A stretch of 64,000 bases of DNA, from the NCBI RefSeq assembly GCF_023546765.1, contig NZ_CP097484.1, forward strand, positions 4,533,501 to 4,597,500, given 5' to 3'. The translations under genes and the position numbers were made by a program. This document shows, piece by piece, positions 1 to 64,000 of the stretch. The notes under the pieces are model-generated. The model searched no databases. It saw only the letters and a list, made by a program, of their open reading frames with translations, and had not been told where the DNA came from. The DNA comes from Methylobacterium tardum (GTDB lineage Bacteria; Pseudomonadota; Alphaproteobacteria; Rhizobiales; Beijerinckiaceae). Each line of letters opens with the position of its first letter. Position 1 is the first letter of the stretch.

Positions 1-1
1 G

Positions 2-619
2 TCGGCGCTGACCAAGGGGCAGATGCGGGTCCTGGTCGCCCGGGACATCACCTCGGGTTGGGACGACATGCGCATCTACCCAGCGCTAATGGCCTTCGCT
101 GCGCGGTACCGCCGGCAGCCGGACCTGTTCCAGAGCTTCGCCGTCGTGTTCGAGGGCCCGGGCGACCTCGGCGAGGAGGGCTTCGAGCGGCACCTCTGGG
201 CTCGGGTGCAATCGCTCGCCGACAAGGACGCCTGGCTCGGCCATCCCTGGGACGGGCGCGTGGCACAGGACCCCGGCAGCCCGCACTTCTCCCTGAGCTT
301 TGCCGGCGAGGCGTTTTTCGTCGTCGGGCTGCACCCTTGCGCCAGCCGGCCTGCGCGCCGGTTCTCCTCGCCTGCGCTGGTGTTCAACCTGCACGCACAG
401 TTCGAGCAACTGCGTGAGGCCGGTCGCTACGAGAAGCTGCGCGCGTCCATCCTGCAGCGGGATGAGGCGCTCGCCGGCTCCACCAACCCGATGCTCGCCC
501 GGCACGGCGAGGTGTCGGAGGCGCGCCAGTACAGCGGGCGCGCAGTGGACGAGGATTGGCGCTGCCCGTTCCGCCCACGCCTAGTAGAGGGCGACGCCTC
601 GGATGCTCAGCCATCTTGA
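2..619 (+). CDS. GntA / YqcI-YcgG family protein, 5' partial
   Basis: The frame is open from the first bases of the window, so the start lies outside. The residues before the first visible Met (SALTKGQ) fit the N-terminal part of the YqcI/YcgG family, the group that includes the heme-dependent N-hydroxylase GntA of guanitoxin synthesis. The family trait of a late Cys-Pro-Phe is present (WRCPF, about 20 residues before the end), and the middle has a conserved-looking PHFSLSFAGEAFFVVGLHP stretch. Many bacteria carry this family without a guanitoxin pathway and no other pathway gene is seen here, so the substrate is unknown. Family call is fairly sure; function is inference. Confidence 0.75.
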   Translation, partial: SALTKGQMRVLVARDITSGWDDMRIYPALMAFAARYRRQPDLFQSFAVVFEGPGDLGEEGFERHLWARVQSLADKDAWLGHPWDGRVAQDPGSPHFSLSFAGEAFFVVGLHPCASRPARRFSSPALVFNLHAQFEQLREAGRYEKLRASILQRDEALAGSTNPMLARHGEVSEARQYSGRAVDEDWRCPFRPRLVEGDASDAQPS

Positions 620-947
620 CCACGGGCGAGGCAGTCACGGCGAGTGGCCGTAGGCATCGTAAGCTGTGGAGATGCATCAGCCCGTTGCATGCCCCTCGCG
701 ATTCAAAAGAGCTTGGCAGTTTTTGATCACAAGATGCCCGTATGAATGCGGGGTTCGCGTAGCGATGAGCTGCAGCTATGGTTTTTCGCCCAATTACGCG
801 GCACTGAAGACTTGAATTCCACCCTTACGGCCGCCACCTAAAAGATATTCCAATATGTTGGCGAAGCCGTGGCTTGTCGGGCCTCCCCGATGTGGGCTGC
901 CGTACGAACGTGACGGCGGCCCTTTGTTTTGCGCTGGAAGGGTTTGC
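620..947. other. Intergenic gap, no gene seen
   Basis: About 330 bases between the GntA-like gene and the next secreted-protein gene. Stops occur in all frames and no tRNA-like fold or strong hairpin with a T-run was recognised. It presumably holds the promoter of the downstream gene. Confidence 0.4.
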
Positions 948-1340
948 ATGCTGAAGGTCTACGCCGGTCTCGTGCTCGCGTCCGGCATCTCGCTGGTAGC
1001 ACAGTCGCCCGCACGGTCGGCGGAAGCGGGCGCGTACAACGGGACCTGGACGGTCGAGTTCGTGACCGAGAGCGGGCTGTGCGACGGCAGCCGCACCTAC
1101 TCGGTTGCCGTGCAGGAGGGGCAGGTTCGCCTCGTCACGTCCGACACGGCAACACGTCTTTCCGGGCGCGTCGGAGCCGACGGCACGGTGGGGCTCAGCG
1201 TCTCGCAAGGCTCAGCCAGCGGCTCGGTTCTCGGTCGCCTCCGGGAGCGGGCCGGCTCCGGCAGCTGGAAGGTCTCCGCGCTGTGCTCCGGGAGCTGGGT
1301 CGCCCATCGTCGGTCCAGTGCGACGGCTCAAGCCTACTGA
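948..1340 (+). CDS. Small secreted protein of unknown function
   Basis: 130 residues from the ATG at 948, which has a purine-rich GAAGGG about 6 bases upstream; an earlier in-frame ATG at 855 would add a non-signal-like leader. The N-terminus MLKVYAGLVLASGISLVAQSP followed by ARSAEA is a good Sec signal peptide with cleavage near residue 24. The mature part has NGTWTVEFVTESGLCDGSRTY and SGSWKVSALCSGSWVA, that is, two tryptophan-centred beta-like segments each with a cysteine. I do not recognise a named family; similar short periplasmic proteins are common in Methylobacterium. Confidence 0.65.
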   Translation: MLKVYAGLVLASGISLVAQSPARSAEAGAYNGTWTVEFVTESGLCDGSRTYSVAVQEGQVRLVTSDTATRLSGRVGADGTVGLSVSQGSASGSVLGRLRERAGSGSWKVSALCSGSWVAHRRSSATAQAY

Positions 1341-1545
1341 CGGGCGTCCGCCCGTTCGGGTCGGGCCCCACCAGGCATGCGTGAGCCTTCGGTTCCGAGC
1401 CGATGCCGCATTGTCGCGCGGAAGTGGGTGCGTCAGGTCCAGCGTGCCCACAGACTGGCAATGCCTGGGGGAGCAGCGGGGAGCAGCGCAGATCATCCTC
1501 TGCGTGAAATCGGCGGGGCTTTGGCCCCGCCGAGAGGAGGCGAGA

Positions 1546-1836
1546 TCAGTAGTAGAAGCGCCGCGGACCGTAGTAAGGGCCAGGGCCGTAGAACCGACGC
1601 GGGCCGTAGAAGCGCCGCGGGCCATAGTAGCCGTACCGACGGAAAATCGGGCGGCAGTAGCCGAAACGGCCAGGCGCGAAACCGGGACCGCAGCCGTAGG
1701 CGACGTCGGTGATGTGGGCGGAGCCGGCCACGGTGTCGGCAGCGACTGGCGCCAGGGGTGCGGCGGAGGCGGCTGAGGCGAGGCACAGACCGCCAGCGAC
1801 GGTGGAGGCCGCCGCGAGCATCTTCAGGTGCGTCAT
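1546..1836 (-). CDS. GCG_CRPN prefix-to-repeats type secreted protein
   Basis: 96 residues from the ATG at 1836 (MTHLKMLAAAS). A signal peptide ends near LASAASAAP. The mature part holds ITDVAYGCGPGFAPGRFGYCRP, the Gly-Cys-Gly then Cys-Arg-Pro prefix that marks the GCG_CRPN family, followed by a Tyr/Arg/Phe-rich low-complexity tail with repeats of GPRRFY (four to five copies). The repeat tail is visible in the DNA as an imperfect 15-18 base repeat around 1553-1625. These proteins are exported and of unknown role; two Cys suggest a disulphide. The reported longer frame upstream of 1836 is not needed. Confidence 0.75.
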   Translation of the reverse strand: MTHLKMLAAASTVAGGLCLASAASAAPLAPVAADTVAGSAHITDVAYGCGPGFAPGRFGYCRPIFRRYGYYGPRRFYGPRRFYGPGPYYGPRRFYY

Positions 1837-2016
1837 GATCAGAACCTGTAGGCAAGGTCGCGCCGGAGACTTCCCGCGCGAGACGCGCCCAGATTGTGCA
1901 CGTGGCCTGAACGGCTCGTGACCTTGGCCATAACCGCTCGGAAACAAACGGCGCCCGACCGGTTCGAGGGATGGCCATCGGCCGGCATACGGCTCCGCCG
2001 GGAAGGACCACTCCGC

Positions 2017-2268
2017 CTAGGACTGAGCTTGCGGGCCGTGCCACTCGCCGGCGAGGTCGAGCTTGGCGGAGTAGACGAGTGCCCCACCCTCGTCGCGCAC
2101 CCGGACCGCGAGGGTGTGCCGGTCACCGTCCGGGAGCCTGTCGCGCGCCATCTCGGGCAGGGCGCCTATCGCCGCGTCGCGGGCCGCGCCCACGCTGGGG
2201 AAGTCCATGCCCTCGTCGTCTTGGTGGCGCTCGTCACCGTCGTCGGTGTCGAAGAAGTAGCGCGGCAT
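2017..2268 (-). CDS. DUF6894 family protein
   Basis: 83 residues starting MPRYFFDTDDG, the typical opening of DUF6894 (a short fold seen in great numbers in Methylobacterium and Bradyrhizobium). It continues with DFPSVGAARDAAIGALPEMARDRLPDGDRHTLAVRVRDEGG, matching the family pattern of an alpha helix followed by two beta strands. No catalytic residues are evident. It stands alone between two minus-strand genes; function unknown. Confidence 0.8.
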   Translation of the reverse strand: MPRYFFDTDDGDERHQDDEGMDFPSVGAARDAAIGALPEMARDRLPDGDRHTLAVRVRDEGGALVYSAKLDLAGEWHGPQAQS

Positions 2269-2397
2269 CGCTCGTCCAAGTCTACGGGCGAGGCATCGGG
2301 CTCCTTGGCCGACCCCGCGTGGAAGTTCGTTCAGCAGTCCGTGCAGAGCGCTATAAGACCGCTTCTGCAGGCAATAACCTGGTTGAGGAACCCCGGT

Positions 2398-3141
2398 TCA
2401 GGCCGCCAGACGGGCGTCCAACTGCAGGTACGTCGGGTTGAACTCGGCGGCCTCCACCAGCCGCGCCCAGTCTGGGATGACCAGCATCCTGCTCCTGAGC
2501 TCGATGAGCTTGTCGCGCCGCATGTCGCGCAAGGTGCGATTGATGTGGACGCTGGTGAGGCCCGTCGCGTCCGCCAGGTCCATCTGCGTCATCGGCATCG
2601 GGCAGCGGTGGTCCTGGGCAAGTCCGACCGCGGCCTGCTTCAGGTACAGCTCGCAGAAGAGGTGCGCGAGCCGCTGGTAGGCCGGTCGGCGCCCGACGTT
2701 GGCCACCCACTCGCGGAAGATGGCGGCGTCGACCAGGGTGTCGCGCCAGAACGGGGCATGGAGGTGCGGGTGGCGCTCCAGGAGCTCGCGCAGCGCCTCG
2801 TGCGGGATGGAGGTGGCCGTGACGTCGGTGACCGCGCCGAGGTTGTGGTCCATCACCGGCATGTGGAGGCTGGGCAAGTCGGCCATGTCGCCGGCGACAT
2901 GGAAGGCGGAGATCTGCCGCTTGCCGCCACCCAGCAGCTTGTAGCGCTGCACCCAGCCCTGGAGGATCAGCCAGCACTGGGTGGGCCGGTCGCCCTCGCT
3001 GACGAGGTCTTGGCCAGCCCTGAACAGCCGCGGGAAGGCCGGCAGGCGCAGGATCGCCTCCTCGTCCCGGGCGGAGAGGTGGGTCAGGCTCCGCAGCTTT
3101 CGCACGAGTGGGAGCAACTGCTGGTCGGTGGCGGTGGACAT
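2398..3141 (-). CDS. Crp/Fnr family transcriptional regulator
   Basis: 247 residues from the ATG at 3141 (MSTATDQQL); a start at 3186 is possible but gives an unlikely Pro/His-rich leader. Residues about 20-135 form a cyclic-nucleotide-binding-like beta barrel (RAGQDLVSEGDRP, then ILQGWVQRYKLL, then HVAGDMADL). Residues about 180-225 form the winged helix (MTQMDLADATGLTSVHINRTL, then LRDMRRDKLIEL). There is no FNR-type cysteine cluster and the cAMP contact Arg/Ser pair is not clear, so the ligand is unknown. This belongs to the group with many paralogs in Methylobacterium. Stand-alone gene. Confidence 0.88.
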   Translation of the reverse strand: MSTATDQQLLPLVRKLRSLTHLSARDEEAILRLPAFPRLFRAGQDLVSEGDRPTQCWLILQGWVQRYKLLGGGKRQISAFHVAGDMADLPSLHMPVMDHNLGAVTDVTATSIPHEALRELLERHPHLHAPFWRDTLVDAAIFREWVANVGRRPAYQRLAHLFCELYLKQAAVGLAQDHRCPMPMTQMDLADATGLTSVHINRTLRDMRRDKLIELRSRMLVIPDWARLVEAAEFNPTYLQLDARLAA

Positions 3142-3310
3142 CGGTTCCGGCGCGGCGGGGTGGAAGCGGTGCCGTAGAGGCTGCATCCAACATGGCTCAG
3201 ATTACGCGACGGTCAATCTGGTTCCACTGTGCGAAAACAGACGTTCCCGGCGACGTCCTAGGTCAGACGAAGCTTAGGAATCCCGCGCGGAGCGGTCTAT
3301 CCTGCCGGCG

Positions 3311-4516
3311 TCATGCGGCTTCCTTGTCCGCGTACCGGAGGCAGTGCTGCAGGTAGCCGACCTCGTGTCGGCCGGCGAGCTCGACCACGCTCGACCACAG
3401 CCATGACGGGGCGCCCTTGGCACGGCTGCTGCCCTTCGTGACCTCGGCGCGCCAGCCCGAGCGGGTCGCCTCGTCCATCTGCCGACCGTGCGCCCTGCCG
3501 ACCACGTAGGCGAGGTAGTGCGCCGCCCGCACCGCCTCGGCGCGGCTGAACTGGTCGACGTCGAGCTTGAGGTCCTGCGGCGCCAGCTCGCGCATCACCA
3601 CGGGCTTGCGGAGGAGGTGCAGCGGCAGCATGCGCTCGCCCAGGTTCGGCGACAGTGCCCGCGCGCCGGCAACCACGCGCTCCGCCGGATCCTCCGGCAT
3701 CTCGGCCCCGGGTGCTGGCGGCGCCGCGGCCTCGACGGCTTGCTTCAGGTCGGCGAGCGCCAGGCTCCGCTTACCTTCAGGCTCCTCGATCCGCACGAGG
3801 GCGGCGTAGCGCAGGAAGCCGAGGGAGGAGCAGCCCTTCATCCAGTAGGCCGCGTCGATCAGGCGGACGTCGGCGTCCTCGCCACGTCCCTCGCACGCAC
3901 GCACGAGGTCGCGCACCTCCTCCCGCCGGAAGAGCTCGTCCAGGGCGGCGCGTTCATCGGCATCGAGAGCCCAGAACTTGCGCCCGAGCGGGATGGCGGG
4001 CTCGACGTCCTTCAGGCGCTCGCGAGCGAGATGTTTCCAGTGCCGGCCCAGTGCTCGGTGGCGCACCGTGCGTACCACGTCCGGCTCCGGCGGAGGCTCC
4101 TCGGCGGACGGCCCGGCGAGCCCCTGGGCGTAGCCTCGGATCATCTCCTCCAGCATGCGCGCGGTGACCACCCCTGGCAGGTCCGAGCCGCGTGCGGCGC
4201 TGGCGAGGGACAGTCCTAGCCGCACGAGGTCGTGCGTCGGGTTGCCGACCACCGTCTGGTCGAGGTCACGGATCTGGATGTCGACGCGGCCGTCGGCGTC
4301 CGCGAGCGGGCCCAGGTTGCCGAGGTGGCAGTCGCCGCAGATCCAGATTGCAGGACCCTCGGGCAGCGTGCCACGCGCGAGGCCGTCCAGCCATTCGTAG
4401 AACTGCAGGGTGTTGCCGCGGACGTAGGCGTGGGCGGACTTCGCCATCTTGAGGGTGCGTTGGCGTTCGAGGGCCTGCGCACGCTTCTCGGGGCCGAAAT
4501 CCCTAACCTGAGCCAT
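3311..4516 (-). CDS. DUF2252 family protein
   Basis: 401 residues. The ATG at 4516 has GGGAAG six bases upstream; a GTG at 4528 is the alternative. The protein shows the DUF2252 hallmarks: ICGDCHLGNLG near residue 60 and IQIRDLDQTVVGNPTHDLVRL near residue 85, which resemble the catalytic loop (HxDxxxxN-like) and metal loop of aminoglycoside phosphotransferase/kinase-like folds, and YVVGRAHGRQMDEA near the end. Length is normal for the family. The role is not established; kinase-like fold is knowledge of the family, not something tested here. No operon partner. Confidence 0.85.
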   Translation of the reverse strand: MAQVRDFGPEKRAQALERQRTLKMAKSAHAYVRGNTLQFYEWLDGLARGTLPEGPAIWICGDCHLGNLGPLADADGRVDIQIRDLDQTVVGNPTHDLVRLGLSLASAARGSDLPGVVTARMLEEMIRGYAQGLAGPSAEEPPPEPDVVRTVRHRALGRHWKHLARERLKDVEPAIPLGRKFWALDADERAALDELFRREEVRDLVRACEGRGEDADVRLIDAAYWMKGCSSLGFLRYAALVRIEEPEGKRSLALADLKQAVEAAAPPAPGAEMPEDPAERVVAGARALSPNLGERMLPLHLLRKPVVMRELAPQDLKLDVDQFSRAEAVRAAHYLAYVVGRAHGRQMDEATRSGWRAEVTKGSSRAKGAPSWLWSSVVELAGRHEVGYLQHCLRYADKEAA

Positions 4517-4795
4517 TCCGCTTCCCACGTATGCTCGGCCGCTCGTGTTGCTGCCGAACTCACCAACCCACCAGAACGGGTAAGCAACACGCGTCGTTTC
4601 GTCTCCGCTGTGGATTACCTTGACGGCGAAGTCGTACCGCTCACGCTCGCCTACCCCGCGGAGGACGCCGTCTGCGAGGTGACCGCGAGCCTTGTTCGAA
4701 GCCGGATGGCACCGAATGTCAGCCTTCGACCGAGTGCCGACAGCTTCCGGTCAGTCCGCTGTTCCTGATGTCATGGCCGCCGCATTCAGGGCCGC

Positions 4796-4831
4796 TTCGC
4801 CTTCCAAGCGGACTTCGCCTCCCAAGCGGAC
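4796..4831 (+). repeat. 18-bp direct tandem repeat, two units
   Basis: The unit ttcgccttccaagcggac (4796-4813) is followed directly by a second copy with one change (4814-4831). Both end in the word aagcggac, which also ends several copies of the dispersed intergenic repeat in this window. Confidence 0.75.
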
Positions 4832-4890
4832 ATTTGAATCCGCGGGGTGGAAGGTCCGCAACGAGGCACACTGAGACGAGGGCCTGGGCC

Positions 4891-5052
4891 GCAACAAAGG
4901 TCTGCTTCTTCGTTTTGAACGCTGGAAGCGGACGGACCGGTTTCGGCCAGACTACGCCACGCTGGATCGCCATTGCGCGTAAGACCGGACATTCGGCTTT
5001 GCGCCCATTGTCGCCGTTCAGTCGAACTCGGCAGCATTCCGGAAGCGGACGC
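4891..5052 (+). repeat. Dispersed intergenic repeat, copy A (long form)
   Basis: Opens with gcaacaaaggtctgctt, passes through tttcggccagactacg, then gcgtaagaccggacattcgg and ctttgcgcccat, and closes with gaagcggac. The same ordered words occur at 30681-30843 (copy C, full length) and partly at 29607-29700, 19013-19092 and 26064-26128. Copies are roughly 70-80 percent alike by eye and lie only between genes. No open gene explains them. Confidence 0.7.
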
Positions 5053-5212
5053 TGAGGCAGCGAAACTTCCGGTCGCTGAGTCCTTCGGCGCTGGTGGGCC
5101 CCGTTGTTCCACAATCGAGGCCAGGCGCTCGATATAGCCGGCCACCCGCCCCGAACGCGGTTTAGTCCGAACCCGCCACGCGTCCGGTGCCCAGGTCGCC
5201 TCCCGCACGGCC

Positions 5213-6427
5213 TCATCGCTTCACCAAAGGGCAGCGTGAGGCCGAGAGTGGCTGAAAGGCCTGATCACCCGGTATCGTGGCGATACGCTCGTACAGGTCC
5301 CACTCGCCCTTGGACGCGGCTGGCGCCTTCACTTGAAACAGGTACATGTCGTGGACCATGCGGCCATCCTCCCGGATGTGGCCGCCATGCGCGTAGAAGT
5401 CGTTCACCGGCGTTTCGCGCATGGCCTTCATCACGGCTTCGGTCGCGTCCGTTCCGCTCGCCTGGACCGCCTTCAGGTAGTGCGTGACTGCCGAGTAGAC
5501 GCCTGCCTGGGACATGTTCGGCATTCGGCCGGTGCGCTCGTGGAAGCGCTTGGCAAACGCCCGCGTGCCTTCGTCAAGATCCCAGTAGAAGCCGGAGGTG
5601 AGCAGCATCCCCTGTGTTGCCGGAAGACCGAGACTGTGCACGTCATTGATGTAGGCGAGCAGTGCAGCAAGCCGCTGGCCGCCAGCAGTGAGACCGAATT
5701 CGGCTGCCTGCTTGATCGCGTTGGTTGTATCCCGACCGGCATTGGCGAGGCCGATAACCTTCGCCCCTGAGGCTTGCGCCTGCAGCAAGTACGAGGAAAA
5801 GTCGGCTGTGTTGAGCGGTGCCCGCACCTCACCGAGCACTCGACCTCCGTTGGCGTGGATTACCGTCGTCGCGTCTCGAGCGAGCTCCTGCCCGAATGTG
5901 TAGTCGGCCGCGATGAAGAACCATGAGCTTCCACCGGCCTTCACCGTGGCGAGGCCTGTGGCGCCAGCAAGCGCGTAAGTGTCATAGGCGTAGTGTATCG
6001 TGACCGGCGTGCAGGCCTCGTTGGTCAGCCGCACGGCTCCGGGTCCGTTAAATACCGCGATCCGGTTCTTGGTTTTGGCGATCTCGGCCACCGCGAGAGC
6101 TGGGGCGGACGCGGCCACGTCGAGGATCGCGTCGACGTGCCCGGTGTCGAACCATTCTCGAGCAGTAGCGGCAGCGATGTCAGCCTTGTTCTGGTGGTCG
6201 GCCACGACGAGTTCGATCGGTGCGCCGAGCACGGTTTTGCCGAAATCTTCCACCGCCATCGCCGCGGCTGCCGCGCTGCCAGGGCCGGTCACGTCGGCGT
6301 AGACGCCGGACATGTCGAGGATCAGCCCGATCCGGACGCCGCCATCTGAGAATGTGGTCGGCGCTTGCGCCAAGGCGCACCCCGACCAAGCTGCGGCCAG
6401 CATGGCCGCCAAGAGCGTCTTCCTCAC
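5213..6427 (-). CDS. ABC transporter substrate-binding protein (branched-chain amino acid/amide type)
   Basis: 404 residues with a Sec signal peptide (MRKTLLAAMLAAAWSGCALAQ). The rest is a Peripla_BP_6 / LivJ-type type-I periplasmic binding protein: VRIGLILDMSGVYADVTGPGS at residues about 31-51, then PIELVVADHQNKADIA, SSWFFIAADYTFGQ and GRVLGEVRAPLNTADFSSYL, and a late GGHIREDGRMVHDMYLFQVK. It lies in the periplasm and binds a small ligand for uptake. No permease or ATPase gene is adjacent, so it is an orphan binding protein; ligand unknown. Many such orphans occur in methylotrophs. Confidence 0.88.
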   Translation of the reverse strand: MRKTLLAAMLAAAWSGCALAQAPTTFSDGGVRIGLILDMSGVYADVTGPGSAAAAAMAVEDFGKTVLGAPIELVVADHQNKADIAAATAREWFDTGHVDAILDVAASAPALAVAEIAKTKNRIAVFNGPGAVRLTNEACTPVTIHYAYDTYALAGATGLATVKAGGSSWFFIAADYTFGQELARDATTVIHANGGRVLGEVRAPLNTADFSSYLLQAQASGAKVIGLANAGRDTTNAIKQAAEFGLTAGGQRLAALLAYINDVHSLGLPATQGMLLTSGFYWDLDEGTRAFAKRFHERTGRMPNMSQAGVYSAVTHYLKAVQASGTDATEAVMKAMRETPVNDFYAHGGHIREDGRMVHDMYLFQVKAPAASKGEWDLYERIATIPGDQAFQPLSASRCPLVKR

Positions 6428-6655
6428 CGATACCGCCCTTGATTGAGGCTTTTCGGATTGGCCCGGCGGAGCGAGCCGAAGCTAAGCTAACTCAGGGTAC
6501 CGCACGCTGTCATGCCCCGGTATGACGGGCTCTACTAAATGAAAGCGCCTGAGCCTCGATCGATGCGCATGATCAGCGCGAGCACCACGATCTCCGCCTT
6601 TTACATCGAAGAGGAGAGAAATGGTTGGACGCCTCAACTGCCGCCGCGCGGGCCG

Positions 6656-7426
6656 CTACTCAGCGCTTCCCGTGGACAGACCGGCGATCCTTCCAGCAGC
6701 ATGCAGAAGCTCGACAGGCAGCATGGCTATGATCGTACTGTTATGCTCGACTCCGATCTCCGTCAGGGTCTGAAGCCGCCGCAGTTCCAAAGCACCTGGC
6801 GCGGTCGCGATCATCGCCGCGGCCTCGGCAAGTTTCTGAGCTGCTTCGTTCTCGCCCTCAGCCTTGATAATTCGCGCCCGCTTCTCGCGAATTGCCTCAG
6901 CCTCCCGCGCGATGGCGCGCTGCATCTGCTCCGGGATATCGACATCCTTAATCTCGACCGCGTCGATCTCAATTCCCCAGCGCTCAGCTGCAGTCGAGAG
7001 CAGTTCGAGCAGGCGTTTGTTGATGGCGACCCGATCCTTCAGCATCTGATCGAGGTCACTTTGGCCGATGGCGTCGCGCATGCCGGTCTCGGCCGCCTGG
7101 ATGATGGCTGAGCGCCACGACTCGACCGCTGTGACCACGCGAGCAGGGTCGACGGCCCGATACCAGAGTACCGCGTTCACTTTGACGGCGACGCCGTCGC
7201 GGGTGATCGTCTCCTGGGTCTCGAGCTGGACGGTGATGGTTCGGGTGTCGACCTTGACGACGCGGTCGGCGAACGGGATCAGCCAGTACCAACCCGGCCC
7301 CTTGGTCGTTCCAAGCCGACCGAGGCGAAAGAGCACCGCTCGCTCGTACTCCTGATTGATGCCGAGCGTTTTGAGGGCAAGCCCCATGACAACAGCCGCA
7401 ATGGCAGCGACGATCGCGTAATCCAT
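6656..7426 (-). CDS. SPFH/Band 7 (stomatin/prohibitin-like) membrane protein
   Basis: 256 residues from the ATG at 7426 (MDYAIVAAIAAVVMG); the frame is open further upstream but that part is not stomatin-like. Residues 3-20 make one membrane anchor. The SPFH domain follows: INQEYERAVLFRLGRL, then GPGWYWLIPFADRVVKVDTR, and DGVAVKVNAVLWYRAVDP. A charged coiled-coil (about 175-215; QMQRAIAREAEAIREKRARI) and a C-terminal segment follow, as in slipin/stomatin homologs of about 250 residues. Such proteins form oligomers that organise membrane microdomains, often with an NfeD partner; no nfeD is next to it here. Family call is secure. Confidence 0.9.
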   Translation of the reverse strand: MDYAIVAAIAAVVMGLALKTLGINQEYERAVLFRLGRLGTTKGPGWYWLIPFADRVVKVDTRTITVQLETQETITRDGVAVKVNAVLWYRAVDPARVVTAVESWRSAIIQAAETGMRDAIGQSDLDQMLKDRVAINKRLLELLSTAAERWGIEIDAVEIKDVDIPEQMQRAIAREAEAIREKRARIIKAEGENEAAQKLAEAAAMIATAPGALELRRLQTLTEIGVEHNSTIIAMLPVELLHAAGRIAGLSTGSAE

Positions 7427-7567
7427 TCCATGCCCCCAGAGCCGGTGCGGCGGCAGCGACAGCAGCATTGGCCCGCGCTGAACCCTCGGTACAGGTGCGG
7501 CAAGCAGACGTTTACAGACCGTTAACCATTCCCGCGCTGCATTGTCAGTCTTCCCGAAGGGCTTGTC

Positions 7568-7873
7568 ATGCGCCACATCCATATCGAACCAGGCCTGCGC
7601 ATGCGCTTCGCTGGCCGCGACCAGTCCTTCGATGAAGGGGTCGAGATCGGATTGCTGGCCGCGAACATGGCAGCGCACGTCGGTGAGTTCACGGCGACGC
7701 TGGCCAGTACGACGCTCGAACAAGCCCGCGCCCTGGCTGAAGGACTGCGCTATCGCGTTCACGTCGTCGAAGACGACGGCACCTGGGTGCAGGTGATGTT
7801 CCTTACCGGCCGCCGACGGCCCAAGTTGCGATTGGTCGAGACGGGCGGTCGCCACAGCTCCGCGGCGTCATAG
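7568..7873 (+). CDS. Conserved-looking small protein, unknown function
   Basis: 101 residues; ATG preceded by GAAGGG at suitable distance. The sequence (MRHIHIEPGLRMRFAGRD, then DEGVEIGLLAANMAA, and YRVHVVEDDGTWVQVMF) alternates beta and alpha character and has no signal peptide or membrane segment. The codons are GC-rich at the third position, unlike a shadow frame. It is divergent from the SPFH gene with about 140 bases between starts. No family recognised. Confidence 0.6.
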   Translation: MRHIHIEPGLRMRFAGRDQSFDEGVEIGLLAANMAAHVGEFTATLASTTLEQARALAEGLRYRVHVVEDDGTWVQVMFLTGRRRPKLRLVETGGRHSSAAS

Positions 7874-7971
7874 CGAACCGTCTTCACCGAAGCGCCCAAG
7901 CGTTTCTGCGCCGCCATTACCTGCCGCACCAGGCACTCCGTCGAGCGTTGGCCCTCCGGACGGAGGTGCGC

Positions 7972-9474
7972 ATGGCCGACGCGACGGTGGATCAAGCTCA
8001 GCTGCGCCAGATCGTGGCCGGCATGAGCGAGGGCGTCATCCTGATCTGCCCGGATCAGACGATCACGTACGCCAACGCCGCCGCTCTAGCGATGCATGGC
8101 GTCGCCGCTCTCGGCGACCTCGGCGAGACGGTGAGCGAGTACCGTCGCAACTTCGTGGTTCACTACCGCAATCATCACGAGATCGGACCCGTGCAGCACC
8201 CGCTCGACCGGGTCCTGGCGGGCGAGCGGTTCCACGATGCCGTCGTGGAAGTCCGCCAAGCGCGCAATCCAGAGCACGTCTGGATGCACCGCATCCGCAA
8301 CATCGTCACAACGGACGAGAAAGGACGGCCCAGCGCCCTCGCTTTGATCCTGCAGGACGTGAGCGACCGCTACGAGGCCGAGGCGCGCTTCGAGGCCATG
8401 TTCCGCGCCAACCCCGCGCCGGCTATCGTCTGCCGTCTGGCTGACCTTCGCTACGTCAAGGTCAATCGAGGCTTTCTCGACCTGACCGGCTACGAGCGCG
8501 ACGACGTCCTCGGCCGCTCCTTCAGCCAGATCGATCTGCTCACGGGAGCTGAGCACAGAGCTCAGGCGATCGAGCATCTGCACGCCGGCAAGACGATACC
8601 GCAGATGGAAGCTTGCCTGCGCGTGCCCAAGGATGCGGACAAGTACGTCATCGTGGCCGGTCACCCCATCGTCATGCCGGGCGGCACACCGTGCATGTTG
8701 TTCACCTTCGCGGATCTGGAAGACCGCCGCAAAGCCGAAGCCGAGTTGCGCGCGAGCGAGGAGCGCTTCGCCAAGGCCTTCTCACTCAACCCGATCCCGA
8801 CCGTACTCCTGAGCGCGGACGAGCACGTCCCGTCCAGCGCCAACGAGGCCTTCGCGCACCTGTTCGGGACGCCGGAGAACCGCGCGGAGGCGGCGGCCCT
8901 TTGGACCGACCAGAGTGAACGTGAGCGCTTCCGGTGTGAGCTCGAACGCCACGGACAGGTTCGTGGCTTCGAGGCTAGACTGCGGACGCAGGACGGTGGG
9001 GAGTGTGCCTGCTCGCTCACGGCCGTGCGGGTGACCATAGACAGTGCACCCTACATCCTGTGCGCTGTGCAGGACATCGCCGAGCGCAAGCGCAACGAGC
9101 AGGAGCTAGCCAAGGCCATCGAGGCGGTGATGGGCGACGCTTCCTGGTTCAGCCGTGGCGTGATCGAGAAGCTAGCGGCATTGCGCAACCCTTCTGACGG
9201 GGAGACCGCATCGATCGCTGTCGAGGCGCTCACGGCCCGCGAGCGGGACATGCTCACTCGCATCTGTGCCGGGGCGAGCGATGCCACGATCGCAGCCGAC
9301 CTCGGGCTGTCGCCCAACACGGTGCGCAACCACGTCACACGGCTCTACCGCAAACTCGGGGTCAACCGCCGCAGTGCCGTTGTGGTCTGGGCACGCGAGC
9401 GCGGGATCGGCGCCGAGCCGCTGATCGATCGCCCAAAGGGACGCAAGTTGGTGCGAAAACACCAAGCGGATTAG
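7972..9474 (+). CDS. Triple-PAS sensor / LuxR-type transcriptional regulator
   Basis: 500 residues from the ATG at 7972 (MADATVDQ); an in-frame start at 7948 is possible. Three PAS domains: about 10-125 (GMSEGVILICPDQTITYANA), about 135-255 (ANPAPAIVCRLADLRYVKVN and GYERDDVLGRSFSQID) and about 260-370 (SLNPIPTVLLSADEHVPSSA). The C-terminus, about 415-475, is a LuxR/GerE helix-turn-helix: ALTARERDMLTRICAG, then DATIAADLGLSPNTVRNHVT and RLYRKLGV. It is cytoplasmic with no membrane segment, so the signal is intracellular. It sits directly upstream of the stress-protein cluster and could control it; that link is inference from position. Confidence 0.87.
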   Translation: MADATVDQAQLRQIVAGMSEGVILICPDQTITYANAAALAMHGVAALGDLGETVSEYRRNFVVHYRNHHEIGPVQHPLDRVLAGERFHDAVVEVRQARNPEHVWMHRIRNIVTTDEKGRPSALALILQDVSDRYEAEARFEAMFRANPAPAIVCRLADLRYVKVNRGFLDLTGYERDDVLGRSFSQIDLLTGAEHRAQAIEHLHAGKTIPQMEACLRVPKDADKYVIVAGHPIVMPGGTPCMLFTFADLEDRRKAEAELRASEERFAKAFSLNPIPTVLLSADEHVPSSANEAFAHLFGTPENRAEAAALWTDQSERERFRCELERHGQVRGFEARLRTQDGGECACSLTAVRVTIDSAPYILCAVQDIAERKRNEQELAKAIEAVMGDASWFSRGVIEKLAALRNPSDGETASIAVEALTARERDMLTRICAGASDATIAADLGLSPNTVRNHVTRLYRKLGVNRRSAVVVWARERGIGAEPLIDRPKGRKLVRKHQAD

Positions 9475-9596
9475 TGCAAAATACTCGCATGTAAATCGTC
9501 GGAACTTTGCGTATTTCGCGTTCTTGTTAGGATACCGACGCGCTCACTGCGAGCATCTCGTCCATGAACTCCAGTGTTCAAGCGAGGTGCTGCGTG

Positions 9597-9800
9597 ATGA
9601 GCCGTGCCGGAAAGGGGCTCTCGCCCGAGCATGCACGGGCTCTGATCAAGCAGGCGATCGGCATCATCAACGGTGATCGACAGCTAGTGGCGGAAGCGAC
9701 AGCCGAGATAGCCGTGATCCGGGCCGCCAGCTCACCCGAGGAGCAGGTGCGAGGTCGTCCTCGCTCTCGCAAGAAGCCGCCCCTCTCTCAGGGCACCTGA
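9597..9800 (+). CDS. Small basic protein, unknown
   Basis: 67 residues from the ATG at 9597, preceded by GCGAGG about 10 bases upstream; the in-frame ATG at 9564 lacks such a site. The body (LSPEHARALIKQAIGIINGD then RQLVAEATAEIAVIRA) is helical and the tail is basic (GRPRSRKKPP). Codons are GC-rich at third positions. It lies between the PAS-LuxR regulator and the stress cluster on the same strand. No family recognised. Confidence 0.5.
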   Translation: MSRAGKGLSPEHARALIKQAIGIINGDRQLVAEATAEIAVIRAASSPEEQVRGRPRSRKKPPLSQGT

Positions 9801-9942
9801 CACGTCTCACACCGAACCGCTCAGGCAGACAGCCGACGTCGCTACTCGTCTGGATCTTCCTGGGCGACGCAACAGGCTTCACCGGCATCAAGCCGGACGG
9901 CGGATGCGGCCGTACTCTGAGCTCACGAAGGACGCGCCGGCC

Positions 9943-10449
9943 ATGACCGCTCACGAACCGAATCAGCGAGAGCAGCGGCAGCCGACTCACCAGGACGAGG
10001 CTCCGACGCAGCTCGCGACCGGCGAGAGCCTTGCGATCCCGGTGGTCGAGGAGACTGCCCGGATCGAGAAGCAGGTCGTCGAAACCGGTCGAGTCCGGGT
10101 CAGGACCGAGACGGAGACGCACGATCAGATCCTGCGCGAGAGCCTGCGCAGCGACAGCGTCGCAGTAACCCGGGTGCCGGTGAACCGTACACTCGCCGCT
10201 GGCGAAGCTGCGCCGGTTGCCCGGGTCGAGGACGGGGTGACGATCATCCCAGTCCTGGAAGAGATCCTCGTCGTCGAGAAGCGCCTCGTCCTGAAGGAAG
10301 AGGTGCACATCCGCAAGGCTTCTGCGGATGAGGACGTCGAGGTCCCGGTGACGCTGCGCCGGCAGCGCGCCGTGGTCGAACGCCTGTCGGCCGACGGGCA
10401 AACCACCGACACGACAGCCCAAACGGGTTCAGAGGAGACCTCATCATGA
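9943..10449 (+). CDS. YsnF/AvaK (DUF2382) domain stress protein
   Basis: 168 residues from the ATG at 9943 (MTAHEPNQREQ); the frame opens at 9904. Two halves of the YsnF/AvaK (DUF2382) beta-rich domain are visible: LAIPVVEETARIEKQVVETG, then RVRVRTETETHDQI, and VTIIPVLEEILVVEKRLVLK followed by EEVHIRKAS. The family is named after Bacillus YsnF, a general stress protein, and the cyanobacterial akinete marker AvaK. Stop and next start overlap (ATG at 10446 within the last codons), so it is translationally coupled with the following YsnF gene. Confidence 0.87.
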   Translation: MTAHEPNQREQRQPTHQDEAPTQLATGESLAIPVVEETARIEKQVVETGRVRVRTETETHDQILRESLRSDSVAVTRVPVNRTLAAGEAAPVARVEDGVTIIPVLEEILVVEKRLVLKEEVHIRKASADEDVEVPVTLRRQRAVVERLSADGQTTDTTAQTGSEETSS

Positions 10450-11363
10450 CGCAGACGATCACCGCGCTGTTCGACAAGCCCGCCGAGGCACAGGCCGCGC
10501 AAGCCAAACTCGTGGCCGCCGGCATCCCGCAATCGGCGATCAAGCTCGTGCAGGGCGCGCAGACAGCGCGCACGAGCGGCTCGTACGACTACCACAAGGA
10601 CGAGGGCGGCTTCTGGGGTTCGCTCAAGGACTTCTTCATGCCTGAGGAGGATCGCTACGCCTACAGCGAGGGTCTGAGCCGCGGCGGCACGTTGCTCACG
10701 GTGCAGACCGATCAGGCCCAACTCGAGACCGCCTACGACATCCTGGAGCAGAACGGCTCGGTCGATCTCGACCAGCGCGAGGCCTCCTGGCGCAAGGAAG
10801 GCTGGGGCGGGTACTCGGCGACGGGCGGCACGACCACAGCCACGGGCGGCACCACTGCGGCGACCGGCTCTACTGCTGGGACGTCCGGAGCGGCGGCCTA
10901 CGCGGCAGGTGAGCGCTCTGCAGCGGGAGCGATGGCTGGCGGGAAGGACTACATCCCGGTCGTCGAGGAGCGGCTCAACGTCGGCAAGCGCGTGGCCGAG
11001 AGTGGTCGGGTGCGGGTGCGCTCCTACGTCGTCGAGAAGCCGGTCGAGGAGCAGGTCACATTGCGCGACGAGACCGTCCACGTTGACCGGCGGCCGGTCG
11101 ATCGCGCGCCCACTGCGGCCGACGAGGCCCTGTTCGAGAACCGGGTCATCGAGGCGACCGAGATGCGCGAGCAGGCGGTGGTCAACAAGGACGCCCGCGT
11201 GGTCGAGGAAGTCGGCATCCACAAGGACGCCGGGCAGCGTACCGAGACGGTAACCGACAAAGTCCGCCGGACCGAGGTCGAGGTCGAGGACGAGCGCGGG
11301 AATGTCAGCCGCACCGGCACCACCGGTACGACCACCGGCACCACGCCGCGCAAGCCTGTCTGA
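10446..11363 (+). CDS. YflT-like plus YsnF/AvaK domain stress protein
   Basis: 305 residues. Residues about 3-100 resemble the general-stress-protein-17M (YflT) domain: ITALFDKPAEAQAAQAKLVA then AGIPQSAIKLV and AYSEGLSRGGTLLTVQ. A low-complexity Thr/Gly linker (TGGTTTATGGTTAATG) spans about 120-150. Residues about 168-290 are YsnF/AvaK: DYIPVVEERLNVGKRVAESG, RVRVRSYVVEKPVEEQVTLR and ENRVIEATEMREQAVVNKDA. It overlaps the previous gene by four bases and shares the AYSEGxxRGGxLLTV motif with the product at 11924, so the cluster arose in part by duplication. Likely cytoplasmic stress role; mechanism unknown. Confidence 0.87.
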   Translation: MTQTITALFDKPAEAQAAQAKLVAAGIPQSAIKLVQGAQTARTSGSYDYHKDEGGFWGSLKDFFMPEEDRYAYSEGLSRGGTLLTVQTDQAQLETAYDILEQNGSVDLDQREASWRKEGWGGYSATGGTTTATGGTTAATGSTAGTSGAAAYAAGERSAAGAMAGGKDYIPVVEERLNVGKRVAESGRVRVRSYVVEKPVEEQVTLRDETVHVDRRPVDRAPTAADEALFENRVIEATEMREQAVVNKDARVVEEVGIHKDAGQRTETVTDKVRRTEVEVEDERGNVSRTGTTGTTTGTTPRKPV

Positions 11364-11483
11364 ACGTCCTCGACGGAACTGCCCGGCGCTCCTCAGCGCT
11401 GGGCAGCCCAACCCGCGCGTCGACGCCAGCCAGACCGGCGGCCCCACGCCCACAGCGTGTCTCAAGAATACAGGAACACTGCC

Positions 11484-11870
11484 ATGTCGCTCGACCGTAC
11501 GTTCCTCGTCCTGCTGCCGCTGCTCGCAGCAACCCCGGCTCTCGCCCAGACCACCGTCACGGGTCAGCCGGCCACCGGCGGTGCGTCGAGTGCGACGTCC
11601 GGCGGGCAGCAGGCTGTCACGCGCCCCAACACCGACCACGCTCAAGATGGCAAGCCGGCGAGCACGGACGCGGTCACGACGGTTAAGCTGGAGAAGGGCG
11701 CCAACAGCTTCACCGAGGGTGAAGCCCGCCGGCGCTTGGAGAAGGCCGGCTTCCACGATGTCAGAGACCTGAAGAAGGACGCCGACGGTATTTGGGGTGG
11801 CAGCGCGATGATGAACGGCAAGCCAGCCAGCGTCGGTCTCGACTTCAAGGGCAATGTCGCCGTTCGGTAG
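11484..11870 (+). CDS. Small secreted PepSY-like protein
   Basis: 128 residues from the ATG at 11484 (MSLDRTFLVLLPLL), with an AGGAAC ribosome site; the frame starts earlier at 11457. A signal peptide ends at ATPALAQ. After a low-complexity Ser/Thr/Gly stretch comes a compact domain about 70-128: ANSFTEGEARRRLEKAGFHD then VRDLKKDADGIWGG and PASVGLDFKGNVAVR, which has the helix-then-beta pattern of PepSY domains. Such proteins recur near YsnF genes in Methylobacterium. Periplasmic; role unknown. Confidence 0.75.
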   Translation: MSLDRTFLVLLPLLAATPALAQTTVTGQPATGGASSATSGGQQAVTRPNTDHAQDGKPASTDAVTTVKLEKGANSFTEGEARRRLEKAGFHDVRDLKKDADGIWGGSAMMNGKPASVGLDFKGNVAVR

Positions 11871-11923
11871 CCGCACACCGCACTGGCCCGCTTTCCAGAT
11901 CTTTGTTCTTCTTGGAGTTTCCC

Positions 11924-12634
11924 ATGACCACGTGCACCCTGACTGCACTCTACGACCGCTATGAAGATGCCACGACCGCGGTGACGAAGCTGGAGGCTGC
12001 AGGTGTCCCGCACAGCGACATCAGCCTCGTGAGCAACAAGTCGGAGACCACGCCTGAAGAAGATGGCCACACAGCTGAACACGCGGCGACCGGGACGGGG
12101 GCAGGCGCGACGCTCGGGACTGTCCTGGGCGGTGGTGCGGGTCTGCTGGCCGGGCTCGGGCTGATGGCGATCCCCGGTGTCGGCCCGGTCGTCGCGGCAG
12201 GCTGGCTCGTGGCGACGCTGACCGGTGCAGGCATCGGCGCAGCCGCTGGCGGGCTTGCAGGCTCCCTGGCCGGCGCAGGCGTCAGCGAGCGCGACGCACA
12301 CGCCTACTCGGAGGGGGTGAGGCGGGGCGGATCGCTCCTGACCGTGCGCACCGACGAGACTCGCTCCGGTGCCGTCGAGCGCATCCTGGAGGAGCACGGC
12401 GCCATTGATCTCGATGAGCGTGCGGAAGGTTGGCAGCGGGACGGCTGGACAGGGCCGGCCTCAGACGCGGTCGAGCCCGCTCGTGTCAGCACCGACACGT
12501 CCACGCTCATCGGGCCTGATGCCGCAGCGGGATCGGCCGTGCGCCAGAGCGATGCGGTGAGCGGCAGTGCCGTGCAGGATGGCGGTGCGCTTTCGGGTGC
12601 GCGTCGGGTCCGCGTCTACAATCACCCGCTCTGA
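11924..12634 (+). CDS. YflT-like stress protein with glycine-zipper insert
   Basis: 236 residues from the ATG at 11924, preceded by TTGGAG. Residues 3-40 (LTALYDRYEDATTAVTKLEA, then AGVPHSDISLVSN) are the YflT/GSP17M start. Residues about 50-120 are a glycine-rich double membrane-inserting or zipper segment (GTVLGGGAGLLAGLGLMAIP and GAGIGAAAGGLAGSLAGAGV). The closing part repeats AYSEGVRRGGSLLTVRTDET and IDLDERAEGWQRDGW, also found in the product at 10446. Probably an envelope-associated stress protein; inference from sequence pattern. Confidence 0.8.
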   Translation: MTTCTLTALYDRYEDATTAVTKLEAAGVPHSDISLVSNKSETTPEEDGHTAEHAATGTGAGATLGTVLGGGAGLLAGLGLMAIPGVGPVVAAGWLVATLTGAGIGAAAGGLAGSLAGAGVSERDAHAYSEGVRRGGSLLTVRTDETRSGAVERILEEHGAIDLDERAEGWQRDGWTGPASDAVEPARVSTDTSTLIGPDAAAGSAVRQSDAVSGSAVQDGGALSGARRVRVYNHPL

Positions 12635-12780
12635 GGAACCATTCCAGGGGGCGGCACGGCTTCCGTCGGCCGCGAACGAGCGAACATGCCGTTCGGCCAG
12701 CGCGGGGCTGGACATGCCAGAGCCGCCCCTGCGCCGCTGAGTTGGCGGACAGCAAACCGATTATTTGAGGAGCAGCAATC

Positions 12781-13301
12781 ATGGGTCTTCTCGACGGCAT
12801 CATCGGCAGCGTGGTCGGCGGCAATGCCGGCCAGCAGCAGGGTGCGGGTACAAACCCGCTCGCCGGCATCCTGATGAGCCTGCTCGCGGCCAAGGCCGGC
12901 GGCAGTGCTGGAGGGCTCGGCAACATTTTGGGCAATCTCGGCGGCGGACCAGGTGGCGCAGGCGGCTCTGGCCCGAACGGCTCCGGCCAGGGGGCAGCCT
13001 CGGAGGCCTGCTCGGCGGAGCGGCTGGAGCCGGCGGTCTCGGTGCCTTGGTGGAGCAGTTCACCCGTGCCGGGCACGGCGACACGATCAACTCTTGGATT
13101 GGCTCGGGGCAGAACCAGCCAATCGCGCCTCAGGATCTCGGCGCCGCACTCGGTCCTGAAACGGTGGGTCAGCTCTCCCAGCAGACAGGCATGGGCAGCA
13201 ACGACCTCTTGTCCCAGCTCTCACATCTTCTACCGGGTGTGGTGGATCAGCTCACGCCGCACGGCCGGATGCCGACCGAGCAGGAGCATGCACAATGGTA
13301 G
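12781..13301 (+). pseudogene. YidB-like (DUF937) protein, frameshifted
   Basis: The gene starts at 12781 (MGLLDGIIGSVVGGNAG) with GGAG upstream and reads as a YidB/DUF937 protein up to SGPNGSGQG. In the next frame from about 12990 the family continues in full: GGSLGGLLGGAAGAGGLGAL, then VEQFTRAGHGDTINSWIGSG and LSQQTGMGSNDLLSQLSHLL, ending at 13301. Adding one G in the run of five G at 12990-12994 restores a single frame of about 174 codons. As printed, the first frame would run on to 13416 with unrelated residues. YidB-like proteins are small glycine-rich proteins of unknown role. Real mutation or sequence error cannot be told apart here. Confidence 0.8.
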
Positions 13302-13540
13302 GTTGCCGGCCGCCCACGGCCGCTCGGCTCATCCGGCCGTGAACATCTTCGGGTCGCGGACCCGCAGGGCGCGGTGTCTCGCGATCTCGCCCATCAACCG
13401 GTTTTTGGTTTCTTGAGGAGATCGGTCGGATATGTCTCGGCCTCGGTGTCGATGGTGAATGGCTGAGGGTCCAAGATGTGCCTCTCGCTTGGATTGGCCG
13501 GGTCCGCCTGCGCGGGCATTTTCGTGCGCTCCCCTCGCGG

Positions 13541-13807
13541 TCAGTTCAGAGCTTCCGGTCTCCATCCGATGAACGGCGCCAAGCCCGAGGCGTCGACCAT
13601 CGCGGTGAAAGCGTCATAGGCTTCTTGGTCCGTTGCGTAGGTCTCCTGCCAGACGGTGGACCCGCCGGACGACAGATCGATCACCCCTAGCCGCCACCGA
13701 TCTTGCGTGCCGAAGAAGCGGTAGATCTCAACGTCGACGGATTCACCATCGCGGCTGAAGGTGCCGGACAGTGGGGAGTGCTCGTACTCGTGATCGTCGC
13801 CGTCCAT
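13541..13807 (-). CDS. Small acidic protein, unknown function
   Basis: 88 residues from the ATG at 13807 (MDGDDHEYEHSPLSG), with AAGGGCGG upstream; the open frame extends to 13867 but without a better start. The sequence SGTFSRDGESVDVEIYRF, then DRWRLGVIDLSSGGSTVWQE and AYDAFTAMVDASGLAPFI, is beta-beta-alpha in character and not a shadow. Related short proteins occur as Methylobacterium ORFans. No known domain. Confidence 0.6.
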   Translation of the reverse strand: MDGDDHEYEHSPLSGTFSRDGESVDVEIYRFFGTQDRWRLGVIDLSSGGSTVWQETYATDQEAYDAFTAMVDASGLAPFIGWRPEALN

Positions 13808-13883
13808 AGCCGCCGCCCTTATCACCGCGCGTCGCGCATCTACCGCACCGGTTTCAGCACGGGACAACCCTGCGAAATGAGGA

Positions 13884-15188
13884 TCATTGGGTTAACAGCA
13901 GGCGTCCACCGATGTTGCCGACGCCGCTCGGAACCGGGACGTCGCTGGCCGAGTACATGGCGTTCATCGTCAGGTTCGCGGAGCTGGCCACTTTTAGCTG
14001 CCGGGATACGATCACGGTGTAGGCCGACTGATCGGCCACAGCTCCGTGCGAGTCGACCGTCAGCTTGCCACGCGGCATGTAGATCGTTCCCAAGAGCTGG
14101 TGAGCGCCGTTGCTGGAGATCCTGTGCTCGCGCAGGAGAGGGGCTGTCGGGTCCTCATAGAAGAGCAGGCCCGACATTGGGCCATCCTTCGGAGCCGTGA
14201 GGTCGATCGTGCTCGCCGCCGTCAGGTTGAGCGTGGTCTGCTGGTTTTTAAGGTAGATCCCCACATACGAGCCCGTCAGGGTTGCGTTGCCGTCGACCGT
14301 GAGCGGTCCCGTGTCGATGATGTAGACGCCCTGTGACAGGGTCGCAGTCGCACCAGATGTGACCTTCAGGCCGTTGCAGTACGTGCACGGCGATAGCGTC
14401 CTTGAGCTCGTCACGACCGTGTTCGTGTACGTGCAGCCGGATGAACTCGGGGGCGCAATGACGGCCAGCGGATCCTTGAGGCTGGGGCACCCGGATTTCG
14501 GGCCGGGCTGCGGCGAGTTCGACGTGCTGACCGCGCTACCGCCGGCCGAGCAAATGCTGGTGGCGAGGATTGTGGCTTGGTTCTGCAGGGTGACGCCGCT
14601 TGGGCTGGCCGAGTCCGAGTAAACCGAGCACTGCGACGCGGTCACGGACGCCTGATCCTGAGCCGTCAGGGTTCCATCTGAGGATGGATCGAGTGCCAGG
14701 ACACACAGCCGTGTCTTGCCGACCAAGCTGGATCGTGCGCCCACGTTGATCGTCGCCGACGGCACGCCGAAGATCTTGCCGAAGGCCAGCGGGAAGATCT
14801 CCTGCGTCTGGGCGCTGACGCTAGTTCCGTCGGCACTGATGCTCACCTGGACGGTGAATGGCACGCCGGTCGTGGGCTTGGCATTGTCGCGGATCGCCTG
14901 TTCGGTGACGCCGCTGATCGATTGCCTATCTGTGGTGGTCTGCGCCAGCTTGAGCATGTTGCCGCCGGCAAGCGTGCCCACATCTGTGGCCGTCTGTAGC
15001 TGTGTCCGGCGATACGCGAGTCGAGCGTAGTCGATACCTCCGCCTACAAGGCCGACGAGTACCATTGAGCTGAGGGCGAAGATCACGACAACCCCGCCGC
15101 AGCGCTCCCCGCTGAACGCCCGGCTTCGGATGGCCAACTTGCGCAAAGCCACCCCTAAGGGATGTTTCGCCCCCCCGAGCTTCATCAT
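13884..15188 (-). CDS. TadE/TadG-like pilus-assembly protein
   Basis: 434 residues. A short cytoplasmic N-terminus is followed by one membrane helix at about 30-52 (GGVVVIFALSSMVLVGLVGG) and then GIDYARLAYRRTQLQTATD, the classic TadE/TadG N-terminal signature. The long outer part is Ser/Thr-rich with many cysteines (CSVYSDSASPSGVTLQNQ, CTYTNTVVTSSRTLSPCTYC) and repeated beta motifs like GQGVYIIDTGPLTVDG. TadG-like proteins are pseudopilin-like parts of Flp/Tad adhesion systems. No other tad gene is nearby, so it is an orphan copy. Confidence 0.85.
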   Translation of the reverse strand: MMKLGGAKHPLGVALRKLAIRSRAFSGERCGGVVVIFALSSMVLVGLVGGGIDYARLAYRRTQLQTATDVGTLAGGNMLKLAQTTTDRQSISGVTEQAIRDNAKPTTGVPFTVQVSISADGTSVSAQTQEIFPLAFGKIFGVPSATINVGARSSLVGKTRLCVLALDPSSDGTLTAQDQASVTASQCSVYSDSASPSGVTLQNQATILATSICSAGGSAVSTSNSPQPGPKSGCPSLKDPLAVIAPPSSSGCTYTNTVVTSSRTLSPCTYCNGLKVTSGATATLSQGVYIIDTGPLTVDGNATLTGSYVGIYLKNQQTTLNLTAASTIDLTAPKDGPMSGLLFYEDPTAPLLREHRISSNGAHQLLGTIYMPRGKLTVDSHGAVADQSAYTVIVSRQLKVASSANLTMNAMYSASDVPVPSGVGNIGGRLLLTQ

Positions 15189-15335
15189 CCAAAAGCGCCC
15201 CGATTAAAGAATAGGCCACGATATCTACTAGGGGCGAGATGATGAGGCGGTTAATTCGAAGCAGTTCAGCTACTGCCCAATGCACGCTGCTAGATTATGC
15301 TTAACGCATAAGACAACATTGTTGCTGAGTTTTGC

Positions 15336-15815
15336 TTACTGGCGAATGGTAGAGCAGGGGTATGCAGCCCGAAGAGCGCGGCGGAGAGGGACCACGTAAA
15401 CGGTCTGAAGCTCTGTCGGGTGCTGGATCACGTATAGAGAGAACGCGGTCACCGCATCAATCAGCTTGGTGTTCTCGGTTGGGCAGATGGTGTCAGCGGC
15501 GATCTCGGTAGCCAGCATGGTGCGGACCGCACCGAAACACTCGCCCTGCTACCGCATCGAATCCGGATCCTGACGTGAGTGGCCCTTGCGCGCGAACTTG
15601 ATGATCTGGTTGCACCCGCCGATGATATCCTCGGTGGCATCTCCGGTGGGCGAGCTGTGCGCGGCGCTGGCGAGAGACGCCATCACTACCAGAGCTCCTG
15701 CCGTGGTCCCCACAAGGACGCCGAGTCGTGCTGCCGCACGCAGTACGCTGACGGCGCTCGGCTGTGCTTTGAGACCGGCACGACAGGTAGCAGGGCTGGC
15801 GATATGGCGCTTCAT
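15336..15815 (-). pseudogene. Rap1a/Tai-like secreted protein interrupted by an in-frame TAG
   Basis: Reading from the ATG at 15815 (MKRHIASP) gives a signal peptide (LVGTTAGALVVMASLASAAH), then IIGGCNQIIKFARKG and QDPDSMR, then a TAG at 15549-15551. The same frame continues with QGECFGAVRTMLATEIAADT, then ICPTEN and HPTELQTVYVVPLRRALRAA and a final YPC. The layout (early Cys, QGxC, HP near the end, closing YPC) is that of Rap1a/Tai immunity-like small secreted proteins of about 120-130 residues. One change, CAG to TAG before an existing CAG, would explain it. Family name is moderately sure; the interruption is plain in the sequence. Confidence 0.65.
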
Positions 15816-15824
15816 TGGTCCGGT

Positions 15825-16060
15825 TCTGTGACGGCGGTTGCTGCGGCTTGAACCGGGTAATCTGTGACGGCCCGGGCTATCAGGAACAATCGCCTGCAAT
15901 TCGGCAAATACCCTTCGTGGGATCACCACGCCGACGACCTGGCCATCCGCCGCAACGAAGCGGACGGAGACCGTGTTACCCCCATCGATGAATGCGACCC
16001 TGCGGCTGGCGACCAACGAGATCTCGAACTTCGGAGATGGGCGGGCACCGCATGATGTCG
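15825..16060 (-). CDS. Possible small protein fragment upstream of the interrupted gene
   Basis: The frame that holds the Rap1a-like gene is also open upstream and reads FEISLVASRRVAFIDGGNTV, then SVRFVAADGQVVGVVIPRRV and FAELQAIVPDSPG with GC-ending codons. It looks like a short beta-rich Methylobacterium ORFan, but it has no convincing start codon and no stop of its own before MKRHIASP. It may be a separate gene whose stop was lost or a fused leader. Listed with low confidence; boundaries approximate. Confidence 0.3.
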
Positions 16061-16149
16061 TGCGCCGAGCCGACGCCGAGCTATGGATCGGCTCAGTGAC
16101 GTGCCGGGCGACCGGGTGGACCGATCGGCCTCTCTCAACCCTCAGCAGG

Positions 16150-17568
16150 TCAGCTGAGCGGCAGATCAATCCTGCAACGCAAGTCCGTCTCGCCCAGTTC
16201 GTAGCTGGTCAGGGCTCGCAGCGCGTAGGGTAGCGCTTGTTCGATCAGTTCTCGGCCGTAGCCACGTTGCACCACGGCGCCGATCTCGGTGCTCGGCCCT
16301 TTGATGCCCTCCTCGACCCAGTCCAGCACGAGGCGGCGCTGTCCCGCTTCGGTCTTATGGGTCTGCCACGATACCGAGAGCCGACCAGCTTCGCTGGACA
16401 GGGCCCCGTACTTGCGCGCGTTGGTCGCGAGTTCGTGTAGGGCGAGCGCGAGGGTCTGCACCGCAGCCTTGCGCAACCGGACCGAGGGCCCTTCCAGCAC
16501 AACGCGATCCCGCACAGCGTCAGCGCCGAGCGCGTCAAGTTCTGTCTGGATCAACGTCCGGATGGTGATAGGCGTCTGTTCGGAGCGGGACAGCAAACCT
16601 TGGACGCGTGAGAGGGCGGACAGCCTGTCGCTGAACTGTCTCGTGAACGCCTCGGTTGGTCCGGTGCGTGTCATGGTCTCCATCGCGATTGAGCGCACCA
16701 CCGCCAGGAGATTGCGGGTGCGGTGCTGCAATTCGGCGACCATCACTTCCAGGCGAGCGGCATTCGCCTTCTGCTCGGAAATGTCCTTGGCGATGCCACC
16801 GATGCGCCGCACGCGACCTTCAGCGTCCGGCAGCGGAAACGCCGTACTCTCGATCCAGCGCGAGCCGCCGTCGGAGGTGTCAGCTGTCCGGAACTGGTAG
16901 GTGACCGAGACGCCAGTGCGGGCTCGTTGTACACCGGCCATGACGTGGTCCCGGTCCTCCGGGTGAACGAAGGACAGCCAAGTGTTGATGTCGGTGTCAG
17001 CGAGCGCGAACTCGCGGTTGGATTTGTAGATCCGCTCGAACGCAGGGCTTACATACTCAAGCTGTAGCGTCTCAGCATTTCGCATCCAGACCAAGTCCGA
17101 CGAAGCCTCGCTGAATTGCCTGAAACGCTCCTCGCTCACCCGCAAAGCCGCCTCGATCTGCCGCAAGCCTGTGATGTCACGCTGAACTGCGATCCAATGG
17201 GTGAGATCGCCAGATCCATCGCGCATGGGTGTGATCAGCCACTCGACGCGATAGGTGCTGCCGTCCTTGCGGTAGTTCACCGTCTCGCCCTGAACGGCGG
17301 CGCCTTGTAGGAGTGTCTCACGGACGAGGTCGAGAACTGTGCGGTCGGTCTCAGGCCCCTGCAGCAAGCGCGGGGAGCGGCCGATCACCTCCTCACGGGT
17401 GTAGCCAGTCATGCGGGAGAAGGCGGGATTGGCGTAGAGGATCACCGGCCCGGGCGCATCGAGGTCTGGTGTGGTGACGAGTACCGCCTCGCCGATCGCG
17501 TCCAGAGCGGTCTTGAACAAAGCGGAATCCGGCGGCGCGTAAGCAGCGCCGCCATCAGGTTCACGCAT
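16150..17568 (-). CDS. PAS-PAS HWE-family sensor histidine kinase
   Basis: 472 residues from the ATG at 17568. PAS 1, about 15-135, is LOV-like (ILYANPAFSRMTGYTREEVI then GRSPRLLQGPETD), but the flavin-linking Cys of true LOV domains is replaced (Pro in GRSPRLLQG). PAS 2, about 145-270, is followed by a PAC motif (RVRRIGGIAKDISEQK). The kinase core has the HWE/HisKA_2 H-box ELQHRTRNLLAVVRSIA, the N-box LALHELATNARKYGALS and the late GYGRELIEQALPYAL. Cytoplasmic, no membrane segment. HWE kinases commonly feed the alphaproteobacterial general stress response (PhyR) or single-domain regulators; no partner gene is adjacent. Confidence 0.9.
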   Translation of the reverse strand: MREPDGGAAYAPPDSALFKTALDAIGEAVLVTTPDLDAPGPVILYANPAFSRMTGYTREEVIGRSPRLLQGPETDRTVLDLVRETLLQGAAVQGETVNYRKDGSTYRVEWLITPMRDGSGDLTHWIAVQRDITGLRQIEAALRVSEERFRQFSEASSDLVWMRNAETLQLEYVSPAFERIYKSNREFALADTDINTWLSFVHPEDRDHVMAGVQRARTGVSVTYQFRTADTSDGGSRWIESTAFPLPDAEGRVRRIGGIAKDISEQKANAARLEVMVAELQHRTRNLLAVVRSIAMETMTRTGPTEAFTRQFSDRLSALSRVQGLLSRSEQTPITIRTLIQTELDALGADAVRDRVVLEGPSVRLRKAAVQTLALALHELATNARKYGALSSEAGRLSVSWQTHKTEAGQRRLVLDWVEEGIKGPSTEIGAVVQRGYGRELIEQALPYALRALTSYELGETDLRCRIDLPLS

Positions 17569-17787
17569 CACAGGCAGAGCCCTTCAGCACCCCTCGCAGT
17601 TGAACCGGGCGGTGCCTGCACAGTTCCGAATAGCCGGTGACGCCCGCCATCAGAGCTTTGCATGGGAGGTGGTAAAGCGGGGCTACTGAGCCCAGGGTCA
17701 TAACCGACCTTCAGCGGACGGGGCCGAGCATCGGATTCAGTCTACGTGGTATCTGTACGACCGTCCGCCGATCGGTTCGCGCTATGG

Positions 17788-18012
17788 CTACTCACCCGAG
17801 ACCAGGCTCGTTGGATCGAAACGGCCTATGAACCGGCCCCTGTCCCACAGCTCTACGCTGCGTCCGTCCGTCATCCCGCGCGCTATGGCGATTGCCTCAC
17901 GGTCATCTACAGATCGGATAGCTTCTGCGCCGTCGATCCGACCTTCGCCACCAAGCCAATACACCCGATATCGAGCCTGAGCCTCATCGCAGAATTGCGC
18001 ACGAGCCGTCAT
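17788..18012 (-). CDS. Small protein, unknown function
   Basis: 74 residues, MTARAQFCDEAQARYRVYWL then GGEGRIDGAEAIRSVDDREA and DGRSVELWDRGRFIGRFDP. ATG at 18012 with a GGAG-like site upstream. The pattern of an odd beta strand, a helix and ELWDRGRFI is shared by many short Methylobacterium ORFans. No domain name can be given. Confidence 0.6.
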   Translation of the reverse strand: MTARAQFCDEAQARYRVYWLGGEGRIDGAEAIRSVDDREAIAIARGMTDGRSVELWDRGRFIGRFDPTSLVSGE

Positions 18013-18308
18013 GGTGGTGCTCCGAGGATTGTTGGACGCGGCTGCCCTTTCGCTGCCTCAACTCACGCAACTAGCGACACTGGCAGGAGCGTGCGTCAGC
18101 GGATTTGACTGAGAAATTACCTGGATCAAGGCGGCCTACAATTTTTGGTTGTTAGCCGGCGTAACGGATTGTCGCGCGCAGTATGGAATTCCGCAGTGAC
18201 CGTCCCTGGCGGTCCGCGGCTAAGCTGATGCCGAACGGACTCGGGATCACCCGTGTCGCGATCTGAGTTCCTTCTGCGTGCCGAGGCAAGCACAAGAGGA
18301 ACCCGACC

Positions 18309-18662
18309 ATGGCTGACATCAGCGCGAACGACCCGATCGGACGATCCGACGGCCGCCCAGGATCAAGCCAGAGCAGCAGCTCATCTGGCGGCGGTGCTGG
18401 TATCGCCGATCAGGCGAGGGACACCCTGAGGTCCGCGTCGAGTGCAGCGTCCGACGCATTCGACAACGCCTCCGAGTACGGCTCGCGGTACTATCGGCAG
18501 GGTAGCCGCGCGGTCGGTGACATGGACAACGGAACATGGGCCGGCCTGTTCGTGGCGGGTGCGATCGGCTTCGGTCTCGGATGGCTGGTCTTCGGTGAGA
18601 AATCGCGGTACGGCGACTACATCCCGGAGCGGATGAGCAGGAGCAGCGAGCGGGGGTATTAG
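18309..18662 (+). CDS. Small single-pass membrane protein, stress-type
   Basis: 117 residues, ATG preceded by AAGAGGAA. A Ser/Gly-rich N-terminus (SSQSSSSSGGG) is followed by an amphipathic helix (ADQARDTLRSASSAASDAFD, as in DUF883/CsbD-like proteins) and one membrane segment at about 76-97 (GTWAGLFVAGAIGFGLGWLV) and a basic tail. It resembles small ElaB/YqjD-type inner-membrane proteins in layout, but the family is not certain. Monocistronic. Confidence 0.65.
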   Translation: MADISANDPIGRSDGRPGSSQSSSSSGGGAGIADQARDTLRSASSAASDAFDNASEYGSRYYRQGSRAVGDMDNGTWAGLFVAGAIGFGLGWLVFGEKSRYGDYIPERMSRSSERGY

Positions 18663-18833
18663 GATCCTTCAACACGCCAGCCGCTTTCAAGCGAGTTCGC
18701 GTCGGCTTCAGCAAGGTCGGCGCGAACTGAGTCAGCCCCATCCGGCCATCAGCCGAGCGCACTCAACCGAAGCCATCTTGCCGCCGCAGATGATCAAGGC
18801 GGTGACGCCCTTTCTCGTCACATCCTTTCCAAA

Positions 18834-18947
18834 ATGAAGACCAACGGGACCGCCGAGTTCGCCTCGGCGATCACCGGCTACGACACCGACGTGGTCGATC
18901 TCGCGTCGCGCAGGCGCCGGACGGTGCGGGTCGCGCCCAATTCCTAG
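18834..18947 (+). pseudogene. Short coding remnant
   Basis: From the ATG at 18834 the frame reads MKTNGTAEFASAITGY, then DTDVVDLASRRRRTVRVAPN and a stop at 18945-18947. Third positions are almost all G or C, and the same frame stays open upstream (DDQGGDALSRHILSK). It looks like the tail of a lost gene rather than a full one. No family recognised. Confidence 0.3.
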
Positions 18948-19012
18948 CCTACCCATCAGCCCGTAAGCGGACTTATTCAGCTTCCGCAATGGGTCGCCAG
19001 GAGAAGTTGGCC

Positions 19013-19092
19013 TAACGCTCAGAAGCGGACCTTCGGCTTTGCGCCCATATCAACCATCGGGCACGTCATCGGTTGAACCCAGAAGCGGACGT
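19013..19092 (+). repeat. Dispersed intergenic repeat, partial copy D
   Basis: Contains cagaagcggac, then cttcggctttgcgcccat and ends with cagaagcggac again, the same words that mark the right half of copies A and B. The left half (tttcggccagactacg) is missing. Lies between the remnant at 18834-18947 and the gene at 19222. Confidence 0.6.
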
Positions 19093-19221
19093 GGCAGCGG
19101 ACGACAACCAAGGCCGCGAGGATCTGCTCCGGATGATCGAGACCGCCTACCGGGTGCCGAGCAGCGGCAGCTAGCCAAACACGCGCAACTCCTGTCCACG
19201 CTCTGCTGCTTCGAGTTGGCT

Positions 19222-19467
19222 CTACGCCGTCGCACGAAGCTCGGCGTCGACGGTCGCCAAGGCGGCCTCTCGGAGGGTGAGCGCCTCGACCGCCTTCAAC
19301 GCATCGAGGCGCTCGGTGCGGGCGACGAGGTCCGGATCCTCGCGGGCCGGCTCGCAGTCGAGGATCTGCTCCAAGACGTAGTGGTATTCGATCTTGGGCA
19401 GGTCGCCGACGACGAGCCAGATTAGCCCGATCAGGAATGCCGCGAAGAATAGGGCGACGAGACACAA
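19222..19467 (-). CDS. Small membrane-anchored protein downstream of the M48 peptidase
   Basis: About 81 residues, best start TTG at 19467: LCLVALFFAAFLIGLIWLVV is one membrane helix, then a soluble part (LPKIEYHYVLEQILDCEP, LDALKAVEALTLREAALATV). It lies in the same frame as the M48 gene, right after its TGA at 19516-19518, with no further stop between. So it is either a separate gene with a non-ATG start or a former C-terminal extension. Same strand as the three genes upstream; probably cotranscribed. Confidence 0.5.
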   Translation of the reverse strand: MCLVALFFAAFLIGLIWLVVGDLPKIEYHYVLEQILDCEPAREDPDLVARTERLDALKAVEALTLREAALATVDAELRATA

Positions 19468-19515
19468 GCGGCGTTGAACCAGCGCTTGGAAAGACGTTTG
19501 CCGGTGGCCGAGCGA

Positions 19516-21669
19516 TCAGATCCCTGTATGCGCCGCTGACAGGTGCACGCGGGCACGAGAGGCCGCAAGGTAGCGTCCGACCAGCGCGGCGAAGGCGTCG
19601 GGCTTCAGGCCGCGCGCGCCCAGAGACTGCACGCTGACGTGACGTCGCCGTCGGCTCACTCCGGCCTGCGAGAACAGGTGCTTGGCCCTCGGCAGCGCGG
19701 CGTCTGGCGCGAGTGCCAGCGTCAAGGTGAGCCGCTTGCCGTGCGTGACCTGGAAGTCCGCCACATCCTGCCACGCGACCGCACCGTCGAGCAGCGGCGA
19801 GCGCAGCACGTCCGGCGTCAGCACCAGCAGCGGCGTCCGGCCGCGTCGATGCACGTGTGCGGCGACGATGCCTGCCAAAGCGACACCCGCCGCGGCGACG
19901 GCGGCGAGGATCTGCTGGGCCAGCGCATCGTGCGCGATGCCGAGTGCGCGGGGGTACAGCAGCAGGCCGGCGCCGGCCCCGGCGGAGAGGAGCGCTAGGA
20001 TGCCCATCGTCCAGACCATCGGCGCACCATTCTCGTGCACCAGCGTCTCCTCGACTGGCACTGCCGCCGCGGTCTCCTCCAGGTATAGCCGCTCGGCAGC
20101 CCGGTGCTCCCGTGCGCCGGTGAGGAAGTCCGCGCTGAGCCAGCGGCACAGACCGGTCCAGTCCGCGACCAGGGCGGCCGGCCAGGTGCGGTCCCCTACG
20201 GTCAGCGGTCGGGCGGCGCGGGCGAATAGCTCGGCGTCGAGCGGAACGCCGAGCGCCGCGATACGCTGCCGATCGGGCGGGTGGGTGTCGGTGGGGTGCG
20301 CCTGCCGGTCGTCGAGGTGCGCCCCCGGGTCGGGGAAGCCGGCAGCGGGGATTGCGTCGAGTACACCCGCGACAAGATCGTCGGGCGCCGCGTCAGGCTC
20401 GCCGTAGGCGGATGCGAGCGTCTCGCCCACCACCGGGCCGAGGACGCCGACGCGCAGCAGGGCGGAGGCAGCGGGCGGTGCTCCAGAGACCTGGGCACCG
20501 CGCCGGTCGGCCTCGAACTCGCGCGCCCGGCTCCAACGCGCCACCGCCGCGTCGAAGGTGCCGAGGCTGCGATGGCCGACATAGGCGGCTGGGCGGGTAA
20601 GCAGGTCTCCGGGACCGACATTGCCCAGCGCGGCCAGCGCGCGATTTAGGCCGGCATAGATCGGGGTGAAGCGCCGACTATAGGCGGTGTCTTCGCCCGC
20701 GAAGTGCGCGAGTTCGTGCCCGATCACCGCGGAAAGCTCGCGCCCGTCAAGCACGCCAAGATAGGGGGCCGGTAGGTACAGCGTGCGCCCAGTCAGCGTC
20801 CGCCCGCCTGGACTCAGGCGCACGGCGGACTCTGTGACGAAGAAGCCACCGGTCAAGCCGACGACTACCGCGTCGGGGGCCAGCGCGTCCCCGCGCCCGG
20901 CGAGCTCGCGCACGAGGCGCCACAGACCCGGTGCATCGGCCTCGTCGAGAACGCGGCCGCGTACGTCGATGGGCTCGGGAGTGAACAGCGCGAACACCCC
21001 GCGCAGGCCGCGGACCGCCGCGACCGCGGCCCAGGCCGCCAAGGCGGCGATGACCAGCGCGCCGAGCAGTAGCTTGGCTTCGCCAGCCGAGAACCGCTGC
21101 GTGAACCACAGCCCGGTGGCCTCGAACAGCGCGGCCGCGAGCACCGCGAGGCTCAAGCCCACGATCTGCAGTCCAAGCAGCACCGGCAGCAGGCGGCGCA
21201 CGAGGCCAAAACTGGCGAGCAAGGCGTCGCGCGAGCGCCGCGCCCACAGGCCTGCGGCTCCGCCGCCGGCCAGCGCGGCGAGACCGGCCAGCAGTGCGAG
21301 CAGCGCGCCGCCGAGCGTCGCGTACGGCACCCACGCGCGAGCCCGGGCCAGCGGCAGGTCGCGTGTGACCGCGGCCAGCGCCTCCTGAGCTTTGTCGGCG
21401 GCCAGCGCCGCCCCGTAGGCGGTGCGCCCGCCTTCGAACCGGACTGAGGCGTAGGGATCTATCGCCGCCAGCAGCCGCAGTTGGACGACGGAGACCGGCA
21501 GCTCAACTAGTCGCCGCGTATAGCTCTCGGCGCTCGCCAGCCCGCGCTCGATCTCCCAAGCCGCGAGCCCGCCGAGCAATGCCGGAACGCCGACGACCCA
21601 GGCGACGAGCCAGACGACGGGAGGAAGCCGGCGACTGCCGCGACGGTCCTGATGAAGCGGCATGATCAT
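19516..21669 (-). CDS. M48 family metallopeptidase, multi-pass membrane
   Basis: 717 residues; ATG at 21669, with a second ATG six bases in that is better spaced from GAGGGG. Membrane segments at about 18-40, 110-137, 165-190, 200-222 and two near 550-605. The zinc motif is HELAHF near residue 318 (in VIGHELAHFAGEDT) with the third ligand in REFEADRRGA about 65 residues later, both normal for M48 (HtpX/Ste24-like). Longer than HtpX (about 290) because of the extra N- and C-terminal membrane parts. The active site is probably cytoplasmic and acts on membrane or misfolded proteins. It is 56 bases downstream of the DUF3829 gene, probably the same operon. Confidence 0.87.
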   Translation of the reverse strand: MIMPLHQDRRGSRRLPPVVWLVAWVVGVPALLGGLAAWEIERGLASAESYTRRLVELPVSVVQLRLLAAIDPYASVRFEGGRTAYGAALAADKAQEALAAVTRDLPLARARAWVPYATLGGALLALLAGLAALAGGGAAGLWARRSRDALLASFGLVRRLLPVLLGLQIVGLSLAVLAAALFEATGLWFTQRFSAGEAKLLLGALVIAALAAWAAVAAVRGLRGVFALFTPEPIDVRGRVLDEADAPGLWRLVRELAGRGDALAPDAVVVGLTGGFFVTESAVRLSPGGRTLTGRTLYLPAPYLGVLDGRELSAVIGHELAHFAGEDTAYSRRFTPIYAGLNRALAALGNVGPGDLLTRPAAYVGHRSLGTFDAAVARWSRAREFEADRRGAQVSGAPPAASALLRVGVLGPVVGETLASAYGEPDAAPDDLVAGVLDAIPAAGFPDPGAHLDDRQAHPTDTHPPDRQRIAALGVPLDAELFARAARPLTVGDRTWPAALVADWTGLCRWLSADFLTGAREHRAAERLYLEETAAAVPVEETLVHENGAPMVWTMGILALLSAGAGAGLLLYPRALGIAHDALAQQILAAVAAAGVALAGIVAAHVHRRGRTPLLVLTPDVLRSPLLDGAVAWQDVADFQVTHGKRLTLTLALAPDAALPRAKHLFSQAGVSRRRRHVSVQSLGARGLKPDAFAALVGRYLAASRARVHLSAAHTGI

Positions 21670-21725
21670 CTGCCCCTCGGCGTTCGATTGTCGGTGGCTG
21701 CCAGCCTGCGCTGTGCCAGCGTCGG

Positions 21726-23015
21726 TCAGCTCGGCCGCACCCTATTCTCGTACCGCTGGCAGGATTCGAGATCGCGCACCGAGCGGTTGTAGGCGTCGTT
21801 GAACAGCCGCGCCGGCTGGCTCGGGTCAGCTTTCGCCTTGATGTCTCGCGCGACGTCGCGGCCGTGGCCGATCACGCTCGCCACCGTGTCCGCGTATCCG
21901 GTGCACGACGAATTCGCTTTGGGGTTCATGCCGTCGAACGTCGCCCCGAGCTGTCGATTCGCGGTCGACACGTCGCTGAGAGCGGCCAGGAACGGGGCGG
22001 TATCGGATCTTGGCGCCAGGGCTTCGAAGCGCTGCACTGCCCGGCGTAGCGCCAAGCTGGTGGCGAGCAGTCGGCGTGCTGGGGCGTCCTCCGCCAGCGA
22101 CGCCATCCGCCGCTCGTCCCGGGCGAGCTCGCGCTCGAACAGGGCGGTGCCGTAGGCGTCCATCGCCTTAGCGGCGGCTTCGACCTTGGGCACGAGGATC
22201 GGATGCTGCTCGCGGGCGAACTTGTAGCCGTCCTCCTTGAACTCTCGCGTGGTCTGATAACGGGTCAGCGCCTTCAGTACTGGGTTGAGCTCGCGCAAGG
22301 CTGCGAGCAGCCGGGTGGCCTGGGAATCGACCTCGGGAATGGTCCCCGGCAGGGCGGTCGCCTTGTCCAGTTCGTCGATCACCCCGTCGAAGTCGGCGAT
22401 GCCGAAATGGTACCAGGCGTTGGCGCCCAGCTTCGTGCCGAGCTTGAGCACGCGCTCGTTGTCGCGTCGGTATTCGGCGAGCTGCCGTTCCAGGGGATGG
22501 GAACGCACGAGGTGGTTCTGCACCTCGGTGTAGGCGTTCACCTTCGCCAGCTCCTGCATCTCGGGGCTCGGCGGGGGTGGGGTGGCGGGCACGGCCCCCC
22601 TGGCCGGCGCTTGTGCCGAGGCCGCGGGTGGCGCGGCTTGCAGCAGAGCCTGGGAGGCCGGCGGCGGAGCGGGGAAGTCGCACTTGAAGGCGTCGACCAT
22701 GCTCTTACGCACGGCCTCATGGGCCTGGGCGCACTGGTAGGCGACCGTCGGGCGGGCGGCCGTGTTGCGGCTGACGGCGTCGCGGAAGCTCTCGCGCAGC
22801 GTGCCGATGCCCTGCCGGATGTTGGGGCGGGCGGCCTCCGGCACGCCAGGGCTTGCTGCACACTGAGCGTAGGCATCTAGAAAGGCGTCGCAGCTCTCAA
22901 CACCTACAGGAGTCACCGGTGTCACGGCCGTGGCGGGCGTAGCCATCACTACGGTGAGACAGGCCACAAGGAACCTACGGGGTCTCTCCGCACGCTCACA
23001 GCTGCCACGCGGCAT
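21726..23015 (-). CDS. DUF3829 family secreted protein
   Basis: 429 residues from the ATG at 23015; GAGGAG lies six bases upstream, better than for the ATG at 23021. Signal peptide RFLVACLTVVMATPATA. A Pro/Ala-rich linker (about 110-150) leads to the DUF3829 region: KVNAYTEVQNHLVRSHPLER then NAWYHFGIADFDGVIDELDK, and a late LFNDAYNRSVRDLESC. The family is helical and periplasmic or lipoprotein-like; function unknown. It precedes the M48 peptidase gene on the same strand, which suggests the two act together in the envelope (inference). Confidence 0.8.
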   Translation of the reverse strand: MPRGSCERAERPRRFLVACLTVVMATPATAVTPVTPVGVESCDAFLDAYAQCAASPGVPEAARPNIRQGIGTLRESFRDAVSRNTAARPTVAYQCAQAHEAVRKSMVDAFKCDFPAPPPASQALLQAAPPAASAQAPARGAVPATPPPPSPEMQELAKVNAYTEVQNHLVRSHPLERQLAEYRRDNERVLKLGTKLGANAWYHFGIADFDGVIDELDKATALPGTIPEVDSQATRLLAALRELNPVLKALTRYQTTREFKEDGYKFAREQHPILVPKVEAAAKAMDAYGTALFERELARDERRMASLAEDAPARRLLATSLALRRAVQRFEALAPRSDTAPFLAALSDVSTANRQLGATFDGMNPKANSSCTGYADTVASVIGHGRDVARDIKAKADPSQPARLFNDAYNRSVRDLESCQRYENRVRPS

Positions 23016-23055
23016 GCTCATCTCCTCAACTGTTTGGCTGATTGCGGCGTCAAAT

Positions 23056-23403
23056 TCAGAGATTGCGCAGGGCAAGCAATGGGACGAGCGCGGCAAGCGC
23101 GACTGGCACGGACCAGTACTGCACCGGTACCCAGAACAGCGCGTGTCGACGGCGGAGAAGAACGCGTTCGCTCGTGGCCGGATCAATGAGTTCGCGCGGC
23201 GCCCTGCCGTTCAGGCGCCGGCCGATGATCCAATTGGCGGCTGCGGCCGCGAACAGCCCGAGGCTGATGGCGAGAAAGGTGAGTTCGGGGTGACCGAGGG
23301 CCCGAAGCGCCAACCCGCCCACCGCCCCGACCGCGACCGCCGTACCGACCACGACGGGGATGACCACGATCCCCCAGCCTGACCAGATGAACAGCATCAA
23401 CAC
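23056..23403 (-). CDS. Small integral membrane protein
   Basis: 115 residues with three to four hydrophobic helices: MLMLFIWSGWGIVVIPVVVG, VGAVGGLALRALG, LTFLAISLGLFAAAAANWII and VPVALAALVPLLAL. A short cytoplasmic loop has RRLNGRAPRELID. It is the first gene of the minus-strand set followed, 40 bases on, by the DUF3829 and M48 genes. No family name known to me. Confidence 0.7.
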   Translation of the reverse strand: MLMLFIWSGWGIVVIPVVVGTAVAVGAVGGLALRALGHPELTFLAISLGLFAAAAANWIIGRRLNGRAPRELIDPATSERVLLRRRHALFWVPVQYWSVPVALAALVPLLALRNL

Positions 23404-24358
23404 CGCCTAAGTTCTACCCGAAGCCTCCAGCCGAGGTGGCGAAGAGACATGCATCGCACCGGACGGCGATTCGGCAGCGCCTTGTGGGAGCGCTCGGCTT
23501 CCTCTTGGGCGTGGGAATGAGGCGCCGCTGTGTTCACGGCGTCGTGAACTGATCAGAATAAGCGGTGAGCGTGATTGCTGGTCTGCGGGAATAAGCTGTG
23601 CTGTTTTTCCCATCACGGCGTGCGGATACGGTGGCCACGGCGGCGTGGTTCATCTGCGTCGGCTTCGCGCCGCTCATCGCCATGCTGGTGGCGAGCACCT
23701 TGGGCTGATCGCAGCGGGGCTTGCCTCCTCCCCGGTGCAGTCTGCACGCTTGTAGCGCCGGCGCTTAACCGTTGGGTCTGTGCATCGTAGTGGCTCGAAG
23801 CTCCTGCTACGTGACAGTACCGTCTTGGCGTGGCAGCACGTGATGCACGGGCCATCTACCCTGTCTGCTTCACACCACCGATCGCTAGAAACCAGACGGA
23901 CAGCTTTCGGCCAGGACCGGCCAACTGCTTAGCTCCCATCTCAGCCCTTCAGCGTTACAGCGGAGCTCATCCCACCGGTGCACCGCGGGTGGAGCGCCGC
24001 GTCATCGGGCGCCCCGAGGATCTGCGCAATCGGCTCTGCTCTGGTAGCTTCGCGGAGCCCCGCCGAGCCCAAGGCTTGCTCCGGGACACCTGTCCCTCTT
24101 CGCCCTTCAAGCGGAAGCCGAGATCGAGACGTTCCGCGTCGAAACGACATCAGTCGTTTGTCGCCGGATTAGACAGCGTTTGTCGACTATCGCCGATCAA
24201 TTTCCTGTCGAACACGGTCTATCATCCATTCGAGGGAAGACACATGGAGCCTTAGCAGTAACGTAGCACCTTCGTCATGGCAGCGCTTACGCGTTTCCCT
24301 ACCGCGCTGCGCACAACACCCCGGATCGGCGGCGAGCCGTGCCGGGCCGGAGGGGCAC
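23404..24358. other. Long intergenic gap
   Basis: Nearly 1 kb between divergent units. It holds a possible 36-residue hydrophobic ORF (23598-23708) and, near 23898-23920, the words ggacagctttcggcc that resemble the start of the dispersed repeat. The rest (about 23950-24240) shows no convincing gene, tRNA or hairpin. Confidence 0.4.
23598..23708 (+). CDS. Possible very small membrane protein
   Basis: GTG start at 23598 with GGGAATA upstream; 36 residues, VLFFPSRRADTVATAAWFIC then VGFAPLIAMLVASTLG, forming one hydrophobic helix. Codons are GC-rich at third positions. Too short for certainty. Confidence 0.35.
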   Translation: MLFFPSRRADTVATAAWFICVGFAPLIAMLVASTLG

Positions 24359-25542
24359 GTGGAGACAGAGCGGCGCTTTTTTCTCGGCGGCCTCGCCTTC
24401 GGCGTCGGCGCCGTTGCGTCCGGCCGGGCGCTTGGAGCCGACGGCGATGGCCGGGCCGCCGGCAAGGAGGCTTCGTCCTCCGCAAGCTTCGTCCGGACGA
24501 TCCCGCGCAAGACCGGTGCAGCCCAGGCTTTCACCGGGCACCTCGACGGGGGGGCGATCAAGGCAACGTCGGGAGGATGGGCCCGCGATCTGACCGCTCG
24601 TCAGCTGCCAATCGCGACTGGCATCGCGGGCGCCCACCTGTTCCTCAATCCGGGCGGGGTGCGCGAGATGCACTGGCACTCCTCGGCGGAGTGGGCCTAC
24701 GTCATCGCCGGCCAGTGCCGGTGACGATCGTCGATCCCGATGGCGGCCTCGAGGTCGTGAACTTCGGTCCCGGCGACACGTGGTCGTTTCCGGCCGGTCA
24801 TGCCCACGCGATCCAGACGTTGGGCGAGGCGCCCTGTCACGCGATCTTGGCCTTTGACGATGGCCTCTATGGGGATCACGGCACCTTTGGCCTGAGTGAC
24901 TGGCTTAGCCGTCTCGACCCCACGACCCTGCAGGCCGCGTTCAACATCCCGGATGCAGTCAGCCGCAACCTGCCGGAGGGCGAGGTCTACATAGCGCAGG
25001 GGCCGGTCATCCCGCTGGACGGGGCCGTCGCGCGCGACGAGCGTCGCGTCAACGCCGCGGCCTCCCACCGGTACGCCCTAGCCCAGGCTCAGCCCGTGAT
25101 CGCGTGTGCGGCCGGGACGCTGCGCGTTGCGCCCGCCCAGGCCTTCCCGATGTCGACCACCATGACGGGCTTCAGCGAGACGCTGCTCCCGGGCGCCGTG
25201 CACGCGCCGCACTGGCACCCCGGGGCGAATGAGTGGCACTTCCTGCTCGAAGGCCGCACGCGTGTGACGGTGTTCGAGCCCGAGAAGCGGCTCGCCACGG
25301 CGGAGCTGATGCCGGGCGACTGTGCCTACTTCCCGAAAGCCGCCGCGCACATGATCGAGAATATCGGAACCGAGCCCTGCGCGTTCGTGGGCGTGCACGA
25401 CAGTCCTGCGCACCAGGAGTGTTCGCTCTCGCAGTGGCTGGCGCTGGCTCCCCGGCAGGTCATCGCGGCCAATCTTGGCCTGCGCGAGGATGAGCTCGCG
25501 GGTTTGCCGAAGGAGGCGATCGCCTTCGCGCGGTCCGCGTGA
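24359..25542 (+). pseudogene. Bicupin oxalate decarboxylase-like protein, frameshifted
   Basis: GTG start at 24359 behind GGAGGGG. A twin-arginine signal (ERRFFLGGLAFGVGAVASG) leads to cupin 1: GGVREMHWHSSAEWAYVIAG then QCR, where the printed frame meets TGA at 24722-24724. One frame back the protein continues VTIVDPDGG and GDTWSFPAGHAHAIQTLG, then cupin 2: HAPHWHPGANEWHFLLEG and GDCAYFPKAAAHMIENIG, to 25542. One more G near 24720 would restore about 394 residues, the usual bicupin length. Both cupins keep the HxH...E...H metal set of Mn-dependent oxalate decarboxylases. Exported by Tat. The frameshift may be a sequence error; substrate by family likeness only. Confidence 0.82.
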
Positions 25543-25544
25543 TC

Positions 25545-25874
25545 ATGGCGGTACCGTATCGCACGGTTGCCGTCGCGGCCCTGCTCCTCTGCGCAACGGC
25601 AGGCCGATCCGTCGCGGGGATCGGAACCGATCTGCCGCGGAGGGCGGTGGACCTACAATCAGCGGATGCGCCGCTTACCGCGTATCGCGTCGACCTTGCT
25701 CTGGTTGACGATTGGGGGACGATCGGCATCGATCCACGCTTCGTGATCTCGGTGGATCCTGTTGAGGGCGGGGCAGGCGAGACGTGCCGCGTCGTGTGGC
25801 GTGACGGACAGGCCCTCGTCCGGGGCAGCGTGAGCCGAACGCGAGAGCGGCTTGGTCTTGGGGCAGCACGCTGA
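25545..25874 (+). CDS. Small secreted protein, unknown
   Basis: 109 residues from the ATG at 25545, three bases after the stop of the cupin gene, so coupled with it. Signal peptide MAVPYRTVAVAALLLCATAG. Mature part: YRVDLALVDDWGTIGIDPRF and ETCRVVWRDGQALVRGSVSR. Beta-rich, one cysteine. No family recognised; position suggests cotranscription with the cupin. Confidence 0.5.
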   Translation: MAVPYRTVAVAALLLCATAGRSVAGIGTDLPRRAVDLQSADAPLTAYRVDLALVDDWGTIGIDPRFVISVDPVEGGAGETCRVVWRDGQALVRGSVSRTRERLGLGAAR

Positions 25875-26411
25875 ACGAAGCACTGACGCTGCCGAGTTCG
25901 CTGATCGCATTCACCGCGCTCGATCGTGCAAATCCGCGTGCGCTTTGATGCCCGGCATGCCCGAAAGCGGTCGGGCAGTTTCTGGCCAGCCTCAGTCAGT
26001 ACACAGGCCCGCGTGACTGTCTCAGATGGGCGGTGAGCTGTCATTGGGTTGCCGCCCAAGGGCCGACGTTCGGCTTTGCTCCCACTCCTGCCATCCAGCC
26101 AAGACGATGCGCTTCCCCGAAGCGGACATCGGCTCGGTCCGCATCACGATTTCAGCTTACGTCAAACGGGGCCTACTCCTTCGCAGGGCGCCAGGTACAA
26201 GCCCGAGGTTCTGCACGCGGTCACGGAACTCGTGTCCCTTACCCTCTTACACCTCGATTAGTGCTCACAGGCGGAGCGAAGGGCGCGACAGCAGACCGGC
26301 AACCTACCGTCATGATCTGTGTTGGCACGAAAGTAGGCCGAAGCCAGCTCTGCAAGAGTGGCGTAAGTCTCCTAGCCGACGCAGAGCGGCGCCAGATGTG
26401 TGGGAGGTCGC
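25875..26411. other. Intergenic gap with partial repeat copy
   Basis: About 540 bases. Apart from partial repeat copy E at 26064-26128 no gene is supported; the plus-strand open frames here lack starts, domains and codon bias. Confidence 0.4.
26064..26128 (+). repeat. Dispersed intergenic repeat, partial copy E
   Basis: Contains gacgttcggctttgctccca and ends in cccgaagcggacat. These match the right half of copies A and B with several changes. More worn than the other copies. Confidence 0.5.
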
Positions 26412-26750
26412 GTGACGAATACCATGGAGCTAAATGCCCCAGCACCTGACGTTCAGCGACGAGCCTCTGCACATCAAAAGCCGCTCTCAGAGCTAGAACG
26501 CGATCTACTTGACGCGTTGACCGAAGAGGCCGTCTGCACGACCGTGTTGCATGCCCGGGCGCGGCTCCGGAAGGGGATGACAGCGACGACAACGCGAGAC
26601 CGAGACCGTGTGTTTGCTGCGTGTGAGGAGCTGGCGCGGCGCGGACTGGCCGAACGGTCAGACGCACGAGGTTCAGTCTGGTGGCGTCGACCTGAACGAA
26701 TCAGTTCAGCATCAAAGCAAGGCGAGTGCGACCTGTGGCGGCAGCGGTGA
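26412..26750 (+). CDS. Small winged-helix-like protein, unknown
   Basis: About 112 residues from the GTG at 26412 (GGGAGG just upstream); ATG at 26424 is the alternative. LSELERDLLDALTEEAVCTT, then VFAACEELARRGLAERSD and GSVWWRRPE look like a winged helix (helix, helix, beta wing). No ligand domain. Could be a small DNA-binding protein; this is inference from pattern only. Confidence 0.5.
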   Translation: MTNTMELNAPAPDVQRRASAHQKPLSELERDLLDALTEEAVCTTVLHARARLRKGMTATTTRDRDRVFAACEELARRGLAERSDARGSVWWRRPERISSASKQGECDLWRQR

Positions 26751-26917
26751 GTGGTTCAGGAGTGACTGACGCCGCCCTGGACCGCGTTGATTGAACGTAT
26801 GAGGCCATACAAATCTCGACCGTTGATCCACGAACGCTCAACCTGCTGTTTCGGTGCCGATCTGCCCGGCGGTATGAGGTAGTCAAACGATAATCCGTTC
26901 GAGGTGGGAGAAAGTAG

Positions 26918-28249
26918 ATGGACGCCACTCAAGCTTCATCCCACCGGTCCGTCGACGGTGCCGTGGTCATGCGGCGGGTAGGCTGGCGGATCGTCCCGTT
27001 CCTGGTGCTCTGCTACTTCATCGCCTACGTCGACCGGGTGAACGCGGGCTTCGCCGCCCTCACGATGAACAAGGATCTCGGCCTCTCGCAGGCGATGTTC
27101 GGCATCGGCGGCGGCCTGTTCTTCGTCGCCTACGTGCTGTTCGAGGTGCCGAGCAACATCGCGATGGAGAAGGTCGGCGCGCGCCTCTGGATCGCGCGCA
27201 TCATGATCACCTGGGGCCTCGTCGGCGTGGCGATGGCCTTCGTGGTCGGCCCCTACAGCTTCTACCTATGCCGGTTCCTCCTGGGGGCGGCCGAGGCCGG
27301 GTTCTTCCCTGGCGTGATCCTCTACCTCACCTACTGGTTCCCCAAGGCGTACCGGGCCCGGATCGTCGCCATGTTCATGGTCGCGATCCCGATCTCCAGC
27401 TTCCTCGGATCGCCCATTTCGGCCTCCCTGCTGCAGCTCGAAGGCGCGGCCGGGCTGCACGGCTGGCAGTGGCTGTTCATCGTTGAGGCGATCCCGGCCG
27501 TGCTGCTGGGCCTTGCCGCCCTGTTCGTGCTGCCGAGCCGGCCTTCAGAGGCGAAGTGGCTCGCGCCTGGGGAACAGGCGTGGCTGCAGGATCAGTTAGA
27601 TGCAGATCGCTCCGGCGCTTCTCCGGTCGCGCACCACCTGCCGCTGCACAAGGTGCTGACGAACAAGTACGTCTGGGCGCTGGCGCTGATCTACTCGGGC
27701 TCGTCGGCCACCAGCAACGCCCTATCGCTGTGGCAGCCTCAGATCCTCAAGGCGTTCGGCCTGTCCAACCTGGAAACCGGGCTCCTGAACATGATCCCGT
27801 TCGGCATCGCCTCGGTGTTCATGATCTTCTGGGGCCTGCGCGCCGACCGGACGGGCGAGCGGGTGTGGAGCACCGCCCTGCCGCTGGCGGCGACCTGCCT
27901 TTGCCTGTTCGCCACCAACCTCACCAGCTCGCTCACGGTGACGATGGTCCTGCTGAGCCTCGTCCTCATGGGCAACTACGCCATCAAGGGGCCGTTCTGG
28001 GCGATGGCGACCGATTGGCTCTCGGCGGGCACGGCGGCGGCCGGGATCGCGGCGATCAACACGCTCTCGCATCTCGGCACCGGGATCGCCTCGTGGCTGC
28101 TCGGCGTGATCAAGGATCAGACCGGCAGCTTCCCCCTCGCCCTGCTGCCGCTCGTGCTCCTGACTGGCTCGGGCGCGATCATGACCCTGATCCTGGGGCG
28201 TGGCACACGGGCTCGCGCTGCCGCACCCACGCCTGCCGCCGCTGAATGA
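26918..28249 (+). CDS. MFS transporter, anion:cation symporter (ACS) type
   Basis: 443 residues, ATG at 26918 behind GGGAGAAAG. Twelve membrane segments. Signatures of the ACS/phthalate-permease group: IPFLVLCYFIAYVDRVNAGF at the first helix, FEVPSNIAMEKVGARLWIAR after helix 2, and LTYWFPKAYRARIVAMFMVA near helix 5. Such permeases import organic acids (tartrate, phthalate, hydroxyphenylacetate and others). It lies 120 bases upstream of an amidohydrolase on the same strand, which hints at uptake and hydrolysis of one aromatic or lactone acid; substrate not determined. Confidence 0.9.
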   Translation: MDATQASSHRSVDGAVVMRRVGWRIVPFLVLCYFIAYVDRVNAGFAALTMNKDLGLSQAMFGIGGGLFFVAYVLFEVPSNIAMEKVGARLWIARIMITWGLVGVAMAFVVGPYSFYLCRFLLGAAEAGFFPGVILYLTYWFPKAYRARIVAMFMVAIPISSFLGSPISASLLQLEGAAGLHGWQWLFIVEAIPAVLLGLAALFVLPSRPSEAKWLAPGEQAWLQDQLDADRSGASPVAHHLPLHKVLTNKYVWALALIYSGSSATSNALSLWQPQILKAFGLSNLETGLLNMIPFGIASVFMIFWGLRADRTGERVWSTALPLAATCLCLFATNLTSSLTVTMVLLSLVLMGNYAIKGPFWAMATDWLSAGTAAAGIAAINTLSHLGTGIASWLLGVIKDQTGSFPLALLPLVLLTGSGAIMTLILGRGTRARAAAPTPAAAE

Positions 28250-28369
28250 TTGCCCCTGCCGGACAAAGCGACTTCGGTTCCGCTGAACCGCGTCGGTGAA
28301 TGCTCTGACTGGCACTGTCAACGAGCGAGACGCGGCCCAGCCACCAGCGCCTGCGATACAGAGGCAGCT

Positions 28370-29257
28370 ATGATCACACGACGGGTGTTCCAAGGTGCCC
28401 TTGCGGGCTTCACTGCTGCAGGCGCTTGGACGCATGTGGCTCGCGCAGAAGACACCGCTACGACAGCGGTCGACGCTCACGCGCACGTCTTCAGACGCGG
28501 ACTGCCACTGGCCGCCAACATCCGCTACGCGCCGGACTACGATGCGACCCCTGAGGATTACCTCAAGACCTTGGAGGCCAATGGCATCTCGAACGCTGTT
28601 CTGGTTCAGCCGAGCTTCCTCGGAACCGACAACAGCTACCTGCTGGATGCCCTGAAGCGCTATCCCGACCGCTTCCGCGGCATCGCGGTGGTGCAACCCG
28701 ACATATCGCCCGACACTCTGCGCGAGTTTGCTTCGGAGGGCATAGTAGGCGTCCGGCTCAACCTGATCGGCGCACAGAACCCGCAGTTCGACACCGGGCC
28801 GTGGCCGATGTTCCTGAAACGGCTGTCCGATCTCGGCTGGCAGGTCGAGATCCAGGCTGAAGCTCGCCGCTGGCCGGAGTTGCTGCCCCTTCTGCTCGAG
28901 AGCGGCGTGACGATCGTCGCTGACCATTTCGGCAAGCCCGACCCAAAGCTCGACGTCGATGATCCGGGCTTTCGCGAGTTGCTGAAGGCAGGCGCCAGTG
29001 GCCGTGTCTGGGTCAAGATCTCCGGCTCTTATCGCAACGGGGCCGGCTTGCCCGAGGCTGCGATGCCGCTGCTGCGCGACAGCTTCGGCTTGGATCATCT
29101 CGTCTGGGGCAGCGATTGGCCGCACACACAGTTTGAGAAGGCGACGAACTACACGACCGTACGTCGGGAGCTAGACGTCTGGTTGCCAGAGGCAAGTGAT
29201 CGCAAAATTGTTTTGATTGACGCTCCCCGTAAGCTATTTTGGAGCCGCGGGAGGTAA
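28370..29257 (+). CDS. Amidohydrolase family 2 (PDC lactonase-like), exported
   Basis: 295 residues from the ATG at 28370 (GAGG upstream). Tat-like leader ITRRVFQGALAGFTAAGAW. The metal-binding barrel shows DAHAHVF near residue 37, VLVQPSFLGTDNSYLLDALK, GIVGVRLNLIG, TIVADHFGKP and the late VWGSDWPHTQFE with the catalytic Asp. This is the COG3618 family, which includes 2-pyrone-4,6-dicarboxylate lactonase and fuconolactonase. Follows the MFS permease on the same strand. Product class is secure, substrate is not. Confidence 0.88.
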   Translation: MITRRVFQGALAGFTAAGAWTHVARAEDTATTAVDAHAHVFRRGLPLAANIRYAPDYDATPEDYLKTLEANGISNAVLVQPSFLGTDNSYLLDALKRYPDRFRGIAVVQPDISPDTLREFASEGIVGVRLNLIGAQNPQFDTGPWPMFLKRLSDLGWQVEIQAEARRWPELLPLLLESGVTIVADHFGKPDPKLDVDDPGFRELLKAGASGRVWVKISGSYRNGAGLPEAAMPLLRDSFGLDHLVWGSDWPHTQFEKATNYTTVRRELDVWLPEASDRKIVLIDAPRKLFWSRGR

Positions 29258-29332
29258 ATCTCTGGATGAAGCTCACGGAAACCTAAATCTCGGATAATAG
29301 CGGTGATTCATCTACAAATTGGGAGCCGCCTA

Positions 29333-29569
29333 ATGACAGCCACGATCGAGAGTGACCAGAGGCTGCACCTCGTGTTCGGGGGCGAACTGAAGGATCTCGA
29401 CCAAGTCACCTTCCGCGACGTGAAGAACCTCGACATCGTTGGCATCTTCCCGGACTATGCCACGGCGCAGGCCGCCTGGAAGGCGAAGGCACAGGCTACC
29501 GTGGACAGCGCCCAGACGCGCTATTTCGTCGTCCACCTGCACCGGCTGCTCGAGCCGACGGCACGTTGA
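29333..29569 (+). CDS. DUF4170 family protein
   Basis: 78 residues from the ATG at 29333 (MTATIESDQ). HLVFGGELKDLDQVTF, then NLDIVGIFPDYATAQAAWKA and RYFVVHLHRLLEP match DUF4170, a short alphaproteobacterial family of unknown role. An in-frame start at 29303 is less likely. Confidence 0.85.
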   Translation: MTATIESDQRLHLVFGGELKDLDQVTFRDVKNLDIVGIFPDYATAQAAWKAKAQATVDSAQTRYFVVHLHRLLEPTAR

Positions 29570-29606
29570 AGACCTCTGTCTACTCTTCCGGCAGCCTTGC
29601 TCCACA

Positions 29607-29700
29607 GCGGACCAGCCGCTTTCGGCCAGACTACGTCACGTCGGAATGCCATCAGGCGTAAGACCAGACATTCGGCTTTGCGCCCATCGCGGTTGTCGGA
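29607..29700 (+). repeat. Dispersed intergenic repeat, copy B
   Basis: Reads gcggaccagccgctttcggc, cagactacgtcacg, aggcgtaagaccagacattc, then ggctttgcgcccatcgcgg. These follow the same order as in copy A and are nearly identical over tttcggccagactacg and acattcggctttgcgcccat. Lies between the DUF4170 gene and the convergent carboxymuconolactone decarboxylase gene. Confidence 0.7.
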
Positions 29701-29854
29701 GGAGCCTGAGTGGCTGGACGGACGAGGTGACAGCCGATCACGGGGAAGAGCAAGGGCATGCCCCGATCTGCGAGGTCGAACCGACCACGCCAAGACCTCA
29801 CCTATCACGCTCCTCGATCCACCAAACTCGGCGATGAACCACCCCAGTGAGGGC

Positions 29855-30535
29855 TCAATACCGGCTGAGGCGTGTTTTACCGCTCGCCGGCTTTGAACGG
29901 GGCTCCTTGCCCGGCGGGACCCCTTCCTCGGCCATGCTCAGCAGCATGGCCACAGTCACGTAGGTGCCGGTCAGGGCTGTCAGGTCGACCACGCCTTGCT
30001 CACCCAGCACCTGCTTGGCTCGGGCGAACGACTCGTCCGAAACGGCGTGCTTCGTAGAGAGTTCCATGCAGAAGTCGTACACCGCGACCTCGTCCGGCTT
30101 CATGCCCTCCGGGCGTTTGTTCGCCTTAAGATCGGCCGCAACCTGTTCGGACAGGCCAGCTTTGATCGCCAGCGGGTAGTGCGCGTACCATTCTACCTGC
30201 GAGCGCCAGAGGCGCCCCTGGATTAAGATTGCGAACTCGTTCAGCCGTGTCGGCACGGAAGTGTGCCAGCGCAGGTAGTCGAGGAGGTCGTACATCCGCT
30301 GCGCCATCTCGGGGCTGCGGATCATCGGATTGTAGGGGCCGGCGAGCCCGACGCTTGAGATCTTCATGATCTTTTCGCCGAGCGGACGCTGGGCAGGCGT
30401 GAGCGTCTCCATTGTTAGTTGCGGGAACCGCGGCTCGTGCTCAGGTGCTCCCCAGGAGGTCTGAGCCATCAGCCAACCTCCTGCTGCCGCGACGACAGTA
30501 AGCGCCAGGGTCCTGCCGGTTCTGAGAACGCCCAT
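29855..30535 (-). CDS. Carboxymuconolactone decarboxylase family protein, exported
   Basis: 226 residues from the ATG at 30535 with a perfect GGGAGGAT site. Signal peptide MGVLRTGRTLALTVVAAAGG. The AhpD/CMD-like helical core: SVGLAGPYNPMIRSPEMAQR, then TRLNEFAILIQGRLWRSQVE and WYAHYPLAIKAGLS, and VAVYDFCMELSTKHAVSDES. The redox CxxC of AhpD is absent, so it is of the decarboxylase-like branch. Convergent with the amidohydrolase/DUF4170 side. Same theme of ring-acid breakdown, but the exact substrate is unknown. Confidence 0.87.
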   Translation of the reverse strand: MGVLRTGRTLALTVVAAAGGWLMAQTSWGAPEHEPRFPQLTMETLTPAQRPLGEKIMKISSVGLAGPYNPMIRSPEMAQRMYDLLDYLRWHTSVPTRLNEFAILIQGRLWRSQVEWYAHYPLAIKAGLSEQVAADLKANKRPEGMKPDEVAVYDFCMELSTKHAVSDESFARAKQVLGEQGVVDLTALTGTYVTVAMLLSMAEEGVPPGKEPRSKPASGKTRLSRY

Positions 30536-30680
30536 TGTAGATCCTCCCGTGCGCAGGACTGCTTCAGCGAGCCTTTGTGCCAGGGCATTGTCCGCCATGT
30601 GCCAGGGAAGATCCAGCGTGCTGACTTGGGTCGCTCGGTTCGCCGACTCGGCCGCGGCCTTCACCTTAGATCGCCTGAAC

Positions 30681-30843
30681 CCCAACAAAGGTCCGCTTTC
30701 CCTCAGTCTTTGCCAGGAACCGGACAGGCCGTTTTCGGCCAAACTACGTCACGCCGGATTGCTATCGCGTGCAGGAGCAGACATTCGGCTTGACGCCCAA
30801 CCCGGCCACTCGGCTGGGTGTGACAATGTCCCGTAAGCGGACG
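30681..30843 (+). repeat. Dispersed intergenic repeat, copy C (long form)
   Basis: Starts cccaacaaaggtccgctt, passes tttcggccaaactacgtcac, gacattcggctt, and ends gtaagcggac. The order and spacing equal those of copy A (4891-5052). It fills much of the 342-base gap between two minus-strand genes and lies upstream of the ATG at 30535. Confidence 0.7.
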
Positions 30844-30877
30844 CTACCCGCGATGATCGACGTTCGCGCAAGCGTGT

Positions 30878-31672
30878 TTATGGAGCGCCGAATGGATCTG
30901 GATTGAGGCCGCAGCTGTGGTCTTGCAGGATCTCTCCATTCGACGCCTGTCCGATCCGGCTGGTCACGCGGCCGCTCAAGATCACGAAGCCCGGTCCTAG
31001 GTCTCCGAAGTCAGCGCCCACCACGACCAGCGAATGCTCGCCCATGGCCGAGCGCGCATCATCGTCGCTCGCCAGCAGCCGGAAGGGATCCGTGTCGCCT
31101 AGGACGTCGCCCAGCACGCGAACCGCGCGGTACTGGCGGCCGACCAGCAACTCGTCCAGCGGGGCCCAGCGGTCGCCAATCGAGGGCGCAAGTCGACGTA
31201 GGGCATCGCGGACATCCTGACGAACGCAGTCGATGTGGATGTGCAGCTGACCCTGCGAGCGCCGCAGCTGCGAGTTGACGGCGAGGCTTACGTCCCACCT
31301 GGCAAGTGGATGCCCAAGGTGCTCCTCGGCGAAGGAGCGCGCAGTCCACGCCTGGGCGAAGTAGTTCGCGCCTCCCGGTCGAAGGAGCTCCGGGCTCTCG
31401 ATGCCCGCGATCTTGGCAGTCGGGATCAGGAGGTGCTGCGCTTTGCCCCGGATGTCCTTGAGGACGGCATAGCCGTTCTCAACACCCGCCCGCAGGTCGA
31501 CGGCACGGCACGGGGCGGGTCCGTCACCTCGCACGAAGTGCGGGACGCATTGGCCATGGACGATGCGCCACAACGTGCTGTCCGATCCGAGCAACCTCGG
31601 CACGAAGACGAGGGCCAGCCAGATCGCGAGCGCCGCGAGGAGCACCAATGCAACCAGCGATCGCGTCGTCAT
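30878..31672 (-). CDS. cdh: CDP-diacylglycerol diphosphatase
   Basis: 264 residues from the ATG at 31672 (MTTRSLVALVLLAALAIWLA), with one N-terminal membrane anchor. The Cdh family pattern is clear: LWRIVHGQCVPHF near residue 33, then HLLIPTAKIAGIESPELLRP, WDVSLAVNSQLRRSQGQLHI and HIDCVR, where HIHIDCVR holds the HIT-like catalytic histidines. It cleaves CDP-diacylglycerol to phosphatidate and CMP at the inner membrane, periplasmic side. Length is normal. Stand-alone gene. Confidence 0.88.
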   Translation of the reverse strand: MTTRSLVALVLLAALAIWLALVFVPRLLGSDSTLWRIVHGQCVPHFVRGDGPAPCRAVDLRAGVENGYAVLKDIRGKAQHLLIPTAKIAGIESPELLRPGGANYFAQAWTARSFAEEHLGHPLARWDVSLAVNSQLRRSQGQLHIHIDCVRQDVRDALRRLAPSIGDRWAPLDELLVGRQYRAVRVLGDVLGDTDPFRLLASDDDARSAMGEHSLVVVGADFGDLGPGFVILSGRVTSRIGQASNGEILQDHSCGLNPDPFGAP

Positions 31673-31801
31673 TCCGGTTCTGAAGCTCGACACGCCGACC
31701 GGGCCTTCAATCGACGGGGCTCGCCTGCCCCGAACCACTCCGCCGCCTGTCCAGCCACGGCAGGCGCAGATTGGACGTAGCCGCAGGAGGCACGGGTCGG
31801 A

Positions 31802-32650
31802 TCAACCGGGATGGGGCCCGATGCGCCGCCGGTCGTGTTCGATGGCGAAGATGTGTGCGTAGAGGTTGGCGACCCAGCCCCGCCCCTCGACCGTCAGATC
31901 GAGGAACCGGACCGCGTCGCCGATCACCGGCTCGACCTTCGACCAGAAGAAGGCCGGGTATCGCTCCGCGAGGTCGGCCGGGCAGTCATAGTCGAGCTGC
32001 ACATCGAGGCCGACCTCGGCAAACTCGTGGAACAGCGCGTTCAACTTGCGCGGGTAGAGTGGGTCGCCGAGCTGCCCGATCAGATCCGCCGCCCGCATCA
32101 GGCCGGCTTCCGTGCCGGTTTCGTGGTGTTCACCATCCTCCGGAACAGGAAAGCGGGTCAGCTCGATCGCCCGGATGACCCTTCCCGCATCGGCGAATTC
32201 GTGTGTGCCGAAGCGCTCCCGCACCGCAAGTTTCGAACGTTCGACGTGGTAGGGCGTCAGCGCTGCGTCGGAGGCCCCGCGGGGCAGGTTGATCGTGGTG
32301 CCTTGCGCGTCGATGACGAAGGCATGTGCCCGATCGCCCGAGCAGACACCGCGCACGTAGCCGATGTCGTGGTAGAGGGCCGCCAGGATCATGTGCAGCC
32401 AATCCTCCGGCGTCACACCCTGCTGCAGGAAGCGGCCGCGCAGGATGTCCTGGGCGACGAGAGTGACAAGCGCCGTATGGCCGCTGTCGTGATAGAGCGC
32501 GTCGCTGCCGACGATCCGCTCGATCGTCAGGCGTGCCGAGGCCTCGATCACCTCGGCGTAGCGTGGCTCCCGACTGCCAAAGGTCTGTCGGTAGGTGAGA
32601 GCGAGGTGTTCACCGAGCGCGTTGGCGAGCATCTTCGTCAAATCGAACAT
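31802..32650 (-). CDS. HD-domain metal-dependent hydrolase
   Basis: 282 residues from the ATG at 32650 (MFDLTKMLANALG). HD-type metal residues: DALYHDSGHTALVTLVAQ near residue 51, AALYHDIGYVRGVC near 92, and a later LMRAADLIGQLGDPLY. The pattern is H...HD...D, as in HD/PDEase phosphohydrolases acting on nucleotides or cyclic nucleotides. No regulatory domain attached. Substrate unknown. Confidence 0.82.
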   Translation of the reverse strand: MFDLTKMLANALGEHLALTYRQTFGSREPRYAEVIEASARLTIERIVGSDALYHDSGHTALVTLVAQDILRGRFLQQGVTPEDWLHMILAALYHDIGYVRGVCSGDRAHAFVIDAQGTTINLPRGASDAALTPYHVERSKLAVRERFGTHEFADAGRVIRAIELTRFPVPEDGEHHETGTEAGLMRAADLIGQLGDPLYPRKLNALFHEFAEVGLDVQLDYDCPADLAERYPAFFWSKVEPVIGDAVRFLDLTVEGRGWVANLYAHIFAIEHDRRRIGPHPG

Positions 32651-32710
32651 GGCCGGTGTCTCGCAGTCAGCAGCGACGAGCACGGACGCGCTCGGCCGGG
32701 TCGATGAACA

Positions 32711-32986
32711 TCATTCGGATCGGTCCTCGCGATGCAGAAGACGCTCTTCGAGGTAGGTCGCTGCATCCGCATAGAGTTCGAAGCGCCGCAGCAACACCGC
32801 GCGCTTGTCGACCTTCTTCACGCCGTCGAGCTTTCCCTTGGCCTTGTCGGCGCGATCTCGCATTTTCTTCGCCAGCTTGCCGAAAGCCTCGTCGATCTTG
32901 GCGTTGATCTTCCTTCCCTCGTCCGTCGCCGCGTTCGATTCGCCCTGCACGAGCTTGGGAAAGGTGCTTTTCGCGTCTTTCGTCAC
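32711..32986 (-). CDS. Small charged protein, unknown
   Basis: 91 residues, GTG start at 32986 with a perfect GGAGG six bases upstream. The sequence is helical and very charged: INAKIDEAFGKLAKKMRDRA, DKAKGKLDGVKKVDKRAVLL, then RRFELYADAATYLEERLLHR. Possibly a coiled coil. 60 bases upstream of the HD hydrolase on the same strand, so probably in one transcript with it. Confidence 0.6.
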   Translation of the reverse strand: MTKDAKSTFPKLVQGESNAATDEGRKINAKIDEAFGKLAKKMRDRADKAKGKLDGVKKVDKRAVLLRRFELYADAATYLEERLLHREDRSE

Positions 32987-33144
32987 GGTTCACCTCCGAT
33001 CGTCTTGCATCGTGCTGAAGCCGGATGAGAAGGCGAACGTCGGCGCGGATGCTACAGTTGCCGGCCTGACAATTCGGCAGCTTGGCCTAGGATATTGCGA
33101 GAGGCCATTGCGCGTCCGGACGTCGATGCAACCACCGTACCGCC

Positions 33145-34053
33145 CTAGCGGAGGGCAGCATTCAGCAGTGCGGCCAGGCGAAAGCCTGCTTTTGCGAGCT
33201 GTTGGCGGGCTGTGGCTTCAGCCCTCTGCTCGTAGGCTTGATCCAGCGGGTAGGCCGGCGTGCCGTGCTCATCCGGCACCGCCGTTGACGGCAGGGTATA
33301 GACCACATCCCGCGCGGCCGCGAAGCTCTCCTGCGCCCAATCAGCCGGTCGACCCTGCTGCCAGGCGGCGCTTTGAGCAGCGAAGGTCGCAGACAGATCC
33401 TGAGCCACCGCCGCTTCGTCGCGCCCGATCCGCTGGACCACTGCCGTGTCCCAATAGGCGTGCAGCCGGCTGGCCACATGGTGATGGCTGAACAACACCT
33501 GCACTTGGTTGCCGCCCTGATCGTGGTTGTCGGCCGCGTGCAGCGGCTGGTGCAGGTCACCGGTGAAGTGCAGCAGGAACTTGAGCGCCAGGATCCGCTC
33601 GGCCTGCGGCAGGCTGACGTCGGTGAGTTCGGCTGCGAATTGCTCGACCTTGTCGGCGACGCAGTCGCGCGCTGGTCCCTGGCTCGCGGGTGTTCCCTCT
33701 GGCAGCGGCCTCTGGCCCGCGCAGGCGTCCGAGAGATCGGGATGGGCGATCTCGATATCGGCGAAGTGCCACTGCTGAGTAGCGGTGTAGCGGACCTTGC
33801 TGGAGTTGCGATCCGAGTCCCGCCAGCGGTCGGCCCAGACCGTGCGGGCAACGAAATCTCGCTCGGTGAGCGCGTCGTCGTCGGCCGCGAGCAGGGTGTC
33901 GACTTGCGCCAGCGCCGCGGGCGTCAACAACGGAAGGGCAATGCGACCGACGATGCGGTGGCCCTCGTCGCCCCAGGCCAGACCGGGCGCAGGATGCAGC
34001 AGAGCGCATGCGGCGAAGACAGAACCCGTCAGAACCACGCGAGACATGTGCAT
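33145..34053 (-). CDS. S1/P1 nuclease
   Basis: 302 residues from about 34053 (other ATGs at 34074 and 34047). Signal peptide cut before WGDEGH, so that Trp1 is the first residue of the mature protein and binds zinc, as in P1 nuclease. Further zinc ligands: VWADRWRDSD, QWHFADIEIAHPD, LKFLLHFTGDLHQPLHAAD and NDQ-type DNHDQGGNQVQVLF. It is a secreted Zn-dependent nuclease for single-stranded DNA and RNA, releasing 5'-mononucleotides, perhaps for phosphate supply. Complete length. Confidence 0.9.
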   Translation of the reverse strand: MHMSRVVLTGSVFAACALLHPAPGLAWGDEGHRIVGRIALPLLTPAALAQVDTLLAADDDALTERDFVARTVWADRWRDSDRNSSKVRYTATQQWHFADIEIAHPDLSDACAGQRPLPEGTPASQGPARDCVADKVEQFAAELTDVSLPQAERILALKFLLHFTGDLHQPLHAADNHDQGGNQVQVLFSHHHVASRLHAYWDTAVVQRIGRDEAAVAQDLSATFAAQSAAWQQGRPADWAQESFAAARDVVYTLPSTAVPDEHGTPAYPLDQAYEQRAEATARQQLAKAGFRLAALLNAALR

Positions 34054-34769
34054 GGAGCGGCTCCGCTGATACACGAGCGATGTGCATATCCTGCTCTGAC
34101 GACAGCTTGATGATGCTTCGCTTGGCGAGCATCAGGAGCGCCTCCGCACCGACACAAGTGACGGCCGACACCAACCCGTCGGAGGACGTGGTGACCAAGT
34201 GGGTCAGCAGCAGCAAACCCAGTTGCGGGAACGCCGCTCAGAACACCAGCGGATCGCGTTGGCCGGACATGCCACTGTAACCATGGGCAGGCCGCCGACA
34301 CGGCGCTGGACGCAGACCCAGAGCGCCAGCAACATCGCCGCCCGGGGGGAAGCTCACTGGCAACAACGGCGACGTATCGACCGAATGTCCAGTCGAAGAC
34401 GTTGCTGAAGGCGATGTTGCCGACGGGAGCAGTCTGTCGCCCTTGCGGTTCGCATGGCGAACTGCGGGACCGTTGGATCGAGGCGTACCTATCAGAAATG
34501 GCGTTACGTCGCCATGCACCATGCAGGCCCGAAAGCATTCTGACCCGGGAATTAGGAAGCCGGCTACGCATAAAAAGCAGGCGCCCCTTAATGTGGAGGC
34601 GCCTGCAAGGTGTGTTCCGGTCTCAGGAAGAACACGCGCCTCTTAGCGGCGGCATCGAGGGCGATCTATGCCGAATTTGCAACGCCCAGCGGGAGTTTGA
34701 TCGTCACGGTACTGTCATATAACGTCGCTGCGAGCTGCCACGCTGTGGCGTCATCATTTGGGGTCGGAC
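34054..34769. other. Long intergenic gap with minus-strand terminator
   Basis: About 700 bases between the nuclease and the next plus-strand gene. Apart from the hairpin at 34572-34606 no gene is supported. The stretch 34607-34760 on the minus strand has no long ORF but ends in this terminator, so it could be a non-coding RNA. Confidence 0.4.
34572..34606 (-). terminator. Rho-independent terminator on the minus strand
   Basis: Perfect 9-bp inverted repeat gcaggcgcc (34577-34585) and ggcgcctgc (34598-34606) around a 12-base loop. On the minus strand the stem is followed by TTTTT (34572-34576). No protein gene on that strand lies directly upstream of it. Confidence 0.75.
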
Positions 34770-35072
34770 ATGGCATCCATTGAGGAAATCGCAGCGACGC
34801 TGCGGACGATCGTCAAGCCAGGCATGAAGCCGAAGGCACTGCGTGCTGCGGTGCGGGAGCGGCACCCCGATGCCCACAAGAAGGACATCGTGCGGGCGGC
34901 GTTCTACGCCCTTACCGAAGCTCCTCAGACCGGAGAGGCGGCGCTAGCGGACCTGCACAGCTTCGCTCTGAGCGAGCGCGGTTCGGACGATACGGACGGC
35001 GAGGTGAAGCTCAGCAAGAAGCGCAAGAAGAAGAATCACGCCAGCAGGGCCGATGGCCACGCTGCCCATTAG
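34770..35072 (+). CDS. Small helical basic-tailed protein, unknown
   Basis: 100 residues from the ATG at 34770 (MASIEEIAATLRTIVKPGMK). PKALRAAVRERHPDAHKKDI and VRAAFYALTE form helices; the end is strongly basic (KLSKKRKKKNHASR), as in nucleic-acid-binding or nucleoid-type proteins. Well-biased codons. No family name known to me. Confidence 0.6.
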   Translation: MASIEEIAATLRTIVKPGMKPKALRAAVRERHPDAHKKDIVRAAFYALTEAPQTGEAALADLHSFALSERGSDDTDGEVKLSKKRKKKNHASRADGHAAH

Positions 35073-35305
35073 CGGGTGTGACCCAAGCTCTTAGGGGCAA
35101 CTCGGCCGACGTGTCGGCTACGCCGCGACGGGATGCCTAAGCACGCTCGACCACGCGAGGAAGCCGTTCGAGTCCGAGTTGACCACGGGAGTCAATCGAT
35201 CTGCCATGCACACGCCGAACGGGTGGCCCACGATGCCGTCTGTGCCGTCGGCGCCTTCACATGGGTTAGGAACTCACGACAACAACGGCACGAGCCCCCG
35301 CCCGC

Positions 35306-35779
35306 ATGGCCCTTGAGATCGAGCGCAAGTTCCTCGCAACACCCGCCGTGTTGCCTCTCTGCCGGTCCGGCACACTCCTTGTTCAGGGCTATCTCTACAC
35401 CGACGCTCACAACACGCTTCGTGTCCGCCGGGCAGGAGATCGGGCGTTCCTGACATGGAAAGGGGCGAAGAGTGGCGCCACCCGCGAGGAGGTGGAGTGC
35501 GAGGTGCCCTTGCAAATGGGTGAGGAATTGCTCGCCGACGTGTCGCCGAACGAGCGCATTGAGAAGATGCGATATCGGGTCGAGCACGCGGGGGCGGTCT
35601 GGGACGTTGATGTGTTCAAGGGCGCCCTCGACGGGCTGATCCTGGCCGAGATCGAAATGGCGCACGAGGACGAACTCGTGGTGCTGCCGTTCTGGCTCGG
35701 AAGTGAAGTCACGTCGGACCAGCGCTATCGCAACTCGCGGCTGGCGGCCGGCGATATATCAATCATGCTGGCGGCCTGA
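35306..35779 (+). CDS. CYTH domain protein (inorganic triphosphatase-like)
   Basis: 157 residues. The ExExK motif is MALEIERKFL at the very start, as required for the triphosphate tunnel. Further tunnel strands: VQGYLYTDAHNTLRVRRAGD, AFLTWKGAKSGATREEVECE, IEKMRYRVEH, and WDVDVFKGALDGLILAEIEM. Length fits bacterial single-domain CYTH proteins (about 155) that hydrolyse tripolyphosphate. The ATG at 35306 is fixed by the motif. Confidence 0.9.
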   Translation: MALEIERKFLATPAVLPLCRSGTLLVQGYLYTDAHNTLRVRRAGDRAFLTWKGAKSGATREEVECEVPLQMGEELLADVSPNERIEKMRYRVEHAGAVWDVDVFKGALDGLILAEIEMAHEDELVVLPFWLGSEVTSDQRYRNSRLAAGDISIMLAA

Positions 35780-36027
35780 GCGGCATATCAATCCGGGACC
35801 CGATCGAGGATCGCCGTTGAGGCACAAATACCGCCCTCCCTCGTCCTGCAGTTCGGGCCGCGTTGCGTACTGACCCCAGCCGTGAGGAATGGCACCAAGC
35901 CTCGTAAGCCCGTGAGCAGATTAGGCGGCGGGGCTGTCAGGGCCGGTCATCAAACAGACTAGTCATTTGCTCGTCATGCAGTCCCAGTAGTGGACGTTCC
36001 GTCGCAGGCCTCATCTATATCGCCGTC

Positions 36028-36291
36028 ATGGCCAATCGCCCGATGACCCTCGACCTGTTCGTCACCCTCGACATCATCGGCGATGACGTGTCGGCGGTCG
36101 TGGACGCCTATCTAGCCGATCCTTCATCAAGATCAGTCGAGTTTGGCGAAGGCTACCGGATCAATCCCGCAGCGGCCGTAGCTTCCCATCCGTTCGCTCG
36201 GACGCTGATGAACCAGCCGTGGGCTGACGCAGGGCTTCGACGTGCTGCCGTGCGAGCTGCCATTCTGCTGGCGGAGCCGGACCGGATCTGA
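36028..36291 (+). CDS. Small protein, unknown
   Basis: 87 residues: MANRPMTLDLFVTLDIIGDD, VSAVVDAYLADPS, then EGYRINPAAAVASHPFARTL and LRRAAVRAAILLAEPDRI. Good GC-ending codons. A hairpin terminator follows at 36412-36440. Unknown family. Confidence 0.5.
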   Translation: MANRPMTLDLFVTLDIIGDDVSAVVDAYLADPSSRSVEFGEGYRINPAAAVASHPFARTLMNQPWADAGLRRAAVRAAILLAEPDRI

Positions 36292-36411
36292 AGCTACCTG
36301 TGCTCGCAAGCTGGTTCTGAGCATCACGTCATGCGGCCGACACATCTACGATGGTAGCGCCGCCATCCACGGCGAACCTCTCAGACCCTATGCCGTCACT
36401 CATCCCTTCCG

Positions 36412-36440
36412 GCCCGGCCGTGGCGGGCTTTTGTCTTTCC
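36412..36440 (+). terminator. Rho-independent terminator
   Basis: GCCCGGCC then GT then GGCGGGC make a stem with one bulged G (about 36412-36428), followed by TTTTGTCTTT. It sits between the plus-strand gene at 36028 and the convergent gene ending at 36464 and can serve the first. Confidence 0.65.
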
Positions 36441-36463
36441 TAAGCAGCGAACAAAGAGGCGGC

Positions 36464-36664
36464 CTACCAATTCACCTGACCGATACGAAGCCGGTCGATC
36501 ATGGCCAGCGCCTGGGTGCGCGCCTTGGCCTCGGTCGAGAGTGGGGTATCGGAACGCTGGACCAGCTTGCCATGCTTGCGGATTGCCCAGTGATAGCCAC
36601 CGGCTGCACGCTGCGAGGGGACAAGCTCGAACGTGAAGGACTGACGTTGTTGAGCTTCGCTCAT
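36464..36664 (-). CDS. Small protein, unknown
   Basis: 66 residues: MSEAQQRQSFTFELVPSQRA then AGGYHWAIRKHGKLVQRSDT and ARTQALAMIDRLRIGQVNW. The beta-beta-alpha layout recalls short DUF1508-like repeats, with YHWAIRKHGKLV as a strand-turn-strand. GTG/ATG start at 36664. Typical Methylobacterium ORFan. Confidence 0.55.
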   Translation of the reverse strand: MSEAQQRQSFTFELVPSQRAAGGYHWAIRKHGKLVQRSDTPLSTEAKARTQALAMIDRLRIGQVNW

Positions 36665-36688
36665 CCTACAGGATCCCCTTCGTGGAGT

Positions 36689-36835
36689 TCACGCTGGGAG
36701 GACGTGCAGCATCCCGCCGATCATCCCGAGTGCCCCAATGCCGGTCAGGCCCAAGACGATGTACAGCCGCATCCAACTCTCGTCGGCTGCCCATGAGGGG
36801 TGAACGTCTTCACGATCGTCAAACCAATCTGTCAC
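36689..36835 (-). CDS. Very small single-pass membrane protein
   Basis: About 48 residues from a GTG at 36835, or 60 from 36871. A short acidic head (TDWFDDREDVHPSWAADESW) leads to one hydrophobic helix (LYIVLGLTGIGALGMIGGML). Same strand as the next small gene. Start uncertain. Confidence 0.45.
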   Translation of the reverse strand: MTDWFDDREDVHPSWAADESWMRLYIVLGLTGIGALGMIGGMLHVLPA

Positions 36836-37201
36836 GAAGGCACGTTGGGTCCGGCATGAGAGGAAGCGCATTCCCCTATGTGTCCAGCGCGACGATGGGA
36901 TGACCTTGGCTGTACCCTCGACGTGTTCAGTGCATGGATTGCTGGGTCTGCTGCGCGTCCTTGCGCTTGTCCTTCTTCCGAAGTTGCACCGGGAGTGGCT
37001 CGGCCTCTTATGCCTCTGATTTCACTCCCACTATGCTGCCCAACGCTGCCGCCAACCCGCATGAGCAGCTACGGCCTCCGGTAGGTTCATAATCACTCGA
37101 TGTCCTCGGTCTGGCATCCGCGGCAATCAACTCGATGCGCGAAACTCCGCAGATTGCCTTTTCTGCTTGGTCGGCCGAGCGTTGGGGTTCCGCACTGACC
37201 A
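36836..37201. other. Intergenic gap, no gene seen
   Basis: About 370 bases between two minus-strand genes. The only coding-like piece is a run of about 20 codons on the minus strand with a basic Lys/Gln-rich reading near 36940-37000; too short to call. Confidence 0.35.
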
Positions 37202-38257
37202 TCATGAACCGAAGGCGATCGTCAGACCGGGTGTACGCGCCTGATCGCGCGTGTAGGACACGCCGTGGACCTTGACTCCACGCTCGTCCAGCAAGCTGAT
37301 GATGCCGCCGCGGTTGGACAACTCCACCGGCTTAGCCACGACTATGAGCCGCGTGGCGCCCTTGCCGATCTCACCTTCGAGCGGCATGCGGTTCTTCATC
37401 TTGTCAACCAGAGACCAGCCATCGAGAGCCAGATCGCGGTCGGCCGTGTTGAGGAGGGTCACTGTCTCGCGCTCAGGGGTAGCGGTATCGTTTACGAGCG
37501 CCGCGACAATTCGAACAAGCCCGTCAGGCTGGGTCCGGGTCGGCACGTGGTGCGGCGGGAGATGGTGCGAAGTCGGGGTACCATCGCCGAGGTCGAGCGG
37601 CTTGCCCGTGTCATCGTCTGTGTGCCACGCTTGGCTCTGGAATTTCATGAACACCGCTACCCACTGCTCCTGACTGGGAAACTGGATTACCAGTCCGCCA
37701 TCCTGCCAGGGTCCGTTGTCTTCGAACCATGCCGCCTTACCCTTCGGCGGCGGTGGGTTGCCCTGGTTCATGTGGATGTCATGGATGCCGCGCCCGGGGC
37801 GGAAGCCGAAGTATTTGTCGGGCTTGCCGGGCTCCGGCCCCCAGGTCGCGCCGAAGGCGTAGACCACCGCGTTTTCGTCCGCGAGTGCGCGCTGGATGTA
37901 ATGATCGAGCTTTTCGTTGAGGTCGTTGTCTGGTCCCGCAGCAGTCGCGGGAAGAGGGACCATTTTCTGCGGCTGGAGCAGGTTCCCACGGATGTAGTCA
38001 AGCCCGAGCCCGTCCGGACCCGGCGCCTGCGGATGTAGTCCCGGCGCGAGTTCGGCGAGCCGGGCGGTGATCGGATGCTCGAAGCGCGAGCGGAGCAGAA
38101 AGTCGCACTCGCTGCCGTCTCCGGACTGGACGTTGATAGCGATCCGGTAATCCTCGTCCCCAACTACAATGTGGATTTGGTAGTGCGGGGAGGCGCCGGA
38201 TCCGAGGCGAATGCCCACCGGGCGGCCTTTTAGGACGGAGTAGGATCTGAGCGGCAT
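37202..38257 (-). CDS. DUF2278 (YukJ) family protein with lamin-tail-like C-terminus
   Basis: 351 residues. Start MPLRSYSVLKGRPVGIRLG is the DUF2278 opening; then HYQIHIVVGDEDYRIAINVQ, RGNLLQPQKM, VVYAFGATWGPEPGKPDKYF and GIHDIHMNQGN, all typical of the family. From about residue 255 a lamin-tail-like beta domain follows (ETVTLLNTADRDLALDGWSL, then KGATRLIVVAKPVELSNRGG). No signal peptide. Third gene of the minus operon after the PLD-like and DUF3616 genes, 37 bases downstream of the latter. The function of DUF2278 is unknown. Confidence 0.85.
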   Translation of the reverse strand: MPLRSYSVLKGRPVGIRLGSGASPHYQIHIVVGDEDYRIAINVQSGDGSECDFLLRSRFEHPITARLAELAPGLHPQAPGPDGLGLDYIRGNLLQPQKMVPLPATAAGPDNDLNEKLDHYIQRALADENAVVYAFGATWGPEPGKPDKYFGFRPGRGIHDIHMNQGNPPPPKGKAAWFEDNGPWQDGGLVIQFPSQEQWVAVFMKFQSQAWHTDDDTGKPLDLGDGTPTSHHLPPHHVPTRTQPDGLVRIVAALVNDTATPERETVTLLNTADRDLALDGWSLVDKMKNRMPLEGEIGKGATRLIVVAKPVELSNRGGIISLLDERGVKVHGVSYTRDQARTPGLTIAFGS

Positions 38258-38294
38258 CGATTGCGTCCCTCTTGCGCCTCACAAGCTGCTGCGT

Positions 38295-39290
38295 TCACGG
38301 CGTCAGATCGAACCAGTCGGCGGTGTAGCGGTGACCCTCGATGCGTCGCTCGTCGGGGCTGTCATAGACGACGAGTAGACCAAACCGGTCGCCGCGCTCC
38401 AGCCAACAGAAACCTTCCGGGTGTTCCTCAGCCGAGAGCCAAGCCCATGTGGGCTTTGGCTCCTGCGGCGCTTTCGTGCGGACGGGGCGCCACGTGTAGA
38501 TCCGGAACGGCCCGTCAGCCCCCGTGACCGGCCCGGCCAGTACGAGAACGTCCTCACCGAAACGGGTGAGATCCCGAATGCCGAGGCCACCTAGGTTGAG
38601 CAGATGGCGGATCGGTGCGGTGTTCGCGATCCTGCCGTCGCTTCGCAGCCGCAGTTCCACCGCGACGGCAAGGCCTGCGACCACAGGTCCCCGTAGACCG
38701 AGCAGCAATCGGCTCCCGAGCACCGCAAGGCCTTCGATGTCGAGCCCATTCTCCTTGCTCGGCAAGTTCGCGAAATCGGCTAGCAGCGGATCGTCGCGCA
38801 AGCGACTACGCAGACTCCCTGCATCGGTGAAAGGCAGTGCGTAGGCCGCAGGGTCGGCGGCTTCGGTCGCCACTACGCTGCCGAGAAGATGGCGGCTTGG
38901 GCGTCGCCGAATGTCAGGGCTCGGCCTGCCGTCGGGGGCCAGTTTCGCGCGGGTGCGCGCGTGCGAACCGCATAACCAGACGCGCCCATCCTCGGCGTCG
39001 AGCCCTTCAAGATCCGCCTCCTTGTCGGAGGGCAGATCGGGAAAGAGTGTGTCGAGCACAAATTGCCGCTCGAAGACGAAACCCTGCTCGTCGGCTGCAA
39101 GGCGTTCCAGGGTGCGTCCTTCATCGGAGACCGTCCAGAGGCACACGCCGTCGAAGGAAACGCCAGATAGGCTTCGCACGAGGTGGTGCGCCTTATCGGC
39201 GTGGCGATAGTCGAGAGTCACCGGCTTCGGATCCGGCAGAGGCCGTGCGTCCTGCAACGTTGTCCGTTCCGCAGCCCCCTTCTGTCGCAT
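38295..39290 (-). CDS. DUF3616 family protein
   Basis: 331 residues from the ATG at 39290 (MRQKGAAERT), 13 bases after the stop of the PLD-like gene. VRSLSGVSFDGVCLWTVSDE, then KEADLEGLDAEDGRVWLCGS, NGLDIEGLAVLGSRLLLGLR, and LGIRDLTRFGEDVLVLAGPV show the DUF3616 beta-propeller-like repeats. No signal peptide is obvious. Second gene of the three-gene operon. Function unknown. Confidence 0.85.
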   Translation of the reverse strand: MRQKGAAERTTLQDARPLPDPKPVTLDYRHADKAHHLVRSLSGVSFDGVCLWTVSDEGRTLERLAADEQGFVFERQFVLDTLFPDLPSDKEADLEGLDAEDGRVWLCGSHARTRAKLAPDGRPSPDIRRRPSRHLLGSVVATEAADPAAYALPFTDAGSLRSRLRDDPLLADFANLPSKENGLDIEGLAVLGSRLLLGLRGPVVAGLAVAVELRLRSDGRIANTAPIRHLLNLGGLGIRDLTRFGEDVLVLAGPVTGADGPFRIYTWRPVRTKAPQEPKPTWAWLSAEEHPEGFCWLERGDRFGLLVVYDSPDERRIEGHRYTADWFDLTP

Positions 39291-39303
39291 TCCGAGCGGA
39301 TCC

Positions 39304-41327
39304 CTATCCGGTGAAATAGTCGGAGAGGCGGCGTGACGCTGATGCCTGCCATGAGCCATCGGTCTTTAGAAAGCCGTCCCAACGCGCCTCCTCGTTACCG
39401 CGCCCGGCCGCTCGCTCCGCCTCGACGGCACGGAAGCGATAGTGGTCGTAGACGTCCAGCACGTGCGCGGCATACGCCTCGGCGAGGGGCTGATGCCCGC
39501 GCACGATCATCAGGTTCTCATCGTTCGCGTAAGATGCCTTATAGCCGAGGTTGTGGCTGCCGAAAGCGACGGCGCAGCGATCGGGATCGAGCGGATCGAT
39601 CACGACCACCTTGTCGTGGATGATCGCGCGGCCGACGGTTAGCTTCTCGTCGATCTGGAAATCGCCGAGCTGGCGGCCAATCTCTCGGTCGGTCAGCGCG
39701 GTGGCGCGCACCACTGACACGCCGGCCTGAGCGAAGGTGTGCGGCGACCAGGCAGGGACCTTGCGGCCGTCCTCCCCTTGGTGGCTCGCCTCGTAGCCCC
39801 ACATCGCCTGCGTATCGGAAATAGCGCCGACGACGTTGAGCGAGGTGTCCTTGAGCCCAAGCGCAATCGCTTCCGAGACGATCGAGTGGAGACCGCCGCG
39901 CGAAGGCATGAACACGAGGAAGAGGATCGCCTGCTTCGCCCGGCGCACGAGCGAGAACAGTCGGTCCATGTCGGGCGGCGGTCGAGACGGCTTAATCGCT
40001 TTCGCGGTGGGCGGTTGGCTCTTGCCTGGCACGTTCGGCGAGAACCTTACTTCCATTGTGGTGCTGCCCACGGTCACTGGTGGGACCGGGCTGCGGTTCG
40101 CCTTCTTCAAATCATCGCCCTGGACGGCGCCGACTGCCCTTGAGCCCGGCGGCTCCGGCACCGGCTGCTCGTCGCGGCGGAGCGCCTTCCAGTAGGCGAG
40201 ATACGCCGCGGCGATTTGCGAATTGTCGATACGGATGCAGTTGTTGCTTTGGCCGGCGACGCCCGACCATGTCCAGTTCGTCGAACCGGTCAGTACCGAG
40301 CGCGGTGTCCCTGCGTCATCGACAAAGACCACAAACTTGTTGTGGCCTATATGCCCGGACCCATTGAAGAACCGGTCCTGCATCTCGAATGCCGTGCCAG
40401 GACGGTCCGCCAAGGCGCGCAGGGTGGCGCGAGCCTTCGCATTGCGTGCATCGTAAACCGTCTTGCCTTCGGCCTCGTCCGCGCCGTCGGTGCGGATGTC
40501 GTCCTCTTCGTCCTCGCCTTCGGCCTTATGCTTCCTCGGACTCCGGCTGCCGGCATCGGACAGGATCAGGGAGAGACGTTCGGCATTGGCGGCGAGAAGG
40601 TCCTCAAGTTCCTCATCCTCAAGCTCGTAGAGTGCCGCGTGGAATCGGCCGCCCTCCTGCGCAAAGAACGCCGTGATTACGGTAAGGACATCGCCGGAGA
40701 GGTAGCGCCGCAGCCAATCGCCCGGTTTTCTCAGATGGTCCTCGAGTTCGCCCGGCTTGATCGCGCCGTCCTCGGATAAAACCTTCAGCAGGAACTGCGT
40801 CGACAGGATCCCGTTCGTGAATGTCGTGATGAAGGGGGGCGGTGCGTCGTAGCCGTCACAGAGTTGGTGAAGGCGGGCGCTGTAAGGTAGCCGAGCGGGC
40901 GTGGCGCCCCCTCGTAGGTGTTGACGACGACCTGCCCACGCCTGGTCTTGTGCGTGCTGGCGACCACATTCACCGGTTCGAGGCCCGGCCGAAGCGCGCC
41001 CACGGCACGGATCCGGTAGCGGACGGTCTCGTTCTCGGGACGGAGCTTGGCTAGATCGCGGCGCCGGCGCAGGGTGAGATCGCGCCAGTTGAACTTCTGT
41101 ACGGGCCAAACAGTGGTGTTCTGCGGCTGCCAGTCCGGATTACGCTGCCCTTCGAAGGCGACATAGGAGGCGAGTGGTCGCTCCTCCGCGACTGAGCCGT
41201 CCGGGTTCAGCAACTCCCTAACGATGTGGAAGCCGAGGCAGTCCGGGATCTCGGCGGGCTCCGTTGACCAGGCCAGATATGCCACCTCGTTGTTGGCGAT
41301 GGCCACGGCGCGTTCGATGCTCGGCAT
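39304..41327 (-). pseudogene. Phospholipase D-like phosphodiesterase/nuclease, frameshifted
   Basis: ATG at 41327. The N-terminal 140 residues (AIANNEVAYLAWSTEPAEIP, YRIRAVGALRPGLEPVNVVA) look like a fibronectin-III-type domain. After GYLTAP the printed frame drifts (AFTNSVTATTH) and ends at 40785, but one frame back the protein goes on as LHQLCDGYDAPPPFITTFTN to 39304. One extra base near 40867-40880 gives about 674 residues. Two HKD motifs: HNKFVVFVDDAG with GSTNWT, and HDKVVVIDPLDPD with GSHNLGYKA. So it is a PLD-superfamily enzyme, most likely a nuclease. No signal peptide. First gene of the operon with DUF3616 and DUF2278. Confidence 0.82.
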
Positions 41328-41918
41328 CGACTCCTCCGAAACTCATAGGTTTCGATATGAGTTGGCCGCCGATTCGATGGTTTGTCAACCGCTATGGCTG
41401 AATGATTTGCCAAGAAAACAGTTTTAGACAGTTTTGGTTCCCTACTTATCACCGTAGGATGGCGATTGACAGAATAAGAATGTCTCAACAAGCAATACAA
41501 AAATCACACAAATGAACCATGTTGCGGTAATATACAATAATTGTGCTTTGATAAAAATCTGTTGAAATTGAATCGGTCTGTAACACACAGTTACGTTGGC
41601 AATGTGAATGGATAACAAGTCGGACACAAAGATGCGAGCCGGATGATAGGCGATGCCGGCATTTAAGTCAGCTCTTACTCAGCAATCTTGAACGGATTGA
41701 TTGCACGACAATCAACTGTGTCTGGCAGACAACTGTCGAGCTGAGCCCGGCCCTGACGTTCAAGGAATCGCCGTTCACTCCGCAACGCGGCGACCACCCG
41801 CTTTGAGTGGCCACCCATACCACAGGGTGGATCCACGATCGGCGTCCCTGTTCGGTCGATCTCAGCCCCATCCCGCCTCGCGCATGGTCGATCGTACCGA
41901 GCGCTCTCTGCCTTCGCC
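41328..41918. other. AT-rich intergenic region
   Basis: Nearly 600 bases; the part 41340-41700 is distinctly AT-rich against its surroundings (for example caataattgtgctttgataa). It lies upstream of the minus operon at 41327 and downstream of the PPK2 gene. No gene, tRNA or repeat was recognised. It probably holds the operon promoter and may mark a join with imported DNA. Confidence 0.45.
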
Positions 41919-42842
41919 TCAGTACACCGCCGGAACATACATCTCGGCCGGGACAGGGCCACGGACATAATCCGCGTTCCGCACTCGCGCGGGCAGCCGG
42001 ACGGAAGGGTGCTCCACGGCATCGTACGGGATCTGGCCCAGGAGGTGCTGGATGCAGTTCAGGCGCGCCCGCCTCTTATCGACTGCCTCGACCACCCACC
42101 ACGGCGCCTCGGGGATATGCGTGCGCGCCAGCATGTCTTCCTTGGCCCTGGTGTAGTCCTCCCAGCGGCGACGCGACTCGACATCCATCGGTGACAGCTT
42201 CCACTGCTTCAGAGGATCCTGGATCCGCATCTGGAAGCGGAACTCCTGCTCCTCGTCGGTGATCGAGAACCAATACTTCACCAGCACGATGCCGGAGCGC
42301 ACCAGCATGCGCTCGAACTCGGGAACAGAGCGGAAAAACTCTTCCACCTCCGTTTCCGTACAGAAGCCCATGACCCGCTCGACCCCGGCGCGGTTGTACC
42401 AGGAGCGATCGAACAGCACGATCTCTCCGGCTGCCGGAAGGTGGGCGACGTAGCGCTGGAAGTACCACTGGGTGCGTTCGCGCTCGCTCGGGGCGGGCAG
42501 CGCGGCGACACGGCAGATTCGAGGGTTGAGACGTTGGGTGATGCGCTTGATTACGCCACCCTTCCCAGCTGAGTCTCGGCCCTCGAACAGGACGACGACC
42601 CGCAGCTTGCGATCCTGCACCCAGTCCTGAAGGCGGACCAGCTCGTGCTGAAGGCGCAGCAGTTCGCGGAAGTAGACCTTGCGATCCAGGCGATCCGATG
42701 AGGCATGCCCGGATGCGTCTGAGATCCGCTCCAGTCGATCGTCTTCGAGACCCAACTCCAATTCTTCATCGTAACTGTCGACAAGCTCCCGCCGGATGGC
42801 TTCCATGGCAGCGTTTTGGGCAGAGCTGTCGTCGTGCGTCAT
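41919..42842 (-). CDS. ppk2: Polyphosphate kinase 2 family protein
   Basis: 307 residues from the ATG at 42842 (GAGG seven bases upstream; a TTG at 42848 also fits). Walker A is VVLFEGRDSAGKGGVIKRIT near residue 84, the lid/Walker B segment is EIVLFDRSWYNRAGVERVMG near 143, and FWFSITDEEQ-type KYWFSITDEEQEFRFQMR follows, then SPMDVESRRRWEDYTRAK. A single PPK2 domain of about 300 residues, cytoplasmic, moves phosphate between polyphosphate and nucleotides. Divergent from the PiT phosphate transporter, consistent with a phosphate-storage role. Confidence 0.93.
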   Translation of the reverse strand: MTHDDSSAQNAAMEAIRRELVDSYDEELELGLEDDRLERISDASGHASSDRLDRKVYFRELLRLQHELVRLQDWVQDRKLRVVVLFEGRDSAGKGGVIKRITQRLNPRICRVAALPAPSERERTQWYFQRYVAHLPAAGEIVLFDRSWYNRAGVERVMGFCTETEVEEFFRSVPEFERMLVRSGIVLVKYWFSITDEEQEFRFQMRIQDPLKQWKLSPMDVESRRRWEDYTRAKEDMLARTHIPEAPWWVVEAVDKRRARLNCIQHLLGQIPYDAVEHPSVRLPARVRNADYVRGPVPAEMYVPAVY

Positions 42843-43105
42843 CTTCAAACCTCGTGATGCCTCGTCGGAAGGACATACGAGCAGATTTCCATGACAAGCC
42901 TGAGAAGCGGTCGCCCGACAATTATATCGAGCGAGCGGCTACCAGCTTTGCCTCATGTCAGTGCGCAAGCCTCTCGTCCTCGGGTTCGATCCAGGATCGA
43001 CTCAGTTCCAAAGGTCAACCGCGTATAGCCGGAGCGACTGTACTGTCACCCCCGTCATGGAGCCGATCTACGCCCGGGCGAACGGCAGGATCCATCGAGG
43101 CGCCT

Positions 43106-44734
43106 ATGTCCGACGCAATTTTGGCCCCGACGAGTTCGATAGGACAGGTGCCGAGTGGGCGGCCCAAGCTCGACCGGGGGTTGCATCCGGGCGGCATCAT
43201 CGCCTTCCTGCTCGTGCTGGTGGCGGGGCTCGGCTATGCCGTCGTGAGCCTGATCGCCGACATGAATGCCGTGCACCAGGAGCCGCTGGCGATCGGCGCC
43301 TTCGTGCTGCTCGGGCTCGCCCTGCTGATCGCGCTCGGTTTCGAGTTCGTGAACGGCTTCCACGACACCGCCAACGCGGTCGCCACCGTAATCTACACCC
43401 ACTCGATGCCGCCGCTGGTCGCCGTGATCTGGTCGGGTGCCTTCAACTTCCTCGGCGTGATGCTCTCCTCGGGCGCGGTGGCCTACGCCATCGTCACCCT
43501 GCTGCCGGTCGAGTTGATCCTGCAGGTTGGCTCGGGCGCCGGCTACGCGATGATCTTCGCCCTGCTGCTGGCCGCGATCATCTGGAACCTGGGGACCTGG
43601 GCGCTCGGCCTGCCGAACTCCTCGTCCCACGCGCTGATCGGCTCGGTGCTCGGCGTCGGCCTCGCCAACCAGTTCATGGGCGGCCAGGACGGCACCTCGG
43701 GCGTCGATTGGAACCAGGCGCTCAACGTGTTCAAGGCGCTGCTGTTCTCGCCCGTCTGCGGCTTTGTGCTGGCGGCCCTGCTGCTGCTCGCGCTCAAGTT
43801 CGCCGTGCGCCGCAAGGATCTCTACGAAGCGCCGAAGGGCGATGCACCGCCGCCGCTGTGGATCCGCGGCCTGCTGATCCTCACCTGCACGCTGGTCTCC
43901 TTCTTCCACGGCGGCAATGACGGACAGAAGGGCATGGGCCTGATCATGCTGATCCTGATCGGCGCCGCCCCGACCGCCTACGCGCTGAACCGGACCATGA
44001 CGGCCGACGCGACTCCGGCCTTCGTGCAGACTTCACAGGCTGCCAGCACCGTGTTTGCAGGTCACGCCGACGGTGAGCCGCGCCCCGATGCATCTCAGGC
44101 CCGCAAGACTGTCGCCGACGCGTTGAAGGCGAAGGGGCTCAACAAGCCGGAGGTGTACAGCGCCCTGGCCGCGCTCTCGACCGACATCGCGACGTCGGTG
44201 AAGAACTACGGCTCGCTCCAGCAGGTCCCGGCGGGGGCGACCTCGAACGTCCGCAACGACATGTACCTCGCATCGGATGCGATCCGGCTGCTGCCGAAGG
44301 CAGGCGCGACCTTCTCCGAGGCGGAGACGAAGACCCTCAAGAGCTACACCGATCTCCTGAACGCCGGCACGCGCTACATTCCGGACTGGGTGAAGGTCTG
44401 CGTAGCGCTGGCCCTCGGGCTCGGCACCATGGTCGGCTGGAAGCGCATCGTCGTGACGGTGGGCGAGAAGATCGGCAAGACCCATCTCACCTACGCCCAG
44501 GGCGCCTCGGCCGAGATCGTGGCCGCCGGCACGATCGGGCTCGCCGAGCTCTACGGCCTGCCGGTCTCGACCACGCATATCCTGTCGTCGGGCGTCGCCG
44601 GTACGATGGCGGCCAACGGCTCGGGCCTGCAACTCGCCACGGTGCGCAATATGGCGCTCGCCTGGGTCACGACGCTGCCAGCGGCCATCCTGATCGCCGG
44701 CTCGCTGTTCTTCATCCTGCGCCACGTGTTCTGA
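43106..44734 (+). CDS. pit: PiT family inorganic phosphate transporter
   Basis: 542 residues from the ATG at 43106 (MSDAILAPTSS), GAGG upstream; earlier in-frame starts give no transporter sequence. Two PiT signatures: FEFVNGFHDTANAVATVIYT near residue 78 and TIGLAELYGLPVSTTHILSS near 475, plus NSSSHALIGSVLGVGLANQF and SFFHGGNDGQKGMGLIMLIL. A soluble insertion at about 300-420 (FVQTSQAASTVFAGHADGEP) splits the two halves. It takes up phosphate with H+ or Na+ as a metal-phosphate complex. Followed after five bases by a CorA-type gene, so they form an operon. Confidence 0.92.
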   Translation: MSDAILAPTSSIGQVPSGRPKLDRGLHPGGIIAFLLVLVAGLGYAVVSLIADMNAVHQEPLAIGAFVLLGLALLIALGFEFVNGFHDTANAVATVIYTHSMPPLVAVIWSGAFNFLGVMLSSGAVAYAIVTLLPVELILQVGSGAGYAMIFALLLAAIIWNLGTWALGLPNSSSHALIGSVLGVGLANQFMGGQDGTSGVDWNQALNVFKALLFSPVCGFVLAALLLLALKFAVRRKDLYEAPKGDAPPPLWIRGLLILTCTLVSFFHGGNDGQKGMGLIMLILIGAAPTAYALNRTMTADATPAFVQTSQAASTVFAGHADGEPRPDASQARKTVADALKAKGLNKPEVYSALAALSTDIATSVKNYGSLQQVPAGATSNVRNDMYLASDAIRLLPKAGATFSEAETKTLKSYTDLLNAGTRYIPDWVKVCVALALGLGTMVGWKRIVVTVGEKIGKTHLTYAQGASAEIVAAGTIGLAELYGLPVSTTHILSSGVAGTMAANGSGLQLATVRNMALAWVTTLPAAILIAGSLFFILRHVF

Positions 44735-44739
44735 GCCGG

Positions 44740-45783
44740 ATGGAAGACGCTGCCACAGCACCGGCTCGTCTGCTGTGCGACGAGCCGGCCCTTCCAGGTC
44801 TGCTCTGGGCTATGCGCTTCGGCGAAGGTGGCCGCGGTCACCTCGCCGATCCAGGTGAGACGCCGCTCAATCCCGGCAGCTTCGGCGCGGGGTTCACTTG
44901 GCTGCACTTCAACTTGAATGACGCGCGGCTCGCCGCCCTCGTCGCCGAAGGGCGGCTCGGGCCGACACACCTGACCACGGCAGCCTTCGCGAGCGACCCG
45001 CACCAGCGCCTGATCGTCGAGGCCGGCCATATCGGCGGTGTCGTGGCCGATTTGGTCTATGAGAGAGGCGAGAGCCCGAAGGTCGATGCCGGCGGGCGCC
45101 TGCACTTCGTCATGGGCCCGCGCCTGCTCGTCAGCGGCCGGCGTCACCCTGTCCTCGGGCCGGACCGCGCACGCGACGCGGCTGCGGAAGGTAGAGGTAT
45201 CGTTGCTCCGATCCAGTTGCTCGACGTCATCGTCGATCAAGTCGTGACCGCGATGGTCGAGACTGGCGCTCGCCTGGCCGATGAACTGGACGAGATCGAG
45301 GACCACATCCTCGGCGAGCGCGTGCGCGGCGAACGGCGGCGGCTCGGGCCGATCCGCCGGGATGCGGTCCGGCTGCACCGGCAGCTCCTCGGCCTGCGCG
45401 CCGTCTTCCACCGGCTTGAGACCGCGGCAGACGACGAGGAGGTCCCGGCCGTAGCCGTTACAGCCGCCGCCCGGATCGCGCAGCGGCTGGACGCGCTCGA
45501 CCGGGACATGGTGATGCTCGCCGACCGCAGCCGGCTGATGCAGGAGGAGCTGTCCTCCTACCTCGCCCAGGCTTCGAACCGCCAACTCTACACCTTGTCG
45601 GTGCTGACGGCGCTGTTCTTGCCGCCGACGCTCGTGACCGGGCTGTTCGGCATGAACACCAAGAGCCTGCCGCTGACCGAGAACGACGGCGGCTCTTACG
45701 TGGCCATGGCCATCGCCGGCATCTCGGCACTCGTGGCCTTCGCCCTCATCCGCGGTCTCGGCATCCGGCCGCCGAGAGACTGA
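44740..45783 (+). CDS. CorA/ZntB-type divalent metal transporter
   Basis: 347 residues. A large soluble head (FTWLHFNLNDARLAALVAEG, LLDVIVDQVVTAMVETGARL and a long helix with RLHRQLLGLRAVFHRLE) leads to two C-terminal membrane helices with the GMN signature: LFLPPTLVTGLFGMNTKSLP. The head matches the ZntB subgroup of zinc exporters/importers more than classical Mg-CorA (WLHFNLNDA). Inner membrane pentamer. Five bases after the PiT gene, hence cotranscribed; PiT carries metal-phosphate, so a metal partner makes sense (inference). Confidence 0.88.
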   Translation: MEDAATAPARLLCDEPALPGLLWAMRFGEGGRGHLADPGETPLNPGSFGAGFTWLHFNLNDARLAALVAEGRLGPTHLTTAAFASDPHQRLIVEAGHIGGVVADLVYERGESPKVDAGGRLHFVMGPRLLVSGRRHPVLGPDRARDAAAEGRGIVAPIQLLDVIVDQVVTAMVETGARLADELDEIEDHILGERVRGERRRLGPIRRDAVRLHRQLLGLRAVFHRLETAADDEEVPAVAVTAAARIAQRLDALDRDMVMLADRSRLMQEELSSYLAQASNRQLYTLSVLTALFLPPTLVTGLFGMNTKSLPLTENDGGSYVAMAIAGISALVAFALIRGLGIRPPRD

Positions 45784-45829
45784 AAGCGTTCTCGGGACAA
45801 TCGATCGGTCGGGCAACCATCGTGCGCCG

Positions 45830-47335
45830 TCAATACCGAGCGATGGCGCGCAGCCCGAACACGGTGGCGTCGCGGACGCGCGTACCCTCTGGAGCACGGG
45901 AATTGGCGATCCCGCCACCGGGATGAATGACGTACTGCAGGGTTGGCTGCACCGCGACACCGGGGCCGAGGACGACCTGGTAAGTCGCCTCGAGCACCGT
46001 CTCAGCACTGCGACGCGGATACGGTGACGAACTCTGTGCCGCTGCGATCGTGTCGAGGCGCCGTGCGGCAGCAGATATGTGCGTGAAGCCGGCGGCGAAG
46101 CCGAGGGTGTCGTCCGAGCGGCCGGGCAACAGCCCGCGATAGGCGATGCCGCCGTCGAGATAGAAATCGGCGAGGTTGCGGTCGCCGGGCGAGGCCGAGG
46201 CGCGCAGGAACACGCTGGCGCCGTCGTTCGGATCGTCCGGCTCCCGGTAGATCGTCTGATCGATCAGGCCGTAGACGCCGGAGTCACCCGAAACACGGCG
46301 GCCGAGGCCGCTGACCGGGTCGGGCGTGAGTGCGTCGACGCGCCCGAACCGGTGCCACCCGCCGAGCGTCACGGTGCCCGGCTGACCCGGTGCTCCCGGA
46401 CGGGTGTTGTAGGCGTACGAGACCTCCGCGATGGCGAGCGGTGGGTCAGAGAGGGGAAAACGGGTGCCGTTCGGGTTGCGTCGTTGCGGATCGATTCCCG
46501 AATCGGGCCGCCCACCTCCCGGTGTGCCGTCGATCAGGCTCGCCTGGAAGGAGAGCTCCCGGCTCGGCACGTATTTCAGGCGCACGGAGGGAGCGGAGAG
46601 CGGATAGGCCGGTCCGCCATCGGTCATGTTCGCGGCGAAGATCGCCGGCCAGCCGAAGGTGCCATTGGTGAAGAGGATGCTGGTCTGGCTCACCATGTAC
46701 TCGGTGTCGGCGGAAAGCTCACCGAGACGCAGCATCAGCCTGCCGTCGAACAGGCTCTGCTCGAACCACAGCTCCGACAGGCGCGAGGCGGGCAGCGCCT
46801 CGATCTCGCTCACCGTCATCAGATTGCCGACCCGGGAGCGGGAGGCGCCGCTGCCCTGGATTTGGTAGAAGGTCGCGTGAGCTGTGGCGCCCGTCCAGCC
46901 GGCCAAGGTGTCGAGATCGACGTCGACGTCGAGATCGAGGAGCGTCAGGCCGGTGGAGCCCCTGCGCAGGCCTCCGCGCAGGTTCGTGTACGACTCGGCG
47001 ACCGAGATCAGGCCGAACGTGATGCCGCGGCTCTCCAGGTAGGCGCGGTACCCGCCGGGATCGCCTGCGGGTCCCAGCAGAGGCTGGAACGAGGTCGTCA
47101 CCTCCGCTGCGCGCCCGGCCGAGAAGACCGGCTGCGCGACCGAGGTCTGCGGATCGCCGCCCGCGCCGGCATCAGAGCCGATGGCGATGCCCTCGGCTGC
47201 AATCCGCGCGGCCGTCGTCAATGCATCCGCATCAGGTTGTGCCGTGGCGAGGCTGGCCTGCGCGATCAGAACGGATGCGGCGGCGGTGCGGACAATGGCA
47301 CAGGTGGCAGAGCGCACCAGGACCTCAGGAGACAT
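45830..47335 (-). CDS. OprB-family carbohydrate porin
   Basis: 501 residues from the ATG at 47335 (AGGAG upstream). Signal peptide TAAASVLIAQASLATAQ. The outer-membrane barrel shows the OprB traits: YLESRGITFGLISVAESYTN, LRRGSTGLTLLDLDVDVDLD, RLSELWFEQSLFDGRLMLRL, then GELSADTEY, a late LEATYQVVLGPGVAVQPTLQ and a C-terminal aromatic (ARY). It passes sugars or other small solutes. Convergent with the CorA gene. Length normal. Confidence 0.88.
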   Translation of the reverse strand: MSPEVLVRSATCAIVRTAAASVLIAQASLATAQPDADALTTAARIAAEGIAIGSDAGAGGDPQTSVAQPVFSAGRAAEVTTSFQPLLGPAGDPGGYRAYLESRGITFGLISVAESYTNLRGGLRRGSTGLTLLDLDVDVDLDTLAGWTGATAHATFYQIQGSGASRSRVGNLMTVSEIEALPASRLSELWFEQSLFDGRLMLRLGELSADTEYMVSQTSILFTNGTFGWPAIFAANMTDGGPAYPLSAPSVRLKYVPSRELSFQASLIDGTPGGGRPDSGIDPQRRNPNGTRFPLSDPPLAIAEVSYAYNTRPGAPGQPGTVTLGGWHRFGRVDALTPDPVSGLGRRVSGDSGVYGLIDQTIYREPDDPNDGASVFLRASASPGDRNLADFYLDGGIAYRGLLPGRSDDTLGFAAGFTHISAAARRLDTIAAAQSSSPYPRRSAETVLEATYQVVLGPGVAVQPTLQYVIHPGGGIANSRAPEGTRVRDATVFGLRAIARY

Positions 47336-47514
47336 CGGACACGGCAAGCGAAGGCATAGCCTCGTGACCGTTCGGCGACGGCCGTGGCCAGTCGGCCTCC
47401 GGCATCGCTGATCCCGATCCGCCCGCGGGCGTTGTCCACCCGGAAGCATTGCAGGAGTGCAGTCTGCGCCAGGGGCGCCGCTCTGCAACCGGCCCACGGA
47501 TCAGAAAAGAACAG

Positions 47515-49053
47515 ATGAGCGAACCGCGCGAGATCGAGTTGAAGCTGGAATGCGAGCCCTCCGACCTCGCCACGCTCCAGGTGCATCCTCTTCTGCAGGA
47601 TGCCTCCGAGCGAGGCGCGGCGGATCTCAGCTCGACCTACTTCGACACGGTCGAGCAGCGCCTGCGCGAGGCCGGGCTCGGGTTGCGGGTACGCCGGATC
47701 GGCGATCGCTACGTCCAAACCCTCAAAGCTGACGGAGACGGCCTCTTCAGCCGGCCCGAATGGGAGCAGGAGGTGAGTGGCCCCGAGCCTGACCTTGCAG
47801 CTCTGGCCGACACGCCGCTTGACGAGATCCTGGGGCGCAAGGACGAACTGCAGCCTCTGTTCACCACCTCGGTCGAGCGGCGGACCTACCTGGTCGAGCA
47901 GGGCAGCTCGCGCATCGAGGTTGCGCTCGACAGCGGCCGTATCGACGCGCCCGCCGTCGGCGACCGCGTGATACCCATCTGCGAGGTGGAGTTGGAGCTG
48001 AAGCAGGGCTCTGCCGGCGACGTGTTCGCACTCTCGCAGGCGATCGCAGCCTTGGCGCCGCTGCGCCTCGGCGTGCGCAGCAAGGCCGAGCGTGGGTACA
48101 GCCTAGCGTCAGGGAAGCCGGAACGCGTCCGCAAAGCCGAGCGGGTGCCGCTGCGCGAGAACATGAGCGCCGCCGAGGCCTTCCAGGCGGTCGCTCACGC
48201 CTGTCTGCGCCACATGCGGCTGAACGAGGACATCCTGTTGCAGGGCCGGAATGCGGATGCCCTACACCAGACGCGCGTCGCGATCCGACGGCTGCGCTCG
48301 GCGTTCTCGCTGTTCGGCGATCTCGCCGAGGACGCTCAGGGAGCCCGGATTCGGGCCGAGCTGAAGCGGATGACCGAGCCGCTGGGTCAGGCCCGCAACC
48401 TCGATGTGTTCCTCGCCACGACCCTGCCGGCAGAGCGCGAGCGGCACCCGGACGAGGTTGGCCTGCTCAACCTGGAGACGCAGCTCGAAGACCAGCGCTC
48501 GCAGGCATACGAGGCCGTCCAAAACCTGCTCCAATCGGCGGAATGGCGCGGGCTCGTGCTCGATCTCGTCGCCTGGATCAACGCCGGTCCCTGGCTGCGG
48601 GACGGGGCTGAGGGCCGTGCGGAACTCCGCGAGGAACCTGCGCGCGACTTCGCGGCGCGTGAGCTGGATCGACGCCGTCGCCGGGTGAAGAAGCGCGGCC
48701 GCCACCTCGACGACCTCAGCCCCGAGGACCGACACAAGGTGCGCATCGCTGCCAAGAAGCTGCGCTACGGGGCGGAGTTCTTCGCCGGCTTGTACCCGGA
48801 CAAGAAGGCCGTGAAGCGCCACGCCACCTTCGTAAAAGCACTCTCCGAACTGCAGGATCAACTTGGCGCGCTCAACGACATCGTGACAGGCCACGAGGTG
48901 GTGCGGGACATCGCCGGCGAGCACGCCGGTGCTTCGGCCGTCTTCGCTGCTGGCATCACGGCTGCTGACCTTGAAGCGCGCACGCACAAGCTCCTGACAG
49001 CGGCAGCCGACGCACACGAGGATCTGGTGGATGCCAAGCCGTTCTGGCGATAG
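47515..49053 (+). CDS. CYTH-CHAD domain protein
   Basis: 512 residues from the ATG at 47515 (MSEPREIELKLE). The CYTH part (1-205) has EIELKLE as ExExK motif, STYFDTVEQRLREAGLGLRV, YVQTLKADGDGLFSRPEWEQ and VIPICEVELELKQGS. The CHAD part (about 220-505) has conserved His/Arg/Lys-rich helices: RHMRLNEDILLQGRNADALH, then QTRVAIRRLRSAFSLFGDL, and HKVRIAAKKLRYGAEFFAGL. CHAD domains bind polyphosphate granules; CYTH hydrolyses short polyphosphate. It fits with the neighbouring ppk2 and PiT genes. Confidence 0.92.
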   Translation: MSEPREIELKLECEPSDLATLQVHPLLQDASERGAADLSSTYFDTVEQRLREAGLGLRVRRIGDRYVQTLKADGDGLFSRPEWEQEVSGPEPDLAALADTPLDEILGRKDELQPLFTTSVERRTYLVEQGSSRIEVALDSGRIDAPAVGDRVIPICEVELELKQGSAGDVFALSQAIAALAPLRLGVRSKAERGYSLASGKPERVRKAERVPLRENMSAAEAFQAVAHACLRHMRLNEDILLQGRNADALHQTRVAIRRLRSAFSLFGDLAEDAQGARIRAELKRMTEPLGQARNLDVFLATTLPAERERHPDEVGLLNLETQLEDQRSQAYEAVQNLLQSAEWRGLVLDLVAWINAGPWLRDGAEGRAELREEPARDFAARELDRRRRRVKKRGRHLDDLSPEDRHKVRIAAKKLRYGAEFFAGLYPDKKAVKRHATFVKALSELQDQLGALNDIVTGHEVVRDIAGEHAGASAVFAAGITAADLEARTHKLLTAAADAHEDLVDAKPFWR

Positions 49054-49260
49054 CTGAGGGGATCTACCGAAACGCTGGCCGGCGCCAATCCATTCGGTGC
49101 GGACAAGGCTGCTTGACCGCCGCACCTCCGTTCCGGTGAAATCATGGGCCAACCTTGGGTGGCTGGACTGGGGGCCAAGCGGCCGACCGGAGATGGCCAA
49201 AGACGGAGTGGCAGCTTCACGTCGTAGTGCGTTCTGTGATGGCTCCTGTTGAATCGCACT

Positions 49261-50105
49261 CTAGGTCGCGGACTCATAAGGCACGCAGCCAGACACGCAG
49301 GGCTGCGAGTTTGACGCTTGCCAGGAAGTTGTCGGGATCCTTGTCGTAGCGCGTGGCGACGGCTCGGAAGTGCTTGATCTTGCTGAAGAAGCGCTCAACC
49401 AGGTTGCGGTACTTGTACAGGAACGGGCTGAAGGCCAGCACCTGCTTGCGGTTGGGCATCGGCCTCACGTTTGCCCACGCCCCCTGCTCGGCCATCTGTG
49501 CTCGCAGCGCGTCACTGTCGTAGGCCCGGTCACCCAGCAGGATCTGACCTGCACCCAACCCGCCCAGCATGTCGGCCGCCGAACGCCCGTCATGCGCTTG
49601 GCCTTCCGTGATCTTGAGGGCCACGGGACGGCCCTCGGCATCCACCAGCGCGTGGATCTTGCTCGTCAGGCCGCCGCGCGAGCGACCCATGCCACCGGAT
49701 CGGCCGTCTTTTTTTGGGCGCAGGCGGCGTGCTGGTGCACCCGCACGCTGGTGGCGTCGATCATCTGCAGGTCGCCCTCGTAAGCCTTTGACACGGCGTC
49801 CAGAAGCCGATCCCAGATGCCGCGCTTGCGCCAGCGTCGAAAGCGGTTGCCGCAGGTCGTATGCGGGCCGTAGCGCGCCGGGATGTCGGCCCAGGGTGCG
49901 CCCGTGCGCAGCCGCCAGAAGATGCCGTTGAGCACCCGCCGGTCATCCACGCGCTCCTTGCCGCGCACGTCCGTCGGCAACAGCGGCTCGATCACCGCCC
50001 ACTCCGCGTCCGTCAGGTCAAACCGCGCCATCCAAGTCCCTCCTGCTCAGAGGGCTAACAGCGCCGCACCTCAACCGTGCCAGCCGTTATGGGTTCGCGA
50101 CCTAG
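49261..50105 (-). mobile_element. IS5-family (IS427-like) insertion sequence
   Basis: A complete element. The body runs 49265-50101 (837 bp) with terminal inverted repeats of about 17 bases, gtcgcggactcataagg at the left and its near complement ataacccgcg-type sequence tatgggttcgcgac at the right (14 of 17 pairs match). The word CTAG flanks both ends (49261-49264 and 50102-50105), a probable target duplication. It encodes one two-frame transposase. Both ends and reading frames look functional. Confidence 0.85.
49274..50031 (-). CDS. IS5-family transposase, two overlapping frames
   Basis: Frame 1 starts at 50031 (MARFDLTDAEWAVIEPLLPT, then GIFWRLRTGAPWADIPARYG) and contains the N-terminal DNA-binding part and first Asp (LQMIDATSVRVHQHAACAQK). 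Frame 2 (from about 49690) holds GRSRGGLTSKIHALVDAEGR, then LLGDRAYDSDALR with the second Asp and RNLVERFFSKIKHFRAVATR with the Glu. The frames join at a run of seven A on the minus strand (KKT codons, plus 49709-49715), the usual slippery site for -1 programmed frameshifting in this IS group. So this split is natural and not a defect. Confidence 0.88.
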
Positions 50106-50270
50106 CGTGCGGCAGTCGAGGGAGAACGCCTCACACAGCCTGCGCCTCGATGCGCTGGACCTGGCGCGCGGAACCCTGCACCGCAACATCCGTTACGGCA
50201 TCGCAGCAAGGCGATAGCGCCAGCGTCGCCGCGCTGTAGCCCTTCACTGGGCGTTTCCTCCCTAGACTTG

Positions 50271-50299
50271 GGCCACCCCTTCGGGGGTGGCCTCTTTCT
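50271..50299 (+). terminator. Rho-independent terminator
   Basis: ggccacccc (50271-50279), loop ttcg, ggggtggcc (50284-50292), then tctttct. Nine-base perfect stem with a TTCG tetraloop. No recognised gene reads into it on the plus strand from the left, so it may have belonged to a gene lost at the IS insertion. Confidence 0.75.
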
Positions 50300-50306
50300 G
50301 TCAGGC

Positions 50307-50530
50307 TCACGCCTCAACCAGCTGAACCTGAACCGGGCTCCACGTCCCGCCGCGAGCGGTCGGGATCCCGCGAGCGTTCAAAGCATCGGCGCAGCCTGGA
50401 GCGTGGTAGCGCCGGCTGCGCGGATTTCGGCGATGATCGGCAGTAGGTCGGCGGCCCGGTCATTCGCCTTGCCGACACGAACCTGTGTGCTCGTGGCCTT
50501 CGCCTTACCTTCGAGGAGGCTGCCGTTATC
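50307..50530 (-). pseudogene. Serine recombinase C-terminal remnant
   Basis: Only the tail of a site-specific recombinase is left: QVRVGKANDRAADLLPIIAE, IRAAGATTLQA, then after a frame change near 50396-50400 DALNARGIPTARGGTWSPVQ and VQLVEA with TGA at 50307-50309. ALNxRGIxTARGGxW is a hallmark of the large resolvase/recombinase tail. One missing base explains the shift. The catalytic N-terminal domain is absent, so it is a dead fragment of a former element. Confidence 0.65.
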
Positions 50531-50590
50531 ACTTCCTTATTTCTGAAGCCCATATTTCGTCGCATCTAATCGAAGAGTGGAAAGTCCTCA

Positions 50591-50773
50591 TCAGCAATCA
50601 TGGCTTAAATCCTGCCTGCACCTCTCAAATTCGGCACGTTTTCGAATAACCTCTGCCAATCCTTCGATGACGTCCTCTCGGTCGCCTTCGAGGATCTCGC
50701 ACAGTGCATCGATGGCGTCCGAGAGCGGCTGCAGATCGCCGGTGTCCGGCACGTCGGGTGGTAGTGCGAACAT
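50591..50773 (-). CDS. Small acidic protein coupled to the FtsH-like gene
   Basis: 60 residues from the ATG at 50773: MFALPPDVPDTGDLQPLSDA, IDALCEILEGDREDVIEGLA, EVIRKRAEFERCRQDLSHDC. Acidic and helical. GGGGGGACAAG lies just upstream. If one base is restored near 50800 the FtsH-like gene would end in a TGA (50773-50775) that overlaps this ATG, a sign of coupled translation. The printed FtsH frame instead runs through it in another frame. Family unknown; possible adaptor or partner of the protease. Confidence 0.6.
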   Translation of the reverse strand: MFALPPDVPDTGDLQPLSDAIDALCEILEGDREDVIEGLAEVIRKRAEFERCRQDLSHDC

Positions 50774-52934
50774 CACTTGTCCCCCCTACGCTTGCGGAAG
50801 CCTCAGATTCCGCCCGCTCTCCAACCGAAGCCAGTATGCGGTCGATCTCCCGACCGGAAAGGTAGCCGGTTTCTTCGAGTTCGCGAGCAACAGCCTGCAA
50901 TGCCGTCCGATGTTCCATCAGGATGTTCCGCGCCCGGTCACTCGCACGCTTAAGGCGCTCGGCAACGGCCGGCATCAAGCCCTTGATCAGGATCATGTCG
51001 GTGGCGGCATGCTCCAGATAGATGTTGCCGAGAAATCCGAGCCCATAGGTGAGCTCGATGTCGCGCGCGATCCCGGTGGCCAAGGCGAGATCGGAGTTCG
51101 CACCGAAGCTCGCGCCTATCGATCCGGCCCCGAGTTCGATCTCTTCCGCGATCCGGCCCGCCAGGAGCGAAGCCAAGGCAGCCTCCAATTCGGTCAAGGT
51201 CACAGCACCATTCCTGGTGAACTCCAGACAAGCTTGGCCGCCTTCGTCATCCAGGGACAAGTCCATGAGCGCGCCGAAGCTGAGTGTATGGCTGACGACC
51301 GCATGACCAGCCTCGTGGATCGCCACGCGATGTCGGACTACCGCCGAGAGCGGGCGGCGCCCTTGCCGAATCTCGGCTAGCAGGTCGTCCAGTGTCACAG
51401 CTCGGCCACTGCGGCGTGCCGTTCCTTTGGCGCGCCGGACGAACGCTTCCGCATCCGCACCCGTCATACCGCGGGCGGCCAACGCCAAGGGAAGCATCGA
51501 AGCGTCCGGAAGGATCTCGCTTCCGAGATGGTGGCGGAATATCCGGGCCAGCGCGGTGGTGTCCGGCTTCTCGATCGCGATCTCACGGTCCAACCGCCCA
51601 GCCCGCTTTACAGCAGGGTCGATTCTCTCGGGATGATTGGTCGCTGCCACGACCACAACGCCGGGCCGCTCATCTACGCCCGCGAGCAGTTCGAGGAACA
51701 GATTTACGATCTGCGTCCAGTACTGAACGTACTCTCCGCGGATCTGACCCCGGTCGGAGATGCCGTCGAGTTCATCGATGAACAGGATGCAGGGTGCCTG
51801 CGCTTGCGCCTGTGCAAAGACCTTGCGGATCGCCTGGAGCGTGCCGGACAGATAGTCGGCTGCGTTCCATTCGGCGACGGAGGTAGCCACCAGGGGCACG
51901 CGAGCGCTCTTGGCCAGCGCCCGCGCGAAACTGGTTTTTCCGACACCGGGCGGCCCCGACAGCAGCAGACCGCGATGGTCCATCTGGGCCCAGGTCAGAC
52001 GACCTGCACGATACCCCTGGAGATCGGCTGCCACGGCCAGGCCCCAGGTCTTGGCTGCTCCATAGCCGTCGAGCTCCTCCAGGGCGGGACCATCGGCGAG
52101 AAAATCGGCTTTCGCGGTAACGATACGCTCCAGCGCTTCGATGCACGCATCCGGCGAGGTTGCACGGCGGAAAGCGACCGGCAGATCCGCGATGTCGATC
52201 ATGCGTAGGAGATCCCGATCGATCTCTCGCGAAGGCCGGCTGCCTACGACAGCTTCAACCACGAGGGCGAGGCCGGCCTGATCGAGACTCGGCAACCCGA
52301 TTCGGTGTTCCGCGGAGCGCATCAGGTCACGCGGCAGCTGTCGCTTGGGGTCGGGTGCTATGCCAACGATGGGTATGCGGACATGCAGTGCCGTGCCGAT
52401 GACCTCGTTGCCTTTTTCAGGCCGTGCGTCGCGGCTGACCCCGTCGCAGACGAAAAGGGCGGCATGCCGCCGGCTCAACTCGCGCGCCCGTCCGTTTGCG
52501 AGATCCATCACCTTGGTGTTGGGTCGGAACAGGCACTTTTCGGCGACGACTCGAACGGGCTCGACAAGATCGACTACATGCGTGGCGAGCGTGACCACAG
52601 GCGCTTCCCGGCGCAGACGGCGCACAAGACCGGGCTCCGCCTCGATGGCCTGTGCGAGCATCACTGCGACGGCGGCGAGGTCTGCTGGAACAGGCACATG
52701 CGCGCTCTCGGGGCGGTTGATCTCGTCCTGAACGACGATCCGCTCGACGGCATCGGCTTCGTCGAGCATCGGCTCGGCATCGAGATCGTACGAGCTGGCG
52801 CGGTGGCCGACCTTGAGACGCCTGCGCTCGTCCTGGGCAAGCTGTTGCAGGAAGGCGCGTGCGAGTTGGTCGGACGATGGGTCGTCCTGCTTGGTTGGAT
52901 TTACGGTTGGGGGCAACGACGATGGGGCGAGCAT
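50625..52934 (-). CDS. FtsH-like soluble AAA protease (AAA plus M41), C-terminal frame doubtful
   Basis: ATG at 52934 (MLAPSSLPPTVN). No membrane segment, unlike true FtsH. The first 300 residues are an unfamiliar N-terminal region. AAA module: LLLSGPPGVGKTSFARALA (Walker A), ILFIDELDGISDRGQ (Walker B), NHPERIDPAVKRAGRLDREI (SRH with Arg fingers). M41-type peptidase: HRVAIHEAGHAVVSHTL (HExxH), with a later acidic FGANSDLALATGIARDIELT as the third-ligand segment. After GERAESEASAS the printed frame is Arg-rich junk (RRRPRGRHRR); adding one base near 50800 gives GFRKRRGDK and a stop at 50773. An ATP-dependent zinc protease of the cytoplasm; substrates unknown. Confidence 0.85.
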   Translation of the reverse strand: MLAPSSLPPTVNPTKQDDPSSDQLARAFLQQLAQDERRRLKVGHRASSYDLDAEPMLDEADAVERIVVQDEINRPESAHVPVPADLAAVAVMLAQAIEAEPGLVRRLRREAPVVTLATHVVDLVEPVRVVAEKCLFRPNTKVMDLANGRARELSRRHAALFVCDGVSRDARPEKGNEVIGTALHVRIPIVGIAPDPKRQLPRDLMRSAEHRIGLPSLDQAGLALVVEAVVGSRPSREIDRDLLRMIDIADLPVAFRRATSPDACIEALERIVTAKADFLADGPALEELDGYGAAKTWGLAVAADLQGYRAGRLTWAQMDHRGLLLSGPPGVGKTSFARALAKSARVPLVATSVAEWNAADYLSGTLQAIRKVFAQAQAQAPCILFIDELDGISDRGQIRGEYVQYWTQIVNLFLELLAGVDERPGVVVVAATNHPERIDPAVKRAGRLDREIAIEKPDTTALARIFRHHLGSEILPDASMLPLALAARGMTGADAEAFVRRAKGTARRSGRAVTLDDLLAEIRQGRRPLSAVVRHRVAIHEAGHAVVSHTLSFGALMDLSLDDEGGQACLEFTRNGAVTLTELEAALASLLAGRIAEEIELGAGSIGASFGANSDLALATGIARDIELTYGLGFLGNIYLEHAATDMILIKGLMPAVAERLKRASDRARNILMEHRTALQAVARELEETGYLSGREIDRILASVGERAESEASASVGGTSDVRTTTRRAGHRRSAAALGRHRCTVRDPRRRPRGRHRRIGRGYSKTCRI

Positions 52935-53663
52935 GCAAGATCTCCTATGGCCGGCCATGAGGCCGCGGCCGTCAGCAAAAAGGGCTGTGATGGATCAGAG
53001 TCGCCGCTTGTTCGACAGAGTCGAAGCAACTGGTGGGCGTCTGATTCAGGAGATCGCCTGCTTCATAGGCGATGAAGCGCTTTTAGAACAAAAGGCGAAC
53101 ATAGGCTAGCCGCCGTCATCGCTGTCCACAGGAGGCGCTTGGCAGGCGTCTCGTACGAGCCTCCGGCCCGATCAGCGTCGCGGACTCGCCGCGGCGTCCG
53201 AGGCTGCCAAGTCGAGGTTGCAAGACCCTGAGATCTAGAGGCGCAGATCGGCAGGAGAGTTCGCCGTAAGGGCGCCTATAGTTCGAGGCTGAGACTGGTG
53301 CGGTGTCGGTACATTCTTTGCGCTTCTCGTCGCGCAGCCATGAGCCGAGCAGGCGACCAGTCGGCCATCCTCCATTTGAAGCGAACCGGAAACCCCCAAC
53401 AGCGACCACCTGCCTCAACCAATAGGCCAAGAGCCGACGACTGGCCGTACCGAACTCCCGGCGCGCATTGCGTTCCTGCACAACCATCATGCCGGACGTA
53501 TCGGGAGAGGCGTAAGCCACATCGCGCGACTGCTTCTCGGAAGGAACCACAGCGCCGCGTCGCCACTCTGGAAGGAATGACCTCACCGTGCCATTCTTCC
53601 AATCCGCGCTCCGCGCGAGCAAACGCATCGCCTAGGAGCCTGGTCGTTGCACTCGTATGAACG
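52935..53663. other. Intergenic gap, no firm gene
   Basis: About 730 bases. A minus-strand frame ending at 53276 reads LGLLVEAGGRCWGFPVRFKW then PARLMAARREAQRMYRHRTS, which looks faintly protein-like, but it has no start or family. Nothing else supported. Confidence 0.35.
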
Positions 53664-54032
53664 ATGATGATGGACGGCGTTGGCTTCAAAGCACGTCTAC
53701 GCCTGCTCGGGCGTACACAAGTTGGTTTCGCGGCCGAGATTGGCGTCGCGGAGCGCACCGTGCACGATTGGGCACGTCAAGGACCGCCTACGGTGGTCGT
53801 CTATCTCCTAGACCTACTAACCAAGCACGACCTGCCGCTCGGGCCTCCAGATTCGGGTGACGAGTCTCTGAAAGCCGCCATCGACGGTCAACTGCACCGG
53901 CTGCTCGCCTCATGTCGAGAGGAATTCCGGCCTGAAATCCTCCAGCTGATCACGGACTGGGTCGATCAACAGTCATACGGTGATCATCAGAAAGTCATCA
54001 AACTGGCATCCCCGGATACGGGGACGTTTTAA
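53664..54032 (+). CDS. XRE-like helix-turn-helix protein
   Basis: About 120 residues; three ATG in a row at 53664-53670. GFKARLRLLGRTQVGFAAEI then GVAERTVHDWARQG and PPTVVVYLLDLLTKHDLPLG is a single helix-turn-helix of the Xre/Cro type (like a small operator binder). The rest (LHRLLASCREEFRPEILQLI) is helical. A GC-rich hairpin (ccccg / cgggg, 54011-54025) lies in its last codons, followed by acgttttaa. It stands at the edge of the transposon; whether it belongs to it is unclear. Confidence 0.6.
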   Translation: MMMDGVGFKARLRLLGRTQVGFAAEIGVAERTVHDWARQGPPTVVVYLLDLLTKHDLPLGPPDSGDESLKAAIDGQLHRLLASCREEFRPEILQLITDWVDQQSYGDHQKVIKLASPDTGTF

Positions 54033-54319
54033 CAGATCCTAATATTCCGTGTATGATGACTCGCGCCTCATCTCTATCCCCGATATTACCGTTATCCGAT
54101 GAGAACTCCTCGGCGATTGAAGGCAGGCGGAAATTGCCTGTATATAGACGCGTGCTTCGTTGAGGCAGCTCAACGGAACTGGCATTCCCAAGCCCATGAA
54201 TACGGCTTTCGGAGATCGATGCGCGATGCGCTTCAGGCGTTTTTTTAAGCAATAACCGGCGAAACATCACCTTCCAGTTGTGCCGGCAGTATATATCATG
54301 GAAAGTGGAGATATATCCG

Positions 54320-54904
54320 GTGACTGCGTTCAGCGAAAATCAGTCCCTGTTTTTTGGATCAGAATCACAGGCGGACGTCGCTAGAGGGTTCAAGTCATTT
54401 AAGACACTTGTCGCAATCCCATATCCCTGCCGCTGGCACAGGGATTTTCTAATACAAGCTACATTGGATCCGGCAATTGATGCGATCAACCCGCACATAT
54501 GCGGACCACATGAACGTTTTTCCATTGCAGTAAGCACGAAGTCATCGACTCATGTGCTGATAGCGGTCCGAGATCGACTAAGCCATTTAGATGAAGAATC
54601 GCACCCTATACCTAAACTGATCACGAGATCGTTTGTACTTGCCGAGCCGCGCTGCTCGACGGCGCGAGCGATCTGGGCAGCACGTGCAACGCAGGTCGCG
54701 CCGCGCGATCGCATCAACATTCTGCGAATGCTTGGAGAGCAATCTGATGGCGTCTGCTTAGCTGCCGCTAGCGACCGAGTCACCGACCATTCGATAGACC
54801 CAATACAATCCATTTTCGCGCTCGCATGCGCAGGACAGATCGAAATCGATATTAGCACCCCTCTATCGCCAGACACCCACATCCGATTACGCTCTATTTC
54901 CTGA
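54320..54904 (+). CDS. Degenerate TnsA-like protein (catalytic residues missing)
   Basis: About 194 residues from the GTG at 54320 (TGGAG upstream; TTG at 54278 is an alternative). Codons are AT-richer than the chromosome. CRWHRDFLIQATLDPAIDAI, then ERFSIAVSTKSSTHVLIAVR and PKLITRSFVLAEPRCSTARA, with DPIQSIFALACAGQIEIDIS near the end, follow the layout of TnsA-like heteromeric endonuclease subunits (S-x-L-E-RDFL-DP, PDF, EVK, then a C-terminal helix and short beta). Here the PDF Asp and the ExK pair are replaced (LIAVR), so no nuclease activity is expected. The family link is my inference from pattern; moderate to low confidence. Confidence 0.45.
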   Translation: MTAFSENQSLFFGSESQADVARGFKSFKTLVAIPYPCRWHRDFLIQATLDPAIDAINPHICGPHERFSIAVSTKSSTHVLIAVRDRLSHLDEESHPIPKLITRSFVLAEPRCSTARAIWAARATQVAPRDRINILRMLGEQSDGVCLAAASDRVTDHSIDPIQSIFALACAGQIEIDISTPLSPDTHIRLRSIS

Positions 54905-55215
54905 TAAGTACTACCGACAAGGTTATATACTGCCTGGCCAATGATCGTTCTAAGCTGAATGCCGAATTTAGAATGTGCGCACGTCCGACACGCAACTCCG
55001 GAACGTTCACGGCACAGTCGCACTGCGCAGGAAGAAACACAGCGCGACCTGGCGTAGAAATCAAGATCCCATCTGACGGCGATTTAAGCCTGCCATCAAT
55101 GGAACGGCGCCTGCAATCGAAGCTCGCGAACAGAGCGCTGCGCCATACCTCGAGACGAAACAACCGTTCGTATTGCGGGAATAGAGCTCAGCTAGCTTTG
55201 ACCGAGTGAAATCCT

Positions 55216-55247
55216 GCGGCTTGCTATTTCCACGTCAAGCAAGCCGC
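55216..55247. repeat. Perfect 10-bp inverted repeat
   Basis: gcggcttgct (55216-55225) and agcaagccgc (55238-55247) flank a 12-base loop. No T-run follows on either strand, so it is not a standard terminator. It could be a regulator site or a relic of a mobile end. Confidence 0.6.
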
Positions 55248-55543
55248 TCCGGCTGCTGAACCAACACTACGGTAAAAGCGACCTCGGCCGCGTCGGAGAA
55301 CAACCCACAATCCTGCGGACAAACTAGACCAGCGCAACACCTCATCTCAGAGCTAAGCGCTCAGCCTCAGCCCCGACGCTACGCAACAGCACATGACGCG
55401 CCAAGGAAGCGACGCCACCAGCAAATTCCATTCGACATGAAACTTTGCCTAACCGTCGCGCGACAAAAAGCCTGACGGATCAGTCTGCCTGAGAAGGAGA
55501 TCTTTCGACATGCTGACCCTTCAGAAACCCCGACCGCGAAGGC

Positions 55544-55759
55544 TTAGACGAACCGTTCGCTCCCCTCTAATCCACTGGCGCGCAAAAGGAATCCCGCTGC
55601 GTCTTCGTCCGCCGCGGAAACCAGAGGGCGGCTATAGAGAGGTCCTCGCCACTCCTTGCATGCGCCGTACCACCCCCACCCGGCGCCGTACACAGACAGA
55701 AGCGACACGTAGGCGAATAGGAATTTCTCAATCAGCCGGTCGATAATGGCTACGGACAG
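55544..55759 (-). CDS. Possible small membrane protein
   Basis: Minus-strand frame reading SVAIIDRLIEKFLFAYVSLL then SVYGAGWGWYGACKEWRGPL and DEDAAGFLLRASGLEG. One hydrophobic segment. GGAGG lies upstream of a CTG at 55759, an unusual start. Low support. Confidence 0.3.
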   Translation of the reverse strand: MSVAIIDRLIEKFLFAYVSLLSVYGAGWGWYGACKEWRGPLYSRPLVSAADEDAAGFLLRASGLEGSERFV

Positions 55760-55878
55760 ACTATTCCTCCAGCAATGGAGGGTGACCGCGACTACCCTGT
55801 AGGCTTGTGCTGAACACCGTCTTAAACACGCGTCGGCACGATCAAACGGGGCGCCCAAATTTTCACGGAAATGCTCGA

Positions 55879-56646
55879 ATGACCGTCGCATTTACTCCGA
55901 AGGCCCTCAAACAGCTGAAGGGGGTGCGGGCAGCCGACAAGGCGACCAACAGAGTCAGCTTTTCGGGAACGATGCCATGGTTCGACATCGATAACCTGAT
56001 GGCGCCGACAGGGCTAAAGGGCAACGACATCGAAGGGTTCGTCGAAGGCGAGTCCCTGCTTGAGCTGGAATTCATTCGCCTGGCCCGCTTCGTAGGGCAG
56101 ACGGTTCGCATCCGCCCGCAGCCGTGCACTCTGCGCTGGGTCGATCCACGGACGATGAAGCTGCGAAAACATATTCCCGACTTCGAGGTGTGGCGACACG
56201 GAAGCACTAAAAGCATTTTCATTGAAGTCAAGTATGCGGAAGAAGCCGAGCTCCTAAAAAGCGAGCACGACCTGATACGTGCGAACTTTAAAAAAGAAGG
56301 CCATGAATTTGAGGTTTGGACCGAGGCTGTTATTCGCAAGCAGCCCAGAGCCACCAATGTAGAGATGCTGTTTGCTCAAGCCGGGCCGATAGAGAACGTT
56401 GCTGCGCTCGAATGCGTGCGATCAGTGCTGCGGTCCGCGCAAGGCGAGACTTTGACGATAGGAGAAATCCGAGAGCGATCCGGCCTGCGAGGAAAAGCGT
56501 TTCGAGCAATCCTACGGCTACATGTGCGCCGTGAGCTTGTACTAGATCTGGACTCCACGATCGACGAACGTTCCCCGGTCTATCTTGGAAGATCGAGATT
56601 AGATTTGCACCTTGGTGGCAGCGTTGTGAGCGGTCTCGATGTATAA
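55879..56646 (+). CDS. tnsA: TnsA endonuclease
   Basis: 255 residues from the ATG at 55879. The N-terminal restriction-nuclease-like core shows E58 and E62 in GESLLELEFIRLARF, then D101 in HIPDFEVW and E116-x-K118 in IFIEVKYAEEAELL, the Asp/Glu/Lys set of TnsA. The C-terminal part (about 165-255; IGEIRERSGLRGKAFRAILR then LHVRRELVLDLDSTIDERSP) is the winged part that binds TnsC. It cuts the 5' ends of the transposon while TnsB cuts the 3' ends. Overlaps tnsB by 8 bases. Confidence 0.87.
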   Translation: MTVAFTPKALKQLKGVRAADKATNRVSFSGTMPWFDIDNLMAPTGLKGNDIEGFVEGESLLELEFIRLARFVGQTVRIRPQPCTLRWVDPRTMKLRKHIPDFEVWRHGSTKSIFIEVKYAEEAELLKSEHDLIRANFKKEGHEFEVWTEAVIRKQPRATNVEMLFAQAGPIENVAALECVRSVLRSAQGETLTIGEIRERSGLRGKAFRAILRLHVRRELVLDLDSTIDERSPVYLGRSRLDLHLGGSVVSGLDV

Positions 56647-58857
56647 GTTCAAGGTCAGTCCCGACGATATTCTTATTTTGAATCACGTCCGCATGGAGCC
56701 AGGAAAGAGGATCCGCGATGGTCTTCTTCTCAGGCCGATTGGGAAGGAGTGGGAAGCGCACCTATGGAAAGATCTATTCGACGCATGGACTTTCGGGCGG
56801 CTGAAGATCGAAAAGGCGCCGAACGCCGGCCTACCCGCCACTCTGATTGAAGATATGCGTCGTGATATCTCCTCGTTCAGCGAGGAGCAGCAGAAGGAAG
56901 CGCGTCGTCGATTCAAGTACGTGGAGGCTCTGGATCGCGCCATTAAGGATCGCAGAGCTCAGCGACGTGCGGAATCTCAGTCGCCGGCGGAACAAAGGCC
57001 GCAACGGGTCAGCCTAAGGCCGGAGTCACTTGGGTCGTTCGCGATAAGGCAATTCGCGCTGTTGGGTCCTGAGGGAGGCGATAAGGCACCCGATGGGACT
57101 TCGCTCCGTTCATGGTACCGCCGTTACGTACGCAGCGGCCGAATGCTGGCAGCCCTTATACCTCAATGGCACAGACGTGGTTGGTTTAATACGCCGACGA
57201 GCAACCGCCTATGCGAGGTCGCTTCCGCGGTGATGGCGGAATATCTTCAAGTGCACTGGCTTACACAGGAGCAGCCTAGCGCCCTATCCATCTTCGCATT
57301 GGTGAAAAACGAGATTGAGAGACGCGGGGGAAAGTCCCAAATCAACAGGCCTGGTATCGGCTGATCAAGAGCACCGATGCACGCATCATAGCTCGATACC
57401 GTGAAGGGAAACGGGATGCCGATCGCGCTTTTGACCTCAGGGGCGAAGGACCGAAGTGGTTCATGCCTGGTCAGGCGGTGCAGATTGACTCGACCAAACT
57501 ACCTATCGTTGTGCGCGACTATGATGACGGCCTGAAGTACAAACAGGTAACTTTGACCATAGCCATCGATGTTGCAACCCGTGCAATACTTGGTTTCTAC
57601 ATTGGCTTGGAAGAAGGTTTTGTGGCCATTCAAGAGACTATCAGAATGGTTATGCTGCCGAAGACTTGGGTGTCGACATTCAGTAATATTAGCAACAAAT
57701 GGGATTGTTCACTAAAGCCTGCCATTATTTTTACCGATCAAGGTTCGGATTACCGATGTGGCAGTCTTAAATTACTCTGCGCGCAGCTGAATATCCAGCT
57801 CATTCATACGCCGGCTGGCGCACCTGAACTAAAGGGCCATGTCGAGCGCGTTATCCAAACAGTCAAAAAAGCCGTTTTCAACGGTATGCCTGGATCCTTA
57901 TTCAAAAGTGGGACGAGGCGGATCGATTATGACGCCGCCGCTAGAGCTGAATTGTCGATGGAGCAGGTCCTCTGGTTTGTCGTCAAATTCATTGCGGACT
58001 ACTACATGCCAAAATGGCATGAAGGTATCGAGAACACTCCGAGAGACAGGTGGAACGAACTCGTGGATCGCTACGACGTCGATCTCGCCCCTGATCTCGA
58101 TCATTTAATTCGACTCGTTTCTGAGCATTGCAAGAGCAAGTTGAACAAGCATGGATTAACATGGCGAAATCTTCATTATGGCGCGAACTCTGCCGCACTA
58201 CAAAGGTTGTTTGACGCAGCCGGAGAGAACGACGTTCAATATATCGTAAAGATCGACCCGCTTGATGTGGGGCGGGCGTGGTTCCTTCACCCGGATGGAC
58301 ACTGGGTTTTGCTTCAATGCAACGATCCCGACGCGATCGGTCGTACGAAGCATGAGCATCTTGTTGCCAGAGCGAACGTACGCCTCCGTAAGAAGACTTA
58401 CGAACAGGCGGAGATGGGGGATATTAACAAGGCGCTTGCTGATCTAAAAGCTCCACAGCTCGAGGCAAATCAACGCCGATTCAACGCGAAGCAAGCTCGG
58501 CAAAAGGCACGGGTACGCGCGGAACGTATTGATCCACTCGCCAGTGTCAAAGAAGGTATCGACTACGTCGGTGAGTTACAGCCCGAGATTTCTCGTGTGA
58601 GAAAAAGAGTAATTAGCAGTTCTGAAAAAAGTAAAGTCAAATCTCTGGCTGTTAAGCCGGCTCACTCAAAAGGCGAGCTCGTGCAGCGCGCCCGGGTACC
58701 GACGCCAGCTGCTACCAGAAACAACTTCGGTCCTCGGTTTGAGCTCTCTGCAGCGGGCAGCGAAGCTGATTTTGTCGTTATCGAAATCCAAGGCGGTGAC
58801 GACGTGTCTATTAACGAAATAATGCAATATGAGGTTGAGGAAAATGTCACATTCTAA
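56639..58857 (+). CDS. tnsB: TnsB DDE transposase, one frameshift
   Basis: ATG at 56639. Residues 1-235 are the N-terminal DNA-binding part (SPDDILILNHVRMEPGKRIR, YRRYVRSGRMLAALIPQWHR). After EIERRGG the printed frame ends at 57364; one frame back it reads VPNQQAWYRLIKSTDARIIA and continues to 58857. One extra base in the GGGGGAAA tract (57326-57333) restores about 739 codons. DDE residues: D in QIDSTK (57487), D in FTDQGSDY (about 57739), E in KGHVERV (57844). The C-terminus (from 58560) is Lys/Arg-rich with VEIQGGDD-type end that in Tn7 contacts TnsC. Encodes the 3'-end cutting and joining enzyme. Confidence 0.85.
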
Positions 58858-59950
58858 ATTGACAGAAGACGAGCGCGAAGAGATTCTCGAGCGGGCAGCA
58901 CACACTTTTTAAAACATATACTAGCATGCCGCTAGTTCTCGAAGAATTTGATGGCTTGCGTGCGGCTAGCAAGAGAGACGACCCTGGGCAGTTCCTTCTA
59001 CTCTTAGGAGAGTCTCGTGTCGGGAAAACAACAATAGTTAAACAGTTTCTCAGAGAAGAGCGAGATAGGATTCAGTCCGAGACCAACCGTGAAGTGGAAT
59101 TCGGTGAATACGGTCTAAGATTGGCCGATGGCGAGTATGGCGATGAACGACCCATTGTGTACGTGGAGCACCTGGCGACAGATCCCTAGTAGCCTTCGCA
59201 GGCGAACTACTCAGAGCATATGGAGTGCCGGTACCCCGTGCCATCCGGAAACATGAAATTCTTGGCCAGTTACGCACTCAAATGATGGGGCAGAGAACAA
59301 AGATACTTATCATTGATGATTTTCAGAACGCAGTTCCCATCAAAAAACGAGACGACGTTATTTGGGAGCTTTCGGAATTAGTAAAAGACTTGTTGGAGCG
59401 GACCCGCGTCAAAATGATATTGGCCGGACTGCCGTACGCGGTGCTGCCGCTGGAGCGCAACCCGCAACTCGATGGACGGTGTAGAGCTCGATTGCACATC
59501 CGAGCGTTCCCGTGGAGGCGTCCACAGCCGTCAAAGAAGGCCGGCGTGATCTCAATCAATACCTATCAGGCGTATCTGGCGCAGTTTGAGGCGGCAATGC
59601 GATTGCCTGAGCCCTCACATCTTTCAGATCCTGACCGTGCCGAGCGGATTCATAAGGCGACCGGAGGGCTTATTGGGAGGACGATGCGTTTACTGGTAAG
59701 CGCGCTGGAAATCGGCTTGAGCAAAGGCGCACTGCACATTTCGGACAAACATTTAGAGGTCGCCTATCTCCGAACTCGCTTGGAGGACGACAAATCGAAT
59801 CCGATCATAGATAGTCTGGACGAGACGGCGTCGGGTTACCGGGCGGCGCTCGTTGGGAAGACGGTAATCAACCGTACGCCCATCAGGCTTTCGAGTGCTG
59901 CTTCGGACGAGGGAGAAGTCATATTCTCCAAAGCTGGCGGCAGATCGTGA
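58843..59950 (+). CDS. tnsC: TnsC AAA ATPase, two frameshifts
   Basis: Best start ATG at 58843, overlapping the tnsB stop; MSHSKLTEDEREEILERAAH then a break at T5A4 (58906-58914). The next frame reads MPLVLEEFDGLRAASKRDDP (58926), with Walker A LLLLGESRVGKTTIVKQFL and VYVEHLATDP, then stops at 59187. Another base at CCC 59184-59186 would continue LVAFAGELLRAYGVPVPRAI and lead to Walker B TKILIIDDFQNA and the AAA lid. About 365 residues when repaired. It is the ATP-dependent switch that links the target factor to TnsAB. The frameshifts may be sequence errors; the first one needs removal of one base or addition of two. Confidence 0.8.
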
Positions 59951-61959
59951 TATCGATCTTTCCAATTCGTCCTCCTCATATATCGGGGGAGTCTGCACTC
60001 GGCTATGTTTTAAGACTTGTGGAAGCTAACGGCTACCCGTGGCGCGGCGCTGCAATCGCGGCGCATGGCATCGATCTAGTTGGCTTGGCGCACGGGCGGG
60101 GCTTGGGCAGTGTACTGAAGCATGGCAACGTAGAAGAGCATCGTTTGATCGCTTCCACTCCAATGCAATTGGAGTGTGGTCGCTACGCCTTAGGCGGTGA
60201 GGTCCTGCAAGCGACCCAGCTGGTGTTCGGGCGAAAACGGTTTTGCTCGGGGTGCTGGGTTGAGGATCGTCGGCGGATGGCTATGGCGGGCGTGGAAGAT
60301 ACGTGGTGTCGGTACCTTCGAGGTTGGTGGGCGGTAGGGGCTGTGGCAGCCTGTCCGATCCACTGTACAAAATTGATCGATTGCTGCAGCAGATGTTCCA
60401 GAGCACTCGTGTTCGACCAAGGCGGCTTGACTAGGTGTCGTTGTGATGCCGATCTCGAACAATGTTCTAGCGACGCTTTGGAAAGGCAATCACTCTTAGC
60501 TGAGGCCTACCTCGTCGGTCGCCTTGGTGGAGCCGATCATCTGTCGGTTCCTCTTTTGGATCGCCTGCCGCTCGCGGACGTCATCGCGCTGATACCGCGG
60601 CTAGGTAGCCTGAAGCTGTTGTCGAGTAATGGCAGCTTTGGCCGTATCCGCACGGCCGATGCCGGTCTTCTGAAAGTCAGAGGCATGGAAGTTGCTATGT
60701 CGAATGATGCGGGAGTGGAGTGCTTGCTCGATGCTACTTTAAGAAAGAACGGGCCCGCCGATTCATTGCGGGCACAGCTAGGTGGTTTCTACGAATGGTT
60801 TGCGTCGTTGCCGGCGGGAGCTCTGCGAAATTGGCTCTCGGAAAGGGTCGGTGTGACTGTGGGTAGGCGCGGTATTCTATGGACTAATTGGCAGAAGTTC
60901 GTATCGGGGAATCCGTCCCCGGATCGAGTGTCGATTGCTGAAGCCGGGGCTATTCTGGATCTAACGGAGCAGGCGACACGTCGCGTACTGACGGCGGTTC
61001 ACCTCATACCGGATGACTCGCGCTCTAGCATCCGGCCATCTTACGATCGCTCGCACGTCGAGGCTTTGGGCTTGCAACTTCATAGTACGCTCGAAGTGTG
61101 TGATGCGGCGGCGCAGCTTGGCACTACCGCAAGATCCTTTCGCCAGCTCGCAGCTGCTGGAATCATCGAGCCCGACCATGTGGCTGCTACGGCTTACGGC
61201 AACGCTGCTCGTTTTGCGCCCGATTCCATCGCAGCTATACTTGAGAAGCTCGTTCACGGCGTCCCGGTCCGAGGTACGGCTCCCGGCGGCGCGATCATCT
61301 TCGAAAATGCTGCGCGCCAGCTCGGTATCGTTAAGCTTTGTCGGGGCTTGATTGAAGGTACCATCCGCCCTGTTGGTCGTCTATCGGGCCGGAAGTCGCT
61401 GGACAAGCTCCTTATATCCAGCAATTCTATCGCGCTGATGAAGTTGAATATAGGAAAAGATTATCTCTGTGCAAAATCTGCTGCAATCTTCCTTTCGCTC
61501 CGGGAAAGAGCGTTCGCCGCTTTGGTGTCCGCTGGCCATTTGACGCCGGCGCTCTATGTTTCGCCATACCATATCTTCTGCGTCAACGATCTCGACGAGT
61601 TTGCTCGGCGTTATATTAATCATTCGGAATTGGCAGTAAATTTCGGAACGAGTACGAAACAGATACTATCTTCCATTGCGGAAATCGGTATCAGCCCATC
61701 TATTGAGTTGTACAGTTCAGATCGCATTGAGGTTCGCTTCTACGAGAGACGTTCCGTTTGCGACTTGAGCCATACTATCTCGGTCAGCTTCAGGAATCAG
61801 GCGCTATCGGTTGCACCTCGTCGATCAAGGCGATCCGTCTCGGGAGATCCAAGGAAGTTGTCCGGTCACGCTTCCAGACGAAAAGTGGCAGGGATTGCCG
61901 CGGTACCAGCTATTGGCGTCGGCCAGAGGAAGCGGTCTCGCACCAATAATATGACGTAG
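59947..61959 (+). CDS. tniQ: TniQ/TnsD-like target-selection protein with HTH-like repeat tail
   Basis: GTG start at 59947 overlapping the tnsC stop. N-terminus ISIFPIRPPHISGESALGYV is the TniQ opening. Zinc-finger cysteines: FCSGCW near residue 100, CPIHC near 137 and CCSRC near 144, closing at CRCD. From about 325 on there are about five units with the same logic: VSIAEAGAILDLTEQATRRV (328), LEVCDAAAQLGTTARSFRQL (382), IIFENAARQLGIVKLCRGLI (449), LCAKSAAIFLSLRERAFAAL (507), HSELAVNFGTSTKQILSSIA (558). Such a tail can read a specific target, as TnsD does. The last 30-60 residues look frame-shifted twice (an alternative tail RLHLVDQGDPSREI and DEKWQGLPRYQLLA ends at 61954). Confidence 0.85.
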   Translation: MISIFPIRPPHISGESALGYVLRLVEANGYPWRGAAIAAHGIDLVGLAHGRGLGSVLKHGNVEEHRLIASTPMQLECGRYALGGEVLQATQLVFGRKRFCSGCWVEDRRRMAMAGVEDTWCRYLRGWWAVGAVAACPIHCTKLIDCCSRCSRALVFDQGGLTRCRCDADLEQCSSDALERQSLLAEAYLVGRLGGADHLSVPLLDRLPLADVIALIPRLGSLKLLSSNGSFGRIRTADAGLLKVRGMEVAMSNDAGVECLLDATLRKNGPADSLRAQLGGFYEWFASLPAGALRNWLSERVGVTVGRRGILWTNWQKFVSGNPSPDRVSIAEAGAILDLTEQATRRVLTAVHLIPDDSRSSIRPSYDRSHVEALGLQLHSTLEVCDAAAQLGTTARSFRQLAAAGIIEPDHVAATAYGNAARFAPDSIAAILEKLVHGVPVRGTAPGGAIIFENAARQLGIVKLCRGLIEGTIRPVGRLSGRKSLDKLLISSNSIALMKLNIGKDYLCAKSAAIFLSLRERAFAALVSAGHLTPALYVSPYHIFCVNDLDEFARRYINHSELAVNFGTSTKQILSSIAEIGISPSIELYSSDRIEVRFYERRSVCDLSHTISVSFRNQALSVAPRRSRRSVSGDPRKLSGHASRRKVAGIAAVPAIGVGQRKRSRTNNMT

Positions 61960-62570
61960 ATCGACAGCCTCGCGCGATCGTGCCAGAGGCATTTGATAAG
62001 GTCGCCGCACTCCGTCCGGAACACGCACTGATCGCGAGCGTGCTATTGCGACCAAGCCCGTCCTGCACGGAGAGCGCCAAGCTGGCTAGCTCCGCGGAAG
62101 ATATCGGTGACGCCTGTGGCGATTGAGACCAAAGCAGCCGCCGGGATTGGGGTCGTCGCCTTTCCAGCACGTCGAGAACGCGGGTGAGCGCTGCGGCATC
62201 GGCGTCGACGACGACGACACGCCGGCCCCGGTCCAGCACGATCATCACGAGCCCGGCTACCGGAGACACCGAGGTGCGCCGGATCTGTTCCGGTGCCGTC
62301 TCTGCCTCAGACACCGCCGCCGGCACGAAGGATGGCCTCGCCTTTGACCGCCTCGCCTCGAACGCCCGCCGCCAGATCAGCAGCAGCGAGCGTGAAATGC
62401 TGTGCTGTTGCGCGATGGTTGCACCATCCGCGGCCTCTGCAGCCTGTCGAGCACGATCCGCGGCTTCTCGTATTCCGACCCGCGCGGACGCCGACCGGTC
62501 CCGACGGCCGCAAGGCGCTGAGGACCACGTGCACTGTCCGTATGACTGTCCATATGCGCTGTTATAAGCG
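61923..62570 (-). pseudogene. IS66 family remnant (OrfA and OrfB pieces)
   Basis: Minus-strand fragments: ATIAQQHSISRSLLLIWRAF and EARRSK, then VVVDADAAALTRVLDVLERR are the C-terminal part of IS66 OrfA (TnpA). LALSVQDGLGR and DLIKCLWHDRARLSIY belong to IS66 OrfB (TnpB; usual form LALQVQEGLGR and DLIKCLWHDGQGLCLY). Frames change several times and stops are present. The pieces begin right at the end of the first tniQ and lie before the second tniQ, so the IS66 copy was inserted between them and decayed. No terminal repeats identified. Confidence 0.62.
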
Positions 62571-62682
62571 GCCGTGCATCAGTTCCGCAAGATGGATACC
62601 GTTGTAGGGGTACGAATAGGAGGTCGATCTCTGGTTAAAACATCAGATTTAAGAGTATTATCTGTAATATACTTTGCGCCTT

Positions 62683-63837
62683 TCATGGTTTTGTGATCCC
62701 TATTGCGGCCTCAAGAACGGATCTCACGAATACCTTATCCTCCATGCCTCCGAAATTGACCCTGCCTTTACCAAGGATGTCTCTCATGCACTGTACACCA
62801 TTCGCGACCATTTCGTCGCTCACTAAAAAATTCGAGGCGCCGTCCGCGACGCCAATCTGAGCACTTGGATGGATGGCTACAAGGTCCTGTTTGGCTTTTA
62901 TTTTTGTTACCAGGTCGTAATAGAAAGGCTCGGGTAACCGCCCCGATTTCCGAAGATATTTATGCATGTTGTTCCGAACGTGGCTTATCATTACGGTCCG
63001 GACGTGGTCGAAATCATTTTGTTTGTTTCTGCCGAGTCTTTGACCGAGGAAACCATAGATCGATCGTGTGAACCAGCCTCTTTGGCTCTGCTCTGTCTTC
63101 TCCCATAGGCGATCAAGGAAGGTCAGGAAGGACTTTTCGTTTTCAGCAATCACGAAGCCAGCGGCCATAATACCGCCCTGTTGAAAAAGTCCTTTCATAT
63201 TGTAAGGAGAATGCCTCCCATACACATGGGCGGCACCACATAGTGCAACTAGTCTACTTGCGGCCGCCAATGAGAGTCGATCAAGCAGGTCGGAATGCCG
63301 GCGGTCTGCAAAGCCAAGTCTACCGATGAAATAGGATTCCCAGCCACATGAGACTTGTACGGCGCGATGATTAGCGTATTTTGTGCGTGGTATTCTTTGT
63401 TTGATTGGTTCCAAAATGGTCTGGTGAATTGGGCAGCGGTGGATATGGACAAAATCCCACCAAATTCTGCGTATAACACCAAAAGAATTTAGATTGTTAT
63501 TTGTGTGACTGTCCTCTTCGTGGCACTGCCGGCAATACCTATTGCGGTGAAGTTGCCAATGTCCCCTCGGGATGATTTCGCCTTTTACAGTCGCGGTACC
63601 GTGACTTGCGACCAACGTTGAGTTTTGGAGACTCTTCGCGTCGACGCCGGCCAAAATGGCAATCCGATCGACGTGCTTGCCTTGTTCGACGTCGTGTTCA
63701 TTCAGGCCACGATCAATTAAGAACAGGCGACCGGACTCATACCCGTTCCGTTTTGCAAGGCGAGCTACCAATGCGTATGCGGGCTCATTGTTTTTATGGG
63801 CGCCGAGGACTAGAGGCTCACGTTGTAAATGTATCAT
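62683..63837 (-). CDS. Second TniQ family protein, short form
   Basis: 384 residues, ATG at 63837 (MIHLQREPLVLGAHKNN). TniQ N-terminal domain: NEPAYALVARLAKRNGYESG, then ASHGTATVKGEIIPRGHWQL. Zinc knuckle YCRQCHEEDSHTNNNLNSFG, CPIHQTILEPIK and a late CGWE. No HTH-repeat tail like that of the first TniQ; the C-terminal half is helical (SFLTFLDRLWEKTEQSQRGW, FGGMEDKVFVRSVLEAAIGI). AT-rich codons as in the tns genes. Read toward the operon from the far side and transcribed on its own. A second target-choosing factor, or the TniQ of another element, is likely. Confidence 0.82.
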   Translation of the reverse strand: MIHLQREPLVLGAHKNNEPAYALVARLAKRNGYESGRLFLIDRGLNEHDVEQGKHVDRIAILAGVDAKSLQNSTLVASHGTATVKGEIIPRGHWQLHRNRYCRQCHEEDSHTNNNLNSFGVIRRIWWDFVHIHRCPIHQTILEPIKQRIPRTKYANHRAVQVSCGWESYFIGRLGFADRRHSDLLDRLSLAAASRLVALCGAAHVYGRHSPYNMKGLFQQGGIMAAGFVIAENEKSFLTFLDRLWEKTEQSQRGWFTRSIYGFLGQRLGRNKQNDFDHVRTVMISHVRNNMHKYLRKSGRLPEPFYYDLVTKIKAKQDLVAIHPSAQIGVADGASNFLVSDEMVANGVQCMRDILGKGRVNFGGMEDKVFVRSVLEAAIGITKP

Positions 63838-64000
63838 TTGAACAACCGAAACTTAAATTGGCATTATTCCGCGGAGCGGATGATGGTTAACAGGGGGCCT
63901 AGGTAATCTTGCCGGCCACGTCCGATCCGCAAAGCGCATCGGAGCAGGCGGATGCAAGACCACCTCCCGTCGCTACTGAGGTAGTCGCTCCTCGCCTAAA

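Follow-up and report, generated by a model that had tools for sequence, protein, structure and literature searches.

Tn7 employs TnsABC together with TnsD and TnsE, has ends of the TGT type and generates a 5-bp target duplication, and canonical homing through TnsD uses a single insertion position. Gene transfer agents (GTAs) are tame phages that move DNA between cells. Benler et al. 2021 (PMC8649781) describe safe sites as the apparent targets of Tn7-like elements, which were known to reach 117 kb. Faure et al. 2023 (PMC10293859) describe 998 Tn7-like loci with two TniQ-TnsD proteins, for which a repeated origin by duplication in place has been argued; in these elements, one protein of more than 400 aa is usually accompanied by a substantially smaller one, and the genes are arranged in tandem. 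Here, we describe a Tn7-like transposon with two long TniQ proteins encoded by genes that face each other and with a repeatedly used destination in GTA genes, a damaged copy of which occupies the window (the whole 64-kb stretch of Methylobacterium tardum DNA that was analysed; genome G000). The features of the window that are relevant to this element are as follows.

50625..52958, minus strand: cargo gene for an AAA+/peptidase M41-like protein, 777 aa (Pfam AAA, E 2.9e-31; Peptidase_M41, E 2.1e-11)
53664..54032, plus strand: small ORF ahead of the tns genes encoding 122 aa; by eye, its product looks helix-turn-helix-like (45% identical over 104 aa to a homologue in G079)
54278..54904, plus strand: C5, 208 aa, a TnsA-fold companion without the catalytic motif, conserved upstream of tnsA
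55807..56646, plus strand: tnsA, likely start at ATG 55879, catalytic motifs retained (Pfam PF08722, Tn7_TnsA-like_N, E 1.2e-6; motifs)
56639..57364, plus strand: N-terminal piece of tnsB, after which the frame changes (71% identity to the N-terminal part of the 764-aa TnsB frame of G060)
57463..58857, plus strand: C-terminal piece of tnsB, carrying the DDE triad (78% identity to G060 over residues 1-366)
58844..58909, plus strand: tnsC piece 1, the gene start, stopping at a frame change (translation)
58926..59189, plus strand: tnsC piece 2, with Walker A (Pfam TniB, E 1e-5; motif)
59225..59950, plus strand: tnsC piece 3, with Walker B (Pfam AAA_22 and TniB, below cut-offs; motif; 70% identity to G060)
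59947..61959, plus strand: tniQ1, open frame, 670 aa, a TniQ core and a long C-terminal part predicted to form HTH modules (Pfam TniQ, E 1.5e-5, just under the cut-off in one profile search and over it in another)
62683..63837, minus strand: tniQ2, 384 aa, lacking most of the C-terminal extension of its relatives (Pfam TniQ, E 6.4e-9; length and match comparison)

An earlier note, made from the sequence alone, had placed TnsA, TnsB, TnsC and two TniQ proteins in this region, and the Pfam matches bear this out, with TnsB recognized through rve and Mu-transpos_C matches that both fall under the Pfam cut-offs and TnsC through TniB and AAA pieces. The TnsB DDE triad and the TnsC Walker A and B motifs that it listed are present, its TnsA residues D101 and E116-x-K118 are correct provided that translation starts at ATG 55879, and its low GC content is reproduced in 2-kb steps (51-56% from 53 kb onward vs 59-72% before). 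The compact operon with all core functions, in contrast, is not intact in this copy: tnsB is broken by one frame change into two pieces and tnsC by two frame changes into three, whereas in G060 each is a single open frame of 764 and 408 aa, respectively. These frame changes may be assembly errors. The second TniQ is indeed shorter and encoded on the opposite strand, and most of the C-terminal extension is missing, the protein having 384 aa vs 496-610 aa in seven relatives and matching them only up to residue 241-293. Because tnsB, tnsC and tniQ2 are damaged, the window copy is probably no longer mobile. The window TnsA is 45-64% identical to those of the seven relatives; sequence searches of the window TnsA and TniQ1 against PDB chains found no relative, and the Pfam search of the 122-aa ORF gave no match. 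An IS66 remnant was initially suspected between the two tniQ genes, where Pfam found nothing in three ORFs.

The span of 54278..63890 previously proposed for the transposon proved to be a small part of it. The element of G000 comprises 120,031 bp (C1:4478691-4598721, window positions -54809 to 65221) and contains the whole 64-kb window, including the second tniQ, which the junctions to the interrupted target gene place 1.4 kb inside the right end. The ends and the 5-bp duplication that the earlier note proposed to look for in longer sequence were found there. The element is bordered by the duplication TCGAG, which is followed by TGATATTTGAC on the left and preceded by GTCAAATGTCA on the right; together with the flanking target gene, the junctions read GCGATCGAG joined to TGATATTTGACAGAG, and ACTGAGTCAAATGTCA joined to TCGAG and then GACGATG, the inverted ends being similar. 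The ends have the form TGA(C/T)ATTTGAC, and each contains two TTTGAC-type repeats resembling TnsB sites; such repeats were read in G000. The element thus has the inverted, TG-starting ends with TnsB-site-like repeats of Tn7-like transposons, and it carries the corresponding cluster of tnsA, DDE-type tnsB, AAA+ tnsC and tniQ/tnsD genes, damaged in the window and open in the relatives.

A search of 199 genomes with the C-terminal piece of TnsB produced matches in 68, of which seven besides the window's own genome are at 49-78% identity (G060, G079, G069, G061, G056, G063 and G090), the remaining ones being at 40% or less. All seven belong to the same genus (Methylobacterium/Methylorubrum), so that the family comprises eight genomes of one genus in this survey. 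The plan with tnsA, tnsB, tnsC and tniQ1 in a row and tniQ2 facing them from the opposite strand is common to all eight elements, in agreement with the earlier proposal of a Tn7-like element with two TniQ proteins; both TniQ/TnsD genes thus lie within one element in G000, and the same plan recurs in the seven relatives, in which the tniQ1 and tniQ2 frames are open (602-647 and 496-610 aa). Two pairs of elements are nearly identical (G063/G090, 97%; G069/G079, 96%). Homologues of the cargo AAA+/peptidase M41-like protein, forming one cluster, are found near the elements of G061, G056 and G063. Greedy ORF calling on this high-GC DNA yielded antisense frames, for which reason the gene clusters C9, C11 and C12 were disregarded. 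The terminal sequences are TGTAG/CTACA in G056, G061, G063, G069, G079 and G090 (in G061, the first base is off the contig), and both ends of G000 as well as the single visible end of G060 begin with TGA, not TGT. A 5-bp target duplication is present in 8/8 elements: besides TCGAG in G000, it is CCGAG in G056, ATCCG in G060, CAGCG in G069, GCCCG in G079, TGCAG in G090, ACGGT in G063 and TCGGC in G061. In G060 (one half) and G061, the target halves reach contig edges, from which the duplication was read; the 64.8-kb contig of G061 is the entire element minus one base, and the target halves terminate other contigs.

Each of the eight elements is inserted in an RcGTA-like GTA cluster, in either the tail-completion gene (n=3) or a second small gene (n=5), and this cluster is the only kind of destination seen for them. 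Since the element sits inside the gene, each of the eight insertions breaks a GTA cluster gene. The right flank of the G000 element carries phage genes for a capsid protein, a prohead protease and a head-tail connector. The cluster is assigned to GTAs because of its gene content in G005, a genome without an element of the family among the high-identity TnsB matches, where GTA_TIM (E 7e-123), GTA-gp10 and the Rcc01698 C-terminal domain (Rcc01698_C) were detected. The tail-completion gene (PF11367) has a match in 91/111 genomes of the genus, in a search whose query contained real sequence in its first 60 residues only; among the matches listed, its complementary halves occur in G000, G060 and G056, all of them carriers, and in no other genome, and those of G000 are 120 kb apart on the same strand. 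The second target gene, which encodes a 196-aa protein without a Pfam match, directly follows the GTA lysozyme gene near the end of the cluster. It has a match in 98/111 genomes, and among the matches listed its complementary halves are confined to the carriers G069, G079, G090, G063 and G061. The GTA genes are plausibly dispensable.

Within the target genes, insertion is regional. The insertion points in the second gene lie 8, 23, 35, 45 and 47 bp from a fixed codon (a spread of 39 bp) and those in the tail-completion gene 32, 33 and 57 bp (a spread of 25 bp), and even the near-identical pairs G063/G090 and G069/G079 have insertion points 37 and 12 bp apart. As the insertion points differ and each element has its own duplication, we count eight separate insertion events. 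The selector seems to determine which gene and which region are hit, but not the exact base. Orientation could be read in seven elements, G061 being excluded owing to its target halves at contig edges; the tnsA side is directed toward the 5' half of the target gene in five, and the tniQ2 side in G000 and G060. That this is a hot spot tolerating any island, with no site-reading selector, is a highly improbable explanation: it would suit the plausible dispensability of the GTA genes and insertion points varying over 25-39 bp, but two stretches of less than 40 bp hold 8/8 insertions, at different points, in genomes of ~4.6-6.9 Mb, and no other splits of either target gene occur among the matches listed in the 111 genomes.

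The two TniQ proteins form one clade each (support 100/99), and the elements branch alike within both. For this reason, TniQ1 and TniQ2 were probably both present in the ancestor of the family. In a test of origin by duplication, the best tree keeps TniQ1 and TniQ2 apart, and a topology that joins them is not rejected (p-AU 0.135). Alternatively, tniQ2 may have been captured from another element; the TniQ proteins from 7 loci with just one TniQ scored best with the TniQ2 HMM, but the tree does not bear out the impression given by these hits. The structure of TniQ1 predicted with AF2 shows the core with HTH-type modules behind it, at modest confidence (mean pLDDT 74.9, pTM 0.54); in a Foldseek search with this model, ranks 1-8 are TniQ or TniQ complexes, and MerR-type HTH chains follow at lower ranks. 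Among the distinct second-gene elements, identity in TniQ1 is 54-61% in the C-terminal part and 52-63% in the core, and in TniQ2 it is 24-33% and 37-43%, respectively. The dN/dS ratio is 0.26-0.28 for TniQ1, and for TniQ2 it is 0.32 and 0.70 in two close pairs, the value of 0.70 deriving from few changes. Because the C-terminal half of TniQ1 is conserved among carriers that use the same gene and TniQ2 diverges faster, we infer that TniQ1 performs the GTA homing. The fast change in the C-terminal part of TniQ2 may be a general trait, since its core diverges faster too. Site and selector do not sort cleanly, because the C-terminal part of TniQ1 from G056 (28 and 31% identity to G000 and G060) is no closer to these users of the same gene than to the second-gene group (31-33%).

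The gene at 54278, with which the earlier note began the tns span, is a separate gene and not part of tnsA. Its product, C5, has the TnsA fold, with a nuclease domain and a C-terminal winged helix, and the gene precedes tnsB in 18/22 loci. The catalytic motif D-x(10-25)-[EQ]-x-K, sought within the 70 residues that follow the first helix motif, is present in 0/11 C5 proteins vs 8/8 TnsA (the stretch matched in G056 being shifted), and the glutamate of the helix appears, on reading by eye, to be replaced by an invariant histidine (RWHRD). Judged by these features, C5 is a conserved TnsA-fold companion without the TnsA catalytic motif. In plasmids, C5 has one weak match, in Microvirga.

Taken together, the best explanation, with good though incomplete confidence, is that the window lies within a 120-kb Tn7-like transposon that has inserted into the tail-completion gene (PF11367) of the host GTA, with TniQ1 as the homing protein. 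The terminal sequences, the 5-bp duplication, the interruption of the target gene, the shared two-tniQ plan and the eight placements in GTA genes are observed. In the proposed mechanism, TnsB would pair the ends and join them to the target DNA, TnsA would cut the other strands, and TnsC would couple both to a selector of the TniQ/TnsD type. The operonic TniQ1 would bind the GTA gene via its HTH-rich C-terminal half, the GTA gene serving as a conserved, probably dispensable landing place, TniQ2 may be a second selector for another target, and C5 may act in the transpososome without cutting.

It is rather unlikely, if still worth weighing, that TniQ2, or TniQ1 and TniQ2 together, select the GTA genes, for example with one protein per gene or per orientation. 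Both tniQ genes are open in seven relatives, two target genes and two orientations exist, and the elements are divided alike in the trees of TniQ1 and TniQ2, all of which speaks for this explanation; every element has both proteins, yet the site follows the lineage, and the C-terminal parts of TniQ2 are only 24-33% identical among distinct elements that use one gene. An unlikely explanation is that the selector actually recognizes a family of phage genes (from tail or lysis modules), whose GTA copy is merely the one persisting in genomes. The first target is a phage-type gene with the second in the same cluster, and many genomes contain additional homologues of the second gene elsewhere, several of them at 28-50% identity, but no homologue outside the GTA cluster has complementary halves among the matches listed, C5 was not found in viral contigs, and the plasmid records searched hold no close copy of TnsB that could indicate a second pathway (4329 match, all under 60% identity). 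Quite improbably, in our estimation, the elements could form a GTA-specialized lineage in which TniQ1 would direct insertion into GTA genes and TniQ2 into a moving target, such as related genes of live phages, with the dead TnsA paralogue tuning the balance between cut-and-paste and replicative transposition. If true, targeting of phages by TniQ2 would offer a route between cells, and the lineage would represent a second two-pathway strategy in which tame and wild phages replace the safe site and plasmids.

Under the preferred reading, with homing by TniQ1, a family of large transposons is tied to gene transfer agents, a DNA-transfer system whose genes it disrupts by targeted insertion. Such gene-breaking homing differs from the use of safe sites that Benler et al. 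(PMC8649781) describe for Tn7-like elements. The relatives with open tns and tniQ frames provide a natural system in which to study what two long TniQ proteins and a non-catalytic TnsA relative do. Among the papers listed by the literature searches, which covered only a minority of subscription papers, none reports Tn7-like homing to a GTA or a companion like C5; we thus did not find the GTA target described before. The suggestion of a different, perhaps undescribed targeting mode in the earlier note is accordingly supported in part, as regards the target, the two GTA genes.

Among known systems, CRISPR-associated transposons (CAST) share the TniQ core and, in some cases, a two-selector design, but a crude repeat scan detected no CRISPR-like array in the stretches of the 120-kb element that it covered. 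The dual TniQ-TnsD elements likewise combine two TniQ/TnsD proteins with one TnsABC set; here, however, both proteins of the relatives are long (602-647 and 496-610 aa), and their genes face each other. Tn6022 with TnsF, which targets comM, resembles the present elements in inserting inside a gene with a dedicated selector and in encoding a protein that is related to a recombination enzyme but catalytically dead (TnsF there, C5 here), although C5 has the TnsA fold, not that of tyrosine recombinases, and does not adjoin tniQ. With Tn7 itself, the elements share TnsA, TnsB, TnsC, a long selector of the TniQ/TnsD type and the 5-bp duplication, as well as TGT-type ends in six relatives. They differ from it in having two TniQ-type proteins, one of them encoded convergently, an additional TnsA-fold protein, and a target inside GTA genes that is broken by the insertion and offers no fixed position, the eight elements being spread over 25-39 bp where canonical TnsD homing uses one position. 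The targeting observed fits ordinary protein-guided targeting by long proteins of the TniQ/TnsD type.

The genome from which the window was taken houses further Tn7-like elements, since TniQ was found at eight places, four of them within 72 kb, and TnsA at three; the TniQ and TnsA places noted lie at 1.33, 3.27, 3.60, 3.61, 3.63 and 3.67 Mb of the window's contig. In the window, the two tniQ genes of the element are separated by about 700 bp (61960-62680), and none of the three ORFs of this stretch has a match in Pfam; in four related elements of the genus (G060, G061, G063 and G090), there is no such gap, and tniQ1 and tniQ2 overlap.

A locus of Methylobacterium sp. J-088 (L152) shows 95 and 88% identity to window positions 52001-54769, from the M41-like gene to the gene of C5, the TnsA-fold companion protein, but beyond this part its similarity to the element in the window ends; it may represent either a remnant or another form. 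At the left end of the related element of G069, the adjoining piece resembles, by eye, a broken cobyric acid synthase gene (L085 12558-12660). Solitary genes of about 250 aa, whose products resemble C5 in its C-terminal half, were identified at four loci (L176, L177, L178 and L179), and no tns genes were found around them within the stretches examined. By our count, this solitary form occurs in 20 genomes, and these are exactly the 20 in which the tail-completion gene is missing, a coincidence that is probably explained by their membership of one clade.

The following genes belong to the cargo:

window 42698-44734, PHO4-type phosphate transporter
window 45830-47497, OprB-type porin
window 47449-49053, CYTH-CHAD protein
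window 50625-52958, larger, M41-like partner of a cargo pair of AAA+ proteins
G063 (L091) 6784-7926 and 8888-11053, the two AAA+ proteins of such a pair

The smaller AAA+ protein of the G063 pair matches IetA of PADLOC (E 6e-125); some elements thus carry a phage defence system of the IetAS type, or a relative.
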